A program made the position numbers and the translations under genes. This document shows, in pieces, positions 1-64,000 of a stretch of 64,000 nt of DNA. Position 1 is the first letter of the stretch; each line of letters opens with the position of its first letter. The notes below the pieces were generated by a model that did no database searches, was not told the origin of the DNA, and saw only the letters and a program-made list of their open reading frames with translations. The DNA comes from a virus: positions 143,656 to 207,655 of IMG/VR virus record IMGVR_UViG_3300020474_000001; one strand, given 5' to 3'.

Positions 1-50
1 TGATTGAGGAGAGGTGCCCACTTTTCCTGCAGATGCTCTGAATGGAACAT
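1..50 (-). CDS. 23: Major capsid protein gp23, N-terminal fragment
   Basis: Only the first 16 codons are inside the window. They read MFHSEHLQEKWAPLLN, which I recognise as the conserved start of cyanophage gp23, the T4-type major capsid protein. An AAGGTAA ribosome site lies upstream. It directly follows the scaffold gene gp22, the normal T4 order 20-21-22-23. The rest of the gene lies to the left of the window. Confidence 0.85.
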   Translation of the reverse strand, partial: MFHSEHLQEKWAPLLN

Positions 51-99
51 TTGCGTTTACCTTTGTGTGACGTTTACGGTTTGATTTAATAAATCAGTT

Positions 100-1299
100 T
101 CAGTTTCTTACTGTACTTCCCAGTGCTCTGACATATGCATTCATCGAACCAGTATATTGCTGGTGATCGTTGCTTACACCTTCAGAAAGGGTTTCAGTTG
201 TTGTTGATGCAGACTGTTTCTTAGGGGCAAAATATGCTTCCTTTAAAGTCTCCAACTTTTCACGATATTGGGTTTCACTTTCAAACTCTACACTTTCGGC
301 AAGTGAGGCGAGCTTCTCTTTCTGTGTCTGTGCAAGACCTTCAGAGACTTGATCTACTATTCCATCAGCAACAGACTCGGAGAGACGTTGGTTGAGGGAA
401 ACATTTTTCTCAATCTGCTCGTTGAGTTTATTCTCCATTTCATCAAGTTTATTTACCATGCTATTGAGAACATCATATTTATCTTCAGGGATTTCTACAT
501 AATGTGCTTCAAAAAGATCCTTCATGCCTGAGAGGAAACTCTCAGTCATGTCAATCTTCAGACCTTTTTCGATGCTGATCATGTTCTCAGTGAACCACTC
601 ATCAGCAACATACTCAAGGTAAGAATCCACTCTTTCAGTGAGTGAACTCTTCATAACTGCAACTTCTTCTTCAAATGCTGCCTCATACTTCTGAGTCAGC
701 TTCTCGTTCAATTGATCGATCTTAGAATTGATTGCAGCTTCAAAAATTGTTTTTGCTTTATCTTGGAATTCTTCTGAGAGTTCCTCACCTTCAAACAATG
801 CATTGACATCTTCTTCAATGCTGTATTCAACAGTGATTTCTTCTTCAGAAACTTCTTCGCCTTCTTCTTCAGTTTCTTCGTAAGTAGCTTTCTTCTTCTT
901 TGGCTTGCTACCGCATGATCCTTCTTCAAGTTCATCTTCGGCAACTACTTCGCCTTCGACCTGAGTCTCTTCAGATTCCACTTCAGATTCTTCAGATTCT
1001 ACTTCTTCTGGAAGAGCGTTTTTCTTATCCAAGGTTGGCATTGGGTCAGCAGCCTTTGCTCCCTTTGTGATAATATCTTTGACTTGCTTAAGGGTTGCTG
1101 AAGCATCTTTGAACTTTGCAGAGTCATCGTCTGGCTTATAGTTCTCAGGTGTTGGACCACCAAGATCTTCAATAGCCCCCAGTTGTGTTCCGGGATCTGC
1201 CATTTTTGGCATTGGTTCAGCAGGTTTTGCACCAGCATTTACAGCAGTCTTGGACTGCTTTGTGCTTACTTCCATTTCTTGTAAATCTCCACTGGACAT
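100..1299 (-). CDS. 22: Prohead core scaffold protein gp22
   Basis: Assembly scaffold of the T4-type prohead, which fills the capsid core and is cut up by the gp21 protease. The 399-residue product (T4 gp22 is 269) has a strongly acidic, Glu-rich low-complexity stretch at about residues 100-175, then long charged coiled-coil-like helices. This composition is typical of gp22. The start has a GGGAG ribosome site. It lies between the protease gene and gp23 and has a late promoter box about 35 bp upstream. Identification rests on composition and gene order more than on a catalytic motif. Confidence 0.85.
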   Translation of the reverse strand: MSSGDLQEMEVSTKQSKTAVNAGAKPAEPMPKMADPGTQLGAIEDLGGPTPENYKPDDDSAKFKDASATLKQVKDIITKGAKAADPMPTLDKKNALPEEVESEESEVESEETQVEGEVVAEDELEEGSCGSKPKKKKATYEETEEEGEEVSEEEITVEYSIEEDVNALFEGEELSEEFQDKAKTIFEAAINSKIDQLNEKLTQKYEAAFEEEVAVMKSSLTERVDSYLEYVADEWFTENMISIEKGLKIDMTESFLSGMKDLFEAHYVEIPEDKYDVLNSMVNKLDEMENKLNEQIEKNVSLNQRLSESVADGIVDQVSEGLAQTQKEKLASLAESVEFESETQYREKLETLKEAYFAPKKQSASTTTETLSEGVSNDHQQYTGSMNAYVRALGSTVRN

Positions 1300-1333
1300 G
1301 TTTATTCTCCCAATTTAACCTTTGGATAATCTA

Positions 1334-1342
1334 TATTTATTT
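1334..1342 (-). promoter_or_regulatory. Late promoter box before gp22
   Basis: On the minus strand this reads AAATAAATA, matching the T4 late promoter core (TATAAATA) in its cyanophage NATAAATA form, about 35 bp before the gp22 start. Confidence 0.6.
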
Positions 1343-1348
1343 AGTAAT

Positions 1349-1999
1349 TTAAAGTTTTGATATAAAATCTTCAAAGAGACCTAACTTATATTCGTCAAGC
1401 AATCTTTGATCAACTAATGTATTTATTTTCTTTTTAGTATTCTGTGCCAATTGTTCACGAAGAATACCACCATCCCAAACCCACTCTCTTCCTTCCATAA
1501 TTCCATTAACAAATGCATCTGGAGCAGATGGGTCTGCAACAATATCAGCAGCAGTTGCTAACTGAAAATCTTCACCAACCTCTTTATATCCATCTTTTGT
1601 CTCTCTTAATGAACCAATACCACGAGAAGAGACGCCAAGAGTTACACCCTCTTTTAACAGAGATTCTGCAATTTTACCCATAGGTGTTGAAAGAATTTGT
1701 GCCTTTCCAATAAAATTGTTACCCTCTCTATGAAGACCTACAATTTTATGAGAAACTCTATCAAGATTGATTGTTGGTCCATCTGGATGACCAAGCTCAC
1801 CTAGAGCACGACCTTTATTAATGTAAGATTCTGTGTAACGTCCTACCTCAGGTTCCATTACATTCATTCTATACATTCTTCCATTTCTATTCTTCATTTC
1901 TGTTTGAAGAAATGGTCCTTGAATAAAGAGTGTTTTTTTGCCATTTACATTTTCAGTAATGACTTCTATGTTCTCTATCTCTTCTCTAATTAGTTTCAT
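1349..1999 (-). CDS. 21: Prohead maturation protease gp21
   Basis: Serine protease of the T4 gp21 family (MEROPS S77) that processes the scaffold and capsid proteins inside the prohead. The length (216 residues) matches T4 gp21 (212). Expected catalytic surroundings are visible: His71 in ELGHPDGP and Ser124/125 in GVSSRG. The order gp20, core peptide, gp21, gp22, gp23 is the T4 order. The catalytic assignment is by family resemblance, not structure. Confidence 0.92.
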   Translation of the reverse strand: MKLIREEIENIEVITENVNGKKTLFIQGPFLQTEMKNRNGRMYRMNVMEPEVGRYTESYINKGRALGELGHPDGPTINLDRVSHKIVGLHREGNNFIGKAQILSTPMGKIAESLLKEGVTLGVSSRGIGSLRETKDGYKEVGEDFQLATAADIVADPSAPDAFVNGIMEGREWVWDGGILREQLAQNTKKKINTLVDQRLLDEYKLGLFEDFISKL

Positions 2000-2003
2000 T
2001 TTT

Positions 2004-2264
2004 TTAGTTTGTAAATCCTACTTTTGCTCCTTTCAATGATGCACTGCACCAAATGGAGTATGTTGGTTTCTTTTCAATAAATTCAACTGAATTTGCCATT
2101 ATGGTAATAGATACAGATTCTGCATCATCATTAATCATGGTCAAAGTTTCTGAAGAAGATGTAGAATTTACTACTCTAACTACAGTTGCAGAATCAAAAG
2201 TGCTTGCAGAATTACTTGCTGTTGGGACTGTTATTTCGTCCCCAATCATCAATGTTCTATTCAT
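2004..2264 (-). CDS. Small virion-module protein of unknown function
   Basis: 86 residues beginning MNRTLMIGDEITVP, rich in Ser, Thr and Val, ending near a Trp-Cys segment (YSIWCSASLKGAKVGF). Its start overlaps the end of the gp67-like gene by 8 bp, so the two are probably translationally coupled; reading frames further upstream belong to that gene. It sits between portal and protease genes, so a head-associated role is likely, but I do not recognise the family. Confidence 0.75.
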   Translation of the reverse strand: MNRTLMIGDEITVPTASNSASTFDSATVVRVVNSTSSSETLTMINDDAESVSITIMANSVEFIEKKPTYSIWCSASLKGAKVGFTN

Positions 2265-2430
2265 CTCCAGTTTCCTCCTGTTCTGCTCCCACTTCAAAAG
2301 TAGTTTTTGCTACCATTGGTTGAAATGCATCAACCCTTTGAGTTGCTTTTTGGAATAAAAGCTCTTTAATAGAATCGCTCACTTGGGAGGGTGACTCATC
2401 CCGTGAAATCATATCTAATAGCTCATCCAT
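2257..2430 (-). CDS. Prohead core protein, gp67-like
   Basis: 57 codons beginning MDELLDMISRDESPSQ. The short acidic, helical protein lies between portal gp20 and protease gp21, where T4 has core proteins gp67 and gp68. The pattern of a short N-terminal helix, then SD-IK-LF-KA-RVDAF-P-VA and a Glu-rich tail fits what I know of cyanophage gp67. A perfect TATAAATA late box lies about 30 bp upstream. Assignment is by position and composition. Confidence 0.65.
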   Translation of the reverse strand: MDELLDMISRDESPSQVSDSIKELLFQKATQRVDAFQPMVAKTTFEVGAEQEETGDE

Positions 2431-2460
2431 AGTTATAAAATATTAAAGTTTACTAACAGT

Positions 2461-2468
2461 TATTTATA
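2461..2468 (-). promoter_or_regulatory. Late promoter before gp67-like/gp21 group
   Basis: Exact TATAAATA on the minus strand, identical to the T4 late promoter core, just downstream of the portal gene and before the core/protease genes. Confidence 0.7.
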
Positions 2469-4170
2469 TCTCACCGCCCTTGGGCATTTCTGGTGCTTTT
2501 GTTGCTCTTGCTTGTTGTTCTAAATCTGGTTCTGCCGGGACTTCACCCAACTGCCCACCATCTCCGGCAGCTGCTGGATCTGCTGACATCGATGCATCTA
2601 AAGGCATTCCAGTTTCTGGATCTACTGGTTGATTTGGATCAGGAATAACACCATCTCTAATTTCTTTCTCGATAATCTTATCCTGCTCATAAATTTCCTC
2701 ATCAGTCTGACGAAGAATCTTTCTACGCACATAATCCTGAGAAAAATATTTCCCAACATATGGTTGAGCAGTTTCAAGAAGACCAAACCTATCTTGCATT
2801 AGTTCAGATTCTTTCAGTTCTGAGAAGTGATTATCATATAAGAAGTCAAATTGAATATGCTCCTTCATTCTTTCCCAGTCTTCTGGAGTAACTACATTTT
2901 TAAGAATTAACTGAGTTCTCAAAATGTCATGAAACATATTAGAGAATCTCTTTCTTAGACGACCAACAAATTTTGTAAATTTTAACTCATCCCTAAGGAT
3001 TTCAGATGATCTACCCAAATTAAATCCACCTTCTCCGTCCATACGCGACGGCGGAACATTAAGGGACCTGTAAAGTTTTTTCTTAAAGTACTCAATATCT
3101 GTGATTTCTCCGAGGTTTTGACCTCCAGGCAGAGTAGTAATTTCAGTTCCACGTCCTCCCTCTCTTCTAGGAAGCCAGAAGTCCTCAAGCATAGACATGA
3201 ACTTTTTATCATCTCTGATCTCTCCTGTTGATGCATCATATACTAATTTATTACGATATCTCATCATAACGTCGCGCAGATATTGTTCTGCTTTTACTTT
3301 AGGAAGATTGCCTACATCAATGTAAAAAATACGACGCTCTGGTGCTCTTGATAATCTGTAAATTACAAGACTATCTTCAATCATTCGAAGTTGATTGAGT
3401 GCCTTGATTGACTTATGAATATAAGATAATGTAGTTCCTTTATTTCTATCTACAAGACCTGATGTGCAATATGCAATAGAATCCTTTGCAATCCGTATGC
3501 CACGGGTTGTATTTGTTTGCATCGGATTTCCAGTTCCAGTTGTCTTTGGATTGTAGATGAAATATTCTTCAATCTCTGGAAAATTATATGCCATTGGATC
3601 TTCATCCATTAGCATATTTTTAGTTACTAATTGATCATACTTATCTTTTTCTTTCTTCTTTTGCTGCCTGACATATCGCATTTTCATTGGATCGATATAT
3701 CTAAGCTCTTGAATTCCTTCTTCTGGTTTCTTTAAATCGATGATTTTATGATAATAAAGTCTTCCATCGACGTACCAGTTTCTATAAATTTCATGAGATT
3801 TTTTTTGAAAATCAAGCATATCTAAAATGTGCTTGAACTCTTCTCTAATTGTCTTTTTTATGCCATCACTTACATTTAAATTTGATAGTTCAATTTCAAT
3901 TGGACTATTATTTTGGTCAGATACAATAGCTTCATTTACAATGTCTTCAATTGCAGTATCTACTTCTGGATGAAGAGACATCTCACGATATCTCTTAATT
4001 AGATCAAATTCGGTTTTATATACACCCTCAATATCAACATAAGATCCAAAAAATCCACTGCTCATATAGTGGTCAACCCCGTCCTCATTATTTGGAGGAA
4101 CGGGGGAAACCGCTGACTTACTCAGCTTGTCTTCATTATTATCAATTGAAAAACCAAAAAGCCTTGCCAT
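2464..4170 (-). CDS. 20: Portal vertex protein gp20
   Basis: 568-residue T4-type portal protein (T4 gp20 is 524) that forms the dodecameric DNA gate at one capsid vertex and nucleates head assembly. The body contains the conserved segments around HPEVDTAIEDIVNEAI (about residues 48-63), YRLSRAPERRIFYIDVGNLP (about 273-292) and SLNVPPSRMDGEGG (about 370-383). The C-terminus is Pro/Ala-rich. It lies directly after the tube gene gp19, as in T4. Confidence 0.95.
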   Translation of the reverse strand: MARLFGFSIDNNEDKLSKSAVSPVPPNNEDGVDHYMSSGFFGSYVDIEGVYKTEFDLIKRYREMSLHPEVDTAIEDIVNEAIVSDQNNSPIEIELSNLNVSDGIKKTIREEFKHILDMLDFQKKSHEIYRNWYVDGRLYYHKIIDLKKPEEGIQELRYIDPMKMRYVRQQKKKEKDKYDQLVTKNMLMDEDPMAYNFPEIEEYFIYNPKTTGTGNPMQTNTTRGIRIAKDSIAYCTSGLVDRNKGTTLSYIHKSIKALNQLRMIEDSLVIYRLSRAPERRIFYIDVGNLPKVKAEQYLRDVMMRYRNKLVYDASTGEIRDDKKFMSMLEDFWLPRREGGRGTEITTLPGGQNLGEITDIEYFKKKLYRSLNVPPSRMDGEGGFNLGRSSEILRDELKFTKFVGRLRKRFSNMFHDILRTQLILKNVVTPEDWERMKEHIQFDFLYDNHFSELKESELMQDRFGLLETAQPYVGKYFSQDYVRRKILRQTDEEIYEQDKIIEKEIRDGVIPDPNQPVDPETGMPLDASMSADPAAAGDGGQLGEVPAEPDLEQQARATKAPEMPKGGEI

Positions 4171-4193
4171 TATTTAAATAATTTGTTTTCTAC

Positions 4194-4201
4194 TATTTAT
4201 A
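4194..4201 (-). promoter_or_regulatory. Late promoter before gp20
   Basis: Exact TATAAATA on the minus strand, 24 bp before the gp20 start codon. Confidence 0.7.
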
Positions 4202-4211
4202 GTATCAAAAA

Positions 4212-4787
4212 TCAGGTAGATTCAGCTTTTGTAACATCCTCTGGAGTCCAGTAGTTGACTTGCATCTCTACCTGGAATTCTTCGATCGCATTTGTGCTTT
4301 CATAATTTAACTGAATTGCACCCAGACTAATTGGGAATATATCATGGAAAGTATATGTTGCAAGAACTTTAAGACCTGATCCCTCTGCTGCAGTTTCTGT
4401 AGTTTCTTTTCTTCCAAGTTGCTTCACTTTTGCAGTTTCCATATAACTTCCTGGTTTTGATAGACCAGAAGCATCTGCATATTGTGCAATTCTCTGCATC
4501 CATCCTTCAAAATATTTTCTAATTTTATAATCCTCATCATTAATGACTGTTATAGTCCAAGTCTCAAATGTTCTGTCACCAGCAACTTTGAGAATTCTGC
4601 CTCTAAATGGAACATCGATAGATGCTACTGTAGATGCAGGGATTTGAGCAGCTTTGCACAAATATTGAAAATCTGCTTTGGTTTCCGCATCATCAATTGA
4701 AGTCATTTCTACTTGGAATAGATTGGGGCGAGCTCCCCCACCCTTTAATCTCGACTTAAAATCTACGATAGAATGTTTTGATGCCAT
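4212..4787 (-). CDS. 19: Tail tube protein gp19
   Basis: 191 residues, slightly longer than T4 gp19 (163). It forms the inner tail tube through which DNA is injected. Typical tube features include FKSRLKGGGARPNLFQVEM near the N-terminus, PFRGRILKVAGDRTFETW at about residues 60-77 and a C-terminal NYWTPED. A strong AAAGGAG ribosome site precedes the start. It follows the sheath gene gp18 by 35 bp. Confidence 0.95.
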   Translation of the reverse strand: MASKHSIVDFKSRLKGGGARPNLFQVEMTSIDDAETKADFQYLCKAAQIPASTVASIDVPFRGRILKVAGDRTFETWTITVINDEDYKIRKYFEGWMQRIAQYADASGLSKPGSYMETAKVKQLGRKETTETAAEGSGLKVLATYTFHDIFPISLGAIQLNYESTNAIEEFQVEMQVNYWTPEDVTKAEST

Positions 4788-4822
4788 GGTTCTTTTCTCC
4801 TTTGTTAGTTTTTAATTTATGA

Positions 4823-6949
4823 TCAAGCTCTACCAGTCACTTCTTCAAAACTTACACCAGTTCGTGTAGCAACAAAGGTTAGAGTTATATAATTGATTGA
4901 TTTAAGTGGTTTCAGGAAAATGTCAGCTCTAAACTCATTATTATCAATTACATCTGGAGTATTGTTTGTAGAGTCACAAACAACTACGAAATCAGATAAT
5001 CCTCTATTTGATTGAACATCACGAAGATATGGTTCAACAATATTCAAGAATGAAGATCTTGTGAGTTCATCATTGAGTTCAAATAATTGAGCTTGTGCTG
5101 CACTTTCAAGTGCTTGCTCGATCGTTAAGAATAAACGGCGAACATTGATTCTGTCAAAGGCAGAGGGGTAAGAAAGGGCAGTCTTATCTCCAAATAAGAA
5201 TGTTCCTTTTCCAGATTGTGTTACAAAAGAATTAATTCTCTGTGGATAAAGTCTATCTCTCTGTGACTTAGATGGATTATATGCAAGTTTGATTGCATTG
5301 TTGAGAACACCTCTATTTTCTCCAGCAGGAGAGAACCATGGGAACGACTCTAAATTTGTGCGAGCCATAATACCAGCTACATCGGCATTACATGCAATAT
5401 AACGGAATTTATTATTAAATCTATCATAGGTGTACTTATATCCACTATCAAATACTGCATAAGATGATGATGCAATAGATCCAAAATATGAGATTAGATT
5501 ATCGGTTTGTACCTCTGGGTTTGATTGACCAACCAAATCGGAGTAGTGTGGTCCAACAACTGCCATACAATCTTTTCTTTGCTCAGCAATTGAAATTATA
5601 TAATTTGCTTTTGCCTGAGATTCAAATCTATCAATAAGACCTGGTCCCATGATGACAAAGTCTAGTGAGATTGCTTCATCGAGGAAAAGACTATATGAAT
5701 TCATCAAATCTGATAGTGTGGCATCCATACCACCATCTGATGAATAATCTTCTCCACCACTAAATGTGAATGTCAAATTACCTGCAGATTTAAATACACT
5801 ACCTTGTGCATTTTCTCCCCATTCTGCAGAAGTTGGAGTATATCCAGTAGAAAATGATGTGGCAACTTTATTGATACTCTTGCCACCACAGTAGATATTT
5901 TCTGAAAAATCAGCTAAGTATGTTTTAAAGTAATTTTTCTGAGGAGCATTTGAAGAAGAAGTAGAATCCTTTGCTTTAGAAAGACCGAGGTGCTTCTCCA
6001 AAATAGACCCACGAACACCAGTTACAGTTCCCAAATCATCAACAACTACGACGTGCATACTATCGCTCTTTCCTTGTCTGGAAAGAACATAGTTGTTTGA
6101 TGTTGGTTTTGGTGCTATTGATTTCCAGTATATTGTATTGTTAGTCAAACTTAAAGTTTGATTATCATACCAGTCAGAGACAGATTCTACACTTGAAGAA
6201 CCTGCAGTTGATCCAGAATTATCTACAAATGTTACATTTGCACTGGAGGAGAATGCTGCATAGTTGCTCATTGGAATATAATCCATGGCAGTTTCTTCTC
6301 CAGAGCTGGATACTCTAGATACAACTTTTACTGTGATCGTAGAATCAGATGATGCAGAATCATTCACCGAGGTAATAATACCTTTGATGTGACCACTAAA
6401 TGGTGTTGTTGATCCTGAACCAGGAATAACTGCATTGCTTATTGGTGCAGTAACTCCATATCCAACAGCAGCTCCAGCAGATCCAAGATCATCTGTATTG
6501 ATTCCAATGATTTGATCTGCAAAATCATCAACAACACAGACCTTCATTCCATTTGCCCAGGTTCCTGGATTTTTTGCAATGAAACTGTAATCACTAGCAT
6601 CTGTGTGATACAACTGATAATCATCATAGTTTTTAATAGTCGATGACACACCAGCATCATTTGCATTCTTAAGGTTGCTTCCTGATGTTCTAATAATCGA
6701 CATATTTCCCCCGTAAGAGAGATATGTTGATGCACTCATCCAATATTCAAATTGACTATCATTTTCACTTGGTTTTCCAAAAACTGAAATCAGATCTTTC
6801 TCACTTGAAATATTGATAGGTTCGTCTACTGGTCCAATTGAAAATGGTCCAGCAAATGCTCCTGTGATATCAACTACATTATCAACTCTACCAACCGTTA
6901 GATCAATTTCTCTTGAAACTAATCCTGGAGATAATTGTGGAGTTGCCAT
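4823..6949 (-). CDS. 18: Contractile tail sheath protein gp18
   Basis: 708-residue sheath subunit (T4 gp18 is 659). It polymerises around the gp19 tube and contracts during infection. The N-terminus PQLSPGLVSREIDLT and the C-terminal domain (LYPQRINSFVTQSGKGTFLFGDKT, INYITLTFVATRTGVSFEEV) match phage sheath proteins. A GGAG ribosome site lies 9 bp upstream of the start. The middle part, about residues 190-400, is Ser/Gly-rich and likely the variable exposed domain. Confidence 0.95.
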   Translation of the reverse strand: MATPQLSPGLVSREIDLTVGRVDNVVDITGAFAGPFSIGPVDEPINISSEKDLISVFGKPSENDSQFEYWMSASTYLSYGGNMSIIRTSGSNLKNANDAGVSSTIKNYDDYQLYHTDASDYSFIAKNPGTWANGMKVCVVDDFADQIIGINTDDLGSAGAAVGYGVTAPISNAVIPGSGSTTPFSGHIKGIITSVNDSASSDSTITVKVVSRVSSSGEETAMDYIPMSNYAAFSSSANVTFVDNSGSTAGSSSVESVSDWYDNQTLSLTNNTIYWKSIAPKPTSNNYVLSRQGKSDSMHVVVVDDLGTVTGVRGSILEKHLGLSKAKDSTSSSNAPQKNYFKTYLADFSENIYCGGKSINKVATSFSTGYTPTSAEWGENAQGSVFKSAGNLTFTFSGGEDYSSDGGMDATLSDLMNSYSLFLDEAISLDFVIMGPGLIDRFESQAKANYIISIAEQRKDCMAVVGPHYSDLVGQSNPEVQTDNLISYFGSIASSSYAVFDSGYKYTYDRFNNKFRYIACNADVAGIMARTNLESFPWFSPAGENRGVLNNAIKLAYNPSKSQRDRLYPQRINSFVTQSGKGTFLFGDKTALSYPSAFDRINVRRLFLTIEQALESAAQAQLFELNDELTRSSFLNIVEPYLRDVQSNRGLSDFVVVCDSTNNTPDVIDNNEFRADIFLKPLKSINYITLTFVATRTGVSFEEVTGRA

Positions 6950-6982
6950 TTGTTTCTCCGTTAACTATATTAAACTAAAAAT

Positions 6983-6990
6983 TATTTATT
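6983..6990 (-). promoter_or_regulatory. Late promoter before gp18
   Basis: AATAAATA on the minus strand, about 35 bp before the gp18 start, as expected for a highly expressed late gene. Confidence 0.6.
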
Positions 6991-7026
6991 AAAAGGACAA
7001 GTTTCAACGGGGAAACTAGACGTGAA

Positions 7027-7263
7027 CTACCAATCTGGATAGATATCTTCTGAGTATTCTTTACTTGATCTCCTTTTTATAACTCTTTTCTTAGTACATT
7101 CCTTACACTCATATGAATACGAAGATGCTGCTGGACCTCTATCTTTACGTGTTCTATAAAATCCATCTACTAGATCCTTTACCTCACCACACTTCCGACA
7201 CTTCCTATCGGTGAGTAATAAATGACCTAGTTTAATTTGATTGTCATCAAATCCTTCTATCAT
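7027..7263 (-). CDS. Small zinc-ribbon protein of unknown function
   Basis: 78 residues with two CxxC pairs (CRKCGEV at about residues 22-28 and YECKECTKK at about 50-58) likely to bind one zinc ion, followed by a basic segment KKRVIKRRSSKE. The first four bases overlap the upstream small membrane-protein gene (ATGA), so both are probably co-translated between terminase gp17 and sheath gp18. Nucleic-acid binding is plausible from zinc ribbon plus basic tail. It lacks the HNH catalytic residues, so I do not call it an endonuclease. Confidence 0.75.
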   Translation of the reverse strand: MIEGFDDNQIKLGHLLLTDRKCRKCGEVKDLVDGFYRTRKDRGPAASSYSYECKECTKKRVIKRRSSKEYSEDIYPDW

Positions 7264-7466
7264 TTCTCTGCCGCATACAATGCAAATGTAGAGGTAGTTA
7301 TAACAGTCATCATATTAGCAATATGTTGTTTGTCCGCTTCTGCACATTTATTGGACTTAGCAATAAAGCAACCGAATATGGTTACTCCTACTATTATTAA
7401 TTGAACAAAAATAACAAAGCGTATTAGATCAATAACTTTTTCTTTGGTGGTTTTTCTGTTGATCAT
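7260..7466 (-). CDS. Small membrane protein
   Basis: 68 residues starting MINRKTTKEKV. It has one clear transmembrane segment at about residues 13-35 (IRFVIFVQLIIVGVTIFGCFIA) and a short soluble C-terminus. The start codon overlaps the gp17 stop as ATGA. An upstream alternative start is less likely because it would run into gp17. Function unknown. Confidence 0.7.
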   Translation of the reverse strand: MINRKTTKEKVIDLIRFVIFVQLIIVGVTIFGCFIAKSNKCAEADKQHIANMMTVITTSTFALYAAEK

Positions 7467-9112
7467 GACAGATAATCCCACATGTAAGCACTATCTCCAT
7501 ATTCATCAACATGCCAGCGATCACCATTTTTATCTACAAAACTTTCTGTATCTTCTAACCCATCAGACATAAATCCGAAAGGTGCCATATCTTGTTCAAT
7601 TTGATTTTTCTGTTCCTCATACAATCTCTTCCTTACATCCTGATCTGTTAGCTCCTTGAAATAATCCTGTGCAACTAACCAAGCGTAAATGACAAGACAC
7701 ATTGCTAGGTCATCATTACATCCATCTTCTGCTTCAAAGGAATTTTTTTTCGAAATGAAAGTTGTAAGTTCTGAAATAATTTCATAGTCAGAGAAAAGAA
7801 GCTTATCTTCTTCTATTAATGTCTTCAAGTTGAGAGACCCAACTTTTTTTACAGTCTTTGACATCTTTAGTCCAAGTTGAGTTTTCTTTCCAGAAAATCC
7901 TTGACCAACTATTTGACCAGCTCTACCTCTCATAGAGCACATAAGAAGATTTTGATACTCTAAATCATATTGAATAATTGAAGCTACTTGATCTCCAACA
8001 TCATTAACTTCGCATAAAATATATGCACTATTAAAACTTCTTGCGACCTCCCAAATAATATTGGGGAATAGCATTGGTTTTATCTCATTATTTCTATACT
8101 TTGCTACTACTTTGTGTGGGAATTCTGTAATATCTACAACTATGAACGCTGAATAATCTTCTCCAACTCCACGAGCAACATCAACTGTAATTACATAGTC
8201 ATGATTCTCTATGGGGTCCTGATATACATCAAGACCGGCATTCATAGTCTTTGGATTCTCATATATTAAAGACTTCAGTTTGCTGGGTGCGATTAAAGTA
8301 TCAACAGATCCTAAGAATTCACACTCAAACTCAACCTTGAACTGAGATTCAGATGTGTTTGAAATTGTTTGTTTTTTCCACTTATCGTCTCTGCCTGGAA
8401 CTTCTGACCAGTGAACTTCAGTTGGTACATATTCGCTAACTGATTTCTCAGCATCATGCCACATTCGGTAGAAATGATTCATACCATGTGGCGTAGAAAC
8501 AATAATTACTTTGGTGCTTTTACCAGAAGTAATAGTAGGATAAACAGATGCAAAGAATTGATCAGCAACGTGATTTGGGACGAACGCGAACTCGTCGAGA
8601 AAGAGGATGTTAAACGACATACCTCGCACAGCACTTGCAGACGTAGAAGCTGCCAATATTTTACTGCCATTTTCTAATTCAATATTACCCTTGTTCCAGT
8701 TTATCACACCTTGCTGCATCCACTTTGGAATGTTTTCATATGCAGTTGCAAGTCTACTTAAAAGTTCTCTAGATGTTGATGCTTTGTTTGCTAGAATACC
8801 AATACTTACATTTGCATTAAATAGCATGAAGTGTAGGAGATATGATATAACTGTTGTAGATTTGCCAGTTTGTCGTGGCATCTTACAAATATTAAATCTA
8901 TTCTCATGGAAGTTATTAATTAATTTCTCCTGAAAATCATATGGTCTAAATTGAGTTAAACCTTCGTCAAGTGAAACAATTTTAATATAATTATTAGCAA
9001 AGTAAACTGGATCATTCTGGGACTTTACTATTTCTATAATTTGTTCTTCTGTAAATTCATGTGTTGTCCCATACTTCTTAAGTAGGGGATTGCCAAGATA
9101 AGAATCAGTCAT
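7463..9112 (-). CDS. 17: Large terminase subunit gp17
   Basis: DNA-packaging motor: an N-terminal ATPase drives DNA into the prohead and a C-terminal RNase H-like nuclease cuts it. Visible motifs are Walker A MPRQTGKST (about residues 78-86), Walker B ILFLDEFAF (about 169-177), coupling motif VSTPHG (205-210), nuclease Asp311 in ITVDVARG, the acidic ILCEVND (365-371) and Asp467/468 in NDDLAM. Length 549 compares with 610 in T4. It lies two genes after gp16. Confidence 0.97.
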   Translation of the reverse strand: MTDSYLGNPLLKKYGTTHEFTEEQIIEIVKSQNDPVYFANNYIKIVSLDEGLTQFRPYDFQEKLINNFHENRFNICKMPRQTGKSTTVISYLLHFMLFNANVSIGILANKASTSRELLSRLATAYENIPKWMQQGVINWNKGNIELENGSKILAASTSASAVRGMSFNILFLDEFAFVPNHVADQFFASVYPTITSGKSTKVIIVSTPHGMNHFYRMWHDAEKSVSEYVPTEVHWSEVPGRDDKWKKQTISNTSESQFKVEFECEFLGSVDTLIAPSKLKSLIYENPKTMNAGLDVYQDPIENHDYVITVDVARGVGEDYSAFIVVDITEFPHKVVAKYRNNEIKPMLFPNIIWEVARSFNSAYILCEVNDVGDQVASIIQYDLEYQNLLMCSMRGRAGQIVGQGFSGKKTQLGLKMSKTVKKVGSLNLKTLIEEDKLLFSDYEIISELTTFISKKNSFEAEDGCNDDLAMCLVIYAWLVAQDYFKELTDQDVRKRLYEEQKNQIEQDMAPFGFMSDGLEDTESFVDKNGDRWHVDEYGDSAYMWDYLS

Positions 9113-9121
9113 AATTTAAAT

Positions 9122-9445
9122 TCACTTCTGTTTATTTTTTCCTGCACAGTGTGCTTTTTGAGAAAACCCTTTTGGGTTGTTACAGTCAATAGATTTCTTA
9201 TATTTTTTGCTCCAAGATTCTGTGGCATAATTGCCTTCTCTTTTTGCTTGATCTCTGAGTGCTTTAATCAACTTACTATCACCAGGAGCGTCTCCAGGTT
9301 TTTTCTTTAAGTTCTCTCTTCTCTGCTTTTCAAATTCATGTCGCTTTGCAGCAGACATTTGTTTCTTAGGCACCAATTGTCCAGTATGAGCACCAATTTC
9401 GGTCTCATCCTTTGCCTCTATCATAAATTCTCTTAATGTTTTCAT
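9122..9445 (-). CDS. Conserved cyanophage small basic protein (unknown function)
   Basis: 107 residues starting MKTLREFMIEAKD; this ATG touches the upstream stop (TGATG), and the frame above it belongs to that gene. Lys-rich, ending in ESWSKKYKKSIDCNNPKGFSQKAHCAGKNKQK split over two short blocks. I recognise this Cys/His/Lys C-terminus from cyanophage hypothetical proteins near the terminase genes. Function unknown; virion association is inferred from position. Confidence 0.75.
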   Translation of the reverse strand: MKTLREFMIEAKDETEIGAHTGQLVPKKQMSAAKRHEFEKQRRENLKKKPGDAPGDSKLIKALRDQAKREGNYATESWSKKYKKSIDCNNPKGFSQKAHCAGKNKQK

Positions 9446-10146
9446 CAGCAATTCCAACGACGACGTGCTGCTCTACCTCTTTCACCATTCCAACTCTTCG
9501 AACGAGCACAGAAACTCTTTCTGCGTTTTGCTGCTTTAGATCCTGGATTTAGTTTAGATGGGGGTGTAGTCACGGCAGTCTTCAAATTGCCACCAGTGCG
9601 TCTATTATATTTTGCGACACCCTTTGCAGTCATACCTGCACCACTCTTAGTGCTTCTCTTGTCACCAGATCTCTGAGACATTCCTGACATATCTTCAACT
9701 TGCAGGAATGGTTGTCCGGGAACTACCTGTGATGCTTTGTAAGTTACAACACGAGCTCCTGGATATGCTTTTATGATTTCGTCTTGAATTTCTCCCTTAT
9801 TTGGCATTTTCAGATTTGGGAAAAACATTTTCATTGAAATATATTTTCCTCTCCAATTCAAATACACATCAACCATATGTCCAGTTTTTGCTGGAATTCT
9901 TACTGCTTCAGAGATATTATAGTAATCTCTTATATTCTTGCTTCTGATAATATCCACTACATTTGCAAATGCTTTTCCATTTGCATCATTTATAACAACA
10001 GATTCTCCTACTCCACCTGATTCTCCAGCATCTCCCTCATCTGGATCTTCTCCTGTAGTAAATCTATCCCAAGAAGAACCGCCATATCTGCAGTTAGATC
10101 TTAATTCTTTACGGTTGCATCTTCTACAATACTTTTCTTCTACCAT
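9445..10146 (-). CDS. Structural-module protein with basic C-terminal domain (DUF6321-like)
   Basis: 233 residues. The N-terminus has CRRCNRKE and a Gly/Asp-rich linker. A middle globular part (about 55-150) carries YISMKMFFPNLKMPNKGEI. The C-terminal 65 residues are strongly basic and end in KSFCARSKSWNGERGRAARRRW, a segment I associate with DUF6321-type cyanophage proteins. It lies between gp16 and gp17. DNA or RNA contact by the basic tail is likely but unproven. Confidence 0.7.
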   Translation of the reverse strand: MVEEKYCRRCNRKELRSNCRYGGSSWDRFTTGEDPDEGDAGESGGVGESVVINDANGKAFANVVDIIRSKNIRDYYNISEAVRIPAKTGHMVDVYLNWRGKYISMKMFFPNLKMPNKGEIQDEIIKAYPGARVVTYKASQVVPGQPFLQVEDMSGMSQRSGDKRSTKSGAGMTAKGVAKYNRRTGGNLKTAVTTPPSKLNPGSKAAKRRKSFCARSKSWNGERGRAARRRWNC

Positions 10147-10167
10147 TGAAAAAAATATATTCTTGTT

Positions 10168-10590
10168 TTATTTATCAAGATCCTTAAGACCATTCTTTAA
10201 CAACTTTGATAGTTCTGCAGTTGATCCAACAAATAATGCATTATTTACTGTTGATGGACCTTTTGTTTTTACACTTTCCTCTTCAACATCTTTTAATTTT
10301 TTCTGAAGCTCCATCAACTTGTCTGTAGTGTCTGAAACATTCTTGATCAACTGTCCTAGAACTTCGTATGCTCTTGGTTGTTCTGTTTCTTGTGCCAATT
10401 CAAGAACACTATCTATTGCTTCCTGACCTTTTTCTATAATTGAGTATAAGTTTCCACGAGTGTATTCATAATCTTTTTTAATATCTTCGACAGATGAGCT
10501 AATATCTTCTATCTTTTTTATCTTCTTACTTTCGACTTCCTTTGGTTCGATGTCGAAAGTTTCATTCAATTTATCAAATTTATCAGTCAT
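10168..10590 (-). CDS. 16: Small terminase subunit gp16
   Basis: 140 residues (T4 gp16 is 164). The middle is an extended coiled coil (about residues 30-100), matching the central oligomerisation region of T4-type gp16. The C-terminus VNNALFVGSTAELSKLLK is a typical cyanophage gp16 ending. It starts 2 bp after gp15. It recruits DNA and activates gp17. Confidence 0.88.
   Translation of the reverse strand: MTDKFDKLNETFDIEPKEVESKKIKKIEDISSSVEDIKKDYEYTRGNLYSIIEKGQEAIDSVLELAQETEQPRAYEVLGQLIKNVSDTTDKLMELQKKLKDVEEESVKTKGPSTVNNALFVGSTAELSKLLKNGLKDLDK
10169..10176 (-). promoter_or_regulatory. Late promoter before the gp16-gp17 linking genes
   Basis: GATAAATA on the minus strand, overlapping the end of gp16 and about 25 bp before the start at 10146. 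Confidence 0.55.
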
Positions 10591-10592
10591 AT

Positions 10593-11594
10593 TCAGAATA
10601 TATCTCCATTAAATCCAAAATCATCACCTTCTTCAACCAATACATCATCCTGTTGATTGATGATCTTAACTGCTGCTCCTCTCAAGTGAGAAGTGACTAC
10701 AGTTTTGTCTCTACCACGATCTACCAAAACTTTTGAATCGGAAATTGTTTTAATATATATCTGCTCTCCCTCAATATCAATATAAGAATCTTCTGTCAAC
10801 ACACTAGAGTCATCAACTTCAATAATAGTGGTTGATGCGTCAATATCCTTAGATACTATTGTCACAACATCTCCATTATAATCTTTAATTGCTCTAGGAG
10901 ATACTGAATAACTAAGTCCTCTAACCGCTGAGGTGCTAGATCGACCTTCCAGATAATTGATAGTAGCTTTCTTGATAATATCTTTCGATGCCGATGTAAC
11001 TGGACCAAATAAGTATGTCTTTGCGTTAAATTTTAAAGTATAAAGTAATACTCTTCTACTGGTAAAATCTCCAGTGTAATCATCTTGCATTGTGATATTA
11101 TCAAGAACAATCGGAATATCTCTTTTTTCTTTTATCCCATCAACTAACTCAATGGAAATATTATACGCAGGTTGAAAGTATGGAAGTATTTGCTCAATTA
11201 TTTGGAGCATATCATCATTGACCTTAGCCATTATACTAAGCTCAAATTGCATAGTGTATGGAACAGGCATATATGTCTTTTTGCACTCAGACCCATCTTC
11301 AGAGTCTATTGATACAAACTGCTGTGTTGTAGTTACCTTTCTAGATGAATCGTATGTTAATCCATTGAATTCGAATGACATTCTTGGGAGAGTGATTGCA
11401 GTTGATTTGTTTAAATCTGGAGACTGCTCTAATCTTGCAAGAAATTTTTGTGTTGGTCCATACGCAAGAGGAACTTTTACAACATCAAGCACATTGTTAC
11501 TACTATCAAAGTGCTTGATAGAAATATTGTTAAACATCGTGCCAAAGGCGATGATGGTTTTTCTTAATATTTCGTTATAAAAATACTCAAACAT
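10593..11594 (-). CDS. 15: Tail sheath stabiliser / proximal tail protein gp15
   Basis: 333 residues (T4 gp15 is 272). It forms the ring that closes the finished tail and joins it to the neck. The N-terminal two thirds carry segments typical of the family, such as FEYFYNEILRKTIIAFGTMF at the start and PMPVPYTMQFELSIMAKVNDD-like text at about 108-128. The last 100 residues are a Ser/Asp-rich extension with DYNGDVVTIVS and IDIEGEQIYI. It is placed between gp14 and gp16 as in T4. Confidence 0.9.
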   Translation of the reverse strand: MFEYFYNEILRKTIIAFGTMFNNISIKHFDSSNNVLDVVKVPLAYGPTQKFLARLEQSPDLNKSTAITLPRMSFEFNGLTYDSSRKVTTTQQFVSIDSEDGSECKKTYMPVPYTMQFELSIMAKVNDDMLQIIEQILPYFQPAYNISIELVDGIKEKRDIPIVLDNITMQDDYTGDFTSRRVLLYTLKFNAKTYLFGPVTSASKDIIKKATINYLEGRSSTSAVRGLSYSVSPRAIKDYNGDVVTIVSKDIDASTTIIEVDDSSVLTEDSYIDIEGEQIYIKTISDSKVLVDRGRDKTVVTSHLRGAAVKIINQQDDVLVEEGDDFGFNGDIF

Positions 11595-11615
11595 GACTAT
11601 TGCTTTTATATAAAA

Positions 11616-11623
11616 TATTTATG
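11616..11623 (-). promoter_or_regulatory. Late promoter before gp15
   Basis: CATAAATA on the minus strand, about 22 bp upstream of the gp15 start and overlapping the end of gp14. Confidence 0.55.
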
Positions 11624-13037
11624 GGGTTCCAAATGGATTTATTTCAGAGAAATCAATGATATCATCTGACTCTGCTTCAATATTATAATTATCGGCAAAA
11701 CCATCATCAGTTGGAAATTTATCGACAAATAAAATCCTATGTGTTGCTTTTGATTCTGAACCAGTCAATATTTCTCCAATTTTGAACTCTCCAGATATAT
11801 GAGACAATTCTAGAACATTTGTATAATTCCAAGTTCTAACTCTTGCTGTAGTTCCACTCTCAGAACCAGTTACAGTTTCATTGAAAATGAAGTTTCCTTG
11901 AGATTCCAAATATGGATTGGATATGGTTATCGCAGGAGCCTCTGTATACCCAACACCAGCATTAATTAGGTTGATTGTGGTGATTTGTCCATCAACACCT
12001 ATTACAGCGGTTGCAGACGCTCCTACGGTCGAATTACCGGCAATGGTGATGGTAGGTTGATCTATATATCCAAGACCAGGATTTGTAATCTCAAATGAAC
12101 CAACAACACCATCTGCAATTTGAGTTACAGCTTCCGCTCCATCTCCGCTACCAAAGAACTTTATACCAGGCGCTTCTGTGTATCCTGCACCAGTATTAAC
12201 AATATCAACATTCTGAACCAACCTAGAACGAGTTCCAAGAGTTGCATTATGTACATTTATGCCACCAATTAATCTTGTGGTCGCTATACCAGTAACTCCA
12301 CCACTAGGTGCAGATGAAAAACCAACCGTTGGATTATCAAAGTATCCACTTCCTCTATTTGTTATAGTTACCAATTGAATTCCACCATCAGCAATTGTAG
12401 CTGTTGCAGTAGCAGTAATACCAATACCTGTAACAAGAAGTGTCTGAGTTGGTCCAAGAATAACTGGAGTTCCGTCAGCATTTCTACCATCAATTTCATT
12501 TCCGATTAAATTGTCATCAATTTCATGAATATCGGTATCTATAATTTCATTTTCGTAGCGGAACAACTCACATCTCAACTCATACACATAGTTCTTCTGG
12601 AGTTGATAGAATGGTTTTTCATGTTCGACATATTTAATTTCATACAATCTATCACCTAAAGGAAGATATACTAAATCCCCTTCTTTTGGTCTAGATGATA
12701 ACTTAATATTTGGTTTATCCTTTATCAGAGGTTCGATATAGTTTTCCCATCTTTCTTTGGATATTACAAATGTAATTTCCTGAGTTTGCTCGATACCAAA
12801 CTTTGAGAGTAATACTGGATTTTCGGCATACCCGTCATAGTTTTGAATATATGCTTCTATTGGATATGAGTTTGTAAATGCAGACTGAGTAACTTCTCTT
12901 ACTATATCATTTTCACTTACGAATGATCTTGGCATGTAGTGAACCTCTATGCCATACATTCTTAACTGTTCGTTAATGATATCTTGAATTAAATTCTGCT
13001 CACCGGATGTTCCTTGAGTAAAAAATGGATTTAGCAT
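11619..13037 (-). CDS. 14: Neck protein gp14 with a large GxGY-repeat insertion
   Basis: Neck protein that joins head to tail. The N-terminal part MLNPFFTQGTSGEQNLIQDI and the region to about residue 175 match T4-type gp14, but the protein is about 472 residues against 256 in T4. Extra length at about residues 195-370 consists of repeats with GSGY, GAGY, GLGY and GVGY followed by a Pro-Ile/Val strand, which look like a beta-repeat domain. The ATG 1 bp after gp13 is preferred over one three codons upstream, but both are possible. Confidence 0.9.
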   Translation of the reverse strand: MLNPFFTQGTSGEQNLIQDIINEQLRMYGIEVHYMPRSFVSENDIVREVTQSAFTNSYPIEAYIQNYDGYAENPVLLSKFGIEQTQEITFVISKERWENYIEPLIKDKPNIKLSSRPKEGDLVYLPLGDRLYEIKYVEHEKPFYQLQKNYVYELRCELFRYENEIIDTDIHEIDDNLIGNEIDGRNADGTPVILGPTQTLLVTGIGITATATATIADGGIQLVTITNRGSGYFDNPTVGFSSAPSGGVTGIATTRLIGGINVHNATLGTRSRLVQNVDIVNTGAGYTEAPGIKFFGSGDGAEAVTQIADGVVGSFEITNPGLGYIDQPTITIAGNSTVGASATAVIGVDGQITTINLINAGVGYTEAPAITISNPYLESQGNFIFNETVTGSESGTTARVRTWNYTNVLELSHISGEFKIGEILTGSESKATHRILFVDKFPTDDGFADNYNIEAESDDIIDFSEINPFGTP

Positions 13038-13038
13038 A

Positions 13039-13887
13039 TCAACCAATCATATCTAGTGGTGGTAATTCGTATGTATTTGACATATCATCAAGGATGAATT
13101 CAATTTCTCTCTGCGCATCTTCATAGATCATTCTTCCATTTAACTCAACTCCTCCTGGGAGTTTTACTCCTTGGAATTTGATCAGATTCTGCCCCCACTG
13201 TCTCTTAACCAATGCTGTCAAATATCTCTTCAAGAAGGAATCGTTCCATACTCCAGTATATTCGTTTGGGTCTATGAGACGATAGCAATCAATAATCAAG
13301 TGCTCTCCTGCCTTTACAGCAGACCAATCGATATCAATATATAAGCGATCCATTCTCTGGTTAAATCTGATTTGCTTCTCAGTAGTTAACAAAAAGTTAA
13401 GATCTTCTAAGTATGTCTTAGTCATTGCATACTGAAGTATTTCCATAGAACCCCAGTAATACAAATCATTCAGGAACATTTGGTACTTCAAACTGAACAT
13501 ATTATTTGTAGTAGTATTTGCACCATCAAAGTGATATATCTTTGTGATTCCAATCACTGCTGGAGGAATTTGTAAATAGTTTCCTGCCTCATTATATGAG
13601 AATGTGACTGTACCTATACCAGAAACATTCGAGCTTGCAGTTGTAGTTGTTACACCAATATTCCCGTTTTCTTCTTTTGCTCTACCTCTATCAATATCGT
13701 CTTGAGTTACTTTATATTTCAAGAAAGTTTGCATTACACCGTCAAAGTGTCTTTCATGAAAATACTGCAAGGCATCATCGACCAAATCATCAAGTTGCTC
13801 ATCAGCGACATTAATTTCTAATACTGGAGCTCCTAGTTGCCTTTTACAATAGTTTATTAACTCAGACCTACTTGATGGTTGTGACAT
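13039..13887 (-). CDS. 13: Neck protein gp13
   Basis: 282 residues (T4 gp13 is 309). It completes the portal vertex after packaging. Recognisable segments are SRSELINYCKRQLGAPVLEINVADEQ at the N-terminus (in parts), ALQYFHERHFDG at about 37-48 and the C-terminal VKLPGGVELNGRMIYEDA. It is the first gene of the neck group and has a late promoter 30 bp upstream. Confidence 0.95.
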   Translation of the reverse strand: MSQPSSRSELINYCKRQLGAPVLEINVADEQLDDLVDDALQYFHERHFDGVMQTFLKYKVTQDDIDRGRAKEENGNIGVTTTTASSNVSGIGTVTFSYNEAGNYLQIPPAVIGITKIYHFDGANTTTNNMFSLKYQMFLNDLYYWGSMEILQYAMTKTYLEDLNFLLTTEKQIRFNQRMDRLYIDIDWSAVKAGEHLIIDCYRLIDPNEYTGVWNDSFLKRYLTALVKRQWGQNLIKFQGVKLPGGVELNGRMIYEDAQREIEFILDDMSNTYELPPLDMIG

Positions 13888-13912
13888 TTACTTAAAATAG
13901 ACCTATTAATAG

Positions 13913-13920
13913 TATTTATC
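13913..13920 (-). promoter_or_regulatory. Late promoter before gp13
   Basis: GATAAATA on the minus strand, 26 bp before the gp13 start. Confidence 0.65.
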
Positions 13921-13925
13921 ATGAT

Positions 13926-14186
13926 TTATATATCGCAGTCACCCCAGATACCAGTCTCTTGATATTTCAGTTCTTCATACATTTCTCTTCTAGAATCTTC
14001 TTGATGAAATACAGACCAACACCAAGACAATGCCATTTTCCGCAATTCCTCAATGTCATCACATTCTTCAATCATTGGGATCATATGCTTAAATTGTGGA
14101 TGCCGAGGTGGATTTTTAAAACACTCTTCTTTTAATTGCTCAAAATTTAACATATTTCCATTTAAGATAAGTTCATCATAATCCAT
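13926..14186 (-). CDS. Small acidic protein of unknown function
   Basis: 86 residues, MDYDELILNGNMLNFEQLKEE onward (in two halves), acidic, with Cys at positions around 22, 45, 57 and 84 and a Trp-rich middle (LSWCWSVFHQ). It overlaps the preceding small gene by 11 bp, so the two are likely coupled. It lies between the DUF4815 protein and gp13. No family recognised. Confidence 0.65.
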   Translation of the reverse strand: MDYDELILNGNMLNFEQLKEECFKNPPRHPQFKHMIPMIEECDDIEELRKMALSWCWSVFHQEDSRREMYEELKYQETGIWGDCDI

Positions 14187-14376
14187 CTGTCAACTTTTTT
14201 AACATCTCTTTAATATCGTTTATTTCTTCACGTATATTGTCAAGATCTATTTTGAATCTGTCTAATTTTTTGTCCTCTTTGATTTTGGAATTTCTTTTTG
14301 AAATGTATTCTTTATATTTTTCCGCATTTCTATTTGAAATAGAATTTGTTGCACCATCTCTTTCAAAATCGCTCAT
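14176..14376 (-). CDS. Short coiled-coil protein of unknown function
   Basis: 66 residues. After a Ser/Asn-rich start the rest is Lys/Glu/Ile-rich with heptad-like spacing (KKLDRF-IDLDNIREEINDIKEMLKKL), which predicts a coiled coil. It follows the DUF4815 gene by one base. Possibly a virion assembly helper; function unknown. Confidence 0.6.
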   Translation of the reverse strand: MSDFERDGATNSISNRNAEKYKEYISKRNSKIKEDKKLDRFKIDLDNIREEINDIKEMLKKLTDGL

Positions 14377-14377
14377 A

Positions 14378-17300
14378 TCATGCTAAAGCTATTACTTTTA
14401 AATTCTTAATTTTTGGAACTTGTACTTGATTCTTAGAAGTCATAATAATTTTTACTCTATATGAAATGAAAGAGGACAAACTGTCAGCAGTGAATGTATA
14501 TTCGGAATATTCCGATGACTTACTAATAATCTCATCAGATTTACCGCCATTCAAATCATCATATCCCGAGAATGGAACAAACGTTGGTTCAAATCCTTCA
14601 GAATCGCTGATTGCATAGAATGCTCTAATATCATTTTCTTCCATCAAGTCCGCATCTAGAATAATTTTTAATCCAGTGGCAGGATTATCAATATTCATCT
14701 CTTTCGAGATATATTGGCATGCAGTTGGATCTGTAAATATTTTATTAACTCTTCCATCCTCAGCATAATCTTCAATTATGTTATTAATACGGTTGGATGT
14801 AAGTATCATACTTACTCTTTCAGAATCAATGATTGGTGTAAGTTTTGAATTTGTTGTACTCAAGAATAATCTAAGGTTTGAAGACTTATTTCCTATATTT
14901 GCAGATAGTTTATTATCCTCATTTACTTTTGAACATATGATTCTTGGAGATTTGAGATAGTTTGGTTTATTGATTGAAATCTCTTCAAATCCAGTATTTA
15001 TAAATGGAACTTCATCTCCACTTTGTGACTGTCCGGTTGTAGTTCTCAATTGTGCTGATATGCTCGTTCCCTCAATGCTCAAATTATGAATGTTGGGAGT
15101 TACAATCTCGAATGGAATATTTTGAGTTGCTTTTGATAAATATCCTCCACATGTTTTTGTTTTATTTGCATGCAATTTCTGGAATCCAGCATCATTGCTT
15201 CTATCATCGTTATTTTGGTTGAAAACTTCTTCAGTATTCAACTTAATATGATATGAATCAAATGTTATTGGATCATCAACCTCAACATCTGAGAAGTTGT
15301 GAATTTTATTAACTCTTAGCAAGTTTACCCCATTAATCTCATACTTATAAACAGGTGTTCCCGATGGGTATGATTTGGAGAGAGTATTGTTAACACCTCT
15401 CAAGATTCCGCCAACTTGAGTGTCAGATACCTGATTATATTCAATGATTTCATCTTCAATCAACAGGAATCCTATATTTGTGGTTCCAACTCCAACGTTT
15501 TCAAAAGTTGAAAACTCTGAAGTATCATCTATTGATATTGGAGAAGTTGATTCTGAATCATATGCTAATGTCAGCTTGGTTGGTCTAACATCAGAAGAAA
15601 CTCCGAATATCTCTACCCTATTGTCACTTGAGTGCATACCGTGATTCTGGTGATTTATCTTGATGTGCAATCCATCAGAGTCAGTTACAATATTGTTGAT
15701 ATAAACTGGACCTTCACTATTATCTTTCATATCCGAAGACACTCCAGTGAGTCTCTTATATTGAAGTTTATTGTCTGATTGGTTGATTACGAAATCTCCT
15801 TGAACATTATCAAAAATCAACTCACTAGTCTCTCCAACAGTAGCAATAGTAAGTCTTGCACCAGATCCAGAACCAGTAGTAGTTATTCCCAACACATCAC
15901 CAACATTATATCCAGATCCACCGTCAGAAATTGTTGCACCAGTGATTTCTCCTGCAGAAAGTGTCACGTCTGCTTTTGCACCTCTACCATTACCAGTAAT
16001 TGTAGTCAAATTAATATCATCAAATGCAGTTGCACTTGCATCATACCCGGATCCAGCATCTGTTATACTCAATGTACCAGTAGCTGTTGCCGCCGTACCT
16101 ACTAGTGTTGCTGCTGCATTGGTTTTGTCTTGATAATAGACAACTCCAGGTGACAAAGCATAACTATCCATATCTGCAGAAGAACCCACTGCAGTTGACA
16201 ATCCAGCTCTTATTTTCTTTGCTTTGAATGATAAAGAATCTGGCATCAACTTAGCAATCTGACAATTTTGTGCAGAAAGTTGAGAATTGTAAAATTCAAC
16301 TGTCCCAGAATCTAAGAAATCTGCTCTATACATCGTAAACTTCAAATTCTCTGAAGAATTTGCTTCCCAGTCAGAAGTATTTTGTGATTTGAAAAGTGGT
16401 CCGAGATACGAATGATTTGATATATACGAATCTGAAATTATATCAAACTCACCAATTTTAGAAACAAATACACTATACTTTGTTGAATTTGATTTCAAAC
16501 AGATTGCATACTCAGAGTTTCCTCCTTCCAAATATACTGGAGATTTAAATTCAAATGAAGTTGCTATAGATCCATCTGCAGAAGTTTGAACATCTTCTGG
16601 ATTTATTGCAACTCTAGTTCCAGGTATAATCTTTTCTGATGGGACACCACTCTTCATGGGTCTTATTTGCATTTCAACAGGAATGCTATTTGCATCTTTT
16701 GTTCTAAAGAAAATATCGCATCGAGTTATAAAAATACCCGTTTCATCTTCCACTTTAAATGATTGTGCAAGTGGATCGTACCATGCAATAGTTTTTTCTT
16801 GAGATGAACTTGTTGATGATCCTGATACAAGTTCAGTATCAATAGCATCTCTAACAGAAGATAATTCAAATTCTGGTCTTTCTTGAACAAGTGGTGATCG
16901 AACAGATACTATGTTATCATTAACGGTTTCAATTATGCCAGAAGATGTAAATGTTCTCTCTGCTCTTGATATTACATCATTTGTATCGTTGCTTTCACTA
17001 CTGGTCAAAGTAAATGTTTTTTCTCCAGATTCAAAGTTTGGATTTGAAACTCTTGTAGAATCTGGAATATAAAAACTACCGAGTAAACAGGATGCTGAAT
17101 CTGATAATAATCTTATATTAGTTACAACTGCCTGTGCCCCACTATCCCTACCTGAAAGTGTCATTCCAACTTCCACTAATCCATAGTAAGAAGATTCAGA
17201 TTCACTTGACAGTGATAATGTATCTACATTTAATACTGTTGAAGTTGCTGAATATATTTCAGGTAGCTGTGTGTTATTGTATGGATTTTCATCATATACT

Positions 17301-20300
17301 TTTACTGGAGAGTTGTATGGACCTTCTTTATGGTTCAATTGCGCCAATCTGAAAATTATACATGAAGTTTCTCTAGTCTTTTGATCTAAACCATTGGCAA
17401 TCACTTTTCCTTCTACCGTTTCACCAGACTGAAAAACTCCTTCAATCATAGAAATTTCAAGTAACTTTGGTATGCAGTAATTTGTTACTTCTTTTCCATC
17501 AAAGAATGCATACATTCTTGTGTTTGGTTTTACATTTTTAGATTCAAAGTGAATATTTGTTGATTTTGATTTCAAATCAATCTTATTTAAAACCTTTCCT
17601 TGAATTGATATCCCATCAATATTGGAATTATCCATACCAATCCAATTCTTTTGCCATGAATTCCAAACAGTTGGCTCAAAACCAACCTGCATGTCCACTT
17701 CTTTATCTTTTCTAACATCAATCCAGTCATCAGATCTTGGTTTGAGATCCAACATGCCTTGCCAAAAACTAACAGTGAATGGAGTGACATTTTCAGTTCT
17801 TGTCGCAAAGGTTTGAGATAAACACTCGATTTCCGAATAATCTAGGGTTATCAAGTTATCACTTCTTTGTATATTCACACCTTCTGCATTTGAAAAGTAT
17901 AAATCATCTCCTGGAGCAATCTGATCCACTGGTCCTAGAATCATTCCTATAGACGTAGTATAGTGTTTTGGTCTCAATTCATTGTTTGACTCATCTATAC
18001 TATTATTGATATAGACAGAAGTATCTTGTGATTTTGTTGTTGCAAAATCATCTACAAAGAATCCAGATTTAAATCTATCACTAGAATTTTGATCTCCTAT
18101 AAACATATTTGCAGTAGATGTTTCAAGAAGTGATAACTTTGTTTCCTTCTCCAATTTTGACAATCTATCACTAATATGCTTAACATCTTTCATAGTATAT
18201 CTCTTATTTTCCGATGTTAAGATGCTTGCGTCTTTAGTATCGTAGAGATATGGTGGAAGATTAATAGTTGCTATTTCTAAAGTTCCATCTACTTGATCTG
18301 GTTTTTCAGGAATATCTGATGGAACACCATATTTAACTTGAAATCTTCCAGATTTAGTTAAGAATATGCTATCAATTCTTCCTCTGTGATAAGAAAAATC
18401 TAAATCTATTGGTTCACCTGAAGCCAAAATATTTTTAGATGTGTTTCCTTGCTGCAAAAATCTCCTTCCCATAAACTCTAGCGGAGAGCGATCTTCTACT
18501 TGAGTAAAATTGGAAACTCTTGGTCGGATATCGATAATATCAGTATTTCTGATTTCACCAATAGATGAAATCTCACTACTATAATCAAAATTTGAATATG
18601 AATTTACTGTTGTTATATCTCCACCATCAGTAGAATCATAAGATGCATGTGAAAAGTAAACTTTTAATTTTCTTGTCGGCTCTTCTACATCACTTTTTCT
18701 AGTTATTGTCGAATAATCATAAAATGTATTTTTTTGTCCACTAGAGAATGTATAATTTGACGTAATATCAAAACTTGGCGATTCTATTGAAATTATACTT
18801 GCTGAGTGCTCAGATTGCTCTAGTACAATAGATTCTCCAACCTTAAATTTATTCTCGTTTTTATATAAGATTGAGATTTCTTCTGCAGCATTTTTTTCAG
18901 ATAATATTGCAACAGCACCACTTATCTGTCCAACGATTCTTTCTCCAATAATAAACTCAGATGTTGTTGATGAACTAGAATTAATTGTAGATAGAAATAG
19001 TTTTGGTGAACTAGGATCTTCTACATCTGTCGATTCAAATATGCCATGAATAGAGATAACATCTGGTGTATTCAATGAAATGATTTCATCTTGAACTCTG
19101 GTTCCGAATGCATATCCATTAGTGCCGTAGTCCAATCCATCATTTAATGTTGTACTACCAACTCCAGATGATAATAACTTTGAATTGTTGATAATTATTG
19201 AACTTACTTTATTGTTTATTTTTTCTTTTGCTGATGGTGAAGATTTTTTCAGAGAAGCCATTAATGTGGCTCCAGTATCATCTGCACCTAAATTGACTAT
19301 GGTTAGTGATTTTGAATCAATAGCTAATTGAACTTTGCTAAAATCCAACTCTTCAATACTACCATCAGATCTAATTAATGAGTATCTTGATGGAGAAAAC
19401 TGCATAAACTCTTCCCCAATATCAGCATTCGGAGTAGTATTTGTTGTTATTCTATTATTTGCTATATTAACAATAAATTTCTTTCTAATAGAAATATTAG
19501 AATTATTTAAATTTATATTTGATATATTTGTTTTGGGTAGTTTTGTAAATAGAGATTTGTCAGATGATTTGTCTAGATTTGTCTTTAGAATAGATAAATC
19601 AACTACATCAATATTTGATGTCGGTAGAGATCCATCAAAAACTCCAGTTACAGATGTAATTGAAGAAATTTCAATTGAATTTTCTAATACTTGTGTAACT
19701 TTGGCTGCTCTCTTTTGAGAAGATATCGTATATTGAAGCAAATCATTTACGTATATATTTTTGGGGAATCCTTCCTCTGAACTAGTAATAGTGCTTGTTC
19801 CTGAAGATTCTGCTGTTATAGATGCTTTACCTATCACTTTGGGGGACTGAATTGTATCGCAACTGAAATCAACATCTCCATTCTCATCTGTTGAGAATAT
19901 TGACTTCACATTAGATACGCCAAAATTGTCGATAGATACTATTTCCCTACTAGATTCTAATCCATCAAATGACAGCGTCTCATTTTCTACAAAGGTTCCT
20001 TTTTTATCATAAACTGTAATAGAAGTACTATCTGTTACACTATTTTTTAGGAATGCTGTTGCCCCGCTATTTTTTCCCTTTATAAATGTTGGTGTACTTA
20101 AGGTTACTGCAGAATTAAGGGTAAGAGTGGAGAATATATTTAAATCATATAGTGATATTGACCACTCATTTATGTCTTTGTTAGAATTGTAGTTTGATTT
20201 TAGTTTAAAATCATAAACTCTGGCAACTCCGATCTCATCTCCAGATAAAGTTGTGGATGCTGCGCCAACCCTATCAGATCTAAGACTAACATAGTAAGAT

Positions 20301-21559
20301 GTTCCAATACCAATATTTGGTGCCCCATAAAGTCTATTTACTGATAGCGTACTACCGGTGTTAAATGATAAAGACTGATTTTCTAAACTTTTTGTTACCC
20401 TTGGTTTTTGCACATCAATCATTACTGGAGATGTTGTCTCCACTTCATACCCACGAACATATGCCTTTCCTGTGGATATCTTATATACAGATAAATTATC
20501 AGAAGGTATTCCTCCACTAGGAGTGAATTGTGATTCTGTGAATAGTCCTTTATTTCCTACTCTATCATTTAATGAATTTTCTAAAGAAACCTCAAATGGT
20601 TTTATATAATAACTTCCCGAATCAGAAAAACTTCTATCGGATAAACTATCAGATATATTCTTTTTTAAATTTGAGTTGGAAGAAGAACTTTTATTTGCCT
20701 TTAGAACTCCATCTTCAATTATTGCTAACTCAATAAAATTTGTATCGTCTAGATCACTTAATGGTTTCTTAAACAAACTTACAGATAATTTTAATCTATC
20801 TGCACCAGGTGCAGAATAGTTATTATATCCCTGAGAATTATCGTTTAGAGATTCGTCTATATCTGCCGTTATAACTTCCTCACTAATAAACAATCCAACT
20901 CTATAGTTTGGAGTGTTTGTATATTGGTCTAGAATTAAATATTCTTTTTCAACTTCAACAAAGTTTCCTCTTATAAAATATACTCCACTATCAATTTGAA
21001 ATACAGAACCAGTTGCAGCAGAATCCTCAGAAAAAGTTGTTGCAAATGGAGTTCCTTCTTGAATAAATGGATTGCCAATAAGAGTTGATGCAATCAGTTT
21101 ATTGCAAACCAATTCCTCACCATCTAAAAAGGTTTGCGTCGTATTGTTTTGAGTGCTTGAGCTGAGATAATTTATATAAAGAGTTATATTGCCCACCTCT
21201 GATTCTTCTTGAGGAAGAACAAAATCCACATAAGCAGATACTCCAGATGTTTGACCAGTAATTTTCGTACCAACAAGTTGGTCTGCATATGCAGAAACTG
21301 GTATCCCCAAGTGAGTATTATTTAATTGCACACAGTAATATAATTGAGAATATCCTGTATTCCCCGGAATTACTTTAGATCCCTCTTTGAAAAAATGTTG
21401 GCCAAATTTTTCAATCTGATCTTGAAGTATTGTTTGTAGAGTTGTTAACTCTCTAGCCTGTACCGGATAACCCGGTTTAAATAATACTCGATGATAATCA
21501 TTATTTGAATCAAAATCATCAAAGTACGGCTCTACGTTTAGATTAGTTTGCTGTGGCAT
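14378..21559 (-). CDS. Very large DUF4815-type tail/baseplate protein
   Basis: 2393 residues. The N-terminus, YFDDFDSNNDYHRVLFKPGY then PVQARELTTLQTILQDQIEKF, is the hallmark of DUF4815 proteins of T4-like cyanophages. These occupy the T4 gp9/gp10 position and are thought to be baseplate or tail-fibre-attachment proteins. The middle is Ser/Thr/Asn-rich beta-type sequence. At about residues 1810-1890 there are GSGY repeats (DAGSGYDAS, DGGSGYNVGD) like those in gp14 and the gp7-position protein. It follows the gp8-like gene by 6 bp. Exact role unproven. Confidence 0.88.
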   Translation of the reverse strand: MPQQTNLNVEPYFDDFDSNNDYHRVLFKPGYPVQARELTTLQTILQDQIEKFGQHFFKEGSKVIPGNTGYSQLYYCVQLNNTHLGIPVSAYADQLVGTKITGQTSGVSAYVDFVLPQEESEVGNITLYINYLSSSTQNNTTQTFLDGEELVCNKLIASTLIGNPFIQEGTPFATTFSEDSAATGSVFQIDSGVYFIRGNFVEVEKEYLILDQYTNTPNYRVGLFISEEVITADIDESLNDNSQGYNNYSAPGADRLKLSVSLFKKPLSDLDDTNFIELAIIEDGVLKANKSSSSNSNLKKNISDSLSDRSFSDSGSYYIKPFEVSLENSLNDRVGNKGLFTESQFTPSGGIPSDNLSVYKISTGKAYVRGYEVETTSPVMIDVQKPRVTKSLENQSLSFNTGSTLSVNRLYGAPNIGIGTSYYVSLRSDRVGAASTTLSGDEIGVARVYDFKLKSNYNSNKDINEWSISLYDLNIFSTLTLNSAVTLSTPTFIKGKNSGATAFLKNSVTDSTSITVYDKKGTFVENETLSFDGLESSREIVSIDNFGVSNVKSIFSTDENGDVDFSCDTIQSPKVIGKASITAESSGTSTITSSEEGFPKNIYVNDLLQYTISSQKRAAKVTQVLENSIEISSITSVTGVFDGSLPTSNIDVVDLSILKTNLDKSSDKSLFTKLPKTNISNINLNNSNISIRKKFIVNIANNRITTNTTPNADIGEEFMQFSPSRYSLIRSDGSIEELDFSKVQLAIDSKSLTIVNLGADDTGATLMASLKKSSPSAKEKINNKVSSIIINNSKLLSSGVGSTTLNDGLDYGTNGYAFGTRVQDEIISLNTPDVISIHGIFESTDVEDPSSPKLFLSTINSSSSTTSEFIIGERIVGQISGAVAILSEKNAAEEISILYKNENKFKVGESIVLEQSEHSASIISIESPSFDITSNYTFSSGQKNTFYDYSTITRKSDVEEPTRKLKVYFSHASYDSTDGGDITTVNSYSNFDYSSEISSIGEIRNTDIIDIRPRVSNFTQVEDRSPLEFMGRRFLQQGNTSKNILASGEPIDLDFSYHRGRIDSIFLTKSGRFQVKYGVPSDIPEKPDQVDGTLEIATINLPPYLYDTKDASILTSENKRYTMKDVKHISDRLSKLEKETKLSLLETSTANMFIGDQNSSDRFKSGFFVDDFATTKSQDTSVYINNSIDESNNELRPKHYTTSIGMILGPVDQIAPGDDLYFSNAEGVNIQRSDNLITLDYSEIECLSQTFATRTENVTPFTVSFWQGMLDLKPRSDDWIDVRKDKEVDMQVGFEPTVWNSWQKNWIGMDNSNIDGISIQGKVLNKIDLKSKSTNIHFESKNVKPNTRMYAFFDGKEVTNYCIPKLLEISMIEGVFQSGETVEGKVIANGLDQKTRETSCIIFRLAQLNHKEGPYNSPVKVYDENPYNNTQLPEIYSATSTVLNVDTLSLSSESESSYYGLVEVGMTLSGRDSGAQAVVTNIRLLSDSASCLLGSFYIPDSTRVSNPNFESGEKTFTLTSSESNDTNDVISRAERTFTSSGIIETVNDNIVSVRSPLVQERPEFELSSVRDAIDTELVSGSSTSSSQEKTIAWYDPLAQSFKVEDETGIFITRCDIFFRTKDANSIPVEMQIRPMKSGVPSEKIIPGTRVAINPEDVQTSADGSIATSFEFKSPVYLEGGNSEYAICLKSNSTKYSVFVSKIGEFDIISDSYISNHSYLGPLFKSQNTSDWEANSSENLKFTMYRADFLDSGTVEFYNSQLSAQNCQIAKLMPDSLSFKAKKIRAGLSTAVGSSADMDSYALSPGVVYYQDKTNAAATLVGTAATATGTLSITDAGSGYDASATAFDDINLTTITGNGRGAKADVTLSAGEITGATISDGGSGYNVGDVLGITTTGSGSGARLTIATVGETSELIFDNVQGDFVINQSDNKLQYKRLTGVSSDMKDNSEGPVYINNIVTDSDGLHIKINHQNHGMHSSDNRVEIFGVSSDVRPTKLTLAYDSESTSPISIDDTSEFSTFENVGVGTTNIGFLLIEDEIIEYNQVSDTQVGGILRGVNNTLSKSYPSGTPVYKYEINGVNLLRVNKIHNFSDVEVDDPITFDSYHIKLNTEEVFNQNNDDRSNDAGFQKLHANKTKTCGGYLSKATQNIPFEIVTPNIHNLSIEGTSISAQLRTTTGQSQSGDEVPFINTGFEEISINKPNYLKSPRIICSKVNEDNKLSANIGNKSSNLRLFLSTTNSKLTPIIDSERVSMILTSNRINNIIEDYAEDGRVNKIFTDPTACQYISKEMNIDNPATGLKIILDADLMEENDIRAFYAISDSEGFEPTFVPFSGYDDLNGGKSDEIISKSSEYSEYTFTADSLSSFISYRVKIIMTSKNQVQVPKIKNLKVIALA

Positions 21560-21565
21560 AACTCT

Positions 21566-23119
21566 TTAGAATTGCAAAATTACCTTTATGTCTTCTTTTT
21601 GATTTTGTGATCTAGTAATAGATGGTCGATTATCTACATAGATGATATTTCCAGAATATTTTTTCACCTCTGGAGATGACAAACCATTAAAAAATTCTTG
21701 GCCAAGGTAATAGGTTCTATTATTTATTGACGTTGAAACACCGGAAAAACTGGGATCTATTTCCAAATTCTGACCAGAAGATGGAGTAATAGTTAAACTT
21801 CCACCAGACTCTGGAAGACTTGTGAACTCTAATGACTCAAACCCAAATTCTGGATTTACTACAGGATCTCCAGATGTAGTAAATCCAGAGGATGTTCTAT
21901 CCTGCCAATATTTTAAAACTCCAGTAACTTGATCATAATTAATTACTTTACCAACAGCGGTTAAACCAGTCCCAACTGTTTGAGTTACAATAGAATCTGA
22001 TGCAAAAGATGCAGAACTATAACCAATACCTGTAAGCTTAAGTGCATATACAGCACTTGCCTTATCCAAACTCAATATAGAATTATCAGTCTGCTTTGGA
22101 TTTTCTACAATTCCTACTCTAGCTATTTGATTTCCAGTTACAAAATCTGGGTTTGACGAATCATTATCAATTCTAGAATATAAGAGTACATTATACGCTC
22201 CAAGTTCTCTGTAAATATCTGCACCATGTCCTCCTTGTGGAGACATGATTACATCAAACTCTGGATTGACTGTTCCCTCAGGTACTAGTCCTGCAGTTAA
22301 ATCAACAGTTCCAAAAGTATAATTTGATCCCTGATTTGAAATAGTTATAGATTCTACCCTTCTATCATTATTTGTAATGATAGTACACTCAGCACCTTCT
22401 CCGTCACCTTTAATTGGAACTCTAGTATACTCCGTTCCACCTATAGGACCAACACCTTCTCCACGATTTAAAATAACAGATGTTTTTATTGAACCATCAA
22501 TGGCGTTATCTCTAACGGATGCATTATCTGTACTCGTACTCCAATCATCAGGAACTGGGATAAAATCTGTAGACTCGAATTTAATAATATCATTTGGTTT
22601 AATACTATAAAGATATTTCCAAATATAACCATCACCACTACTTCCAGCAGCTCTTGGTTCTAAATCCTTAAACAATGGTTCATCTAATGATGGTTTTCCA
22701 TTTAGATTGTCTGGACTTGTTCCATTTTGCAAACAAATATAAACACTATATTCACTGTTTATAATATAAAAAGATGATGTGTATAAGTTAGTTGCACCAG
22801 AAATTTTAGCAGTATTTGATCTACTATAATCATGCCTGTACATGTCATAAGTTGTTCCAGAATTCCACAGTCTTCTTATAACAACCTGCCTCACATCTGA
22901 AGAGTTTATTTTCTTCAAAGCAATCATAGTATCCCAATAATTGTTTTCTTCATCAAAACTATCTTTTGGTGAAGGTGGGCTTACATTCCAGTCTGACTGA
23001 AAATCAGTAGCATTTGGAAGACCAATAAATGAATAATATGAATTATCTGAAGACTTTACTTCGTTTACAAAATTCTTTGCATTTAAAATTCTAATTTGAT
23101 CTGTAATTATTGCAGCCAT
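21566..23119 (-). CDS. 8: Baseplate wedge protein gp8-like
   Basis: 517 residues, longer than T4 gp8 (334). The N-terminal 180 residues carry the gp8 family look: AIITDQIRILNAKNFV, YYSFIGLPNATDF, W-SPPSPKDSFDEEN, DTMIALKKI, YDMYRHDYS and DGYIWKYLYSIKP (about 163-175). The C-terminal half is an added Gly/Ser-rich region including NQGSNYTFG repeats. It lies downstream of the gp7-position protein, as gp8 does in T4, with only the sulfotransferase gene between them. Confidence 0.88.
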   Translation of the reverse strand: MAAIITDQIRILNAKNFVNEVKSSDNSYYSFIGLPNATDFQSDWNVSPPSPKDSFDEENNYWDTMIALKKINSSDVRQVVIRRLWNSGTTYDMYRHDYSRSNTAKISGATNLYTSSFYIINSEYSVYICLQNGTSPDNLNGKPSLDEPLFKDLEPRAAGSSGDGYIWKYLYSIKPNDIIKFESTDFIPVPDDWSTSTDNASVRDNAIDGSIKTSVILNRGEGVGPIGGTEYTRVPIKGDGEGAECTIITNNDRRVESITISNQGSNYTFGTVDLTAGLVPEGTVNPEFDVIMSPQGGHGADIYRELGAYNVLLYSRIDNDSSNPDFVTGNQIARVGIVENPKQTDNSILSLDKASAVYALKLTGIGYSSASFASDSIVTQTVGTGLTAVGKVINYDQVTGVLKYWQDRTSSGFTTSGDPVVNPEFGFESLEFTSLPESGGSLTITPSSGQNLEIDPSFSGVSTSINNRTYYLGQEFFNGLSSPEVKKYSGNIIYVDNRPSITRSQNQKEDIKVILQF

Positions 23120-23133
23120 TAGACAAAGTTTTT

Positions 23134-23145
23134 TATTTATTTATT
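23134..23145 (-). promoter_or_regulatory. Tandem late promoter boxes before gp8
   Basis: Two overlapping AATAAATA cores on the minus strand, about 15-25 bp before the gp8 start and after the sulfotransferase gene. Confidence 0.6.
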
Positions 23146-23165
23146 ATACTAATCGACTGGTTTTT

Positions 23166-23864
23166 TTAGAAGGTATACTTAAAGTAGTCGATGTCTTTTT
23201 CAAAAAGTTTTGCCACAACTTTTTTATTGTAGTCAGAGTAAACTTCTTTGTATTTATCTGCCTTGTTTACTCTATTCAAATACTGGTTTTTAATACATAT
23301 CTTCCCGTCAGTCTCTTCCTTAATTCTGGTTATAGCCCTATCTATCTCTTCTACCTTATAAATGTAATCGGCAATTATATTGCCTTCACGATCCTCAAAC
23401 CAATCTAACTGACACTTTGTTTTCAATGGATGTATGCAAGTATCACTAGAAAAACTGAGTCTATCTATGAACATAGAAAATGTCATTTCATCCCGACAAC
23501 CTACTCCTTCTCTGCGAGTGTATAAAGAATATACTCTTGCCCAAGGATTTCTCACTGATCCAAATTTATACATCTCGTCGAATATTTTCTGCGAAGCTAT
23601 CCGAAGGTCTTCATCTGATGGGTGAAAATCTGATGTTGGGTGACTTGAATTTGTACCAAGATTGCATCTAAGGAGATATGGATATATTATATCCCTGAGT
23701 TGATTTAAAGTTAGATGTGGATTTGGTATAAAATTTTTGCCATTACTTGCCAATTGGTCTCTAATTGATGTTGTACCTGTTTTAGGGATCGCTACAAAAA
23801 TACAATTCAAGTGTATATTGATTGCTTCATTTATACTATTGAATTCTTTACAAAAAAACTTCAT
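23166..23864 (-). CDS. Sulfotransferase
   Basis: 232-residue PAPS-dependent sulfotransferase of the carbohydrate type (Sulfotransfer_2-like). The PAPS 5'-phosphosulfate loop is IPKTGTTSIR (residues 26-35), and the 3'-phosphate-binding segment is FGSVRNPWARVYSLYTRR (101-118). It would transfer sulfate to a hydroxyl of a sugar or peptide; the substrate cannot be read from sequence. It is inserted between gp7-position and gp8 genes and has its own late promoter, so it is made with the virion proteins. Modification of a virion glycan or host surface sugar is inference. Confidence 0.9.
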   Translation of the reverse strand: MKFFCKEFNSINEAINIHLNCIFVAIPKTGTTSIRDQLASNGKNFIPNPHLTLNQLRDIIYPYLLRCNLGTNSSHPTSDFHPSDEDLRIASQKIFDEMYKFGSVRNPWARVYSLYTRREGVGCRDEMTFSMFIDRLSFSSDTCIHPLKTKCQLDWFEDREGNIIADYIYKVEEIDRAITRIKEETDGKICIKNQYLNRVNKADKYKEVYSDYNKKVVAKLFEKDIDYFKYTF

Positions 23865-23871
23865 AATACAA

Positions 23872-23889
23872 TATTTATTAATATTTATT
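23872..23889 (-). promoter_or_regulatory. Late promoter boxes before the sulfotransferase gene
   Basis: Two AATAAATA cores ten bases apart on the minus strand; one overlaps the stop codon region of the giant upstream gene. They show that the sulfotransferase is likely expressed late. Confidence 0.55.
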
Positions 23890-26800
23890 GCAAATAATTA
23901 ATATATTGTAGAGGGATAGATCTTCTTATTACTGTAGATGAAGATATGCCAACATATCCATTTAAGGATGATGGATCATATGTGTTCTGTTTTGTTCTTT
24001 CTTTCAAAATAATTTTACCCCAACTAAAAGACCCCAGATATCCTGAAGAAACTAAATCACCTGAATATACTGTTGGTGCCGTAGTACTATCAAAGCGATT
24101 TATTCTGCAAGAAACTCTTTTAAGTGTAGTTTGGACACCATCAATATTTCTAGAAATTATTTCAGCATCTTCTACAAAAAATGTAGAATCGATAAAGCTT
24201 GTAGTCATACCAACTATATTAAAGTTAGTATCATATGAGATCAAAGGAACTAAACTTGATTCTGGAGTTATTAATGATGAACTTATTGTAAAATAATCCC
24301 CCGAAGATAATTGACTGACAGTAACTGCTGTTCCAACTAAAGACTCATCTCTCATAATAGAATCATCCGGTATCTGTAAATCAAATATCATTCTATTATG
24401 GGGATCAGTTGTTACGGCGAACCCAACAACAACACCAAAATCTCCAGAATATTGTTCAACCTTACAATTCTCAGTTTTTACTTCAGTTTGTGACAGAAGA
24501 GTTATTTCATTTTGGAACGATGTGTCTTTATCATTCTCACTGACGTTGTCAAATGCAGGTCTCAGCGTATCAGCATAAATTATAGTTTGACCAACACCAA
24601 CAGGATTTATTAAATATGATACTGGGTTTATAGAAGGTTCATAAAGTTCTCTATCTTTACCAACCTCTTGATCATTAATTATTTTATCTTCAGTTTGTTT
24701 GGTCCATATTACTGGTCTTAATAAATCTTCATTACTGACGTTTCCTGGTCCAAAATATGCATTGGTGTTAATAATATTTGTTGACTCTACACTTTCAGCA
24801 ATTCTTGTATCTTCCTTTAGGTGAGAATTTTGACCAACAGATGGATCGTTTATTATTTGAATCTCATCTCCTCTTTTAACCGTTTCAATAATATTTCTCT
24901 TTATAACATCAATATTCCCACTTCCTCTGTAGAATAAAATCTCTACAGTATCTCCAAGTTCTAGAGGCTCTGTAAATGTTATGAGACTTCCTCCAGAGAA
25001 TATATATCCTTCTCCAGGTATTTGCAGGATATTATTTACAAATACAATCAATACATTCTGAACATCAACACTCGATCCTTCACCAGATATAATTGATTGT
25101 GATATATTGGATTTTGTTAATGGGAAAATTTTTCTAGTTCCGTCAATAAACTTTTCAATATTATCCAACAATACCAATTCCCCCAATGACCATGCACTAA
25201 ACTTATCTGTGACAGTTCTATCTACTGTTATGATAAATTCTTGGAATCCTGTTGTAGTAGGTATGCCAACAGAAGATCCAGATGGCAATGTCAATACTTC
25301 ACCAATTTCATATCCATATCCAGAATTTGTTAAAGTAAAATCAATTACCTTAGAATCATTTCCAACAATAATATCAGCAACTGCACCTGTCCCTATACCA
25401 GATCCAGAAGATGTTGAAGAGTATACTAATGGAATATTGTTATAACTCAATGGAGCATCTACAATAATTTTTGGTGGAGTTGTGGAAGTGTAACCACTAC
25501 CTGGATTAGTAACAACATAATCAGTTACATGTCCATCTAATACGTTTGCACTTCCAACTACTTCAATATCATTAAAGTCATTATATACAGATACATTGAC
25601 TGTTTGTATTCCAGATCTGTAACCAGATCCAGTATTTCCAACAGAAATAGATTCTATTGTTCCATCAGAAGCAATTCCAGCAGAACCTCCAGCAGTAACT
25701 AATGGTTGATAACCAAATCCCTGTGATGAACCAACAGAAATTATAGATCCACCTCTTGGAATTGATATCGTATTGTCTCCAGAATCGTCAAATGTGATCG
25801 TAGATATTCCCAAATTTTGATCGAGACTGTAGTTTACAGAATCTGGATATTGGAATATATCATTAATTAGAAGAATTGGATTGGGAATATCACTTACATT
25901 AGACGAATCATGTTTTAAAGTGAACTGGTTGTTTATAGTATTGAATTGATGTGAGATATCATCAAATACATAATTCTTATTATATGTTTCCTCAGAGGTA
26001 TTTGGAATTCCAGATCTTAAGAATACTCTACCATTGAAATTTGAACTTGTAGATATTCCTGTCCAATCTCTATCTTCTGGATCATTTGTTGGAGAACCTA
26101 TGGGAACTCTTCCATATGGAGCTTCGGCAAAGTTAATCTTATTATCAACAATATTATAATTTCCACCCACTTTCCTTATATCTGCACCAGATGTATGTGA
26201 ATAAATTCCAGTACCTAATTGAGATCTTCTAACGCGAATAGCATTTGTTGTTCCGACCCCAATACTGTCAACCAACATAACCTCATCATTTATTTGAATC
26301 AATTCTCCTCCAAATAATCCACTTACATCATTTACAAGGACTTTATCATCAGTTATAAGTATATCTCTTACACTAGTTTTATTCAATGTTGTTGAGAATA
26401 TTGGCGATTGAATAACGTTATCAATTGTAACTAAAACTTTAGAATTTTGGTTATTAGATGTTAATTTATGGTCAGAACCAATACCCACGTTTGCGAATCT
26501 AATAAACTCTGGAGTTCCTTTTAACGCATTCTCTGGGGTAGAAGCTAATTTTATAACATTATTTGTGACTTTAATTGCAAATACACTAGATGGCAATCTA
26601 TTAGTCACACCAATACCAACAAAATCTGTTGGTTCAATTTCTATAGACTCAAATACACTATTACTTTCTCCTGAAGCATTTGAATTATATGTTAGTGATT
26701 CTCCAGTAACAAAGAAATGATTTTGCAAGTTTATACTGTGATTAGATACATCGACTACAGATGAATCTTCCCCACTGAATATATTCTCAAAAATAGGAGA

Positions 26801-29800
26801 TCCTCCATTTGTCATATCAAATGATTTTTTGATGTCAGCGTGAGTTCCTTCATAAGATCCAGAAAAACTGCTAACCAATCCATCAATTGCATCCAAGTTA
26901 GTTTTGCTCTCATCTGAGATGTTTATCGCAGTCATGAAAACATTTGCATGAACATCAATATTTTGAATTGGTGTAAAAATTAATTGAGTTTTGTAAGAAG
27001 TGTCAAATATTATTCTAGAACTTATTGTCCCAACAGTTTCTCCATTAGATATGATTCCATATTGAGTTTGATATGTGTCATATGTTGGTACTTCCTCTTG
27101 ATAGGTATCAACTAGTATTATTTCGGAAAATTCTACAGTATTATTTGTAGTATCTGAAATCTGAACTATGAAATATGCCGCATCATATCCATCTGAAGAT
27201 TGATACTCAGCAATAACTTCTGGTTGTGGAGATGCAGATGCTGCTATTGATGTTGTTTTTGATTCTACTCTACCGAACTTCAAATCTGAAAATCCATTAT
27301 CAGTTGAGCTAAAATCTTTTAATGCAATTACAAGAGAATTGGCAACACCAGAATTTATAGTAATATTTTGATTTGGTGTAAAATCTATTTTTATTTTAGA
27401 ATCTTCAGTATACGCACGATATGTCCCAAATCCAACAGAACTAGTTACCTGAAGATCTGTTGATATCTTTGTGCTTTCTAAAATATGAATATCTGAACCT
27501 ATCTTGACGATATTCATTTCAGTAACTTCAAATTCTTGATTTTCGCTTGGATCTGGATCAATTTCCACAAGAATTTTAAATGAAGTATAGGTGTCATCTA
27601 TTTCAAAGATGGTAGTTGTTTCTTCTTCTTCAATACTCTCTGTAGAAGTCGTCAATAATGCTCCACCTATCTCACCAGTACCTGTTGATTGAAGTGTTTC
27701 ATCTAAATTGAAAGAAACTGCTGTTATATCGTAATTGTTTATCTCAGTTTTGTTTGGATAAAATAGCAAAAGTCCCCTATCACCGAAAACTGAATAATCA
27801 AAAGATCCCAAATCGTATGCGGTTTCAACTCTTGCATATTGATTCATATATGCATCGGAACCATCATGCAAAAGGTCTACGACCATCAATTGCCTCTGCT
27901 GTGTGAATCTTTTATCTTTTACATATGTTAAATATTTTCCAAATCTTCTTTCTGAAAATACAAATGGTGCTATCTCACTAAACTCATCTGCTCTTGGATT
28001 GCTATTAAATTCTTCAGATATATTGTCAATTTCTAATACTCTATTTCCAACTGATTCAAAATAATCTCCTAAGATTTTACTATTAAATACTATCTTCGTA
28101 GAAGCACCGTCTATATTATTTTCAGATGCCAAATCAAAGTCAAATACAGAATTCAAATTACATTTGCCAATTAAATTATTAATTTGCTCAAATGTTCCTG
28201 TAGATAGACCGACAATCATAGAGTTTGGGTTTTCTACAAAAGACTCCAATTGATAATCTGAGAATTTCTTAAATCCTGTCGTATGTGCTAGAGGAGATAC
28301 ATCATCATTCCAAGTATCATAATCTACTCTTGATCTAACAGAGTATGAAAACTTTTGGTAGTAGTCACTATCTTGAATTTTTTGCAGATTATTGTTTAAA
28401 AATCCAGATTCCGTTTTCGAGCTTGTTTTAACACTTAAAGAAGAGTTTAAAGGCAAATATGGACTTATTCTAATAGACTCTGTAACTATCCCTTCAGCTT
28501 TGGATGAAATTCCTTTAACTGAAGATCCAACCTCATAATCATCACTTGATGATATGTGCATAACACCAGTTTCCGAGTCCCAATACTCAATAGTTCCAGA
28601 GTGATCTTTTCCTCTTATATTTTCATGTAATTTATAGGTTTCTTTTGTTAAAAAATCACTTTTCCTAAGTGTAGTTGAAAATACTGGAAAATATGACTCT
28701 GGTATTAATTTTCCAAAAGATCTAGTATCATCAAATTGTCCAATAGTATCGCCAATTTCTATAAGATCGGATATATTGTATGTTACTGATCCGTATAAAC
28801 TAGATCCAATATTTTCTACTGTAGATATTGCTTCAAATAAAGTATAATTGTAATCTTTGGAATTGAATCCACGTCCAGAAGTTTTATTGATTACATTTTC
28901 TATTAAAAATCTATCTCCAACTTTTACTGGAAAAGATTCGGTGTCACTATACTGAACATTTAAAGAAACTGTAACATCATTAGTTGCTTCATTATATGAT
29001 ATTGTACTAATTCCGACTCCATTGCTATTTTGGGTGGGAATTATTATTGGTTCAGAATTGCTAAGTCTGGTTGTATTTTTTAATACCTCTATAGAAGAAT
29101 TTTCCAAGTCATAATTTAAATCTAAGTCATCAATAACTTCATTTCTGGTGGAATCTTTAACGATCAACTTAGGGGCAACTAAATAAGGTTTTCCATTTGA
29201 TGAAATTGATATTGAGTCGATAGTGTATAGTGGATCAACCTTTAATATTTGAGTTAAACATGCAGTTGGTCTAAGAGTCTCGTCAGAAGGATAACTTTTC
29301 TTTACACTTGAAATCCTTACACTATTAACTTTTCCTATAGAATTACTTAATGGTTCTAAAACAGCATTTTCACCAAGCTGACTATCTATTGATGAAATTT
29401 TAGGAAGTTTTCTATAATTTTTCCCTTTGTTAGATACAAAAATTTTAGAAATTGGTCCAGAAGCTGTTAATGACGTTGTCGCATAGTTTATATCAGAAAT
29501 ATCTGGATCATAACTTTCACTTTCTACAATTTTTTTAGTATTAAATTTAAATGATTTTTCTGACAATACCTCTATATTATAAACTCCATTATAATTACTA
29601 TCCTTAACAATTATCGAAGAAGAATCTAATAATTCGTCGTCTACAAAAAGTTCAAGTTTGGATTCTGGAGGAATATTCTCAATTATTGGGTCAAGTCTAT
29701 AATATAAAAATTTAGGTGTTTCATCGCTTATTGACAATGTCACTTTGGCATCAGAATCTATTCCTGGTCTTCCTACTCTATTTGCATTCAAAATAGATTC

Positions 29801-32800
29801 TTGCCAAATCATTTCATAATCCCTATCAAGATAGAAATTCAGTTCAAATGCAGAATATCTTACAGATTGTCTTAAATATGAAAGAGATGGATCTGACATA
29901 TCAAATATTAATGTAGAATCTTTGTAAATACTTAATTTTGGATTTACAGATCCAATCTCGCCAGAAGAAGATGTTAAAATACTTACGATTTTGTGAGATA
30001 GTGAATTGTTGTAAGTATCTGATAATTTTATAGTATCACTATCAACAAATACTACATAATAAATCTGGTTATTCAACAATCCATCAGAAGGATTTGATGA
30101 AGTGTATATGATCTTATCCCCTGTGAATAATCCATGATTTGAAATTGTAATCGAACTCATCTGAGTGTCTACATCTCCTTGATCGAATGACTTTTTATCT
30201 AAGATCATTCTTCTAGTATCATCATTATATGAAATAATATGTGTAAATGATTCTTTTGGATTTACAGAAAGAACAATCCCATCTTCTGCTGATAACTCGT
30301 GATTTTCTACAGTATTAATATAGATTTCATTTTTTGAGATATTTCCGATCAAATTATCATATGTTGTCTCAAAACTGTGGTAAATCCCAGTCCCAACATC
30401 ATTGAAAAATAGCGTTCTAGACGCTTCAGAATCGCTTGTAATGCCCACAAAAGAACCTTCAGATCCTATCCCTACCTTAACGGTAGATATGCCGATTAGA
30501 TCCTCAGAAATTCTAGCAACATAGAGATTTTGGTTGTTGCTTAAAGTAAATCCAATACCGACATTTTCTTCTGATACGATAATACCTGTACCAGAATTTA
30601 TTTTATACTTAACTAGATCTCCAGTTCTTAATCCATGATCTTTAAGATATATTGATTTAGTTGGGATATACAAAGAACCATCATCAGTGCTAATCGTCGT
30701 GCCGATTCCAATACCAGAAATAGTTCCAATTCCAATCGATTGAACTGGATTGAAATATATTTCTTTATTCTGCTGGCTTATATAATTTTCCTTAGATTTG
30801 ATTTTTAATCTTCTGGGAATTTCAGATAATCTGGAAAATATTGTATGGGAATCTCCAGATGTCCCATCAAATTCTCTTAAGACCCTAATATAAGATTGAG
30901 TCTTATTGATATTCAATACCTTTACTTTTTCCGAGTCAATTTGGTAAATATCATTTTCTTTCACTTCAGATAATGCATTGTTTCCCAATACTTTAAAGAT
31001 TGTGACAATACCAGTCTGACCAGAATCTTGAATAGATTCAGATATTCTTAAATTTATTGGATTTACACTTGCAATATATGTTCCTTCAAGATTAAAATTT
31101 GAAGAAATTCCAGAAATATTAATTATATCATTATTTCCCAAATCATGTGGTGTATTGGAAGTTATGAGGTATGTATCTTTTTGATTTAAAGATGATACTT
31201 CAACATTATCGGATTGAACTGTTTCAAATCTTATGGATTCTACAGATTTTCCTTTAACATGAGAAACTCTTCCTGATGCATTTGATCCACCACTATCAAC
31301 ATCATTAAATAATACTCTATCATTAACCTTATAATAGTCTCCAGGATTTTTTACAATAATAGAATCGAGTTCTCCCGGTTTAATAGATTCTATTACCAGT
31401 CTTTGTGAATTATCACTTGGTACATCAAGATAATCGTAATTCTTTCCAGAATTACTTAAATTGTACGGTTTTGTATTTCTAGCCCAACTCTTATTAAAAT
31501 TGAAATGGTTCTGATTTGAATTTCTTTCGAAGTTGAATTTTATTGGACTACTTTGATAGAAGTTTCCAATCAAATATGGGAATTCTGGTTTTTTGTATTT
31601 AATAAATGGTCCAGAAGATTCTACCGTAGTTGGATTTAGTGTTGCAAAGTAGGCATAAGTCCCATTTGGGAAATCTGGAGTTATACAAAATCTTCCATTA
31701 TTTGGATCTAGAATATCTTCGCTACTTGAGTTTACATAATCATAGTCTTCTACAAAAAATCCTTCTGGAAATATAGATGTTGGTGGTCTCCCCTGTTTTA
31801 TATTCAGTTTATATCCAGATTTCATTTGAGTGATACTACCTCTACCATCTTTTTTGGAATATGCATATGGTCCATAAATTGGATTGCCATCATATGCCCA
31901 ACCAATGATTGGAGAGTGATTTATTGAAGATACTTCAATATTATTTGATTTCCTTAAATCTTTTTTCCCATATAATTTTTCTCCGTTAGAATCTATAGAA
32001 TGTATAGTCTCCCTCAGACCTCTTGGAGCATATATGTAAGAAGATTGCAGACCTTTACTGGAATCAACTCCATTAGAAAGAACAGTATCGTCAAATTCTA
32101 CATTTGATATATTTTTTTCAAAAAGGTTGACACTCCAGGATTTTACTATTGGATTTAAATTTGCATCCTGTCCCGAAGGTTCAATATTTACAAAAGTTTC
32201 TTGAGTAAATCCAAATCCACCACTTATTACATTAATATCTCGTAAAAATCCGTTCTCAATTATAGGAGTTAAAACTGCACCTGTACCATTACCTATAATT
32301 ATCAAATCTGGTGGAGAGGTATACCCACTACCCTGATTCAATATGACTACATCTACAATTTCTCCGTTGTTTACTACTGTTTTTGCTTGAGCATTGACAC
32401 CAAAGTTAAATTCAACAATTGGATCTCTATTATAATTGATTATCTCAGAAGATCCATATCCAACACCTCCAGAAGATACATGTACTCCTGAAATTTCTCC
32501 TCTGAAAATAGGTTGAACAACAACTTCAAATGTTTCTCCACCAATAGAAGAAATACCAACTTTACTTATGATGTCTACTCTAATTTTTTGGTAATTAAAT
32601 ATGCTAATGCCACTGCCTTTTGAACTCAGATTTACATACTTTCCTTCAATGTAGTTTTTCTGTTCATCATCACTTTCACTAACTTCAGATAACTTAAACT
32701 CGTCATCATTTAACTTTTTCACGTAATATTCTTTACTTAATTCCAATCCACCAATAGTACTTCCAGTTGATGAAACATATTCTACTATTTCCCCAGATTC

Positions 32801-35635
32801 ATATCCATGATTTTGGAGGGTAATGCATTTTTTCTGTAAATTTACATTATTTTCTCTTATTGCTCTTCTCTTATTTTGGTAATTTTGACCCGAATTAAGA
32901 ATATTGAAAGATTCGACTGTAAATTTCTTCTCTATAGATTCGATAATGTGATCACCAACACCCAATGCAGTTAAATTTACTGGATTTGAACCTGAAATAG
33001 AGTCATCTCTTGTATTGTATAGAGAAATTGTATATTCATCTTTGGATTCCACAAAATAATTTGAACCATTAGATAATCCACCGACAGACTGCTGGTCATT
33101 TGTTATATAAACAACTTGTTCTCCTGTTTTAAATTTGTGATATCCGGAGAATATAATTTTATTGTCTGTAGTTGAAATTCCCACAGAATTGAATTTTTCA
33201 AAATGTCTAGATCTCACCATATTTGGAGATACTAATGCCCCAGAACCATTTCCACCAGTAATTGTTACGATTGGTGATTCTTGGTAATCAAATCCAGGAT
33301 TTATAATTCTAAGCTCACTTAAAGATCCTGATACATCTAAAAGTGCTTCAGCACCAGTTCCAAATTTATCAGAAATTGTCAAATCTGGCGGATTTATAAC
33401 ATCAAAGTCAAATCCAGGAGAAAGTACGTCAATTTTCTCAATTTCTCCAAATTTTATACAATCAAAAGATTTGTAATTTAAAATTTCTACACCATTTATC
33501 ATTATTCCAGTAAAACCTGGACTTGTTTCCACTTTTTTTGAAATTTTTTCTGGATTTTTTAATTTTCTAAGTAAATTTTGGTTATCTAAAGACTTTTCTC
33601 TTAATTCATATGGTTCAAGTGTATTATTATTAACAATTTTATCAGAATCTAAAGAAATAAATATAGAATTTTCAATATTTGAGAGACTGAGTGCAAATTT
33701 TACTTCAGTTGAAGAAATTCTTTTGATAAAATATTGCCCAGGATCAAATAAAGATGATAATGTTCTCTCAACAACAGTAAATCCATCTAAAGATGCATCA
33801 GAATCTTCAATTCTTTGCACTTCTACCTCTGGTTTATAGAAAACTGAGTCTCCAGTGTAAAATCCATGATCATTTATGTCTGAAATTGCGAAAATTTCTT
33901 CTCCTTCTTGAAAATTTCCAGAAAAATACAATTTTCTCTCGGCATTTTCTCTTAAATTTGAAGGAATTGATGATGATGCTATCAAATATTCCTCTTCTTC
34001 ATTATGTTTGTATAAATTTTGAACATTTGTGATATAATTATCATCATATTTAAGAATATTTCTCTTAATTTTTACATAATTTGCATCTAGTGAGGAATTG
34101 CAGCGTACTGAAATCACTTTTTCTGATATAATATCAGTTATTTTGCCCGAAACAATTTCTTGAGATGTGGAAATTACCTCAAATTGGTCATTCACTATGA
34201 AATCGTGAGAATTTTTTAGAATTATTTGGTAACTATTATCAAACTCAGCAATTAAATCAATATTTTTAATATCAAACGATGGAGAAGTGTTGTAAATCCA
34301 GTTATCATTCTTAAAATCTTCTTCATAATATCCCAAGTGCTTGAATTTGACTGAAAGATTTTTATGATAACCATAGGTATCATCAGGAAATTCTACTTTT
34401 TCTGGTATTGAGTGAATTCTTACCTTAATAGTATCGTCACCAGACTTTGCATATGCAAATGTATTGATACTAACTGGAGTCGCATCTAAAATTTTTGATG
34501 AAACATTTCTACAACCAAAGAATTGATTGAGAGATTTCATCTTATAAGACACCACACCGTTACTTAAATTGTCATAAGTTACATATATCTCACCCTTTTC
34601 TGGGAAACCTATAGTAGAATCTACAGTAATTGTTGTTGCGCCACTCTCTATATTGCCAATAACTCTTGTTTGTGGATGTACTTTAAAGTCTCCATAGATA
34701 GAACTCTTTAAACCACTATCTCTGTTAGAACCAAGACCAGAGTCTAACTTTGCTTTATAATATATTTCTCCAGTATTTGAGTCATCTATTTTTTCAACAC
34801 CTGTAATTGGTGCAAATGCTTCTCCTATTATATCTTTGTATGGATCTTGACATAGTGTAGATAGGCTTAGCTTATCGGGATTTCCAGAAATAACTTCCAA
34901 AATTATTTCATCGAATGTCTCATAGTTGGAATTTGATGGGGTAAGGAGAAAATCTTTAGGAGTTAGGATTTCAACTTTCTCTCCATATAATAGTTTGAAT
35001 AGTAATTCAAATCCAACTTCAGTTCCTTTTGATGAATAAAAATCTCTACTATTTTGAATAAAGATATTTTCATCAACTGAGTAGTCAAATTTTTTATTTT
35101 CTAGTCCAGGTAAAAGCTGATGTTTTAATTTAAGTAATAGTTCTTTTAAAAATAATGAACTGAGATTATGAATAGTTGCACCGGATGCATGCTTACTGAT
35201 ATTTGTAGATTCAAATGTAAGATCTCCCATCTTATCTTGATCTCTGTATCCAGAAATACCACTAAATCCTCTCACACATCCAGTAAACGAGAAACGAGTT
35301 TTTCCCGTATATGTGATAATTTCATCATCTATCTTGAGAAGTCCATAGGCATCTGGAAATCCATTTGTTCCAGTATAGGAAGTGGATGGATTGATTCTTA
35401 TCGTTCTGTCACCAAACCCAATATCTCCCTGTAAAATTGCAGATTCTGTGCAATTGGTCAGTTCGTCTAACTTTACATACTTGTCTATGTTCTGAATTAA
35501 ATCATATGGACCACCAGGATACTCTTGACCAGTGTAATACTGCTGCAAGAACTCTTCAAAAAGAGGATATTCTTCACGAACATATGTTGGAATCTGGCTC
35601 TTTAAAACCTGACTGATTTTAATTCTTTGAGACAT
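23885..35635 (-). CDS. Giant gp7-position baseplate/tail protein with YHYH domain
   Basis: 3916 residues in a single intact frame. The N-terminus (ISQVLKSQIPTYVREEYPLF, EEFLQQYY) and the place between gp6 and gp8 make it the counterpart of T4 gp7 (1032 residues), the baseplate wedge initiator. At about residues 1235-1335 there is a YHYH-type domain (GWAYDGNPIYGPYAYS, then DPNNGRFC-TPDFPNGTYAYF). Many GSGY/GFDY repeats with Pro-rich strands occur at about 750-830, 1090-1150 and 3340-3450. It is mostly beta-type and Ser-rich. The extra mass suggests peripheral fibres or adhesin function, which is inference. Confidence 0.88.
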   Translation of the reverse strand: MSQRIKISQVLKSQIPTYVREEYPLFEEFLQQYYTGQEYPGGPYDLIQNIDKYVKLDELTNCTESAILQGDIGFGDRTIRINPSTSYTGTNGFPDAYGLLKIDDEIITYTGKTRFSFTGCVRGFSGISGYRDQDKMGDLTFESTNISKHASGATIHNLSSLFLKELLLKLKHQLLPGLENKKFDYSVDENIFIQNSRDFYSSKGTEVGFELLFKLLYGEKVEILTPKDFLLTPSNSNYETFDEIILEVISGNPDKLSLSTLCQDPYKDIIGEAFAPITGVEKIDDSNTGEIYYKAKLDSGLGSNRDSGLKSSIYGDFKVHPQTRVIGNIESGATTITVDSTIGFPEKGEIYVTYDNLSNGVVSYKMKSLNQFFGCRNVSSKILDATPVSINTFAYAKSGDDTIKVRIHSIPEKVEFPDDTYGYHKNLSVKFKHLGYYEEDFKNDNWIYNTSPSFDIKNIDLIAEFDNSYQIILKNSHDFIVNDQFEVISTSQEIVSGKITDIISEKVISVRCNSSLDANYVKIKRNILKYDDNYITNVQNLYKHNEEEEYLIASSSIPSNLRENAERKLYFSGNFQEGEEIFAISDINDHGFYTGDSVFYKPEVEVQRIEDSDASLDGFTVVERTLSSLFDPGQYFIKRISSTEVKFALSLSNIENSIFISLDSDKIVNNNTLEPYELREKSLDNQNLLRKLKNPEKISKKVETSPGFTGIMINGVEILNYKSFDCIKFGEIEKIDVLSPGFDFDVINPPDLTISDKFGTGAEALLDVSGSLSELRIINPGFDYQESPIVTITGGNGSGALVSPNMVRSRHFEKFNSVGISTTDNKIIFSGYHKFKTGEQVVYITNDQQSVGGLSNGSNYFVESKDEYTISLYNTRDDSISGSNPVNLTALGVGDHIIESIEKKFTVESFNILNSGQNYQNKRRAIRENNVNLQKKCITLQNHGYESGEIVEYVSSTGSTIGGLELSKEYYVKKLNDDEFKLSEVSESDDEQKNYIEGKYVNLSSKGSGISIFNYQKIRVDIISKVGISSIGGETFEVVVQPIFRGEISGVHVSSGGVGYGSSEIINYNRDPIVEFNFGVNAQAKTVVNNGEIVDVVILNQGSGYTSPPDLIIIGNGTGAVLTPIIENGFLRDINVISGGFGFTQETFVNIEPSGQDANLNPIVKSWSVNLFEKNISNVEFDDTVLSNGVDSSKGLQSSYIYAPRGLRETIHSIDSNGEKLYGKKDLRKSNNIEVSSINHSPIIGWAYDGNPIYGPYAYSKKDGRGSITQMKSGYKLNIKQGRPPTSIFPEGFFVEDYDYVNSSSEDILDPNNGRFCITPDFPNGTYAYFATLNPTTVESSGPFIKYKKPEFPYLIGNFYQSSPIKFNFERNSNQNHFNFNKSWARNTKPYNLSNSGKNYDYLDVPSDNSQRLVIESIKPGELDSIIVKNPGDYYKVNDRVLFNDVDSGGSNASGRVSHVKGKSVESIRFETVQSDNVEVSSLNQKDTYLITSNTPHDLGNNDIINISGISSNFNLEGTYIASVNPINLRISESIQDSGQTGIVTIFKVLGNNALSEVKENDIYQIDSEKVKVLNINKTQSYIRVLREFDGTSGDSHTIFSRLSEIPRRLKIKSKENYISQQNKEIYFNPVQSIGIGTISGIGIGTTISTDDGSLYIPTKSIYLKDHGLRTGDLVKYKINSGTGIIVSEENVGIGFTLSNNQNLYVARISEDLIGISTVKVGIGSEGSFVGITSDSEASRTLFFNDVGTGIYHSFETTYDNLIGNISKNEIYINTVENHELSAEDGIVLSVNPKESFTHIISYNDDTRRMILDKKSFDQGDVDTQMSSITISNHGLFTGDKIIYTSSNPSDGLLNNQIYYVVFVDSDTIKLSDTYNNSLSHKIVSILTSSSGEIGSVNPKLSIYKDSTLIFDMSDPSLSYLRQSVRYSAFELNFYLDRDYEMIWQESILNANRVGRPGIDSDAKVTLSISDETPKFLYYRLDPIIENIPPESKLELFVDDELLDSSSIIVKDSNYNGVYNIEVLSEKSFKFNTKKIVESESYDPDISDINYATTSLTASGPISKIFVSNKGKNYRKLPKISSIDSQLGENAVLEPLSNSIGKVNSVRISSVKKSYPSDETLRPTACLTQILKVDPLYTIDSISISSNGKPYLVAPKLIVKDSTRNEVIDDLDLNYDLENSSIEVLKNTTRLSNSEPIIIPTQNSNGVGISTISYNEATNDVTVSLNVQYSDTESFPVKVGDRFLIENVINKTSGRGFNSKDYNYTLFEAISTVENIGSSLYGSVTYNISDLIEIGDTIGQFDDTRSFGKLIPESYFPVFSTTLRKSDFLTKETYKLHENIRGKDHSGTIEYWDSETGVMHISSSDDYEVGSSVKGISSKAEGIVTESIRISPYLPLNSSLSVKTSSKTESGFLNNNLQKIQDSDYYQKFSYSVRSRVDYDTWNDDVSPLAHTTGFKKFSDYQLESFVENPNSMIVGLSTGTFEQINNLIGKCNLNSVFDFDLASENNIDGASTKIVFNSKILGDYFESVGNRVLEIDNISEEFNSNPRADEFSEIAPFVFSERRFGKYLTYVKDKRFTQQRQLMVVDLLHDGSDAYMNQYARVETAYDLGSFDYSVFGDRGLLLFYPNKTEINNYDITAVSFNLDETLQSTGTGEIGGALLTTSTESIEEEETTTIFEIDDTYTSFKILVEIDPDPSENQEFEVTEMNIVKIGSDIHILESTKISTDLQVTSSVGFGTYRAYTEDSKIKIDFTPNQNITINSGVANSLVIALKDFSSTDNGFSDLKFGRVESKTTSIAASASPQPEVIAEYQSSDGYDAAYFIVQISDTTNNTVEFSEIILVDTYQEEVPTYDTYQTQYGIISNGETVGTISSRIIFDTSYKTQLIFTPIQNIDVHANVFMTAINISDESKTNLDAIDGLVSSFSGSYEGTHADIKKSFDMTNGGSPIFENIFSGEDSSVVDVSNHSINLQNHFFVTGESLTYNSNASGESNSVFESIEIEPTDFVGIGVTNRLPSSVFAIKVTNNVIKLASTPENALKGTPEFIRFANVGIGSDHKLTSNNQNSKVLVTIDNVIQSPIFSTTLNKTSVRDILITDDKVLVNDVSGLFGGELIQINDEVMLVDSIGVGTTNAIRVRRSQLGTGIYSHTSGADIRKVGGNYNIVDNKINFAEAPYGRVPIGSPTNDPEDRDWTGISTSSNFNGRVFLRSGIPNTSEETYNKNYVFDDISHQFNTINNQFTLKHDSSNVSDIPNPILLINDIFQYPDSVNYSLDQNLGISTITFDDSGDNTISIPRGGSIISVGSSQGFGYQPLVTAGGSAGIASDGTIESISVGNTGSGYRSGIQTVNVSVYNDFNDIEVVGSANVLDGHVTDYVVTNPGSGYTSTTPPKIIVDAPLSYNNIPLVYSSTSSGSGIGTGAVADIIVGNDSKVIDFTLTNSGYGYEIGEVLTLPSGSSVGIPTTTGFQEFIITVDRTVTDKFSAWSLGELVLLDNIEKFIDGTRKIFPLTKSNISQSIISGEGSSVDVQNVLIVFVNNILQIPGEGYIFSGGSLITFTEPLELGDTVEILFYRGSGNIDVIKRNIIETVKRGDEIQIINDPSVGQNSHLKEDTRIAESVESTNIINTNAYFGPGNVSNEDLLRPVIWTKQTEDKIINDQEVGKDRELYEPSINPVSYLINPVGVGQTIIYADTLRPAFDNVSENDKDTSFQNEITLLSQTEVKTENCKVEQYSGDFGVVVGFAVTTDPHNRMIFDLQIPDDSIMRDESLVGTAVTVSQLSSGDYFTISSSLITPESSLVPLISYDTNFNIVGMTTSFIDSTFFVEDAEIISRNIDGVQTTLKRVSCRINRFDSTTAPTVYSGDLVSSGYLGSFSWGKIILKERTKQNTYDPSSLNGYVGISSSTVIRRSIPLQYINYLQ

Positions 35636-35643
35636 GTTTCTAA

Positions 35644-37575
35644 TTATACTCTACTTGGACGAACTAAAGAATATGAACCGTAGCTTGATGATACGATATA
35701 GTTTGATGCTGATGGATCTAATCCAGATGATATATTATCAATGATAGTTTCAAATATACTATTACTAGTATCTAGTTGCAAATAAAGATCTTGCAAACCA
35801 ATTACGTCGTTTGAGCTTGGGCACAGTGACATTTCAATTATAGATTGCCCATTCTTTAACATAGCTCCTGTTATATTGATCGGATTGAGAATAATAATTC
35901 CATTACCATAATTTATGGTACCAACATTCCTTTTTACAATTGTTGGTGTCAAAGAATTCTCTGATGGTAGTGTGAACAAAAATAGAGATCCTGTCTCTAA
36001 GTCAGCATTTGGTAAATCACTTAGGTATACATCTGAGTTTATACCATCAACTTTAAATGCTGTTGTTTTAAGATTATACCCATCAGTAGATTTTATATGA
36101 AAACTATTTCCAAATCCAATAGCATACTCTGCAAAACTATTTAAAACTGGTCTTAAATCTCTTCTAATAGAAATTGATGTAATATTAGATGTAATACCTT
36201 GATGACTATCGTCGATAATCTTTAGGAATTTACTATACTTAAATCTAGATCCATAACGATTCAATTCAGATGAATTTGCATACTTACTTGCATTATTTTG
36301 AACAATAGTAGATACATCTAAATCAGTTACTTGATTTGAGTTATAATAAATTTTTGAATCAACTTCAATGTAGAGATATTTGAGGTCAAGTATCTCAGGA
36401 ACAATTCCTGTGACAGCATATTTCTTTAACCTAAGCTTAATTTCTTGCTTTGCTAAGTTTGATAGGAAATCTCCAGTTTTTGGTTTAATGCTGATAAACA
36501 CCTTTCCATATTGTGGAGGAACTAACTCTTCTCCACCAAATACAGATATTGACTCAGTTTCTGGGTATATTTTACTTGGTATTAATACCTCATAATCTTG
36601 TGCAGTAACAGCTCTATTTTGTGTGCCGTATATTCTTGGCGCATACTTTCGAATTGACTCTACAGATTCGATAGATGTTCCACCATATGATGGGGAAATA
36701 GTTGATATTGCAGATATGCCTTGTGTAGCATTATATTCTGCACCATTTCGTATATAATACAAACTACCAGTAAATGCAAATCCACTTATACCATTTGCAG
36801 CTTCTCCATGAGATGTGATATACTCTGCGGTAATATAGTTACTATCATCTAATTTATCACCAAAAATTCCATCACCAAAGAAGATTTCATATCTCTCATC
36901 TGATGACTCTTGAATATAAAAAACCTTTGAGTTATTTTGTAAGTTTAGAATATCAGTATATAGATTATATGTTGTTGAAGTAGTTGATTGCTCACTATTC
37001 TTTACAGATACATTGATTAAATCAGTATCGATACCGACATTTGGTAATAGAAATTTCTGCCTTGGATTTCTTGTAGAAAATGTAAAAGAAGAACTTAAGA
37101 AAGTTCCTTCATATATTTTTATGCTATCAAATAATGCAATACCGTTTACGACAGGAACAGTGATATCATTTAATATTGAATACACATAAGATTGATTTCC
37201 AATACCAGCACTGGATATTGCAACAGGTCCTTTTCTTAAGGTGATCGTTGAAGGTGCAGGTACAATATTAGTTGCATCAACATTAAAACTTATATTTGCA
37301 GATGAAGCTTTTCTTGACTTTGGCAGATATCCAATATTCTTTGCCAATGATACTACATTCTCTCTTAATGTTGCACTATCAATAAAAACTTCATTTGTTA
37401 CCATATTTGCATTATACGATGTGATATACGTATTGTATGCAAGTAAATTAATGATAGTCGATAAGTTTGAACCTTCAAAATCATAATCCGTAAAGTCCGA
37501 ATTTGATTTTAAATAATCTTTTAATAATTCCTTAATTTGTTCAAAATCTAAACTTGTAAAATTGATAAGTGACAT
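35644..37575 (-). CDS. 6: Baseplate wedge protein gp6
   Basis: 643 residues (T4 gp6 is 660), a member of the gp6/Baseplate_J-like family. Typical segments: DYDFEGSNLSTIINLLAYNTY at the N-terminus (in parts), TLRENVVSLAKNIGYLPKS (about 69-87), FGDGIFGDKLDD (about 230-241) and NRAVTAQDYEVLIPSKIYPE (about 316-335). It links wedges together in the baseplate. It follows gp25 by 5 bp. Confidence 0.95.
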   Translation of the reverse strand: MSLINFTSLDFEQIKELLKDYLKSNSDFTDYDFEGSNLSTIINLLAYNTYITSYNANMVTNEVFIDSATLRENVVSLAKNIGYLPKSRKASSANISFNVDATNIVPAPSTITLRKGPVAISSAGIGNQSYVYSILNDITVPVVNGIALFDSIKIYEGTFLSSSFTFSTRNPRQKFLLPNVGIDTDLINVSVKNSEQSTTSTTYNLYTDILNLQNNSKVFYIQESSDERYEIFFGDGIFGDKLDDSNYITAEYITSHGEAANGISGFAFTGSLYYIRNGAEYNATQGISAISTISPSYGGTSIESVESIRKYAPRIYGTQNRAVTAQDYEVLIPSKIYPETESISVFGGEELVPPQYGKVFISIKPKTGDFLSNLAKQEIKLRLKKYAVTGIVPEILDLKYLYIEVDSKIYYNSNQVTDLDVSTIVQNNASKYANSSELNRYGSRFKYSKFLKIIDDSHQGITSNITSISIRRDLRPVLNSFAEYAIGFGNSFHIKSTDGYNLKTTAFKVDGINSDVYLSDLPNADLETGSLFLFTLPSENSLTPTIVKRNVGTINYGNGIIILNPINITGAMLKNGQSIIEMSLCPSSNDVIGLQDLYLQLDTSNSIFETIIDNISSGLDPSASNYIVSSSYGSYSLVRPSRV

Positions 37576-37580
37576 CTTCT

Positions 37581-37988
37581 TTATCTAGTTGGCTGTAAAA
37601 CAAATTCTAACTGCTGGATTTGTGAATTAATATCAATCCCAATGATTTCATATACAATTGATACATTAAATTCACCATTGTCATAATCTGAACCTACATC
37701 AACTTCGATTAATTTCACTCTTGGTTCATAATTTATAATGGAATTCTCAATTTTATCTTTGAGGATGTTTGCACTAAAGGTATCTATGTTCTCAAACAAT
37801 GATGCGGTAACATCCGTACCAAAATCATAGTCAAAAAATTTCTCACCAAATTGGGTATACACAATATTCCGAACACTTCGGGCAATTGCAGTCTCATTCT
37901 TTACTGGAAATATATCATCAGTTAATGGGTTCTTCTTAAATGATAAACTAATATCCTTAAACCCCTTACTGACCCTTTCTAGTGGCAT
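37581..37988 (-). CDS. 25: Baseplate wedge protein gp25
   Basis: 135 residues (T4 gp25 is 132), with lysozyme-like fold used structurally to trigger sheath polymerisation. Conserved gp25 segments are visible: DISLSFKKNPLTDDIFPVKNE (in parts), NETAIARSVRNIVYT and FDYDFGTDVTASLFE, which contains the EPR-like YEPRVKLIEVDV at about 92-103. First gene of the wedge group. Confidence 0.96.
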   Translation of the reverse strand: MPLERVSKGFKDISLSFKKNPLTDDIFPVKNETAIARSVRNIVYTQFGEKFFDYDFGTDVTASLFENIDTFSANILKDKIENSIINYEPRVKLIEVDVGSDYDNGEFNVSIVYEIIGIDINSQIQQLEFVLQPTR

Positions 37989-37994
37989 TTAAAT

Positions 37995-38132
37995 TTATAA
38001 ATCTTCTTTTTTATTTATTCCCTTTTTTTCAGATTTTTTCTGCTTCAAGTACTTATCACTACTTACTTCCGTAATTAGTGTCATTCCTGATTCAATAAAA
38101 TTTTTGCTTTTGTCAACTGGTGAATTGCCCAT
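37995..38132 (-). CDS. 45-residue Lys/Glu-rich protein
   Basis: Starts MGNSPVDKSKNFIESGM and ends in a Lys-rich stretch KKSEKKGINKKEDL. A GGAG ribosome site lies 7 bp upstream of the ATG, and a GATAAATA late box is about 65 bp upstream. It ends 7 bp before gp25. The frame is open a little further upstream without a start codon. No family recognised, but spacing and signals support a real late gene. Confidence 0.65.
   Translation of the reverse strand: MGNSPVDKSKNFIESGMTLITEVSSDKYLKQKKSEKKGINKKEDL
38012..38019 (-). promoter_or_regulatory. Late promoter before gp25
   Basis: AATAAATA on the minus strand inside the 3' end of the 45-codon gene, 24 bp before gp25. Confidence 0.55.
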
Positions 38133-38195
38133 AATAGTCTCCGAGATACTACTGTAAGAACTTTTGTATGGGGTTTCTATCCCGCTGCTCAGATG

Positions 38196-38203
38196 TATTT
38201 ATC
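38196..38203 (-). promoter_or_regulatory. Late promoter opening the structural block
   Basis: GATAAATA on the minus strand, directly after the terminator at 38.24 kb. It would start the gp25-gp6 transcript. Confidence 0.65.
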
Positions 38204-38237
38204 AAAGAGCTACGTCGCGCCGTATAAACCCCTATAT

Positions 38238-38272
38238 AAAAAAATGAGAGCGCCCCATTGAGACACTCTCAT
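38238..38272 (-). terminator. Rho-independent terminator
   Basis: On the minus strand ATGAGAG and CTCTCAT pair around a 15-base loop, followed by seven Ts. It ends the transcript carrying the glycosyltransferase-like gene and the 46-residue gene. Confidence 0.8.
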
Positions 38273-38278
38273 AAACAC

Positions 38279-38419
38279 TTAACCTTTCCCTTGTCCTCGA
38301 TAACGCTTTCGAGCTTTGTTACGTGAACTGGCAGCATACTTTGTATGTTTCCCAGCACCTTGTCTTGTGTTCTTGGGAGTTGGTACAATTAAATCGCCAG
38401 TCTTACTTCGCATTGCCAT
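38279..38419 (-). CDS. 46-residue very basic protein, conserved in cyanophages
   Basis: The sequence MAMRSKTGDLIVPTPKNT then RQGAGKHTKYAASSRNKARK and RYRGQGKG carries many Lys/Arg and no acidic residue after Asp9. I recall near-identical small proteins in many T4-like cyanophages. The basic, Gly-rich tail suggests nucleic-acid or ribosome contact. It lies between the glycosyltransferase-like gene and a terminator. Function unknown. Confidence 0.8.
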   Translation of the reverse strand: MAMRSKTGDLIVPTPKNTRQGAGKHTKYAASSRNKARKRYRGQGKG

Positions 38420-38430
38420 AATTCTTTACC

Positions 38431-39210
38431 TCAAATAATACGAGTCTTTTCATGTCCGACACGAATGCGTGGATCACAGAGAATACTAAAACCAGCTTTC
38501 TTTGCATCTAAACAAAAACTGACATCCTCGCCACACATGTCCTGCACTTCACCACTCTCAAATACTTGCATCTTAGGTGCAAACCATGGATATGGTAATC
38601 CCTTATCCTCAAATACTCCCTTCCGAATTAACATCCACCCAAATCCTGCATAATCTACAGTGAATGGTTCGGTACGACCACTTAGACTTGTTAATGTCTC
38701 GTGATTCATTACCCCACCGTTATCCTTGAATCCATTCTCATCCATCCAATGTGCAACACTCGATGACTTGCCATCTTCTGTACAATACCATCCAGTCGTA
38801 ATTGCATTCTTCTTTCCTTCCTCAGGTTCTGCTAATGCACATAACTGCCAGAATTTCTCCGTGTTGAATACAATATCACTATCAATCCATAATTGATAAT
38901 CATACTCTAACTTACCGTCCCATGGCTCTTGGTCGGGTCCCCTCAATACATTGGCACCCAAACATTTGCAACGGGCGAAATTTACCATTGAACTGTAATC
39001 TTGACTAATCTGTATAGCCATTCCATTCTGTACTAAGTCAAAACATAATTGCACAAAATTTTTGAGAAATGTATACGATACTCCCCTGCCTGGAAGGCAA
39101 AATACAATCGTCTTCCCTCTCATACTCTCTTTGATACTCTCGTAATCCCACTCAGGCTCTGATACACTCACAGCAGCGGCATCCTCCTTGATACTGAATC
39201 CTTTAGACAT
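38431..39210 (-). CDS. Glycosyltransferase-like protein (GT-A type)
   Basis: 259 residues with features of GT-A fold glycosyltransferases: an N-terminal strand TIVFCLPGRGVSYTFLKNF (34-52), a DxD-type metal site LWIDSDIVF (107-115), GEDVSFCLDAKKAG (227-240) with an acidic pair, and a late His in RVGHEK (250-255). It would transfer a sugar from a nucleotide donor; donor and acceptor are unknown. A strong sigma-70-type promoter lies 24 bp upstream, so it is probably expressed early. Confidence 0.75.
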   Translation of the reverse strand: MSKGFSIKEDAAAVSVSEPEWDYESIKESMRGKTIVFCLPGRGVSYTFLKNFVQLCFDLVQNGMAIQISQDYSSMVNFARCKCLGANVLRGPDQEPWDGKLEYDYQLWIDSDIVFNTEKFWQLCALAEPEEGKKNAITTGWYCTEDGKSSSVAHWMDENGFKDNGGVMNHETLTSLSGRTEPFTVDYAGFGWMLIRKGVFEDKGLPYPWFAPKMQVFESGEVQDMCGEDVSFCLDAKKAGFSILCDPRIRVGHEKTRII

Positions 39211-39233
39211 AATCTTTCAATGACTACTCCGTA

Positions 39234-39262
39234 ATTATAACAAATTTATATATACCTGTCAA
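39234..39262 (-). promoter_or_regulatory. Strong sigma-70-type early promoter
   Basis: On the minus strand TTGACA, 17 bp, TATAAT: a perfect consensus. It lies 24 bp before the glycosyltransferase-like start and is read by unmodified host polymerase. Confidence 0.85.
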
Positions 39263-39264
39263 TA

Positions 39265-39612
39265 TTGTTACCCTTGACCACCCTTTTATATCCCACGGAT
39301 TTTTTTCTGAAACCTTATACAAAAACCCTTTTTGGGTGGCAAAAATTTTTGGCGTTTTTTTATATACATCGCGTTTTGTCACCTCTGTAGGTTAGGGATG
39401 TTTGCTTTTTTTAATACGCGCAAATATAAACAATTAACAATAAATCGTAATTACTGTGTATTACTAATAGATAGTGATTTGCTATGTATTACTAATAGAT
39501 AGTGATTTGTTATTTGATAATTAGCAGATTACTATTTGATAATTAAGCGATTGCTATGTAATAAGAATAGATAGCAATCGCTTATATATTACTATATTGT
39601 GGATAGTCAATA
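39265..39612. repeat. AT-rich gene-free stretch with direct and inverted repeats
   Basis: No gene seen. A 25-bp direct repeat containing ACTAATAGATAGTGATTTG occurs at 39457-39481 and 39485-39509. A 13-bp repeat, TATTTGATAATTA, occurs at 39511 and 39533. AAGCGATTGCTAT at 39545-39557 and its perfect complement at 39571-39583 can form a 13-bp stem with a 13-base loop. No T-run follows, so it is not a classic terminator. It sits between the late module and the accessory region; possible roles are regulation, recombination or replication. Confidence 0.75.
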
Positions 39613-39855
39613 TTAATAGTCTGCCCATTCTGCTAGCATTTCATTCAATCGCGCAACGTCCAAATCAGCATGCTTCCAATACACACCATCAGGAGTAACT
39701 GCACCGTAAAGTTCAACTAATTGGTGCGAGAGTGACTTATAACCGTGCTCCGCAAACATACGAGCAAGGTTATACATTCCCTCATCATTACCCAACCAGA
39801 GAGCAACATTCCAGGTTTCGTAGTTTGCCCAACCGTTGCAAGTTTGAGTGCTCAT
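39613..39855 (-). CDS. Small NYETWNVALW-type protein
   Basis: 80 residues. The N-terminal motif WANYETWNVALWLGNDEGMY at about 9-28 is shared with small proteins of cyanobacteria and their phages (I recognise the motif, not a function). The rest is acidic and helical (LNEMLAEWADY). GC content is higher than in the structural module. It is the last gene before the AT-rich repeat region. Confidence 0.8.
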   Translation of the reverse strand: MSTQTCNGWANYETWNVALWLGNDEGMYNLARMFAEHGYKSLSHQLVELYGAVTPDGVYWKHADLDVARLNEMLAEWADY

Positions 39856-39892
39856 AATTCAGGGGGAAGATGTAAAGAATGGGGAGCGTTGC

Positions 39893-40084
39893 CTAGTCAA
39901 GGAGAACAGCAGCGTGATCGTTAGCGAAGCGGCGAGCGTTACAGGCAGCGATCTGCCATGCGGGACGCCCTGCTGAGGGTTCAGGGAACGCTGCGGAAAT
40001 GGCAGCATCGACGCCCTGGTGGATGGAGCGTTCAACCCATACGTGGGAACGATCAGAGAGGGAGCAAGCGGGAGAGAAGGGCAT
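39893..40084 (-). CDS. Possible small GC-rich gene
   Basis: 63 codons, MPFSPACSLSDRSHVWVERS onward, ending NARRFANDHAAVLLD. Composition looks protein-like (helical Ala/Arg-rich C-terminus), and it fills the gap between two better supported genes. It lacks a clear ribosome site. A longer frame across 39859-40257 in another phase looks less protein-like. The GC-rich DNA here inflates open frames, so this call is uncertain. Confidence 0.45.
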   Translation of the reverse strand: MPFSPACSLSDRSHVWVERSIHQGVDAAISAAFPEPSAGRPAWQIAACNARRFANDHAAVLLD

Positions 40085-40142
40085 TGGAAGAACGGGGGGA
40101 GAGATACATGGGGGCGACGATGCCCCCGCTGTGTTGTGGTGC

Positions 40143-40361
40143 TTAGGGGAACATCAAGTCGGTAAAGCGCTCGGAGTGCCATGCCCGCAACTCGCCTAGG
40201 TCGATTCGCTCGCCCATCAGGCGTCCGTAGTCGATGGCGAACTGCTGTAGAAGGCAAAGTTCAGGATTAACAGGGTCCCAGACATAGCGAACTGCCTCTG
40301 GAAAGGAGATGGTGCCATTGGCATCAGCGGTGGGCATTGGTTTCGTTTGAACTAAACCCAT
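40143..40361 (-). CDS. Small protein of unknown function
   Basis: 72 residues, MGLVQTKPMPTADANGTISF onward, with a Trp/Arg-rich C-terminus (LRAWHSERFTDLMFP). GC-rich relative to neighbours. The start lies about 23 bp after the TATAGAT box of a palindrome-type promoter, and the leader CCTGAGATCTCG is shared with the gene at 42739-43104. Family not recognised. Confidence 0.65.
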   Translation of the reverse strand: MGLVQTKPMPTADANGTISFPEAVRYVWDPVNPELCLLQQFAIDYGRLMGERIDLGELRAWHSERFTDLMFP

Positions 40362-40383
40362 AATCGCCGAGATCTCAGGAGAA

Positions 40384-40415
40384 ATCTATAGGCACTGTGC
40401 CAGTTTGCCAACTGG
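40384..40415 (-). promoter_or_regulatory. Palindrome-type promoter/operator P1
   Basis: Palindrome CCAGTTTGCCAACTGG (40400-40415, perfect 6-bp arms) with a TATAGAT box at 40384-40390 reading leftward. The box is 5 bp from the conserved GGCACA edge. It lies before the gene at 40361. The same layout recurs at P3, P5, P9 and P10. Confidence 0.6.
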
Positions 40416-40477
40416 TTTTGACTGGTTTTGAAATGTTAAGAGTTGTGAAATATTCGCGATTCTGCCTCTCGGTGCGC

Positions 40478-40558
40478 TACACTATGGGAGACAACCAAAG
40501 GAGGGGTGAGGTAGCCCTGATGACGCCAACGGTCGCCACTCCCCCTGCAATCAATTAA
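40478..40558 (+). ncRNA. Hairpin-micropeptide element, copy A
   Basis: Plus-strand -10-like TACACT (40478-40483), then leader and a hairpin with stem 40503-40507/40514-40518 (GGGGT/GCCCT). Directly after it comes a 12-codon frame at 40520-40558, MTPTVATPPAIN, stop TAA. Three further copies exist (B, C, D). Conserved pairing and reading frame suggest a structured mini-transcript; whether the peptide is made is unknown. Confidence 0.6.
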
Positions 40559-40599
40559 GTATATCATTTTGTTACAAAATCCCTGTCAATGGGTTGTGT

Positions 40600-40617
40600 G
40601 CCACTATGGCGGGTGTC
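40600..40617. repeat. Degenerate copy of the 18-bp palindrome
   Basis: GCCACTATGGCGGGTGTC, flanked by TGTG and ACAC, at the 3' side of copy A, at the position palindromes take beside copies B and C. It overlaps the end of the GP88-family gene (stop at 40616). Confidence 0.5.
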
Positions 40618-41413
40618 ACACCCCGGCATGCTGTTGCTTATATGGTTTCAAAAATGCGGCGTTAAGTTTTACTTTAGCGTTAAGATTCGACTCCTTTGAC
40701 TGACCGCCGTGCAGCAACAGTGCAAAGGGACCATCCATGAAACAGCGTTCTTCGTGGCGGTACTCGACACCGTCAATTGGCAGATTCAGTTCTGCCGCTT
40801 CTGCAATATCCTGCACGACCTTTACATAGCGAGGGAACCTGCCAGCATCAATTAATGCATCATATCTGCCGCCATAAGATGCTGTCATATAGAAATTATC
40901 AGGCAAAATAACACTGCGGAACAAGTGCAACGACTTAGAGTAGCAATAGAATTTAAGACCTGGCATTCTCTTGGCGACCTTAATCCATGCTTTTAAATAC
41001 TCAATATTGAAAAAATCACCAGACTCATGTATACGAATGCGAGTATACTTACGGCGGCGCTTCTTTAACTCTACCTGAATCGATTGATAGATTAACTCCT
41101 CAATATTGTCACTAGCATTAATTAAATCAAAATTATGCTTTCGTGCATCATAAACTGCAGGATATTGTGCTTCAGCACGGGCAGCGAAACAAGTGAATTC
41201 AGTGTTATCACCACGCACTAGATTGCGCTTGCCGCTGTTAACAACTGCCCATGCCCTACACTTATCAGCACCGGGACAGGTTCTACCCGCAGGCAGGTTG
41301 AAAATCAAGGTGTCGGGGTGCAGTTTAGCGTTGCCAGCGGAGAACTTAAGAAGCATGGATCTGAGGTCGATTGATACCAGTATTGCCGGGATTCGCATGC
41401 ATGCTGGGGTCAT
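40616..41413 (-). CDS. GP88-family protein
   Basis: 265 residues if the first ATG is used. The conserved body starts at MLLKFSAGNAKL, so the ATG at 41356 may be the true start. Family marks (phage 'gene product 88' type): NAKLHPDTLIFNLPAG (28-43), TCPGADKCRAW (45-55), TCFAARAEAQYP (74-85), RIRIHESGDFF (125-135) and FYCYSKSL (155-162). The four Cys (46, 52, 75, 224) resemble a metal site. Biochemical role is not established to my knowledge. It is flanked on both sides by hairpin-micropeptide elements. Confidence 0.85.
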   Translation of the reverse strand: MTPACMRIPAILVSIDLRSMLLKFSAGNAKLHPDTLIFNLPAGRTCPGADKCRAWAVVNSGKRNLVRGDNTEFTCFAARAEAQYPAVYDARKHNFDLINASDNIEELIYQSIQVELKKRRRKYTRIRIHESGDFFNIEYLKAWIKVAKRMPGLKFYCYSKSLHLFRSVILPDNFYMTASYGGRYDALIDAGRFPRYVKVVQDIAEAAELNLPIDGVEYRHEERCFMDGPFALLLHGGQSKESNLNAKVKLNAAFLKPYKQQHAGV

Positions 41414-41417
41414 TGTG

Positions 41418-41433
41418 CCACTATGCCAACTGG
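41418..41433. repeat. Palindrome P2 before the GP88 gene
   Basis: CCACTATGCCAACTGG, preceded by TGTG, ends 5 bp before the outer ATG of the GP88-family gene. It is a member of the 18-bp palindrome family, with one weaker arm and no evident -10 box at the usual spacing. Confidence 0.6.
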
Positions 41434-41495
41434 TTTGAAACGTTACAAGATGTTAAAGGTTCGTGAATCTGCCGCACTTCCCCCATCCGATACGC

Positions 41496-41575
41496 TATGA
41501 TGTGGGAACAACAGAAGGAGGGGCAGGGCAGCCCTGATGACGAAAAAAGGCGACACTCACCCTGCAACGAAATAA
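41496..41575 (+). ncRNA. Hairpin-micropeptide element, copy B
   Basis: Plus-strand -10-like TATGAT (41496-41501), AGGAGGGG leader, hairpin GGGGC/GCCCT ending one base before ATG, then a 12-codon frame at 41537-41575, MTKKGDTHPATK, stop TAA. It has the same spacing as copies A and C. The last stem pair is C-G here against U-G in copy A and U-A in copy C. Confidence 0.6.
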
Positions 41576-41606
41576 TCATAAGATATGTGACACTTTATGA
41601 ACTGTC
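41574..41606 (-). promoter_or_regulatory. Palindrome-type promoter/operator P3
   Basis: GACACTTTATGAACTGTC (41589-41606) with a leftward TATGATT box at 41574-41580, 5 bp from the TCACA edge. It lies between hairpin elements B (plus) and D (minus), which converge on it. A second, weaker palindrome, CCACTTTTATATGTGG, follows at about 41612-41627. Confidence 0.6.
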
Positions 41607-41647
41607 ACAGTGCCACTTTTATATGTGGTTTTATTACATAATTGTAT

Positions 41648-41701
41648 TTTATGGCAGGGTAAGTGGCGATCGTTGTCGTCTTCGGTGCTACCTCACACCT
41701 C
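41648..41701 (-). pseudogene. Hairpin-micropeptide element, inverted degenerate copy D
   Basis: Minus-strand homologue of copies A-C. The hairpin keeps all five pairs (GGTGT/GCACC), including a U-A pair where the others have G-C. The codon at the ATG position is AAG (41680-41682), the frame continues TTTIATYPAIK, and the stop codon is absent. So the RNA stem is kept while the reading frame has lost its start and stop. Confidence 0.6.
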
Positions 41702-41834
41702 AATAAATTGTAACAATCAGAGCATAATGGTGTTTCCCAACTGATCGTATCTTAGCACAGCAGGAGCAGATCCGTGACCCACTCCGTAACATAATGAAAT
41801 ATTATCACTTTGCCAGCATAGAGTTTGAGTGATA
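41702..41834. other. Intergenic leader between copy D and the next gene
   Basis: No gene recognised. It would carry the promoter side of the inverted copy D. No consensus -35/-10 pair is evident to me. Confidence 0.4.
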
Positions 41835-42059
41835 TTATTCTTCCTCCTCCTCTACTTTTACGACCTTGAGTTTACCTGCGGCAATAAGATCCAACAGCAT
41901 ACCAGTCGATCCCTTCAAAATACCGTCTCCGTCAATACGCAGACACTGAAATTCTTTGGCAATGTCATCTACAATGTCCGGCGTTATTTCCCCACAACGG
42001 ATGGCATATACTCGTCTTGTATGCTCGTCGTTGATGTCAAGACCCAAATAGTTTCTCAT
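41835..42059 (-). CDS. Small acidic-tailed protein of unknown function
   Basis: 74 residues, MRNYLGLDINDEHTRRVYAI onward, ending KVVKVEEEEE. It is a compact helical protein of the kind packed in cyanophage early regions. It is separated from the upstream gene by a 50-bp spacer full of GAAGRTGA repeats. No family recognised. Confidence 0.7.
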   Translation of the reverse strand: MRNYLGLDINDEHTRRVYAIRCGEITPDIVDDIAKEFQCLRIDGDGILKGSTGMLLDLIAAGKLKVVKVEEEEE

Positions 42060-42110
42060 GATGATGAAGATGAAGATGATGTTAGCGAAGGTGATGATTG
42101 TGAAGGTGAT
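42060..42110. repeat. GAAGRTGAY repeat spacer
   Basis: The whole 51-bp gap between two minus-strand genes consists of imperfect repeats GATGATGAAGATGAAGATGA then GCGAAGGTGATGATTGTGAA. They are related to the spacers at 43.8, 58.4 and 59.7 kb. Confidence 0.6.
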
Positions 42111-42347
42111 TCAATACTGTGGATCAATGAACATAACAGTGCAGGATCCACGCGGACGAAGAATAATGGTTTCGCCACATTCTTCTCGGTCACATTTCAC
42201 TCCAGATAATCCTATTGCTTCCTTACATGCTAGGACAATCTGTCGATCAGTGGCACAATCTGAGAGACTAATTGTCTCCCGATCACACCAACTGTAGTTT
42301 GCTTCACCACCGAATGTGTCAGTGTACTCAACCTTAAAGTTCTGCAT
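42111..42347 (-). CDS. Small protein of unknown function
   Basis: 78 residues, MQNFKVEYTDTFGGEANYSW onward; Cys at about 21, 31, 40, 52, 57 and 69. The N-terminal beta-hairpin-like FKVEYTDTFGGEANYSW resembles other small cyanophage proteins I have seen without assigned function. It is a stand-alone gene between repeat-bearing spacers. Confidence 0.75.
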   Translation of the reverse strand: MQNFKVEYTDTFGGEANYSWCDRETISLSDCATDRQIVLACKEAIGLSGVKCDREECGETIILRPRGSCTVMFIDPQY

Positions 42348-42385
42348 GATTCAAAAAAAGAATAAAGTTTGCGGGTAAAATCTTA

Positions 42386-42649
42386 TCAGGTGTGAGTGCT
42401 ACCATCAGGTAACATGCAACCGTGAAGACCACAATTTGGCAAAATACCTTCGATGATGACACTGTAGGTGCCATTATGATGGTTTCCTTGCACATCTTCC
42501 TCCACCATTAACCCCTGCATAAGTTCAACAACACTCTTGCCTGTTTGTATGCTCCACATAGAAAACTTTGCGAGTTGCTGATAAGTCAGAACCTGGAAGT
42601 GATCACCCAGGGTTCCATCAGATTCGAGAAGTGGTGCTCTGTAACGCAT
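42386..42649 (-). CDS. Small protein of unknown function
   Basis: 87 residues, MRYRAPLLESDGTLGDHFQV onward, with a helical middle (FSMWSIQTGKSVVELMQGL) and a C-terminal CGLHGCMLPDGSTHT segment. It lies downstream of two palindromes at 42.69-42.73 kb. No family recognised. Confidence 0.7.
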   Translation of the reverse strand: MRYRAPLLESDGTLGDHFQVLTYQQLAKFSMWSIQTGKSVVELMQGLMVEEDVQGNHHNGTYSVIIEGILPNCGLHGCMLPDGSTHT

Positions 42650-42685
42650 TTGGTTGGTTGCGATTGATATAAGTATGGGTCAGAG

Positions 42686-42727
42686 TGGACAACTTATCAA
42701 CCTCAGAGTGACAGTTTGCCAAGTGTC
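42686..42727. repeat. Two copies of the 18-bp palindrome (P4)
   Basis: GACAGTTTGCCAAGTGTC at 42710-42727 is a clear copy with paired outer and inner arms; GGACAACTTATCAACCTC at 42686-42703 is degenerate. Both lie upstream of the minus-strand gene starting at 42649. Confidence 0.65.
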
Positions 42728-42738
42728 CACTAATGTTA

Positions 42739-43104
42739 TCAAGCGATTGCCCTTTCTATCATTTTAATAATAAGTTCACTTGGCGCTACAATATCATTAA
42801 CTACGCTTTCTTCCCCCGTTGCTTCTAAGGGAACACAAGTTAAGTGCATCTTCCAATCATATTTTCTATTGTTGAAGAACAACATAGAATAATCTACAGC
42901 ATCGACAATATCAGCACCGATAACAGCAAGGGATTTTGTATTCTTTTCTTTGCTAACTTTCCATTCTTTGACAGGTTCCATACCTTCGCCGTCGAGAACA
43001 TCAAACGCAACAAGATTCCAACCTGCATCATCAAGTTTGCGAATAATCTTCCGGGCGTTGCTGCATGTCTTGGAGATTGCCATGGGGTTGATGTAACTGA
43101 ACAT
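42739..43104 (-). CDS. Protein of unknown function
   Basis: 121 residues. The body contains NARKIIRKLDDAGWNLVAFD (about 16-35), EWKVSKEKNTKSLAVIGADI (about 47-66) and a C-terminal helix. The first seven residues before MAISKTCS may not be used. It is preceded by the P5 palindrome promoter and shares leader CCTGAGATCTCG with the gene at 40143-40361. No family recognised. Confidence 0.7.
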   Translation of the reverse strand: MFSYINPMAISKTCSNARKIIRKLDDAGWNLVAFDVLDGEGMEPVKEWKVSKEKNTKSLAVIGADIVDAVDYSMLFFNNRKYDWKMHLTCVPLEATGEESVVNDIVAPSELIIKMIERAIA

Positions 43105-43128
43105 ATAATCATCGAGATCTCAGGACCA

Positions 43129-43161
43129 ATCAATACCAGCTGTGACAGTTCACCAAGTGTC
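43129..43161 (-). promoter_or_regulatory. Palindrome-type promoter/operator P5
   Basis: GACAGTTCACCAAGTGTC (43144-43161) with a leftward TATTGAT box at 43129-43135, 5 bp from the TGTCACA edge. The expected transcript starts close to the GAGATCTC leader and runs into the gene at 43104. Confidence 0.65.
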
Positions 43162-43193
43162 CACCGATGCCCTCAGAGGCACCTAGGAGGCGC

Positions 43194-43272
43194 TATAATA
43201 TAAACAAATCAGAAGAGAGGTGGGGTAACCTCGATGACAACAAATATCGACACTACTCCTGCCATAAAATAA
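43194..43272 (+). ncRNA. Hairpin-micropeptide element, copy C
   Basis: Plus-strand consensus -10 TATAAT (43194-43199), leader, hairpin GAGGT/ACCTC ending one base before ATG, and a 12-codon frame at 43234-43272, MTTNIDTTPAIK, stop TAA. The second stem pair is A-U here and G-C in the other copies. Confidence 0.65.
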
Positions 43273-43294
43273 TTATATCAAAATGTAACAATGT

Positions 43295-43335
43295 GCCAGT
43301 TTGCCAAGTGTCACAGTGCCAGTTCATAAACTGTC
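43295..43335. repeat. Tandem pair of 18-bp palindromes (P6, P7)
   Basis: GCCAGTTTGCCAAGTGTC at 43295-43312 and GCCAGTTCATAAACTGTC at 43318-43335, separated by 5 bp (ACAGT). They lie at the 3' side of copy C. Confidence 0.7.
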
Positions 43336-43460
43336 CACTCGGTCCTACTGCCTCCCTCCCGTGCTCCACCCTTCCACTGTAGGGGCTGCTGCCCGCTGCT
43401 GCTGTATAAACCACTACGATTTTATAAATTGTCACAAAGACACATAAAGCACTGGCACTG

Positions 43461-43478
43461 GACAGTTCTCGAAGTGTC
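43461..43478. repeat. 18-bp palindrome P8
   Basis: GACAGTTCTCGAAGTGTC, with a further G-C pair outside (GGACA/TGTCC). It lies 47 bp before the plus-strand promoter at 43525. Confidence 0.7.
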
Positions 43479-43524
43479 CACTGTGTGAAAATCGCGACCT
43501 TATGAATTTTTATGGCGGGGGTGC

Positions 43525-43553
43525 TTGACAAAACGGCGATCGTGTGATAACAT
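43525..43553 (+). promoter_or_regulatory. Plus-strand sigma-70-type promoter
   Basis: TTGACA, 17 bp, TAACAT. It points into 350 bp with no plausible gene, against the main direction of transcription. An untranslated RNA or origin-linked transcript is possible. Confidence 0.6.
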
Positions 43554-43585
43554 GCTGCCCAAGATCACAAGGTCTCAGAGGGTTT

Positions 43586-43626
43586 CATAAGACTTTACAT
43601 AAGACTTTACATAAGACTTTACATAA
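43586..43626 (+). repeat. 12-bp tandem repeat
   Basis: CATAAGACTTTA is repeated three times with a partial fourth copy, about 35 bp downstream of the plus-strand promoter. Confidence 0.85.
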
Positions 43627-43752
43627 CAATTCAAAATATAAACACTACTTATATTAGATATAAGAAAAACAAATACATCATCCCTTAGCAGACAAATACA
43701 TACATGTCAAGAGATAAGTTACAAAATTTAAGATAATTTTTGTTACATATTA

Positions 43753-43782
43753 TTTTCCACAATTCCACAGAGTTATTCCACA
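43753..43782. other. DnaA-box-like cluster (candidate origin part)
   Basis: TTTTCCACA (43753-43761), which equals the DnaA box described for Synechococcus chromosomes, followed by ATTCCACA (43762-43769) and TTATTCCACA (43773-43782), in AT-rich gene-free DNA. A role in phage replication is a guess; T4-type phages do not need DnaA. Confidence 0.4.
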
Positions 43783-43848
43783 AGATGATGATTATGAAGA
43801 TGATGATGATAATGAAGATGATATGTATGCCCGTGAAGATGATACTCT
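43783..43848. repeat. GAWGATGAT repeat tract
   Basis: Run of GATGATGATTATGAAGATGA and similar 9-base units, related to the spacer repeats at 42.06, 58.4 and 59.7 kb. No gene in 43849-44112 either: short open frames there run through the terminator. Confidence 0.6.
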
Positions 43849-44073
43849 AGATGCTTCGTAGATACTCTGTAGCACCTTCCTAGACACTACTGAGTGCATT
43901 TGAATAAAAAACGAAAGTATATTTATTTAACCATTTTTTATATGTTTTTGCACTATTTTGTAGGTAATAATGCTCAAATATATGACTGAAGATGACATTT
44001 AGTCTTTTCTCCATCACGGGACTGTCATAAATGCCCTGGTGGTCATGCTGCTGCTGAAGATGACATAAAAAAA

Positions 44074-44094
44074 GGAGAGTATTAACTACTCTCC
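44074..44094 (-). terminator. Rho-independent terminator
   Basis: Perfect 7-bp stem GGAGAGT/ACTCTCC with a 7-base loop, followed on the minus strand by seven Ts. It ends the gene cluster 44.1-45.3 kb just after the His-rich gene. Confidence 0.85.
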
Positions 44095-44112
44095 ATATAT
44101 TATGCTTAATCA

Positions 44113-44355
44113 TCAATGAAAGTGAGTTTTTATTGTATAGTGATAAGATCTAATACCATGATGTTTGTGACCATCTCCGTGCTTATGTTTGTGCTTATGA
44201 GTAATACCTGATTTGAAATGAGTATGCCAATGATTGTGCTTAATTACATGAACATGATAATGTTTATGATGTCCATGTCCATGATGTTTAGTATGAGCAA
44301 ATGCTGGGGCAGTTGTAATCAGCAGACCAGCAGTGAGAAAGAGAAAAGATTTCAT
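44113..44355 (-). CDS. His-rich secreted or periplasmic peptide
   Basis: 80 residues. A signal peptide is evident: MKSFLFLTAGLLITTAPAFA, with an AFA cleavage site. The remaining 60 residues contain 23 His, mostly as alternating His-x (KHKHKHGDGHKHH). Such a peptide should bind Ni, Cu or Zn strongly outside the cytoplasmic membrane. It is the last gene of its transcript, directly before the terminator. Similar His-rich secreted peptides occur in cyanobacteria; the role in infection is unknown. Confidence 0.75.
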   Translation of the reverse strand: MKSFLFLTAGLLITTAPAFAHTKHHGHGHHKHYHVHVIKHNHWHTHFKSGITHKHKHKHGDGHKHHGIRSYHYTIKTHFH

Positions 44356-44360
44356 GAGAA

Positions 44361-44585
44361 TTAGTCGAGGTGAGAGGGATCAAAGTCTTTGAGATCTGGT
44401 GCTTGGAATTGTAACTTAAATCCAAGACTTTCAATTACACTAATATGGTGACGACATAAGATCTTTGTATTAGTTAAACAGCATAATTTTTCTGCTAATG
44501 TATTAGCTGGATATGCCATAGTTTTACCATAAAAAGTTTTAATGACATAGGATGCAATACCATTATCGGGAGATTGTGTGGTCAT
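44361..44585 (-). CDS. Small protein of unknown function
   Basis: 74 residues, MTTQSPDNGIASYVIKTFYG onward, with CCLTNTKILCRHH in the middle. A perfect AGGAGG ribosome site lies 7 bp upstream, overlapping the end of the preceding 48-codon gene. No family recognised. Confidence 0.75.
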   Translation of the reverse strand: MTTQSPDNGIASYVIKTFYGKTMAYPANTLAEKLCCLTNTKILCRHHISVIESLGFKLQFQAPDLKDFDPSHLD

Positions 44586-44589
44586 GAGT

Positions 44590-44736
44590 TTACCTCCTGA
44601 TGAAAACGTGGAAGGTAGCGATAGTCAATAGATTTGATACACCAACCTTGCGAGAATGTTCATTCAACCTCCGCCAGTTCTTGTTGTTGTTGCATAAGTT
44701 GACTCGATCTTTAAGTTCTTTGAGTGTGTAATTCAT
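44590..44736 (-). CDS. 48-residue basic protein
   Basis: MNYTLKELKDRVNLCNNNKN onward, ending FHVFIRR. The start overlaps the upstream stop as ATGA and the last codons contain the ribosome site of the next gene, so it sits in a tightly coupled operon. The N-terminal helix TLKELKDRVN is protein-like. Function unknown. Confidence 0.7.
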   Translation of the reverse strand: MNYTLKELKDRVNLCNNNKNWRRLNEHSRKVGVSNLLTIATFHVFIRR

Positions 44737-44975
44737 AATCCTTTACCATAAACAAGTTGAGCAACAGCATTAGAATTGGCATCAGGACGACACCATTTAA
44801 TTGGCATACTTTTCGGATTGTTTGGTATGCCCCAGATCATCATATCTGGTTCTGAACGACATAAACGATAGGCATGATTGATGTCCGTGCAATATACACA
44901 ACCGTGTTCATCAAATGTTGACCATGATGCCGGTTGAATTGCAAATGAATAAGTAGGCATGAGTTTACCTCTCAA
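44733..44975 (-). CDS. Small protein of unknown function
   Basis: 80 residues beginning MRGKLMPTYSFAIQPASWST; the ATG at MPTYSF is an alternative start with the upstream gene ending at 44972. Cys-x-x-Cys-free, Trp-containing, ending AVAQLVYGKGL. Overlaps both neighbours by four bases. No family recognised. Confidence 0.7.
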   Translation of the reverse strand: MRGKLMPTYSFAIQPASWSTFDEHGCVYCTDINHAYRLCRSEPDMMIWGIPNNPKSMPIKWCRPDANSNAVAQLVYGKGL

Positions 44976-45310
44976 TTAAGATACAGGAATGAACCATAAG
45001 GATCAACCATCTCTGGATCCTTGAGCAATTCAGTTATCATATAACGAACAATCTTTGCAGGTGCTTTGAATGATGCTGGTTTGTAACATTCTCCAGTGTT
45101 CTTATCAACAAACATGAACACACCGTTATTGTTAAAACTATCATCAGCATAAACCCTGAATTGATTCAGTTTGATATATTTCTTACCTACACTATATTCT
45201 AACTTAGAATATGAACTATGTCCAGATTCAATAAAATTAACTTTCCATTGATTGTTTACAAGTTCAATCAGTTCTTGAACCTGTTGCTCGACTGTGACTG
45301 TTGTGGTCAT
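44972..45310 (-). CDS. Cyanophage 'FVDKNTGECYKPASFKAP' family protein
   Basis: 112 residues. The motif VFMFVDKNTGECYKPASFKA at about 65-84 followed by PAKIVRYMI is a common small-protein signature in T4-like cyanophages, function unknown. Two related genes lie in this window (45402-45830 and 50928-51569). It is the first gene of a cluster, with a palindrome promoter 50-85 bp upstream and a GGAGGACC ribosome site. Confidence 0.8.
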   Translation of the reverse strand: MTTTVTVEQQVQELIELVNNQWKVNFIESGHSSYSKLEYSVGKKYIKLNQFRVYADDSFNNNGVFMFVDKNTGECYKPASFKAPAKIVRYMITELLKDPEMVDPYGSFLYLN

Positions 45311-45360
45311 GATCGGTGGTCCTCCGTTTGACTCCCTTATATTAAAGTGTTGTCAGACCA

Positions 45361-45394
45361 ATTCTATAGTGGGTGTGACACTGCTGCAACTGGC
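45361..45394 (-). promoter_or_regulatory. Palindrome-type promoter/operator P9
   Basis: GACACTGCTGCAACTGGC (45377-45394) with a leftward TATAGAAT box at 45361-45368, 5 bp from the GTCACA edge. It lies before the gene cluster starting at 45310. Confidence 0.6.
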
Positions 45395-45401
45395 ACATGC
45401 C

Positions 45402-45830
45402 CTATCGTCTTCGTAGATAATTACCACGCCAATCTGCCCTTGCTAACATATCAATACGCTGTGCAATAATTGTCACATTAAATAAAATCTTTTTTGTCCG
45501 CCTTGGTTGCTGGTAGGGTGATACTGCATACACTGCCCCAGTAGTTTTATCAATAAAACAATGAATATAACTTTCTCCGGTACTTTTGTTCTTACACATA
45601 ATCAAATGATGCAATGTTTCACTCTGGCTATCAACAACAAACTCCAAATCTGCAAGATTTTCATTAGTAAACCTCTTAGATGTTTTCTGAGTATGTGCAA
45701 GCGCAGCATTAAGAACATCTTTATTCAGTGCATCAATCAATTCAAAACAACATGCTTTGATCTTCAAATAGATGGTATTCTTGGCATCCATTTGAATAGA
45801 CATTTGATCGAATGTAGCAGTAGTTGACAT
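45402..45830 (-). CDS. 'CFIDKTTGAVY' family protein, paralogue of 44972-45310
   Basis: 142 residues from MSTTATFDQMSIQMDAKNTI. The central strand YIHCFIDKTTGAVYAVSPYQ at about 103-122 matches the family motif; the expected C-terminal Pro-x-Lys then Arg segment is present as QQPRRTKKILFNV. The ATG at 45830 is preferred to one four codons upstream. Function unknown. Confidence 0.78.
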   Translation of the reverse strand: MSTTATFDQMSIQMDAKNTIYLKIKACCFELIDALNKDVLNAALAHTQKTSKRFTNENLADLEFVVDSQSETLHHLIMCKNKSTGESYIHCFIDKTTGAVYAVSPYQQPRRTKKILFNVTIIAQRIDMLARADWRGNYLRRR

Positions 45831-45832
45831 GA

Positions 45833-46027
45833 CTAATAACACAAATAAGGGTGATCTTTATCTAGGACACAGTTGTCAGTTGCTGTCAAAAGTGTTTTGC
45901 ACGGATAATACTCATCCATGTCTGGATCGTATATCGTGGGAGTGCAATTTAGTTGTTCTGGTGTCATGCCCAGGAGCATCACCAGCAGATCCTGGTAGGT
46001 TGAACAAGCATAAGGAGTGCCACTCAT
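45833..46027 (-). CDS. Small acidic protein of unknown function
   Basis: 64 residues: SGTPYACSTYQDLLVMLLGM at the start and DPDMDEYYPCKTLL in the middle, ending DKDHPYLCY. The pattern 'MTPEQLNCTPTIYDPDMDEYY' (split) is familiar from cyanophage small proteins. ATGA overlap with the preceding gene. Confidence 0.78.
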   Translation of the reverse strand: MSGTPYACSTYQDLLVMLLGMTPEQLNCTPTIYDPDMDEYYPCKTLLTATDNCVLDKDHPYLCY

Positions 46028-46182
46028 GACTTATCTCCCATCACTTCCTGGTGTTTAACCGCATTGTATTTTTGGGTCAATTTACACATACAATCGTATG
46101 CAAGTTGTGCTCGTTTCTTATACTCATCGTGCTCATTCCTGAACTTGATGATCTCTTGTCGTAGCAATTCGGATTGGGACAT
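46024..46182 (-). CDS. Small coiled-coil protein
   Basis: 52 residues from MSQSELLRQEIIKFRNEHDE, mostly helical and charged. The ATG at 46182 has GGAG 11 bp upstream; an in-frame ATG at 46209 is possible. Overlaps the next gene by four bases. Function unknown. Confidence 0.65.
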   Translation of the reverse strand: MSQSELLRQEIIKFRNEHDEYKKRAQLAYDCMCKLTQKYNAVKHQEVMGDKS

Positions 46183-46219
46183 GAACTTAAACTCCAATGA
46201 AGTGGGCAAAAAATGAAAA

Positions 46220-46432
46220 CTAATCCTTGTCGTATTTCTTGAGATCTTGAATCACATGATGCAACATTCTCAAACCTCCTTTAGAATATCCTACACAAAA
46301 GTGTGGAGTTTTTTCAGAATCTTGAGAAGGATCATAAGGATCAACTGAATAGTCAATACTATTCAACACTGTTATCACCTCTTCGATCTTTTCCAGATAA
46401 AGATCGACTTCTTCCGATGACACTGAGATCAT
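46220..46432 (-). CDS. Small protein of unknown function
   Basis: 70 residues, MISVSSEEVDLYLEKIEEVI onward; a helical N-terminus, then PHFCVGYSKGGLRMLHHVIQ at about 44-63. ATGA overlap with the upstream gene, which places it in the operon 46.0-47.0 kb. Confidence 0.72.
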   Translation of the reverse strand: MISVSSEEVDLYLEKIEEVITVLNSIDYSVDPYDPSQDSEKTPHFCVGYSKGGLRMLHHVIQDLKKYDKD

Positions 46433-46614
46433 GATACTTTGCTCCCGTAATCAGCGTAGTGATGTTGATGTCCGTGAATATCGAAATACACAATTTCTGC
46501 GTATCCGTATTCTTCACTTAAACTGAGGCAAATGTCATAGGCACGATCTAAATCTTGCCGACAATTCTCATTTTCAAATGGTGCAGATGGGCATTTGACG
46601 ATGTAATCAATCAT
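46429..46614 (-). CDS. Small protein of unknown function
   Basis: 61 residues, MIDYIVKCPSAPFENENCRQ onward, with IVYFDIHGHQHHYADYG near the end. ATGA overlap with the next gene; 3 bp after the previous stop. No family recognised. Confidence 0.7.
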   Translation of the reverse strand: MIDYIVKCPSAPFENENCRQDLDRAYDICLSLSEEYGYAEIVYFDIHGHQHHYADYGSKVS

Positions 46615-46617
46615 GAA

Positions 46618-46779
46618 TCAATCCCTGTCAGAAATGTTGAAATGACCAGTCGTGATCTTCTCCTGGGCAGCAAGACGATTGGCACGCAGTTTCTTTAACT
46701 CATCCTGAATCGACTGTTTACAGATGTCGGCAAGGTCTGGATCACTTGCCCAGAACCCTTCTTCCTTATAGTATTTCAT
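46618..46779 (-). CDS. Small charged helical protein
   Basis: 53 residues from MKYYKEEGFWASDPDLADIC, ending NISDRD. This ATG lies 4 bp after the previous stop, with AGGGAG upstream. A longer open frame reaching to 46917 would lie inside the neighbouring gene and looks unlike protein, so the short start is chosen. Confidence 0.65.
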   Translation of the reverse strand: MKYYKEEGFWASDPDLADICKQSIQDELKKLRANRLAAQEKITTGHFNISDRD

Positions 46780-46783
46780 TTGC

Positions 46784-46984
46784 TCATGCTCCCTGATATT
46801 GATTGTGGTGCTCTTCAAAAACTTTCTCGACTTCATGCCATTGAACAGCAGAGATCTCCCCGTCGATCTGAGATTCAACGTAGTCCTTAGCAGACTCCCA
46901 GTCTGCGTCTGTATCATCCAAGAATGAGCGCAATCCTTGAAGTGCTTGCTCTAACTCTGAAAAAACGGGTATTGGTGTGGTCAT
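46784..46984 (-). CDS. Small acidic protein of unknown function
   Basis: 66 residues, MTTPIPVFSELEQALQGLRS onward, acidic with several Trp (DADWESAKDYVES). It is the first gene of the operon 46.0-47.0 kb and is preceded by the P10 palindrome promoter. Confidence 0.75.
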   Translation of the reverse strand: MTTPIPVFSELEQALQGLRSFLDDTDADWESAKDYVESQIDGEISAVQWHEVEKVFEEHHNQYQGA

Positions 46985-47029
46985 TTGTTGCTCCGGTTGA
47001 CTTCTGAATAATAACGGATTTAAGGTCGA

Positions 47030-47063
47030 ATCTACACTGCTTGTGACAGTGCTTCAAGTGGTC
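47030..47063 (-). promoter_or_regulatory. Palindrome-type promoter/operator P10
   Basis: GACAGTGCTTCAAGTGGTC (47045-47063; one base longer than the 18-bp form) with a leftward TGTAGAT box at 47030-47036, 5 bp from the GTCACA edge. It lies before the gene at 46984 and overlaps the stop of the gene at 47062. Confidence 0.5.
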
Positions 47064-47298
47064 AATACCCTGCTAGTGCCCTCCCACCGCGTCCAGCAGC
47101 GCCTGCCTGACGGTTCAACGATGCAGACTGACCAGCAGCGCGACCATCCGCAGCAGCACTGCCGTGAGCAGCAGTGCCTCTGTAAGAAGAAAATTTTTGC
47201 GTTGCCAATACGATTGCAACTGCCTTAGCATCTGCCTCGCTGACAGGGTTATTTTCCTGCTTCATGTCACGCAAACGATTTCCGATTGTCTGTGCCAT
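47062..47298 (-). CDS. Small protein with Gly/Ala-rich tail
   Basis: 78 residues. The N-terminal half (AQTIGNRLRDMKQENNPVSE, ADAKAVAIVLATQKF) looks ordinary. The last 40 residues are Gly/Ala/Arg-rich low complexity (AAADGRAAGQSASLNR, AGAAGRGGRALAGY) encoded by DNA far richer in G and C than its surroundings. The tail could bind RNA or be a recent expansion. Function unknown. Confidence 0.65.
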   Translation of the reverse strand: MAQTIGNRLRDMKQENNPVSEADAKAVAIVLATQKFSSYRGTAAHGSAAADGRAAGQSASLNRQAGAAGRGGRALAGY

Positions 47299-47302
47299 TG
47301 CT

Positions 47303-47380
47303 TTACGAAAGTTCTGCTTCCATCCATTTGATGATCTGGGCGCGGATCTTAGCGAGTTTGTCCTGAGTGGATGCAGTCAT
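47303..47380 (-). CDS. 25-residue microprotein
   Basis: MTASTQDKLAKIRAQIIKWM then EAELS. The leader GGACCACCGATCATGAC is shared with the gene starting at 45310, which supports translation here. It ends 5 bp before the next start. Confidence 0.5.
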   Translation of the reverse strand: MTASTQDKLAKIRAQIIKWMEAELS

Positions 47381-47447
47381 GATCGGTGGTCCATCCGGTT
47401 GACATAATCAATATATTCAACCCTAAGATCAATACAAGTGTCGGTGT

Positions 47448-47465
47448 GACACTTATACATCTGGC
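47448..47465. repeat. 18-bp palindrome P11
   Basis: GACACTTATACATCTGGC, about 65 bp upstream of the 25-codon gene and just before the terminator at 47.49 kb. No good -10 at the usual spacing. Confidence 0.5.
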
Positions 47466-47483
47466 ACTAGCTAAGATTTAAGA

Positions 47484-47511
47484 CAAAAAAAGTGCGCCCA
47501 AATGCGCACTT
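47484..47511 (-). terminator. Rho-independent terminator
   Basis: Stem AAGTGCGC/GCGCACTT with a 6-base loop, followed by a run of seven Ts on the minus strand. It ends the three-microgene operon 47.55-47.92 kb. Confidence 0.9.
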
Positions 47512-47550
47512 AGAAGGTCAAACGGAAAGATCGGAGGGACCATCTCCGAC

Positions 47551-47664
47551 TCAGACAGTATAGCAGGACACGGGAATGGGCGAGTGACCTGGACTATCAC
47601 TTAGAGAGAAAATCATGTGGTAAGCATAGTTATCTTTGAGATTGTCAAGTTCTTCTTCAGTCAT
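47551..47664 (-). CDS. 37-residue microprotein
   Basis: MTEEELDNLKDNYAYHMIFS onward, ending PVSCYTV. The start overlaps the end of the preceding 33-codon frame by eight bases. It is the last gene before the terminator. Function unknown. Confidence 0.55.
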   Translation of the reverse strand: MTEEELDNLKDNYAYHMIFSLSDSPGHSPIPVSCYTV

Positions 47665-47758
47665 AGGTTTCAGCAGCGAAAGTGATTAGGATCAGAACAG
47701 ACATTAGCATTGCTGGTGATAACAACAATACCAAAAGTTTCAACTCTTCAAAAGTCAT
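47657..47758 (-). CDS. 33-residue hydrophobic membrane microprotein
   Basis: MTFEELKLLVLLLSPAMLMS onward, ending LITFAAETYD: a single membrane-spanning helix. The start overlaps the upstream stop as ATGA. Resembles small regulatory or holin-accessory peptides only in being hydrophobic. Confidence 0.5.
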   Translation of the reverse strand: MTFEELKLLVLLLSPAMLMSVLILITFAAETYD

Positions 47759-47919
47759 TCTCCTTCCAATAGATCTGCCAATGGTTTACCAAATAGTTTG
47801 GTTTCTTGTTGCATAAGACATACAATCTTTGCACGATGTCTCGGGTTGCAGAGATCCAAACCATGCTCTTTTGCCAGTTCAACTCGTCGTTCACGGAAAG
47901 ATTTTTCTCTGGACCCCAT
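47755..47919 (-). CDS. 54-residue basic helical protein
   Basis: MGSREKSFRERRVELAKEHG then LDLCNPRHRAKIVCLMQQET, ending LADLLEGE. This frame has more protein-like composition than the longer competing frame at 47748-47975. The Arg/Lys-rich helices and the HRAKIV segment suggest nucleic-acid contact. Confidence 0.6.
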   Translation of the reverse strand: MGSREKSFRERRVELAKEHGLDLCNPRHRAKIVCLMQQETKLFGKPLADLLEGE

Positions 47920-48052
47920 CGAAATAGAAAAGCAGTGTGTAAACTAAATGTCGAAAAAAGAGGGGAAGGTATCAACTTCCCCCCGATCTCTTCCGTGTAA
48001 CCTGTGTGACACCTGGGACTTACCGCAAGCGTGCCCAGGATTTAGAATTTCA

Positions 48053-48328
48053 TTATTTAACCTCCTCGATGATCTTATTCAAACGCCGTTTCATACGAAT
48101 CTTTCCAAAATGATTACGACAAAATTCATTTAGTTTAGAAAGATCTGGATCTATTTTACTTGCTTGTGCGCCAACTTTCTGTGAAACTTTACGGAATCTA
48201 ACTCCGAAAAATTCTTCAATTTCACTGAGTCGCACATCATTACATTCACTCATAGCGAGAATGACTGCATGAATAGCATCACATTCATCGGGAGTGAGTT
48301 TGGTCTGGTCCTCGGTAGGGATGAACAT
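48053..48328 (-). CDS. Small protein of unknown function
   Basis: 91 residues, MFIPTEDQTKLTPDECDAIH onward; helical, with RLSEIEEFFGVRF at about 34-46 and a basic C-terminus (KIRMKRRLNKIIEEVK). Possible DNA-binding helix pair, not assignable. A GAGGAG ribosome site lies upstream. A degenerate palindrome (about 48367-48384) lies 40 bp upstream. Confidence 0.75.
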   Translation of the reverse strand: MFIPTEDQTKLTPDECDAIHAVILAMSECNDVRLSEIEEFFGVRFRKVSQKVGAQASKIDPDLSKLNEFCRNHFGKIRMKRRLNKIIEEVK

Positions 48329-48416
48329 AATCTGATAGGATTGCTCCTCGGTGTTGCACTAATTGTGCCAACTCATCATGTGGTGTGCAAGGGGTGTGTT
48401 TTGATAACCACACACT

Positions 48417-48740
48417 TCATTCTGAATCCTGTGTCTCATGATACTTTCCATCTGGACCCGGAACCATGCTGCCAGATCGAAGGTTAAGCACCTTTGTTGG
48501 TTCTTTCTGAATGATATATTTGCCGTCGCTCTTTTGGTTTTTCAAAAATTTTGCAACTTTATCACCATCAAAATGCACAAATACTGTCTCATATGCAGAT
48601 CCACCATGTTCAGCGGTGTATCTACGGTTCACAAATTGCATCCACGATTTTCCTTTCCGATATTTTCTTTTGCTAAAAACTAAAACATCAGAACGAATCT
48701 CAGGATCAATTTCCCAAGTAAGATGACTGGAAGCAGACAT
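48417..48740 (-). CDS. Protein of unknown function
   Basis: 107 residues, MSASSHLTWEIDPEIRSDVL onward, with beta-type middle FVNRRYTAEHGGSAYETVFV (about 36-55) followed by HFDGDKVAKFLKNQKSDGKY. Starts 8 bp after the upstream stop. No family recognised. Confidence 0.75.
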   Translation of the reverse strand: MSASSHLTWEIDPEIRSDVLVFSKRKYRKGKSWMQFVNRRYTAEHGGSAYETVFVHFDGDKVAKFLKNQKSDGKYIIQKEPTKVLNLRSGSMVPGPDGKYHETQDSE

Positions 48741-48748
48741 AAATTCAA

Positions 48749-48976
48749 TCAGTCAGTCAACCCAGGTGCTAATTCATTGATTTCTTCTCTTTCGATGCGA
48801 TCGAATGGAATGATAGAGTGGAGACGAGACATTGCATCACCGTAGATTTTCTCATCTTCTGGTGATAATTCTTTACCATATTGAGTCATAGCATTCCACA
48901 CTAATGCCCAATATGCAGTTGGCATGTATTCTCGCACGATTCCCTGGGTAGAAATGGACTGGATGGACTCGATCAT
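48749..48976 (-). CDS. Small protein of unknown function
   Basis: 75 residues, MIESIQSISTQGIVREYMPT onward: AYWALVWNAMTQYGKELSPE in the middle. First gene after the terminator at 49.0 kb. No family recognised. Confidence 0.72.
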   Translation of the reverse strand: MIESIQSISTQGIVREYMPTAYWALVWNAMTQYGKELSPEDEKIYGDAMSRLHSIIPFDRIEREEINELAPGLTD

Positions 48977-48980
48977 GATG

Positions 48981-49020
48981 AAAAAAACGAAAATAAAACT
49001 GCCCCAGAAAAATCTGGGGC
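48981..49020 (-). terminator. Rho-independent terminator
   Basis: Stem GCCCCAGA/TCTGGGGC with a 4-base loop, followed on the minus strand by T-rich sequence. It follows the stop of the 258-codon gene by about 10 bp. Confidence 0.85.
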
Positions 49021-49030
49021 ATTTGTGTAA

Positions 49031-49807
49031 TCAAAACAGAGATTTCTTATTTTCTATCACATAATCAATGCCATGCTTATGAACACAATAAGCAAGTTTT
49101 TCTGCTTCTTCATAAGTTAAGAACGGATCGATGACATTTTCCTGACAAAGTTTCCAAATTTCAGGACCGTTCAAATTGATAGAATACCTCACAGCATTAT
49201 CAGTTTTAATGTTCTTGTGTGCATACTCACCGAAAATCCTGAAGAACGCATCACGATTGCAGGGGAGTTGGTCAATCATCACATTATTTTCATGTTTTTT
49301 AGTCATCATAAGATCCCACACCACAATCCCCATACGAGTAAAAGATTGAAGCAATACTTTATCTCTTCGACTATGCTGGCGATTCTTCAGCATCTTTAGG
49401 CAAATTTGACGATCATTATCATTTGTTACCGGGAAACCTTCCCAATACTTCCATGCTTCAAGCGACAAATCAATCATATTTAGAGAAATGTTTCTCCTAT
49501 GTGTTGTTGGGAAAAGAGAATTAGAACGGTCAATAGTGAATGGATATTTTTTCTCCCATTCACTGAACAAAGGCACACTTGAAATATAGTAGTCAATTTC
49601 TGGATCTTCGATCTCGTATGGCGAAAGATCTACTTTGTTATTGAAGAGGCACTCCTGAAGGGAGATTCCAGTTTGATTTGCAAGTTGACGATAAATGTCA
49701 AATGCTGTAACATTTTGTTTGACAAGATCCCAATCAATCTTGGTGAATGATTTTGGTGTGGTGTCGGGTGTGGGGGCGGTGATGCTAGATTGAGTGAAGA
49801 ATGTCAC
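49031..49807 (-). CDS. 258-residue protein of unknown function
   Basis: Starts MTFFTQSSITAPTPDTTPKS. It is helical and charged, with KMLKNRQHSRRDKVLLQSFT at about 138-157 and FRIFGEYAHKNI at about 192-203. No catalytic motif stands out. Transcribed alone between an upstream gene-free leader (49.81-49.87 kb) and its own terminator. Confidence 0.8.
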   Translation of the reverse strand: MTFFTQSSITAPTPDTTPKSFTKIDWDLVKQNVTAFDIYRQLANQTGISLQECLFNNKVDLSPYEIEDPEIDYYISSVPLFSEWEKKYPFTIDRSNSLFPTTHRRNISLNMIDLSLEAWKYWEGFPVTNDNDRQICLKMLKNRQHSRRDKVLLQSFTRMGIVVWDLMMTKKHENNVMIDQLPCNRDAFFRIFGEYAHKNIKTDNAVRYSINLNGPEIWKLCQENVIDPFLTYEEAEKLAYCVHKHGIDYVIENKKSLF

Positions 49808-49869
49808 TTTGTGTAATAGAAAAACTCTTACATGTAAATTTTAAGGGGGGTTCTAATTGCAGTCGAGAG

Positions 49870-50148
49870 TCACTGTGACAGTGGATCAAGTGGTTTCTTG
49901 GTCAATCTGTTCAGGAGAAACTTTTCAAACCATTCACCGTAATTCTGTTCCAAATTGTTTCTCACTTTAGTATAATCAGTCGTATAATATACTTGTTCTG
50001 TCTCTGAGTAATCCACAATATAGATATTATCCTTCATTCTAAAAATTGTCGCATATTTCTCATATACACCACGAATCGGTGTATAAACAAAATACTCAAT
50101 TTCTTCGGCTAATGATGCCGAAGGTTGCACATATTGGAATGGGATCAT
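49870..50148 (-). CDS. Small protein of unknown function
   Basis: 92 residues, MIPFQYVQPSASLAEEIEYF onward, Tyr-rich with DNIYIVDYSETEQVYYTTDY at about 38-57. The last codons (PLDPLSQ) coincide with a copy of the palindrome, GACAGTGGATCAAGTGG (49878-49894). ATGA overlap with the upstream gene. Confidence 0.75.
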   Translation of the reverse strand: MIPFQYVQPSASLAEEIEYFVYTPIRGVYEKYATIFRMKDNIYIVDYSETEQVYYTTDYTKVRNNLEQNYGEWFEKFLLNRLTKKPLDPLSQ

Positions 50149-50324
50149 GAGAACATCCGCTGCATGTTAGTCTGGTCACGGATCATAATCCGCAAAAGAT
50201 CTTGATCTCTTGGAGAAACAGTGTGAAAGTTCTGTTTCATCTGACTGACACTATTCTCTAGTGCGTGTTTAATATGAACACGCTGAATTGGAGACAAACT
50301 GAGAATGAATGTTTTCTTGGTCAT
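50145..50324 (-). CDS. 59-residue basic protein
   Basis: MTKKTFILSLSPIQRVHIKH then ALENSVSQMKQNFHTVSPRD, ending MQRMFS. Helical and Gln/Arg/His-rich. ATGA overlap with the following gene supports it. Function unknown. Confidence 0.7.
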   Translation of the reverse strand: MTKKTFILSLSPIQRVHIKHALENSVSQMKQNFHTVSPRDQDLLRIMIRDQTNMQRMFS

Positions 50325-50328
50325 TAGA

Positions 50329-50409
50329 TCACATGCGATGGGTTGTTGCGTGAGATGTGCTATGAATGATGATCAAAATACTGATCAAAGAGATGATTGT
50401 ATGGGTCAT
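50329..50409 (-). CDS. 26-residue hydrophobic microprotein
   Basis: MTHTIISLISILIIIHSTSH then ATTHRM: one short membrane helix. Start overlaps the upstream stop as ATGA. A frame this short could be chance. Confidence 0.4.
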   Translation of the reverse strand: MTHTIISLISILIIIHSTSHATTHRM

Positions 50410-50642
50410 TTGTTCCCCAAAATTGTGTCAATTCCGTCACCAATACGCTCTCCAAAAGACTCTGATTGGTCCTCTGGTGCAACAACTTCAGCAGCGGAGA
50501 ATAGTAGTTTGGATAAGTAGGATCTTGAGGGTTCATGATTCCAGATGACAAATCCAAAGAACAGAGCAACAGCGAAGCGCATGTAGAATTTGATCCAAAT
50601 TGAGCGGAGATGTGAGTATGAAAGTGACGATTTTCTGCTCAT
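50406..50642 (-). CDS. Small membrane protein
   Basis: 78 residues, MSRKSSLSYSHLRSIWIKFY onward, with one membrane segment at about 20-36 (YMRFAVALFFGFVIW) and a soluble acidic C-terminus (VAPEDQSESFGERIGDGIDT). ATGA overlap with the upstream gene. A competing frame (50360-50569) is less protein-like. Confidence 0.68.
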   Translation of the reverse strand: MSRKSSLSYSHLRSIWIKFYMRFAVALFFGFVIWNHEPSRSYLSKLLFSAAEVVAPEDQSESFGERIGDGIDTILGNK

Positions 50643-50947
50643 AGGAGAACCTTCAAACTTTGAATCGTCTTTAATAGGATACCTTGATTCTTTGAGTTGG
50701 TCTCCCTCAATTTCTTATATCTTTCTGAAGGAGTCATTTCAATATCTTCATGTTCAAATGTATTCGTAAGGGCAACATCAAGTTGCTTGACAACATTCTC
50801 TACAATCTTAATATACTTTTGTTGCTGCCCCATTTGACAGTTCAAATCCTGAAGACCATCAATGGTATGATCCCATTGTGAATCTTCTGGTGCAAATTGT
50901 TTGACTAATTCGATTGTCTTTTCAAGATCATCGATAGACAGTTTCAT
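50639..50947 (-). CDS. Coiled-coil protein of unknown function
   Basis: 102 residues, MKLSIDDLEKTIELVKQFAP onward, almost wholly helical with heptad-like segments (KYIKIVENVVKQLDVALTNT). Overlaps the upstream gene by 20 bp. Confidence 0.75.
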   Translation of the reverse strand: MKLSIDDLEKTIELVKQFAPEDSQWDHTIDGLQDLNCQMGQQQKYIKIVENVVKQLDVALTNTFEHEDIEMTPSERYKKLRETNSKNQGILLKTIQSLKVLL

Positions 50948-51569
50948 GACTTTTGATGGGTTGTTGATTAAATTGATTAGTTTTAGAGTGATTCAACCAT
51001 CGTTCGATCTCTTCGCGGTCTATGTATCTGCTAGAAGTCGTTTTCAAAAATTTGTTTAGTTTTTCAGTATCAACTTTGTCCTGTCTATACTTCATCCAAT
51101 TACTCAGTGATGCTTTCTCGATATTCTTATTTGTCACTTCTTTTGAAAACACGGACATTTTCAAATGCGGTGTCTTGCCTCTAAGGATGCTTCCTATACT
51201 GGTGTTTTGCTGCGTATAAGTCATTAAATAATCACCAGTAAATTCAATGCGGTTGAACATCTGCTCTCTTTGTTCATCGCAAGAGATATTGCCCCTTAGT
51301 TGGTGACTATGGGTGTAAACATCTCCAGTCTGATGATTTATCAAGCAATGCACTTCTTTATTGCCCTTTTCTCTAATTAGTGGATGATGCGCCATAATCT
51401 TGATATATTTCAGACTAGGAACTTCAGCATAGAATTTAAGGTCGTTCTTACCAGTTTTGTTGATGTAATCTTCGTTCAAGATTTCAGCATATTTGTTGGC
51501 ATAATTCCAACAAATTGTAGTATTGATGAACTTAGTTTGTTCATCTTGCATTTTACAATTTAATGACAT
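50928..51569 (-). CDS. 'CLINHQTGDVYTHS' family protein
   Basis: 213 residues from MSLNCKMQDEQTKFINTTIC; residues encoded further upstream (to 51641) look like leader sequence. The strand KEVHCLINHQTGDVYTHSHQ at about 71-90 matches the motif of the genes at 44972-45310 and 45402-45830. The C-terminal half (about 120-213) is Lys/Arg-rich and extra, including WMKYRQDKVDTEKLNKFLKT and IDREEIERWLNHSK. Function unknown. Confidence 0.72.
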   Translation of the reverse strand: MSLNCKMQDEQTKFINTTICWNYANKYAEILNEDYINKTGKNDLKFYAEVPSLKYIKIMAHHPLIREKGNKEVHCLINHQTGDVYTHSHQLRGNISCDEQREQMFNRIEFTGDYLMTYTQQNTSIGSILRGKTPHLKMSVFSKEVTNKNIEKASLSNWMKYRQDKVDTEKLNKFLKTTSSRYIDREEIERWLNHSKTNQFNQQPIKSHETVYR

Positions 51570-51641
51570 AGGATTCACCAGATTGATACAATAGTCTATT
51601 CTGATTGAGTGTAGATACAAAGTCAAGGGTGAGTGTGACAA

Positions 51642-52160
51642 TCATCCAACCGTCACCCATGAGAATAACTCAACTTCTCGTTTCTTATTAAATGGTGCAA
51701 AGAGACGTTCACTAATTCTATCTTTAGTAATGAAAATAGAAGTATAGTTTTTGATTGGTTTCCCATCTGCATAAAGAACATAAGAATCTTTGATGTGATT
51801 ATTGCGCTTTTTTATTAACCTAATTTTATGGGGAGTAGTGAGATAGCAGGAACGAAGAAATACATCTAATCTTTTTAAGTTCTGATTGCGAATCAGTAAC
51901 CATCCATGATTGTTGCTTGAAAAGTGATCTGGAACACTGGTAGACCTAATTTCAATCATATTATTTCCCACACGGGCAAGAACCTGCCCGTGCGACGACC
52001 AAATCGAACAAGAATTGGAGTGATCATATTCTATTTTATATCTACCCCTATAATGTTGAGTAGATGTTTGCTCTTCGATAGCGTTGAATATGTCATCAAT
52101 ATCATGATCACCGAGATCTTCGCAATCGATTTTGTTCCAATCAATCAATCTATGCCTCAT
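51642..52160 (-). CDS. 172-residue protein of unknown function
   Basis: Starts MRHRLIDWNKIDCEDLGDHD. A beta-rich middle (YKIEYDHSNSCSIWSSHGQV, about 42-61; NNHGWLLIRNQNLKRLD, about 83-99) and a C-terminal KRNNHIKDSYVLYADGKPIK. Four-base overlap with the upstream gene. No family recognised. Confidence 0.75.
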   Translation of the reverse strand: MRHRLIDWNKIDCEDLGDHDIDDIFNAIEEQTSTQHYRGRYKIEYDHSNSCSIWSSHGQVLARVGNNMIEIRSTSVPDHFSSNNHGWLLIRNQNLKRLDVFLRSCYLTTPHKIRLIKKRNNHIKDSYVLYADGKPIKNYTSIFITKDRISERLFAPFNKKREVELFSWVTVG

Positions 52161-52384
52161 AGCAATTTACCTTGGTTGATAGGTTGGCAGGTATACGCAT
52201 CGCCCAGGAATGTGTCTGCGATGATCAGAGTGTGTGTTCCTGATTTCAATTTGCATTTATCGACCGCATTGGGATTGAAAAAGACAAACTGACCAGTAAT
52301 ACAAACTAATGCCATCGTAATTGCCCCAAATGAAAATGGAACAAGTGAATCAATCAAATCGTCGTCGGGTAGAAAATTTTTCAT
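52157..52384 (-). CDS. Small membrane-anchored protein
   Basis: 75 residues, MKNFLPDDDLIDSLVPFSFG onward, with one membrane segment at about 18-36 (FGAITMALVCITGQFVFF) and a C-terminal CQPINQGKLL. ATGA overlap with the next gene. Confidence 0.7.
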   Translation of the reverse strand: MKNFLPDDDLIDSLVPFSFGAITMALVCITGQFVFFNPNAVDKCKLKSGTHTLIIADTFLGDAYTCQPINQGKLL

Positions 52385-52419
52385 TGTGTTGGGGAAGAAG
52401 AGAGAATTTGCTATTATGA

Positions 52420-53841
52420 TCAGGCAAGAGTTTCATACACTAACTCGCCAATTTGTTGCCCCATTTCTCTACCACGAAGGTCTCCATCTTGAATATGGAT
52501 TCCACCGGGAAGTCGAGACCATCCAGCATCATCAGCAGCATCTTGAAGAGTGTCCCAGCGAAGGGTGATTGGTTCACCATTATAATCCTCAAAGACCAGA
52601 TCTTGAGTTGTATATTCTCCTACCAAATGACGCTTGCCATCACCATAGTGATCGTAACCTTTTGACACACCATCATAATACTCATCGCTGCCATAAAATT
52701 TCGACAATACTTCAGCAGCAGCACCACTAAATGTGCTGTGTCCTGATACAAACTCGGGGAAGGATGGTGTGACAAATGTAGGAGATTGATACGGTTGCCA
52801 ATCAGAACCTGTGATAGTATCAATGCCCTTGTTTGGACCTTTCCATCCTTGAATTTCATCATCAGCAAACAGTTTACGAATTGCTGTTTGTGGACGAACA
52901 CCATAACCTTTTTCGCCCCAGTGATACTTACTATCCCATGCTGCAATGCCAGCATCCATCAATGCAGCATTAAGTAGGAAAGTTGACTTCACATCATCTT
53001 TCAAATCGTTGCCGTATTTGAGACAAAGGTCCATATTGATCTCATTCCAATGCCCAGGAGGTGTGCTTGACATAGGGCCATCCGCCCAGTATTCTGCGGT
53101 TGTTTTATCAAATGGAGTCATATTTGCCTGAACATCAACAACTTCCTGGAATTGCTTTACGAAAGCATTATGTTCCGTAGAAACATTTCCCAAAGCATCA
53201 ACATACATGTCGTCACTTCCATACCTAGGTGGTGCTGGAGCACGGAATTGATCACCACTTTCCATTACTGCGGGACGAACATACATGTGCCCAGGTGATA
53301 GAGCACCAGGAACGTAGTAGGATTCTTCATTTTCAGTTGCGATGGGCGTGCCAATGTCGTTCACCACAACTCCCGTGGGCACTTTTGGCGGTTGCCAGGC
53401 GTTAATATCACCCGAATCTGAAGGATAAAACTCTATACTGTTATCAATTCCATCATTTTTACGGGATCTATGTGCCATTTTCGCTACTTTGCGACCCAAC
53501 TTGTATTCTTTTCTGGTAAGATCGGGCGCAATTTCTTTTAATTGATCGTCCAGAAACTCCTTCTGATCAGGATACAAGCGCTTGAGCATGAAAATACCAG
53601 CAGCAGCAACGATGTCGCTCTGGTCATGTTTCTGAAACTTTCGTGCTCTGTAGGATCTTGCGAATCCTTCTTCCTTCTTATCGAACGCCGCCAAAGCGTC
53701 GTTCATTGCCATGCTGGTTAGGAACAGCGATCGAGAAATAGTCGTTGGTGCCGGGGGGTTCTTTCTGATTTGCTGGAGTTGCAAGTCAATGACTTGCATT
53801 GCGACAGATGGTTGTTGACCAGTGATTGGATCGATAGACAT
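52420..53841 (-). CDS. Vanadium-dependent haloperoxidase / PAP2-type enzyme
   Basis: 473 residues from MSIDPITGQQPSVAMQVIDL; the frame is open to 53982, but those codons do not look like protein and cover an operator-like palindrome. The N-terminal PPAPTTISRSLFLTSMAMND matches vanadium haloperoxidase relatives. The vanadate/phosphate site is complete: K305...R316-P317 in KYHW-GYGVRPQTAIRKLF, SFPEFVSGHSTFSG (360-373) and SRLPGGIHIQD (442-452, Arg443 and His449). The Lys-to-RP gap is ten residues rather than six. Oxidation of halide with peroxide, or phosphatase activity, is possible; sequence cannot decide. No signal peptide. Confidence 0.88.
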   Translation of the reverse strand: MSIDPITGQQPSVAMQVIDLQLQQIRKNPPAPTTISRSLFLTSMAMNDALAAFDKKEEGFARSYRARKFQKHDQSDIVAAAGIFMLKRLYPDQKEFLDDQLKEIAPDLTRKEYKLGRKVAKMAHRSRKNDGIDNSIEFYPSDSGDINAWQPPKVPTGVVVNDIGTPIATENEESYYVPGALSPGHMYVRPAVMESGDQFRAPAPPRYGSDDMYVDALGNVSTEHNAFVKQFQEVVDVQANMTPFDKTTAEYWADGPMSSTPPGHWNEINMDLCLKYGNDLKDDVKSTFLLNAALMDAGIAAWDSKYHWGEKGYGVRPQTAIRKLFADDEIQGWKGPNKGIDTITGSDWQPYQSPTFVTPSFPEFVSGHSTFSGAAAEVLSKFYGSDEYYDGVSKGYDHYGDGKRHLVGEYTTQDLVFEDYNGEPITLRWDTLQDAADDAGWSRLPGGIHIQDGDLRGREMGQQIGELVYETLA

Positions 53842-53920
53842 AACAAATGGTATAGAAAGGTCTGGGGAACTTGCCCCACCACAAGTATGCCTGTGTATAG
53901 ACCGATATGGATAATTGTGG

Positions 53921-53938
53921 TCCAGTTCATGAGCTGTC
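53921..53938. repeat. 18-bp palindrome P14 in a divergent promoter region
   Basis: TCCAGTTCATGAGCTGTC lies between the haloperoxidase start (53841, minus) and the RHH-like gene start (53998, plus), 10 bp before the plus-strand -35 box. Confidence 0.55.
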
Positions 53939-53947
53939 CACTGCACC

Positions 53948-53976
53948 TTGACACTCGATGCTTTCCGTCCCAAGAT
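53948..53976 (+). promoter_or_regulatory. Plus-strand promoter of the RHH-like gene
   Basis: TTGACA, 17 bp, CAAGAT (weak -10). It reads into the only ordinary plus-strand gene of the window, 20 bp ahead of its ATG. Confidence 0.5.
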
Positions 53977-53997
53977 CGCCACATCACATTCTTTACA

Positions 53998-54156
53998 ATG
54001 AACGAACGAAAGCGCAGGATTTCAATAACACTAAGTCCAAAGGAGCATGATGCTGCTAAGCAATACTGTCGCGATAATTGCCTTACTTTTTCATCGATGA
54101 TTTCTCGTCTATTGTCTATGGTAGAAAAGGGACAAATAGAGATTTTTAAGCAATAA
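53998..54156 (+). CDS. Ribbon-helix-helix-like DNA-binding protein
   Basis: 52 residues, MNERKRRISITLSPKEHDAA then KQYCRDNCLTFSSMISRLLS, ending EKGQIEIFKQ. The layout fits a ribbon-helix-helix (Arc/MetJ/CopG) repressor: a basic short strand RISITLS, helix A PKEHDAAKQYCRDN and helix B SSMISRLLSMVEKG. Such proteins bind short palindromes as dimers. It is encoded opposite to all neighbouring genes and beside one palindrome copy, which suggests autoregulation. The ATG at 53998 is chosen because upstream codons do not look like protein. Confidence 0.7.
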   Translation: MNERKRRISITLSPKEHDAAKQYCRDNCLTFSSMISRLLSMVEKGQIEIFKQ

Positions 54157-54158
54157 AA

Positions 54159-54190
54159 AACGAAGGGATGCTTGCAAACATACCTTCGTT
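54159..54190 (-). terminator. Terminator between convergent genes
   Basis: Stem AACGAAGG/CCTTCGTT; on the minus strand it is followed by TTTTTTATTG. It lies just after the RHH-like gene (plus) and ends leftward transcription from 54.6 kb. The plus side lacks a T-run. Confidence 0.75.
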
Positions 54191-54423
54191 AAGTGATCGA
54201 CCGATTCAGTGTGTCAGTGTGTCTGGTAATTTGTTTGTTCAAACTTCTCACTCACTATACACAACATAATTTTACTATGTGTAATTTTCAGCAACACCAG
54301 ACATAAGCATTAGAGGGTAGTTACTTATACCGATGTGCCGATTACTAAACTGTCTGGATGGGGTTCACTGTGGACCGTCAGTTGCTATTCTTAATTTGTA
54401 GAAGAGAGATACCTAAATTCAGA
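54191..54423. other. Gene-free stretch
   Basis: No gene recognised. It contains TGTGTCAGTGTGTCTGG and ACTGTCTGGATGGGG-like half-sites that may be eroded palindromes, but no full copy. Confidence 0.4.
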
Positions 54424-54618
54424 TCAAGCAGAATATCGATCTGGTGTAGACAGATCCTCGACATATTTACTAACGACCTTTTCGCTCCCTTCCAACTTAA
54501 ATGCTCTGGCAAAATCAATCTGATGTGGATTAAAATCGTCCAATGCTTCAATCTCTAATGTGATTCGATACTTACTTTTTTGTGAACGACGATAAGTAGA
54601 TGATGGCATAAGTGGCAA
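54424..54618 (-). CDS. Small protein of unknown function
   Basis: 64 residues, MPLMPSSTYRRSQKSKYRIT onward; a beta-type middle (YRITLEIEALDDFNPHQIDF) and acidic end. A second ATG three codons in is possible. It has its own sigma-70-type promoter about 20 bp upstream. Confidence 0.7.
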   Translation of the reverse strand: MPLMPSSTYRRSQKSKYRITLEIEALDDFNPHQIDFARAFKLEGSEKVVSKYVEDLSTPDRYSA

Positions 54619-54637
54619 ATGGTGGTTGTTACTTTTC

Positions 54638-54666
54638 TATTATAGAATGTGATTTAGAATTAGTCA
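54638..54666 (-). promoter_or_regulatory. Sigma-70-type early promoter
   Basis: On the minus strand TTGACT, 17 bp, TATAAT, reading into the gene at 54618. Confidence 0.8.
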
Positions 54667-54717
54667 ATTCTGATGATATTTATTATCGAATTATGTCATC
54701 GAAGATAAACATAAAAA

Positions 54718-54738
54718 CGGGAGACCAAGATGATCTCC
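54718..54738 (-). terminator. Rho-independent terminator
   Basis: Stem GGGAGA/TCTCCC with a 9-base loop and a T-run (five Ts) on the minus strand, 15 bp after the stop of the gene at 54753. Confidence 0.8.
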
Positions 54739-54752
54739 CATATCTAAGATAT

Positions 54753-55043
54753 TTACATTTGATCCATCATTTCTAAGTGAACATCTTTAGCACCTTGAAT
54801 GATATTTACGCACTTACTTAAGCAGTGCAATACAATTTTAGTTTGTGATTTGTCCCAAATGACAAATTCTGAAAATAAGATTTTTAGAATTTCTGTTGCT
54901 TCAATCGTGTAATCTTCGTCCGATTGCATACACCAGTTAATCACATCCTTTTGAGGAAGAGAAAATTTGAAACTATAAAAGTTGCGACTGTAAACTTTTG
55001 TTTCAGAAATGATTGGGAATGATTCTGGAGTCGCAGTGGTCAT
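54753..55043 (-). CDS. Small protein of unknown function
   Basis: 96 residues from MTTATPESFPIISETKVYSR; upstream in-frame codons to 55112 look like leader. Helical C-terminal part with Cys at about 46, 81 and 85 (VINWCMQSDEDY, IVLHCLSKCVN). GGTCGGACC precedes the start. No family recognised. Confidence 0.72.
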   Translation of the reverse strand: MTTATPESFPIISETKVYSRNFYSFKFSLPQKDVINWCMQSDEDYTIEATEILKILFSEFVIWDKSQTKIVLHCLSKCVNIIQGAKDVHLEMMDQM

Positions 55044-55157
55044 GGTCCGACCTTTATGATTGCTTTTGAAGGATAGGCAAAAATACTCCACAGCGCAACC
55101 CATTGTCTTCATGTCAAGGTTGATTTTTGTATCATCTGTAGCAAAGATAAAGAGAAT

Positions 55158-55427
55158 CTAATCTAAATCTGTATCCCAGTATTCCATCCCAACAATATCC
55201 CGATAGATTTCTTCCACATTGTTTCCCTTCCAATTAACAATTTCATCACGTTGTTGTATGAGATACTCTAATGTCTGATCAATTTCTATAATTTGTGACT
55301 GCAATGTCTCTTTTCTAAGTTTTAATTCAAGAATTGATTTATCGTAGTCTAGTTGTGACAAAGGCGAACCTCCTTTGTTATTATCTCCTGACATACTATT
55401 TATGTCATTGTGCTCTTTGTTACTCAT
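55158..55427 (-). CDS. Coiled-coil protein of unknown function
   Basis: 89 residues, MSNKEHNDINSMSGDNNKGG onward. A Ser/Asn/Gly-rich start, then a coiled coil at about 25-65 (LELKLRKETLQSQIIEIDQT). ATGA overlap with the upstream gene. Confidence 0.75.
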   Translation of the reverse strand: MSNKEHNDINSMSGDNNKGGSPLSQLDYDKSILELKLRKETLQSQIIEIDQTLEYLIQQRDEIVNWKGNNVEEIYRDIVGMEYWDTDLD

Positions 55428-55831
55428 TTTAGAAGTGATGATTGAAACTTACCAGAGGTATAATCATAGACACTGTGTGATACCCAACCGTGATTTGGAG
55501 TATAGATGTAAACATACTCTGCAAAACAGTTGTCACATTGCTTGAACAATTCGTCTGTGGTTGATGAAAATTGAGGAGGACAATCCTCACCACGCTCAGA
55601 ATAATAGAGAGGGCGATTTTTTGGTAGTTTCTTCATTGCCCAATCTGTATCTGACCAGCAAGATGACATATCTCCACCATCAATTAGGTCAGATGCTAAC
55701 TTACGAGAGTCAAAGTGTTGTCCGAGAGTCTTACCCAACCAGGAAGGATAACCATCCCAATGATGATAAACAGATAGATAATTTCCAGGTTCGTCTGAAA
55801 GTTGGATTGCGATGATTGCGGGTGTAGACAT
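55424..55831 (-). CDS. Cyanophage 'HHWDGYPSWLG' family protein
   Basis: 135 residues. The N-terminal pattern IIAIQLSDEPGNYLSVYHHW then DGYPSWLGKTLGQHF, followed by DLIDGGDMSSCWSD, is a small-protein family I know from cyanophages and other phages without assigned role. The C-terminus YVYIYTPNHGWVSHSVYDYT is Tyr/Trp-rich. Coupled to the coiled-coil gene downstream. Confidence 0.8.
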   Translation of the reverse strand: MSTPAIIAIQLSDEPGNYLSVYHHWDGYPSWLGKTLGQHFDSRKLASDLIDGGDMSSCWSDTDWAMKKLPKNRPLYYSERGEDCPPQFSSTTDELFKQCDNCFAEYVYIYTPNHGWVSHSVYDYTSGKFQSSLLK

Positions 55832-55870
55832 TGGGATGAAGAATAATTTTTGATTGAATGGACTAGTTGA

Positions 55871-56782
55871 TCATCTATAACCTCCTTTGAGAAAATTGCT
55901 TCTGGAAAATGATTCTCGATCAACGAGTTTAATTGACCCATGCTTCGATGTCAATACATAACCTTCATGAAATGAAAGTTCTCCATCTATGTAACAATCA
56001 GGATCTGATACATGCTCTGGTTCAGCAATAAACATGAACAGATCTATCTTCATTGATAATACCAGCTTCCACAATCTGATGAGGTTGATGTCAACATCCA
56101 AATCTTTAGCAGTTTCGTCGTCCTTCATGGTATTCAGTGCGCCCCCCCTGATCCTAGAATTGATGTATTTTCGGATCTTTGCTGCCCCCTTCGAGTCCTC
56201 AAACTTACATAAGGTGGACATTTGCCTCGCAAAGTTGCAAATAGGTTCAAAATCCTCCCGATATGAATGAATTGAGCACTCTGGTTGAATAAATCTACAT
56301 GAATTTGTATGATTTAACTTTGATTGCAGGGGTGATGCCACCGCCCCTCGAAGCGTCGTTTCGCTCTTATACTGTGTGTGGGGGGCGACAATAACATTCT
56401 CGTGTAATACCTGGGGGAATACATATTCAATCGTATTCGGTTGATAACGATTAGATCCACCAAATCCAATAAAATCTCCTTGAATGATACTATCAGTTCT
56501 CGGAAGATTATCAAACAATGAGTGGAGAATCGTAGCAACCTCTCCAGAGTGATTCAAATCAATGTCATCATGACTATGATTGATCTTGATTTTTACTTTA
56601 TTGAAAACAGATTTAGTGCCAACAAAGAATTTACCCGCAGCAGGATCTGTCCCCCAAACTATTGCTGGGGAACCATCAATCTTGCAACTAATAATAGCGT
56701 CAGGATCAGTGAAAATGTTGAGAGCACTAAGGTCTCCTTCGAGGACCAGATCCTCGGGATGATGCAGATGCTTATTTTGCAT
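55871..56782 (-). CDS. KxDG nucleotidyltransferase, ligase-like (DUF6267-like)
   Basis: 303 residues with order and spacing of covalent nucleotidyltransferase motifs: motif I CKIDGSPAI (33-41; Lys34 the likely AMP acceptor), FFVGTKSVFNK (52-62), IIQGDFIGFG (99-108; motif III type), HEGYVLTS (272-279; motif IV) and IKLVDRESF (284-292; motif V). ATP-dependent nucleic-acid ligation or adenylylation is likely. I recognise the N-terminus from DUF6267-type cyanophage proteins, which I recall as usually longer. Substrate unknown. Confidence 0.75.
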   Translation of the reverse strand: MQNKHLHHPEDLVLEGDLSALNIFTDPDAIISCKIDGSPAIVWGTDPAAGKFFVGTKSVFNKVKIKINHSHDDIDLNHSGEVATILHSLFDNLPRTDSIIQGDFIGFGGSNRYQPNTIEYVFPQVLHENVIVAPHTQYKSETTLRGAVASPLQSKLNHTNSCRFIQPECSIHSYREDFEPICNFARQMSTLCKFEDSKGAAKIRKYINSRIRGGALNTMKDDETAKDLDVDINLIRLWKLVLSMKIDLFMFIAEPEHVSDPDCYIDGELSFHEGYVLTSKHGSIKLVDRESFSRSNFLKGGYR

Positions 56783-56784
56783 TG

Positions 56785-56934
56785 TTAAGACATACTACAA
56801 ATGGATGATGAATACTCAGAGTAAACACTTTGAATGTAGTATGCTTCCTCAATAAGAATCAGCAACCACGATGATGCAATCACTAAACGAAGTCCAGTGA
56901 AAACGAAAAGAATCGGCACTTCAATCTCCAACAT
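56785..56934 (-). CDS. 49-residue membrane protein
   Basis: MLEIEVPILFVFTGLRLVIA onward: one long membrane helix (about 5-32), then a Tyr/Ser-rich tail. The start overlaps the upstream gene by 14 bases. Followed 2 bp later by the ligase-like gene. Confidence 0.6.
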   Translation of the reverse strand: MLEIEVPILFVFTGLRLVIASSWLLILIEEAYYIQSVYSEYSSSICSMS

Positions 56935-57196
56935 ACAGAAGCATGTTATCTGCTCCGAGTTTCTTACATCCAGATCCAGTGAATCCGATGCTTCTGACTG
57001 ATCGAAACTCCTCACCATTTGGCGTAGCAAAACTCACCCCATCACGAATGTATTGGTCTTCAATGCTTTTGTCGCAAATAATGACTGGTTTGTCCAAACA
57101 ATCATCTGGAATTTCATCCAGAATTGCTCTCAGTTCCCGATAAGTTCCCAGATCAAAATCTGTGTGGGGAACAATGAATCGCTCATTCATTGTCAT
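56921..57196 (-). CDS. Small protein of unknown function
   Basis: 91 residues, MTMNERFIVPHTDFDLGTYR onward, with LRAILDEIPDDCLDKPVIIC (about 22-41) and EEFRSVRSIGFTGSGCKKLG (about 62-81). ATGA overlap with the helicase gene upstream. Small proteins of this LDEIPDD-LD-PV type are common in phages; role unknown. Confidence 0.75.
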   Translation of the reverse strand: MTMNERFIVPHTDFDLGTYRELRAILDEIPDDCLDKPVIICDKSIEDQYIRDGVSFATPNGEEFRSVRSIGFTGSGCKKLGADNMLLYVGD

Positions 57197-58383
57197 TTTT
57201 GTCCGATTGTTCGAGTGAGAGATTGACCTTGGTTGATAGAATCAATCACTGAGGATAAATTCCTAGTGGTTTTGATTCCGACCGTATCGTAGGCACATAC
57301 GGAGATCGTGCCAGCAGATTTAAGAATCACATTATGATTATCAATTCGCAATACTCTACCGATAGATTGTGTCGCTGCTGTAACATTTGGCGAGCGTAGG
57401 AAGATTACTGATTCGAGCGAAGGTATATTGATCCCCTCAGTTAATATATTGTAATGAAGTATTATGAAGCGGCATGTCCCGTTGTCCCCCCATTCTTTTA
57501 ACACTTCAAAGAACTGATCTCGACTAACATGCACATCATTGACGATTGCACCATGTTTTGATGTAATCGAGCACCAATTAAATCCTCTGGATTTTAATTC
57601 CTGGCGGAGATTGGTATTATAAAGCATCTCCATCATCTGTTTTGTGCTCCTGGCACACACTAGAACCTTGGATTTGCCATCATTATCAATAGTTTTGACC
57701 AGATTTTCTGCTTCTATTTCACGATTAAGGTCACTCTTTTTGACCTTAGGGAATGAGCTGACAGACAATTCTGGTGGTAAAATATATCCAGAGTCAATAA
57801 GTTTTTTTGTAACAACTCTATACAAGACATTTCCATACACTTCAATGTCATTCATGCCAGGTAAGTGAGTAACATTAGAGTGGGTAGGAGTAGCAGTGAA
57901 GAAATAACAGCGGTCGCTATTATCAGCAGCAAAGTGCTCCGTGCTAGGGAAAAAGTTTCTCTTAATACTATGGTGTGCTTCATCAAAATAGATTGTATCT
58001 GCATGAATACCTGCCTCCCGAAGTTTCTTAAGAGAGTGATAGGTTGTAAAAAAGATTTGATGATGATATGCTTGATCTGACCACCTGCGAATGTAGTTTG
58101 CATTTGTAGAACTCATGTGGTTGATTTGACCACTATGCACATGCAGCACAGCAGCATTTATTTCATGTTCAATGAACTCTTCGCATAATTGTTGTGCAAG
58201 AAGAATTCTTGGTGCAACAACAATATGCTTACCTGGAGTATCACCAAGAGAAGCAAATCTGTCGATGCAATCTTGCACCATACAAATGGTCTTACCTGAA
58301 CCTGTAGGCATGATAATCTGCCCATGATGATGAGATTTCATTGCGTCACATGCTTGACGCTGATATGGACGTAGATCAATCAT
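57193..58383 (-). CDS. SF2 DEAH-box helicase
   Basis: 396 residues of the compact T4 UvsW/RAD25-like type. Motifs: Q-like LRPYQRQA (4-11), Walker A MPTGSGKT (25-32), Ia IVVAPRILLAQQ (54-65), II DEAH (134-137), III FFTATP (161-166), V ILTEGINIPSLE and VI QSIGRVLRID. It probably unwinds branched DNA or RNA during replication or repair. Preceded by a repeat-filled spacer that contains no obvious promoter. Confidence 0.93.
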   Translation of the reverse strand: MIDLRPYQRQACDAMKSHHHGQIIMPTGSGKTICMVQDCIDRFASLGDTPGKHIVVAPRILLAQQLCEEFIEHEINAAVLHVHSGQINHMSSTNANYIRRWSDQAYHHQIFFTTYHSLKKLREAGIHADTIYFDEAHHSIKRNFFPSTEHFAADNSDRCYFFTATPTHSNVTHLPGMNDIEVYGNVLYRVVTKKLIDSGYILPPELSVSSFPKVKKSDLNREIEAENLVKTIDNDGKSKVLVCARSTKQMMEMLYNTNLRQELKSRGFNWCSITSKHGAIVNDVHVSRDQFFEVLKEWGDNGTCRFIILHYNILTEGINIPSLESVIFLRSPNVTAATQSIGRVLRIDNHNVILKSAGTISVCAYDTVGIKTTRNLSSVIDSINQGQSLTRTIGQK

Positions 58384-58483
58384 GCCGCTGAAGGTGACTT
58401 TGAAGGTAAATTATTTTGCTAATAATGACACCGAAGGTGACAATGAAGATTATTATGTGTCTGAAGATGACGCTGAAGGTGAC
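58384..58483. repeat. GAAGGTGAC repeat spacer
   Basis: The 100-bp gap upstream of the helicase start carries GCCGCTGAAGGTGAC, GACACCGAAGGTGAC, GAAGATTAT, GAAGATGAC and an exact copy of GATGACGCTGAAGGTGAC (58466-58483), the same 18-mer found three times at 59.65-59.78 kb. Confidence 0.7.
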
Positions 58484-58735
58484 TCAAAGATCAACACATG
58501 CACCCCGACGCATTTGTTGATAACTGCGACAATTACCAGGTCCACCGATAAAGCAATGCTTACCGTAGTAATAAGCAGCACAATTTCTTTCTCTCAACCC
58601 AAAGATTCGCGCCATTTCTTTCAGTGAAACTTCACCATTTGCACGGCGATACTCATTGAGTTGTTGAGTAATCTTTTTCGCAGCAGATGTGAAGCGAATG
58701 GAATTGCTAGAGTGAACCGTGATTTTACGAATCAT
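58484..58735 (-). CDS. Small basic protein of unknown function
   Basis: 83 residues, MIRKITVHSSNSIRFTSAAK onward; basic helices, then EVSLKEMARIFGLRERNCAA at about 35-54, which resembles a helix-turn-helix (LKEMARIFGLRERN), and a Cys/Gly-rich end. Possible DNA-binding protein; family not recognised. Confidence 0.65.
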   Translation of the reverse strand: MIRKITVHSSNSIRFTSAAKKITQQLNEYRRANGEVSLKEMARIFGLRERNCAAYYYGKHCFIGGPGNCRSYQQMRRGACVDL

Positions 58736-58771
58736 GATGAAGTTTGATTAACCTTTGTTCAGAGTGTAAAT

Positions 58772-58801
58772 CTCGTGAACATGCAAAACATACTCACGAG
58801 A
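58772..58801. repeat. Inverted repeat in intergenic spacer
   Basis: CTCGTGA (about 58773-58779) and TCACGAG (about 58795-58801) are exact complements around CATGCAAAACAT. The 58736-58842 gap holds no gene. No T-run follows, so a regulatory or RNA hairpin role is possible. Confidence 0.5.
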
Positions 58802-58842
58802 CAGTTGAGACGCAACGTGCGAAAGGTGAAGCAAATCAGGAA

Positions 58843-59052
58843 TTATTCTTCCTGCTCTACTTCTTTTTCCTTCACAATTCTCGGTCCTTTGAAAACTCGA
58901 TCGTTTTCATAGAAACTTGCCACTCTTTCTCTCCGTGCCTGCAAAAGCATTTCATACTGCTCTTTTTGCTCTTTGGTGTATCTGAAATCTTGATCTTTCC
59001 AGATTTTCCTCAGATCTTGCAGATGATGCAGGACATTTAATGTTTCTTCCAT
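58843..59052 (-). CDS. Small highly charged protein
   Basis: 69 residues, MEETLNVLHHLQDLRKIWKD onward; helical, Glu/Lys/Arg-rich (KEQKEQYEMLLQARRERVAS) and ending VKEKEVEQEE. Common cyanophage type, function unknown. Confidence 0.75.
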   Translation of the reverse strand: MEETLNVLHHLQDLRKIWKDQDFRYTKEQKEQYEMLLQARRERVASFYENDRVFKGPRIVKEKEVEQEE

Positions 59053-59054
59053 AG

Positions 59055-59199
59055 TCAGTAATCAAAGTCAGAGTGGATGTATTTTTGAAGATCAAATTTT
59101 TCTCCCTCTTCAATTAGGTCGAAAATTGTTTGATCTTCCATCATGTCGAAACTGATAAGTTCTTCGACTTGATCTTCTGTAAGAAAATTTCCGGACATA
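59055..59199 (-). pseudogene. 47-residue acidic gene interrupted by one extra base
   Basis: The start codes MSGNFLTEDQVEE. Then the frame is broken: without one A in the AAA at about 59158-59160 it would continue LISFDMMEDQTIFDLIEEGE and on to HSDFDY with stop at 59055. As it stands the start frame ends after 29 codons. The two halves form one typical small acidic cyanophage protein. Sequencing error, real decay or programmed frameshift cannot be told apart. Confidence 0.55.
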
Positions 59200-59204
59200 A
59201 AATC

Positions 59205-59636
59205 TCAGAATGAACAACCAGTTTCTTGAGACAACTGAGCACAGAACTTAGCAGTCAATGGAGATTGAATGCTTTGAAGTTTCTTACGAAGATCATACAT
59301 CTTCACACGATTCTTAGTGAAGTGTGCCAGGCGATCAGAGATGGAGACAAGTTGAAGAAAATTGGAAATCTCGATTGAGTTGGAAGAACCGAGAAGAAAA
59401 TGCATAGCAACAAAAGAATGGTACTTGTTGCTAGAACGGCACTCTTTCAAGACAGAGACAATTTCTTTAGCAACCTCACCTGCTGTTGCAGGATAATAGG
59501 TTGAAAGAAAGTTTTTGGACTCTTGATAGATAAAACCGTCCCAATCAATTTGATATGACTGGGATTGTTGCTGTTCAAGCATGCTCTGGATCGAAGACAA
59601 AGTTGCTTGGATCTGGTCAAGGTCGATGGTTTGCAT
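59205..59636 (-). CDS. 143-residue protein of unknown function
   Basis: Starts MQTIDLDQIQATLSSIQSML. Gln-rich N-terminal helix, then helical FIYQESKNFLSTYYPATAGE (about 35-54) and a basic region (HFTKNRVKMYDLRKKLQSIQ), ending QETGCSF. Its upstream spacer is full of repeats. No family recognised. Confidence 0.75.
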   Translation of the reverse strand: MQTIDLDQIQATLSSIQSMLEQQQSQSYQIDWDGFIYQESKNFLSTYYPATAGEVAKEIVSVLKECRSSNKYHSFVAMHFLLGSSNSIEISNFLQLVSISDRLAHFTKNRVKMYDLRKKLQSIQSPLTAKFCAQLSQETGCSF

Positions 59637-59795
59637 AACCAGTTGGTTGATGATGACGCTGAAGGTGACTACGAAGGTGACCCCCTCGTGGACACAACAT
59701 ACACCATGATGACGCTGAAGGTGACGTAGGAAGGTGACACTTCATAAACTGTCCACCACTACATGATGACGCTGAAGGTGACGTGTGAAGGTGAC
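59637..59795. repeat. GATGACGCTGAAGGTGAC repeats with a palindrome
   Basis: Three perfect copies of GATGACGCTGAAGGTGAC (59652-59669, 59708-59725, 59765-59782), each followed by a second GAAGGTGAC, in a 159-bp gap without a gene. An 18-bp palindrome, GACACTTCATAAACTGTC (59736-59753), lies between copies two and three. Confidence 0.8.
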
Positions 59796-60068
59796 CTACA
59801 CCACCTCTACTTCACTCAACGGTGCATCAGAGGTCTCTGTGAGGTCCTCTGAGGTGCCTTCACTCACCTCAGAGGTATCTGCATTACCTTCTGCCATAAT
59901 TTTTTCTTCCTGCCTCTTAAACTCTTCTGACTCCATATATTTCTTGACCATTTCATTGAAACGCTCTTGCTGTTCTCTTCGTTCTCGCATCACATTTTCA
60001 AATTGCCTTTCTCTTTTCTCAAGAATTAGAGAACGACGTGCTCTTTTTGCTTCTCTACGACTAGACAT
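59796..60068 (-). CDS. Basic-acidic coiled-coil protein
   Basis: 90 residues. The first 60 are Arg/Glu-rich helix (SRREAKRARRSLILEKRERQ), the last 25 are Ser/Thr/Glu-rich (NADTSEVSEGTSEDLTETSD). Overlaps the upstream gene by 8 bp. Function unknown. Confidence 0.75.
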   Translation of the reverse strand: MSSRREAKRARRSLILEKRERQFENVMRERREQQERFNEMVKKYMESEEFKRQEEKIMAEGNADTSEVSEGTSEDLTETSDAPLSEVEVV

Positions 60069-60312
60069 GATCCTCCGATTTTGTGTTTGGTCTTGATTTT
60101 AAAAATACTAATTCATGCCAATAATAATTCTGGCAAACAATTAGCACATGATTTTTTCTATGAAATGTTCCAGCATCAAGTTGATGCGGAAGCTTATTTG
60201 TGACTGCTATTTCAATAGTGAGATATTCATTCTCACTATCAACATAGTAAACCCACCCCTCTATGTCTCTAGTTTCCCACTTAACATAATCATTGACAAG
60301 TGGTTTATACAT
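60061..60312 (-). CDS. Small beta-type protein of unknown function
   Basis: 83 residues, MYKPLVNDYVKWETRDIEGW onward: alternating hydrophobic strands (VYYVDSENEYLTIEIAV) as in small SH3-like barrels, then CQNYYWHELVFLKSR. The opening 'NDYVKW...EGWVYYV' recalls small SH3-like phage proteins. Role unknown. Confidence 0.75.
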   Translation of the reverse strand: MYKPLVNDYVKWETRDIEGWVYYVDSENEYLTIEIAVTNKLPHQLDAGTFHRKNHVLIVCQNYYWHELVFLKSRPNTKSEDHV

Positions 60313-60614
60313 ATGCTAACTCCAGTGGGGTCAATTTTAATTGCATAGCAGTATAAGGACGAGTATCTGAGATGTCTACCTTATTTCCACACTTGGTGGA
60401 GTTAATAGGCGCTGAATACTCTCTCTTTTTTGTATTGTAAAATCCCCAGATTGTTTTTGGTTTGTCATTAGTATAACTAAAATTACCGTGATTGACAAGC
60501 CATATACTAATAATATTCCGTTTAAAATCTTTGACCTCATAGGTGTAACCCTCCGGGGGTTGATGGGGGAAATCATCAGGAATACTCAAGTTCTGGTTGC
60601 ATTGGGCAGTCATC
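60305..60614 (-). CDS. Protein of unknown function
   Basis: About 102 residues from MTAQCNQNLSIPDDFPHQPP, which overlaps the end of the upstream gene by 39 bp; a start six codons further upstream is also possible. The middle resembles a small beta domain (GYTYEVKDFKRNIISIWLVN, TIWGFYNTKKREYSAPINST). Coupled by overlap to both neighbours. Confidence 0.68.
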
Positions 60615-60866
60615 GACAGAGAGTGATTCATAATCAGGATACATTGTGGATACAATGTATGATGCAAGATCTCGTGTAGTAGCAATAACATGCACTTCTA
60701 CCCGATAATACTGGTAATCATCACCAGGAGTGTCTTGCATTGCCAATTCTATTTCAACTCGCCAGACATGACCACGCTTCAGATGGTCCTGATAGTCAAT
60801 AACAACATCAGGTTTCAATTCCCATCGATTCATAACATTTTCCTCGGGTTCAAAATTTCCAATCAT
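60576..60866 (-). CDS. Small beta-type protein of unknown function
   Basis: 96 residues, MIGNFEPEENVMNRWELKPD onward, with a strand-rich core (GHVWRVEIELAMQDTPGDDY, about 32-51; YYRVEVHVIATTRDLASYIV, about 53-72). ATGA overlap with the upstream gene. Family not recognised. Confidence 0.75.
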   Translation of the reverse strand: MIGNFEPEENVMNRWELKPDVVIDYQDHLKRGHVWRVEIELAMQDTPGDDYQYYRVEVHVIATTRDLASYIVSTMYPDYESLSVDDCPMQPELEYS

Positions 60867-61102
60867 GTTGTAAACTCCTCAACAATACCAGATTCAAGAT
60901 CTCCTGCAAGTTCATAGTTCATCGACTTCATGATATTTTCACGAAGCTGACCATAATATTGCTCATTATAGCTTTCATCTTGCTCAGCAATGAGATCAAA
61001 ACATTCTTCATCACTTTCTGCAATTACATTCCAAATACCTCCATATTCAGACGTAGGAAACGGTACAAAATGGTTGACAATGTAGAAAAACTTTGGTGCC
61101 AT
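60863..61102 (-). CDS. Small acidic cyanophage protein
   Basis: 79 residues, MAPKFFYIVNHFVPFPTSEY onward; GGIWNVIAESDEECFDLIAE then acidic helix. This FVPFP-SEYGG-W opening is a small-protein type I recognise from cyanophages, function unknown. First gene of the 60.3-61.1 kb operon, just after its promoter. Confidence 0.8.
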   Translation of the reverse strand: MAPKFFYIVNHFVPFPTSEYGGIWNVIAESDEECFDLIAEQDESYNEQYYGQLRENIMKSMNYELAGDLESGIVEEFTT

Positions 61103-61125
61103 TTGTTTCTGTAAATTACCTTTAG

Positions 61126-61154
61126 ATTTTAGTTCAAGATTTAGATTTTGTCAA
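61126..61154 (-). promoter_or_regulatory. Sigma-70-type early promoter
   Basis: On the minus strand TTGACA, 17 bp, TAAAAT, about 25 bp before the gene at 61102. Confidence 0.8.
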
Positions 61155-61210
61155 TTGGTCTAATTGACTCTCCAATTCAACTTTAACACTCAATAGGCGA
61201 AAAAACAAAA

Positions 61211-61245
61211 AACCTCTACTTCTATTTGGAAGAAGTAGAGAGGTT
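61211..61245 (-). terminator. Rho-independent terminator
   Basis: Long stem of CTCTACTTCT against AGAAGTAGAG with outer AACC/GGTT pairing around a two-base bulge, followed on the minus strand by six Ts. It ends the 61.3-62.5 kb operon. Confidence 0.85.
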
Positions 61246-61291
61246 AATTCGTCTATGAGATGAATTGAAGATCTGAGGCGATCCTCGTCCG

Positions 61292-61450
61292 TCATGATGT
61301 GTAAAACTCCATTAGATAGTAATCAACAGTAATTTCGTGTTCTTTACACTCTTCTTCAACCTGTTGCCAAAATTCAGTTGAAACGGATTGGTCTATCGAA
61401 TTTTTCCAATCGATATCCTTCTTTGAATGCCTGTCGAATGATTGTGTCAT
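61292..61450 (-). CDS. Small acidic protein overlapping its neighbour
   Basis: 52 residues from MTQSFDRHSKKDIDWKNSID; ending VDYYLMEFYTS. The last 40 residues (STEFWQQVEEECKEHEITVD) look like a genuine cyanophage small protein. It overlaps the upstream gene by about 77 bp, and a GTG start at 61498 would enlarge the overlap. True start uncertain. Confidence 0.55.
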   Translation of the reverse strand: MTQSFDRHSKKDIDWKNSIDQSVSTEFWQQVEEECKEHEITVDYYLMEFYTS

Positions 61451-61559
61451 AAGAATGCGAAATAAGGGGGATACTTCTATGTAGCAGATAATCTTCACAA
61501 TCTTCTGCTAGTGCTTCTTTATGTTCGTGAGATAACAAATCTAAATCTGGCATCGACAT
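61374..61559 (-). CDS. Small acidic protein of unknown function
   Basis: 61 residues from MSMPDLDLLSHEHKEALAED; ending EGYRLEKFDRPIRFN. GGAGAGGG ribosome site 6 bp upstream of this ATG, and a TACAAT -10-like box just before that. Upstream in-frame codons to 61598 are unlikely to be translated. Confidence 0.7.
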   Translation of the reverse strand: MSMPDLDLLSHEHKEALAEDCEDYLLHRSIPLISHSYDTIIRQAFKEGYRLEKFDRPIRFN

Positions 61560-61594
61560 ATTTCCCTCTCCTTGATTATTGTAGCATATGGCGG

Positions 61595-61789
61595 TCATCC
61601 AAACAATGTGTTCGAATCGTTCTTTTTGAACTCCTTACGACACTTTTTTACTTCTCTAAGCTCATCTTTGATCATTTGATAAGCTTCCTCAGCAGAAAGT
61701 TTTCTTGCCATTTCCATGGCAGTAATAATTTCAACACGAGTTCCAAAGTGTTTAAGTGCCTCTTCAAAGCAATTTAATTCTTCATACAT
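61595..61789 (-). CDS. Small charged helical protein
   Basis: 64 residues, MYEELNCFEEALKHFGTRVE onward, entirely helical, Lys/Glu-rich, ending KKNDSNTLFG. Overlaps the upstream gene by 8 bp. Function unknown; such short helical proteins are common in this phage group. Confidence 0.75.
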   Translation of the reverse strand: MYEELNCFEEALKHFGTRVEIITAMEMARKLSAEEAYQMIKDELREVKKCRKEFKKNDSNTLFG

Positions 61790-62006
61790 TGTCAGTTTTC
61801 CTTTGAATATTATATGTAACAGGATGTATCTGACTAATTTTAGTTTCTAATCGATTCTCCATATCATAGATAGATGACCTGAAATTAAGGTTATCTTCTT
61901 CTAATATTTCGATACGATCTTCAAGTTCTAAAATATAGTCCATAAGACTATCGTCATCATCCCATCTTGTAGTTGGTTCAAAAAATCTTTGAATAAATTT
62001 AATCAT
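61782..62006 (-). CDS. Small coiled-coil protein
   Basis: 74 residues, MIKFIQRFFEPTTRWDDDDS onward, with a clear coiled coil at about 20-58 (LMDYILELEDRIEILEEDNL). Function unknown. Confidence 0.75.
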   Translation of the reverse strand: MIKFIQRFFEPTTRWDDDDSLMDYILELEDRIEILEEDNLNFRSSIYDMENRLETKISQIHPVTYNIQRKTDNV

Positions 62007-62016
62007 GGCAAATAAC

Positions 62017-62181
62017 CTAATGTAATTTATCTGACCATTTTTGGATTCCCATCAAAGTAGAATAAGGAATCCATGCAGGTATCTCATCATCAAACTGTAC
62101 CTGAACTTCAGTTACAATAGTTTGGTGAAATCTATCGTATTTTTTTCTTGTATTTTTTACGAAAGACAAAGGATTCTCCAT
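62017..62181 (-). CDS. Small protein of unknown function
   Basis: 54 residues from MENPLSFVKNTRKKYDRFHQ, then TIVTEVQVQFDDEIPAWIPY and STLMGIQKWSDKLH. This start overlaps the upstream gene by 50 bp; the longer frame to 62253 would overlap more and is not preferred. Confidence 0.65.
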   Translation of the reverse strand: MENPLSFVKNTRKKYDRFHQTIVTEVQVQFDDEIPAWIPYSTLMGIQKWSDKLH

Positions 62182-62332
62182 GTTTGTGTTCGATAACTGC
62201 ATTTTTAGGTTTGATATTATATCTATCAATGATCTTTCTAAGATGTGATTCATCTTGAAAGTGATAGACTACGTTGTTGTATTCCATTCTCCATGGAAAT
62301 GTCTCATATGGAAACTTGTTTACTTTTTTCAT
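62132..62332 (-). CDS. Small basic protein of unknown function
   Basis: 66 residues from MKKVNKFPYETFPWRMEYNN; a TTG start six codons upstream (overlapping the previous stop) is an alternative. Beta-type N-terminus (NNVVYHFQDESHLRKIIDRY), then very basic tail (FRKKYKKKIR). Confidence 0.65.
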   Translation of the reverse strand: MKKVNKFPYETFPWRMEYNNVVYHFQDESHLRKIIDRYNIKPKNAVIEHKHGESFVFRKKYKKKIR

Positions 62333-62340
62333 ATGAGGTT

Positions 62341-62538
62341 TCAGTGCCAACGTTTAGTTGAAAGATATTCCAACACATCAGCACGAACATCCATCAACTC
62401 ATGGTAACATAGTTGATTATGAGCACACTGACGTAATGATGGATCTGGCTTCAGAACTGACTCTACAAACAGATCTAGTCCACGATTCCACTTATCTTTC
62501 TTTGATTCGTTGTCTTCGATTGTGTTCTGATCTTTCAT
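62341..62538 (-). CDS. Small protein of unknown function
   Basis: 65 residues, MKDQNTIEDNESKKDKWNRG onward, with CAHNQLCYHELMDVRADVLE near the end. First gene of the 61.3-62.5 kb operon, 25 bp after a strong promoter. Confidence 0.75.
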   Translation of the reverse strand: MKDQNTIEDNESKKDKWNRGLDLFVESVLKPDPSLRQCAHNQLCYHELMDVRADVLEYLSTKRWH

Positions 62539-62562
62539 AGTGTTCTGAACATTGACATAGTT

Positions 62563-62590
62563 ATTATAGCAGTATTTCAGAACTTGTCAA
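62563..62590 (-). promoter_or_regulatory. Strong sigma-70-type early promoter
   Basis: On the minus strand TTGACA, 16 bp, TATAAT: consensus boxes. It marks the start of the rightmost early operon seen here. Confidence 0.85.
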
Positions 62591-62603
62591 GAAATATCAA
62601 AAA

Positions 62604-62627
62604 ACCCCCACCAAAACTGGCAGGGGT
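62604..62627 (-). terminator. Rho-independent terminator after the tail-fibre-like gene
   Basis: Stem ACCCC/GGGGGT followed on the minus strand by six Ts, about 30 bp after the stop at 62654. Confidence 0.8.
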
Positions 62628-62653
62628 CTTGTATCTCACTTTTTGAGTGGTTT

Positions 62654-64000
62654 TTATGCAATCGCAAGGAACAGATAAGTGGCACCATCTTCATTAAGAC
62701 CACTGTTAGCAGATGCAGCTGAAGTCACTGTAAATCCTGCATTGAGTGGATCAATATAGTTATATGAAGTAGAATAAGCATTCTTGTCGTTTAAGGCAAA
62801 ATAATTATCATTACCACTGACAATGCCATGCATTGTGTCAAACACGTACCAATGAGTGTCAACACGGCCTGCGTCAATTCTTTTGATCATCACAAAACGA
62901 GCACCAGCAGTAAATCCACAGTCAACATTGATGTCGCTGCCTGTACCGCTGAAAGTGCCAATTTTACTTATGCCGTCTAGGCTGGCGAAGAGAAATGCAA
63001 TTAAGTTATCATTATATTTATTTACGTCATGATTACTACCTACACCAAACTGTGTGCTAGTAAAGGTGCTATTCGCTTGCCAAACGTTTGAATCATTCAT
63101 GTAGGAGCCGGTGGTAAAGGCTAAGAAATCGCTGTCATTAGACAAATAACTGCTCCATACCATCCAAGCTCTATCGGTGTCTCTGTTTTTAACAATTACC
63201 AATTCCGGAACAACACCGAGGTTGTGATTTATAGTCTTATTAGACCCCGTACCGACCCAAGTAGTTACATCAAAGAATCCTGGAGCACGTCTGAACATGT
63301 AATGATCATAACCAGTGAGACTAATATTACTTACTCCATTTGAGTAATCAAAATTAAAATTAGTTGTGCCTGCTTCAACATTAGTATTGTTTGTGTATAA
63401 GAAGTTCCCCGCCATCAGTCTTGCGCTAAGACTGCGCGTCTGCTCAGTGGTAACATCTGTTCTGATCGCCATATCAACAGGAAAACCACTAACAGCTGAA
63501 GGCTCAGCGTTGGCAACACTTTGAGCCATAGCAAACACATCAGTTCCAGCAGTCGGCGGTTTGTGTGGGCGACGAATTGCCATGTAGATGTAAGTGGCGT
63601 TTGTTTGCTGCTGAGTTGCTGATGCTCCTTTAAATCCCGTAGGCGTTAAATGCACAAAACCAAATGAATTGCTTGCTTCTTCGTTACTAAGATTTGGGTA
63701 CAGAAATTTAGACTCTCCCGCACCTAATCCACGCATATTGTCAAGCAATACCCAAGTTCCCGCTGTACTCGAGTCAGAACGCTTGATCAACAACCATTGA
63801 GGTTCAAACCCAAGATTTATCTCAGACCAATTGCCGCTACTATCTGTTGTAAAACTACCGCAGTTAATAATACTTTCATCACCACTCGTACCAAACGATT
63901 CATCGTCGTGGGCGAAGATGTAGGCAACATAGGTTGCTGATGAATCATTGCCATTAGTTTGGAACTGCATGGAAACACCAAATGCAGTATCGCTTACTGA
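62654..64000 (-). CDS. Tail-fibre-like protein with repeated DUF7483-type domains (5' end outside window)
   Basis: At least 448 residues; the frame is open to the window edge, so the start is not seen. It has repeated blocks: an aromatic VAYIFAHDDESFG or LIAFLFASLDGISKIGTF segment, then a Cys (INCGSFT, VDCGFTAGARFV), then WLLIKR / FVMIKR and a Trp-rich strand (WVLLDNMRG, WYVFDTMHG), and ATYIYMAIRRP / ATYLFLAIA. I associate these with DUF7483 phage tail-fibre or structural proteins. Receptor binding is inferred. Confidence 0.78.
   Translation of the reverse strand, partial: SVSDTAFGVSMQFQTNGNDSSATYVAYIFAHDDESFGTSGDESIINCGSFTTDSSGNWSEINLGFEPQWLLIKRSDSSTAGTWVLLDNMRGLGAGESKFLYPNLSNEEASNSFGFVHLTPTGFKGASATQQQTNATYIYMAIRRPHKPPTAGTDVFAMAQSVANAEPSAVSGFPVDMAIRTDVTTEQTRSLSARLMAGNFLYTNNTNVEAGTTNFNFDYSNGVSNISLTGYDHYMFRRAPGFFDVTTWVGTGSNKTINHNLGVVPELVIVKNRDTDRAWMVWSSYLSNDSDFLAFTTGSYMNDSNVWQANSTFTSTQFGVGSNHDVNKYNDNLIAFLFASLDGISKIGTFSGTGSDINVDCGFTAGARFVMIKRIDAGRVDTHWYVFDTMHGIVSGNDNYFALNDKNAYSTSYNYIDPLNAGFTVTSAASANSGLNEDGATYLFLAIA

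Follow-up and report, generated by a model that had tools for sequence, protein, structure and literature searches.

Lakes and oceans hold few viruses more abundant than the T4-like cyanophages, for which, to our knowledge, only a small number of non-coding RNAs have been described. In the Downstream-peptide (RF01704) and glnA (RF01739) RNAs of cyanobacteria and cyanophages, an RNA structure precedes a very short reading frame. At the nut and put sites of the phages lambda and HK022, a short hairpin lies near the 5' end of an early transcript and acts in cis on co-directional downstream genes. Comparative genomics has identified manA (RF01745), wcaG (RF01761) and PhotoRC-II (RF01717) as structured RNAs of T4-like cyanophages (PMC2864571), and cyanophage S-PM2 encodes the antisense RNA CfrI, which runs opposite to its neighbours (PMC12197685). 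Among cyanobacterial small RNAs, Yfr2-5 belong to one multi-copy family whose position varies, with GGAAACA repeats in the loop of a 5' hairpin (PMC1242208), and Yfr1 combines hairpins with the invariant unpaired motif ACUCCUCACAC (PMC2190773).

The element described here is a previously undescribed family of small structured RNA genes, and many viruses that infect cyanobacteria of the sea and of fresh water carry it. Four copies (A to D) lie in a window of 64,000 nucleotides (positions 143,656 to 207,655) of the IMG/VR record IMGVR_UViG_3300020474_000001, which is apparently a freshwater T4-like cyanophage. The initial annotation knew of no named RNA family with this form, and Rfam 15 indeed holds no match to the element: at the gathering threshold the window and 14 loci matched no model (including manA, wcaG, PhotoRC-II, glnA, Downstream-peptide, Yfr1 and abiF), and at six element-bearing loci no overlapping match appeared even at E values up to 5.

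Four copies of the element in the window

A four-copy nhmmer profile run against the whole 207,655-base record returned exactly A, B, C and D (E = 1e-23 to 2.5e-19; next best E = 4.6), and a covariance-model search for homologues outside the record matched dozens of other phage contigs, showing that the repeat is not due to chance. The coordinates and sequences first given for the copies were correct on re-reading (Table 1). Copies A, B and C carry every part ascribed to them, namely a -10-like box, a purine-rich leader, the listed stem, an ATG one base past the stem, 12 codons and TAA, and four of the five stem pairs do differ between copies with pairing kept in all. Copy D fits this layout in part: its stem pairs as claimed, but AAG occupies the ATG position and TAC the TAA position, so that it has neither start nor stop. 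The description of the main genes as running against the copies likewise holds for A, B and C, whose flanking genes are nearly all on the minus strand, but not for D, which shares the strand of its flanking genes. The GP88-family gene lies convergently on the 3' side of copy A and divergently on the 5' side of copy B, and this neighbourhood is found again in S-SRM01 (gp179).

Table 1. Positions of the element copies and associated features in the window.
Feature	Coordinates	Strand	Basis or remark
Palindrome GTGCCAGTTTGCCAACTGGTTT upstream of copy A	40397..40418	.	~60 nt before -10 box; repeat family and operator scan
Copy A, whole element	40478-40558	+	
Copy A, -10-like box TACACT	40478..40483	+	sequence; aligned with family -10 box
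Copy A, hairpin GGGGT-[GAGGTA]-GCCCT	40503..40518	+	sequence; family covariation
Copy A, 12-codon frame MTPTVATPPAIN	40520..40558	+	present; not conserved in family
Copy A, unpaired motif TCGCCAC-N4-CCTGC	40533..40548	+	family consensus
GP88-family gene, 265 aa	40616..41413	-	Pfam PF17338, E 2.7e-40
Palindrome upstream of copy B	41415..41436	.	~60 nt before -10 box; repeat family and operator scan
Copy B, whole element	41496-41575	+	
Copy B, -10-like box TATGAT	41496..41501	+	sequence; family alignment
Copy B, hairpin GGGGC-[AGGGCA]-GCCCT	41520..41535	+	sequence; covariance model
Copy B, 12-codon frame MTKKGDTHPATK	41537..41575	+	
Copy B, unpaired motif, variant GCGACAC-N4-CCTGC	41550..41565	+	
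Copy D, full covariance-model match, 72.9 bits	41644..41722 (initially 41648-41701)	-	AAG at start, TAC at stop
Copy D, unpaired motif TCGCCAC-N4-CCTGC	41654..41669	-	
Copy D, hairpin GGTGT-[GAGGTA]-GCACC	41684..41699	-	sequence; nhmmer profile
Palindrome GTGACAGTTCACCAAGTGTCCA upstream of copy C	43142..43163	.	~30 nt before -10 box, typical of family; repeat family and operator scan
Copy C, whole element	43194-43272	+	
Copy C, -10 box TATAAT	43194..43199	+	sequence
Copy C, hairpin GAGGT-[GGGGTA]-ACCTC	43217..43232	+	sequence; covariance model
Copy C, 12-codon frame MTTNIDTTPAIK	43234..43272	+	
Copy C, unpaired motif TCGACAC-N4-CCTGC	43247..43262	+	

A covarying hairpin and its distribution

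The hairpin has a stem of 5-6 bp and the hexaloop RRGGUA. Covariation was gauged by arm shuffling, arm sliding and mutual information. Stem pairs 1-4 are formed in 94-97% of 105 unique members, which were picked by the 3' motif alone, compared with 42-60% when the arms are shuffled. In 99 clean members 98.0% of stem cells pair, falling to 36-53% after sliding one arm by 1-3 bases, and over the whole element the four top covarying column pairs by mutual information are exactly stem pairs 1-4. By these measures compensatory changes hold pairing beyond what column composition and, apparently, kinship would give, as expected of a structured non-coding RNA. The hairpin with compensatory changes proposed from four copies is thus borne out in the larger alignment, where covariation is clear and in the family's favour, and we consider the element very probably to be a structured non-coding RNA. 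Folding predictions give the hairpin for the nascent RNA of 105 of the 118 members; for the full 60-90 nt element, just 23 of the 118 have it as their minimum-energy fold.

Stem sequences are free to vary; the loop (variants AGGGUC and GAUGUA) and the 3' motif are nearly invariant. This motif forms a conserved single-stranded stretch 3' of the stem, AAANN-UCGNCAC-N4-CCUGC-N7-UA (in DNA, TCGNCAC-N4-CCTGC-N7-TA), and AT content is 76-86% across the 30 bases past CCTGC. Other structures considered here were rejected. A further, outer helix pairing leader with linker was seen in some sequences only, with no covariation signal, and a pseudoknot between loop RGG and 3' CCU is left uncompensated in natural variants (GCAGC for CCTGC; GATGTA loop). 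The hammerhead-like CUGAUGA...GAAA is a coincidence and not conserved, and a minus-strand ORF from ATGGCAGG meets early stops in several members, its third positions being fixed as read by eye.

Relatives were found by covariance model and pattern scans in at least 119 IMG/VR stretches, with copy numbers of 1-11 per contig among the matches listed, the 11 copies belonging to one 36.5-kb contig; BLAST with whole elements returned close isolates only. The cultured phages P-SSM2, S-SSM7, S-SRM01 and DSL-LC03 carry this covarying multi-copy RNA, making host takeover by a phage RNA directly testable. The element lies on the minus strand at 66480-66562 in P-SSM2, which infects Prochlorococcus NATL1A, and on the minus strand at 88585-88665 and 90137-90218 in S-SRM01, which infects Synechococcus KCZYC6. 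Covariance-model scans detected no copy in about fourteen other cultured T4-like cyanophages, so the element is not essential to this group. A host origin was dismissed: when 84,980 species genomes were scanned with a strict pattern, two unrelated matches came up, neither of them cyanobacterial. A search for a co-occurring gene as binding partner was also dropped, since carriers and non-carriers differ by lineage and the gene profile is therefore confounded.

Promoter, orientation and 3' end

Upstream of the element lie a -10 box, at a near-constant distance in nearly all members, and usually the palindrome GTGCCAGTTN4AACTGGCAC, present in 87 of 119 members compared with about 4.5 expected; together they form a putative promoter of the element's own, as looked for in a small RNA gene. 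Palindrome and TATAAT also stand ahead of protein genes in the early region of P-SSM2. Early genes that share this type of promoter do not otherwise carry the element. The work reveals a palindrome-based early promoter class common to many T4-like cyanophages, some without the RNA. Reading CATAAAATAA as a late promoter was rejected for its mismatch to TATAAATA; T-tracts occur there in some members.

Neighbouring genes are mostly on the opposite strand and most loci lack a downstream gene on which the RNA could act in cis; with a crude gene finder, the nearest downstream ORF is on the opposite strand in 78 of the 101 loci with a call. Where the convergent gene has a terminator, it lies in most cases 20-34 nt beyond the element. 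An intrinsic terminator on the same strand as the RNA lies within 200 nt in only 9 of 116 members, so that in most the 3' end is not marked by one.

Candidate modes of action and comparison with known systems

Our best reading, made from sequence, is that of an early-expressed, multi-copy small non-coding RNA of the phage, one that is encoded against the direction of its neighbours and works in trans, perhaps as a decoy. We infer both early transcription and trans action, and put the probability of a non-coding RNA acting in trans at roughly 0.6. Weighing against this reading are the scarcity of own-strand terminators, the low number of full-length elements in which the hairpin is the fold of least energy, and the cultured phages in which no copy was detected. 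Each copy would be transcribed from its own early-type phage promoter, composed of the -10 box and usually the upstream palindrome. The hairpin with its RRGGUA hexaloop would form about 15 nt past the presumed start, followed by the single-stranded stretch and an AU-rich tail meeting the convergent gene's terminator. One partner that hosts have in common would find a binding site in the hairpin shape, the purine loop and the constant unpaired motif; candidates are the 30S anti-Shine-Dalgarno, with which the loop could pair, or a protein that binds RNA. Additional copies of the gene would increase the decoy dose. We prefer such a stoichiometric decoy as mechanism, if tentatively; complementarity of the element to the anti-Shine-Dalgarno and to Yfr1 was not clearly above controls. 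More speculatively, T4-like cyanophages might use a hitherto unrecognised regulatory RNA, present in several copies and driven by their own early promoter class, to titrate a conserved picocyanobacterial factor during host takeover, be it the anti-Shine-Dalgarno site of the ribosome or an RNA-binding protein.

A trans-acting antisense RNA is a somewhat unlikely alternative, in which the unpaired UCGNCAC/CCUGC would pair with host or phage mRNAs and block or activate translation, the hairpin mainly stabilising or presenting the 5' end. Base-pairing RNAs are typically built with a long, nearly invariant unpaired stretch beside a hairpin, such as ACUCCUCACAC of Yfr1 (PMC2190773), and copy B with one start region of the window phage gave an unusually low duplex energy (-30.2, compared with -23.9 +- 2.4 for shuffles). 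However, copies A and C remained at the level of shuffled queries against 427 start regions of the same phage, and the top-10 mean duplex energy was near that of shuffles for A, B and C alike. As candidates, phage mRNA targets and Yfr1 complementarity were set aside, being mostly at control level.

We regard as improbable a cis-acting promoter-proximal element, whether put- or nut-like antiterminator or RNA stabiliser, altering elongation or decay of a longer transcript from the same promoter. The hairpin does sit about 15-20 nt past the presumed start, as promoter-proximal sites do, and the scarcity of same-strand terminators would permit long antisense transcripts, but the orientation and terminator of the next gene downstream argue against it, as do the early genes that share the promoter type and lack the element. 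Co-directional downstream genes of the nut/put kind were not found at most loci.

The 12-codon frame had been taken as part of the conserved unit, an assignment which did not survive. Scan patterns containing GATGAC return ATG-bearing members only, giving an appearance of peptide conservation, and this bias was removed by the covariance model and 3'-motif scan. ATG follows the stem in 13 of the 85 members found without using it, the first triplet otherwise being AGG, TTG, AAG, TAG, CTG or others; overall it is present in 33 of 121 members, only 19 of which give 12 codons. Per-column variability is very similar in ATG and non-ATG members, and neither a conserved start or frame nor an excess of silent third-position changes was found. 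Third positions, as in AAA, NTC and GNC, are nearly fixed and first and second positions change, while the 'TAA' of the frame is a portion of a nucleotide-level TA kept in 92 of 95 non-ATG members. Given the rarity of ATG and the equal column conservation with or without it, the frame is not a conserved function, and its place beside the hairpin is mostly coincidence. A translated small ORF as the conserved function, with the hairpin tuning its ribosome-binding site, is very unlikely, copy D having neither start nor stop, and as judged from sequence the peptide-gene claim already fails for the family as a whole. In its favour, TAA or TAG falls exactly at codon 13 in 22 of 23 ATG members compared with 59 of 95 non-ATG members (p = 0.001, the sequences not being independent), and in DSL-LC03 ATGAC is displaced by exactly 3 nt; these observations may indicate a derived, translated subset.

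Least credible is a T4 oriF-type replication origin (a promoter, a short R-loop transcript and an AT-rich unwinding stretch), which the order of promoter, short conserved transcript and AT-rich bases after CCTGC would suit, but which is opposed by up to 11 copies in a single contig, by the many cultured relatives in which none was detected, by conservation of RNA stem pairs and motif and not AT-richness alone, and, weakly, by a GC skew without turning point at the copies.

Unlike the Downstream-peptide and glnA RNAs, the element has no covariance-model match and its short frame is not conserved, and unlike nut and put sites it has most of its neighbours on the opposite strand and shows no boxA-like order. 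It is a short RNA like Yfr2-5 and Yfr1/Yfr10, multi-copy like Yfr2-5 and, like Yfr1, joining a hairpin to an invariant unpaired motif; yet neither its consensus loop nor the loop variants have the GGAAACA repeats of Yfr2-5, ACUCCUCACAC is absent, and complementarity to Yfr1 is no better than in scrambled controls. CfrI, also of a cyanophage and opposite to its neighbours, is about 225 nt long and tied to psbA, whereas the element is short, multi-copy, away from psbA and undetected in S-PM2. As with manA, wcaG and PhotoRC-II, we are dealing with a structured RNA of T4-like cyanophages; manA and wcaG probably belong to 5' UTRs of metabolic genes and PhotoRC-II accompanies psbA-type genes, whereas the element, a single hairpin matching none of their models, stands mostly alone and against its neighbours.

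Structure and coding potential of the element

The four copies of the RNA element, placed by the initial annotation at window 40478-43272, were confirmed at their positions on the sequence, and a profile built from them matched exactly these four (E 1e-23 to 2.5e-19) in the whole 207,655-base IMG/VR virus record, whose bases 143656-207655 make up the window, with no fifth copy, the next match reaching only E 4.6. Copies A, B and C each carry the described -10 box, leader and hairpin, followed by an ATG and 12 codons; copy D retains the hairpin and 3' part but reads AAG where the others have ATG, and TAC where they have TAA. The surrounding genes lie on the minus strand, so that A-C run antiparallel to their neighbours and D runs parallel to them.

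Members for the pairing analysis were picked by the 3' motif and the loop was located by its own sequence, so that pairing played no part in selection and the test is not circular. Among the matches listed (105 unique sequences), each of the four pairs nearest the loop forms in 94-97%, as opposed to 42-60% with re-dealt 3' arms, and up to six pair types occur at a stem position. Ten sequences are exceptions, mostly false 3' matches or mislocated loops; in the 99 clean members 98.0% of cells are paired, falling to 36-53% once one arm is slid by 1-3 bases. Background-corrected, redundancy-weighted mutual information across all 79 columns ranks exactly the four stem pairs highest (0.76-1.24 versus 0.37 for the next pair, inside the -10 region), and RNAalifold recovered the same five pairs unprompted from a smaller alignment. 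Completely different stems (GGTGA/TCACC, ACCGGC/GCCGGT, AGTTCG/CGAACT, GAGCT/AGCTC, GGCAGC/GCTGCC) carry a constant RRGGUA loop, with sub-groups having AGGGUC or GAUGUA. The compensatory changes first noted in four copies therefore hold across the family and, as judged by these shuffling, sliding and mutual-information controls, all computed without a tree, the hairpin is real. Folding forms it in 105 of 118 members as a nascent 42-nt RNA, whereas other pairings beat it in most of the 118 full-length elements, which implies that a partner holds the hairpin, that it forms co-transcriptionally or that it represents one conformation of a switch.

The 12-codon reading frame did not survive as part of the unit. 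Of the 85 members found with an ATG-free query (among the matches listed), 13 have an ATG after the stem, as do 33/121 overall, of which only 19 give 12 codons. Column variability is nearly alike in place and extent with or without the ATG, and both groups show NTC at 'codon 5' and a 'codon 3' ending in A. A G precedes GAC in both, which makes ATG one variant of an NNG column; likewise TA occupies the stop position in 23/23 ATG members and 92/95 others, and the TAA is, on this comparison, part of that common TA. Conservation of the frame across the RNA family is rejected on these patterns. Some members may be translated, in the manner of dual-function RNAs, though not as a rule, because TAA or TAG stands at the stop in 22/23 ATG members versus 59/95 others (p 0.001, uncorrected for kinship) and ATGAC is displaced by exactly one codon in DSL-LC03. 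The initial annotation saw a true and interesting RNA, read a gene into an ATG present by chance, and had no view of how widely the RNA is spread.

Distribution and genomic setting

A 24-base pattern (hairpin plus GATGAC) matched 36 IMG/VR stretches, the great majority with the -10 box and leader conserved together with the hairpin and 3' part. Because it required the ATG, this pattern missed further copies, all ATG-less, that were found in the same contigs by a first covariance model (A1/R1; 27 sequences). That model counted 11 copies in one 36.5-kb contig, four apiece in two relatives of the window phage, two in S-SRM01 and one each in P-SSM2 and DSL-LC03. Homologues beyond the window phage extend to at least 119 IMG/VR stretches with the 3' motif alone (TCGNCAC-N4-CCTGC-NATNAAATA) as query, and to S-SSM7, gained with a second model (R2), which also picked up a weak relative with a hairpin in MED4-213 (E 0.08). 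The isolates with the element are T4-like cyanophages that infect marine and freshwater hosts. Neither model found it in S-PM2, Syn9, Syn30, P-RSM4, S-SKS1 or S-CRM01, nor did R2 in Syn19, P-HM2, S-RSM4, S-SM1, S-SM2, S-SSM5, P-SSM4 or P-SSM7. A strict ATG-containing pattern, which divergent host copies could escape, gave only two unrelated matches among 84,980 species genomes of bacteria and archaea, neither of them cyanobacterial.

The neighbours are mainly small hypothetical genes on the opposite strand. At 23/100 loci a GP88- or DUF7227-family gene lies within 1 kb; it is almost always on the other strand, and the RNA often sits 76-83 nt beyond its stop codon. A hypothetical gene annotated over the S-SSM7 copy may be a false call. 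The 11 copies of the 36.5-kb contig are divergent and lie within 8.3 kb, in both orientations and in places spaced by just 50 nt. A 259-aa protein encoded in the window, with a homologue in 5/5 RNA-carrying genomes compared and 0/5 non-carriers, is probably a lineage marker.

Coordinates of the element's associated features and of side observations
Feature	Location
GP88/DUF7227 genes near the RNA	window 40616-41413 (-); S-SRM01 gp179; DSL-LC03 WJZ47951; ~23 IMG/VR loci
GTGNCANTTNNNNAANTGNCAC promoter class	P-SSM2 (NC_006883) ~53.9-68.8 kb; window 40397, 41415, 43142 and others
GTGNCANTTNNNNAANTGNCAC promoter class, further phages	S-SRM01, S-SSM7, S-PM2, P-HM2, P-SSM4
RNA in S-SSM7	NC_015287, 50921-50991 (-)
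SSSM7_085, overlapping hypothetical gene	NC_015287, 50940-51125 (+)
11 divergent RNA copies	L098 (IMGVR_UViG_3300044949_001148), 7434-15725
259-aa protein	window 38431-39210 (-)
Short tandem run, 12-base unit TTACATAAGACT, in gene-poor gap just beyond copy C	window 43583-43630
Dispersed GATGACGCTGAAGGTGAC-type repeats (families D1, D2, D4)	window 58377-59795 and 42052-42113

Transcription signals

A palindrome (consensus GTGCCAGTTNNNNAACTGGCAC, called at a minimum of 9/12 matching positions) lies upstream of 87 of the 119 members listed, with ~4.5 expected after shuffling. Its edge is usually 51-59 nt ahead of the stem and ~30 nt ahead of the -10 box, a spacing seen in copy C (~30 nt) and widened to ~60 in A and B. 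Upstream of protein genes in the element's region of P-SSM2 stands the same palindrome with TATAAT after it, and one palindrome is common to the element and the divergent gene PSSM2_099. The arrangement is also present in element-free phages, among them S-PM2 and P-HM2, so the promoter used by the RNA belongs to a general phage class; for the element we term it 'early-type', a label given by gene region and sigma-70-like box. This T4-like cyanophage class, palindrome GTGNCANTTNNNNAANTGNCAC ~30 nt ahead of TATAAT, numbers 9-16 sites in most genomes tested, RNA-free phages included, versus 0-3 in shuffles.

The convergent gene has an intrinsic terminator within 200 nt at 66/116 loci (among the matches listed), mostly at a nearly constant 20-34 nt past the CCTGC core, at about half of loci. 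Own-strand intrinsic terminators occur within 200 nt at only 9/116, so the RNA may end by cleavage in the AU-rich tail or by stopping at the shared hairpin.

Proposed action and relation to known RNAs

Sequence comparison establishes the element as a structured RNA whose loop and unpaired motif hardly vary. It occurs in multiple copies, with a predicted early-type promoter, and mostly lies on the strand opposite its neighbours. The RNA would be made early in infection and act in trans on a conserved partner that reads its shape, loop and motif; such a partner is expected because phages with different hosts share a constant unpaired motif but vary freely in their stems. Copy number ranges from 1 to 11, so dose seems to matter, and for these reasons a decoy is the favoured reading. 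The ribosome is one candidate partner, as the RRGGU loop could pair with the anti-Shine-Dalgarno ACCUCC, with an energy gain little above that of control sequences and expected of any purine-rich loop. Pairing with phage translation starts gives no support for an antisense role of copies A and C. For copy B one start site has an unusually low energy, but the top-10 mean of that copy is ordinary. The host RNA Yfr1 was rejected as a specific partner on a complementarity test. The lack of co-directional genes speaks against a put- or nut-like role in cis; copy number, patchy presence and the absent skew signal speak against a replication-origin role.

No Rfam 15 family matches the element, in agreement with the initial annotation, which knew no named family of this form, and a search of non-preprint papers available without subscription turned up no description of it. 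The cyanophage RNAs described in those papers, manA, wcaG, PhotoRC-II, glnA, abiF and CfrI (PMC2864571, PMC9964418, PMC12197685), differ from it in anatomy or context, and the element is best described as a new phage small-RNA family.
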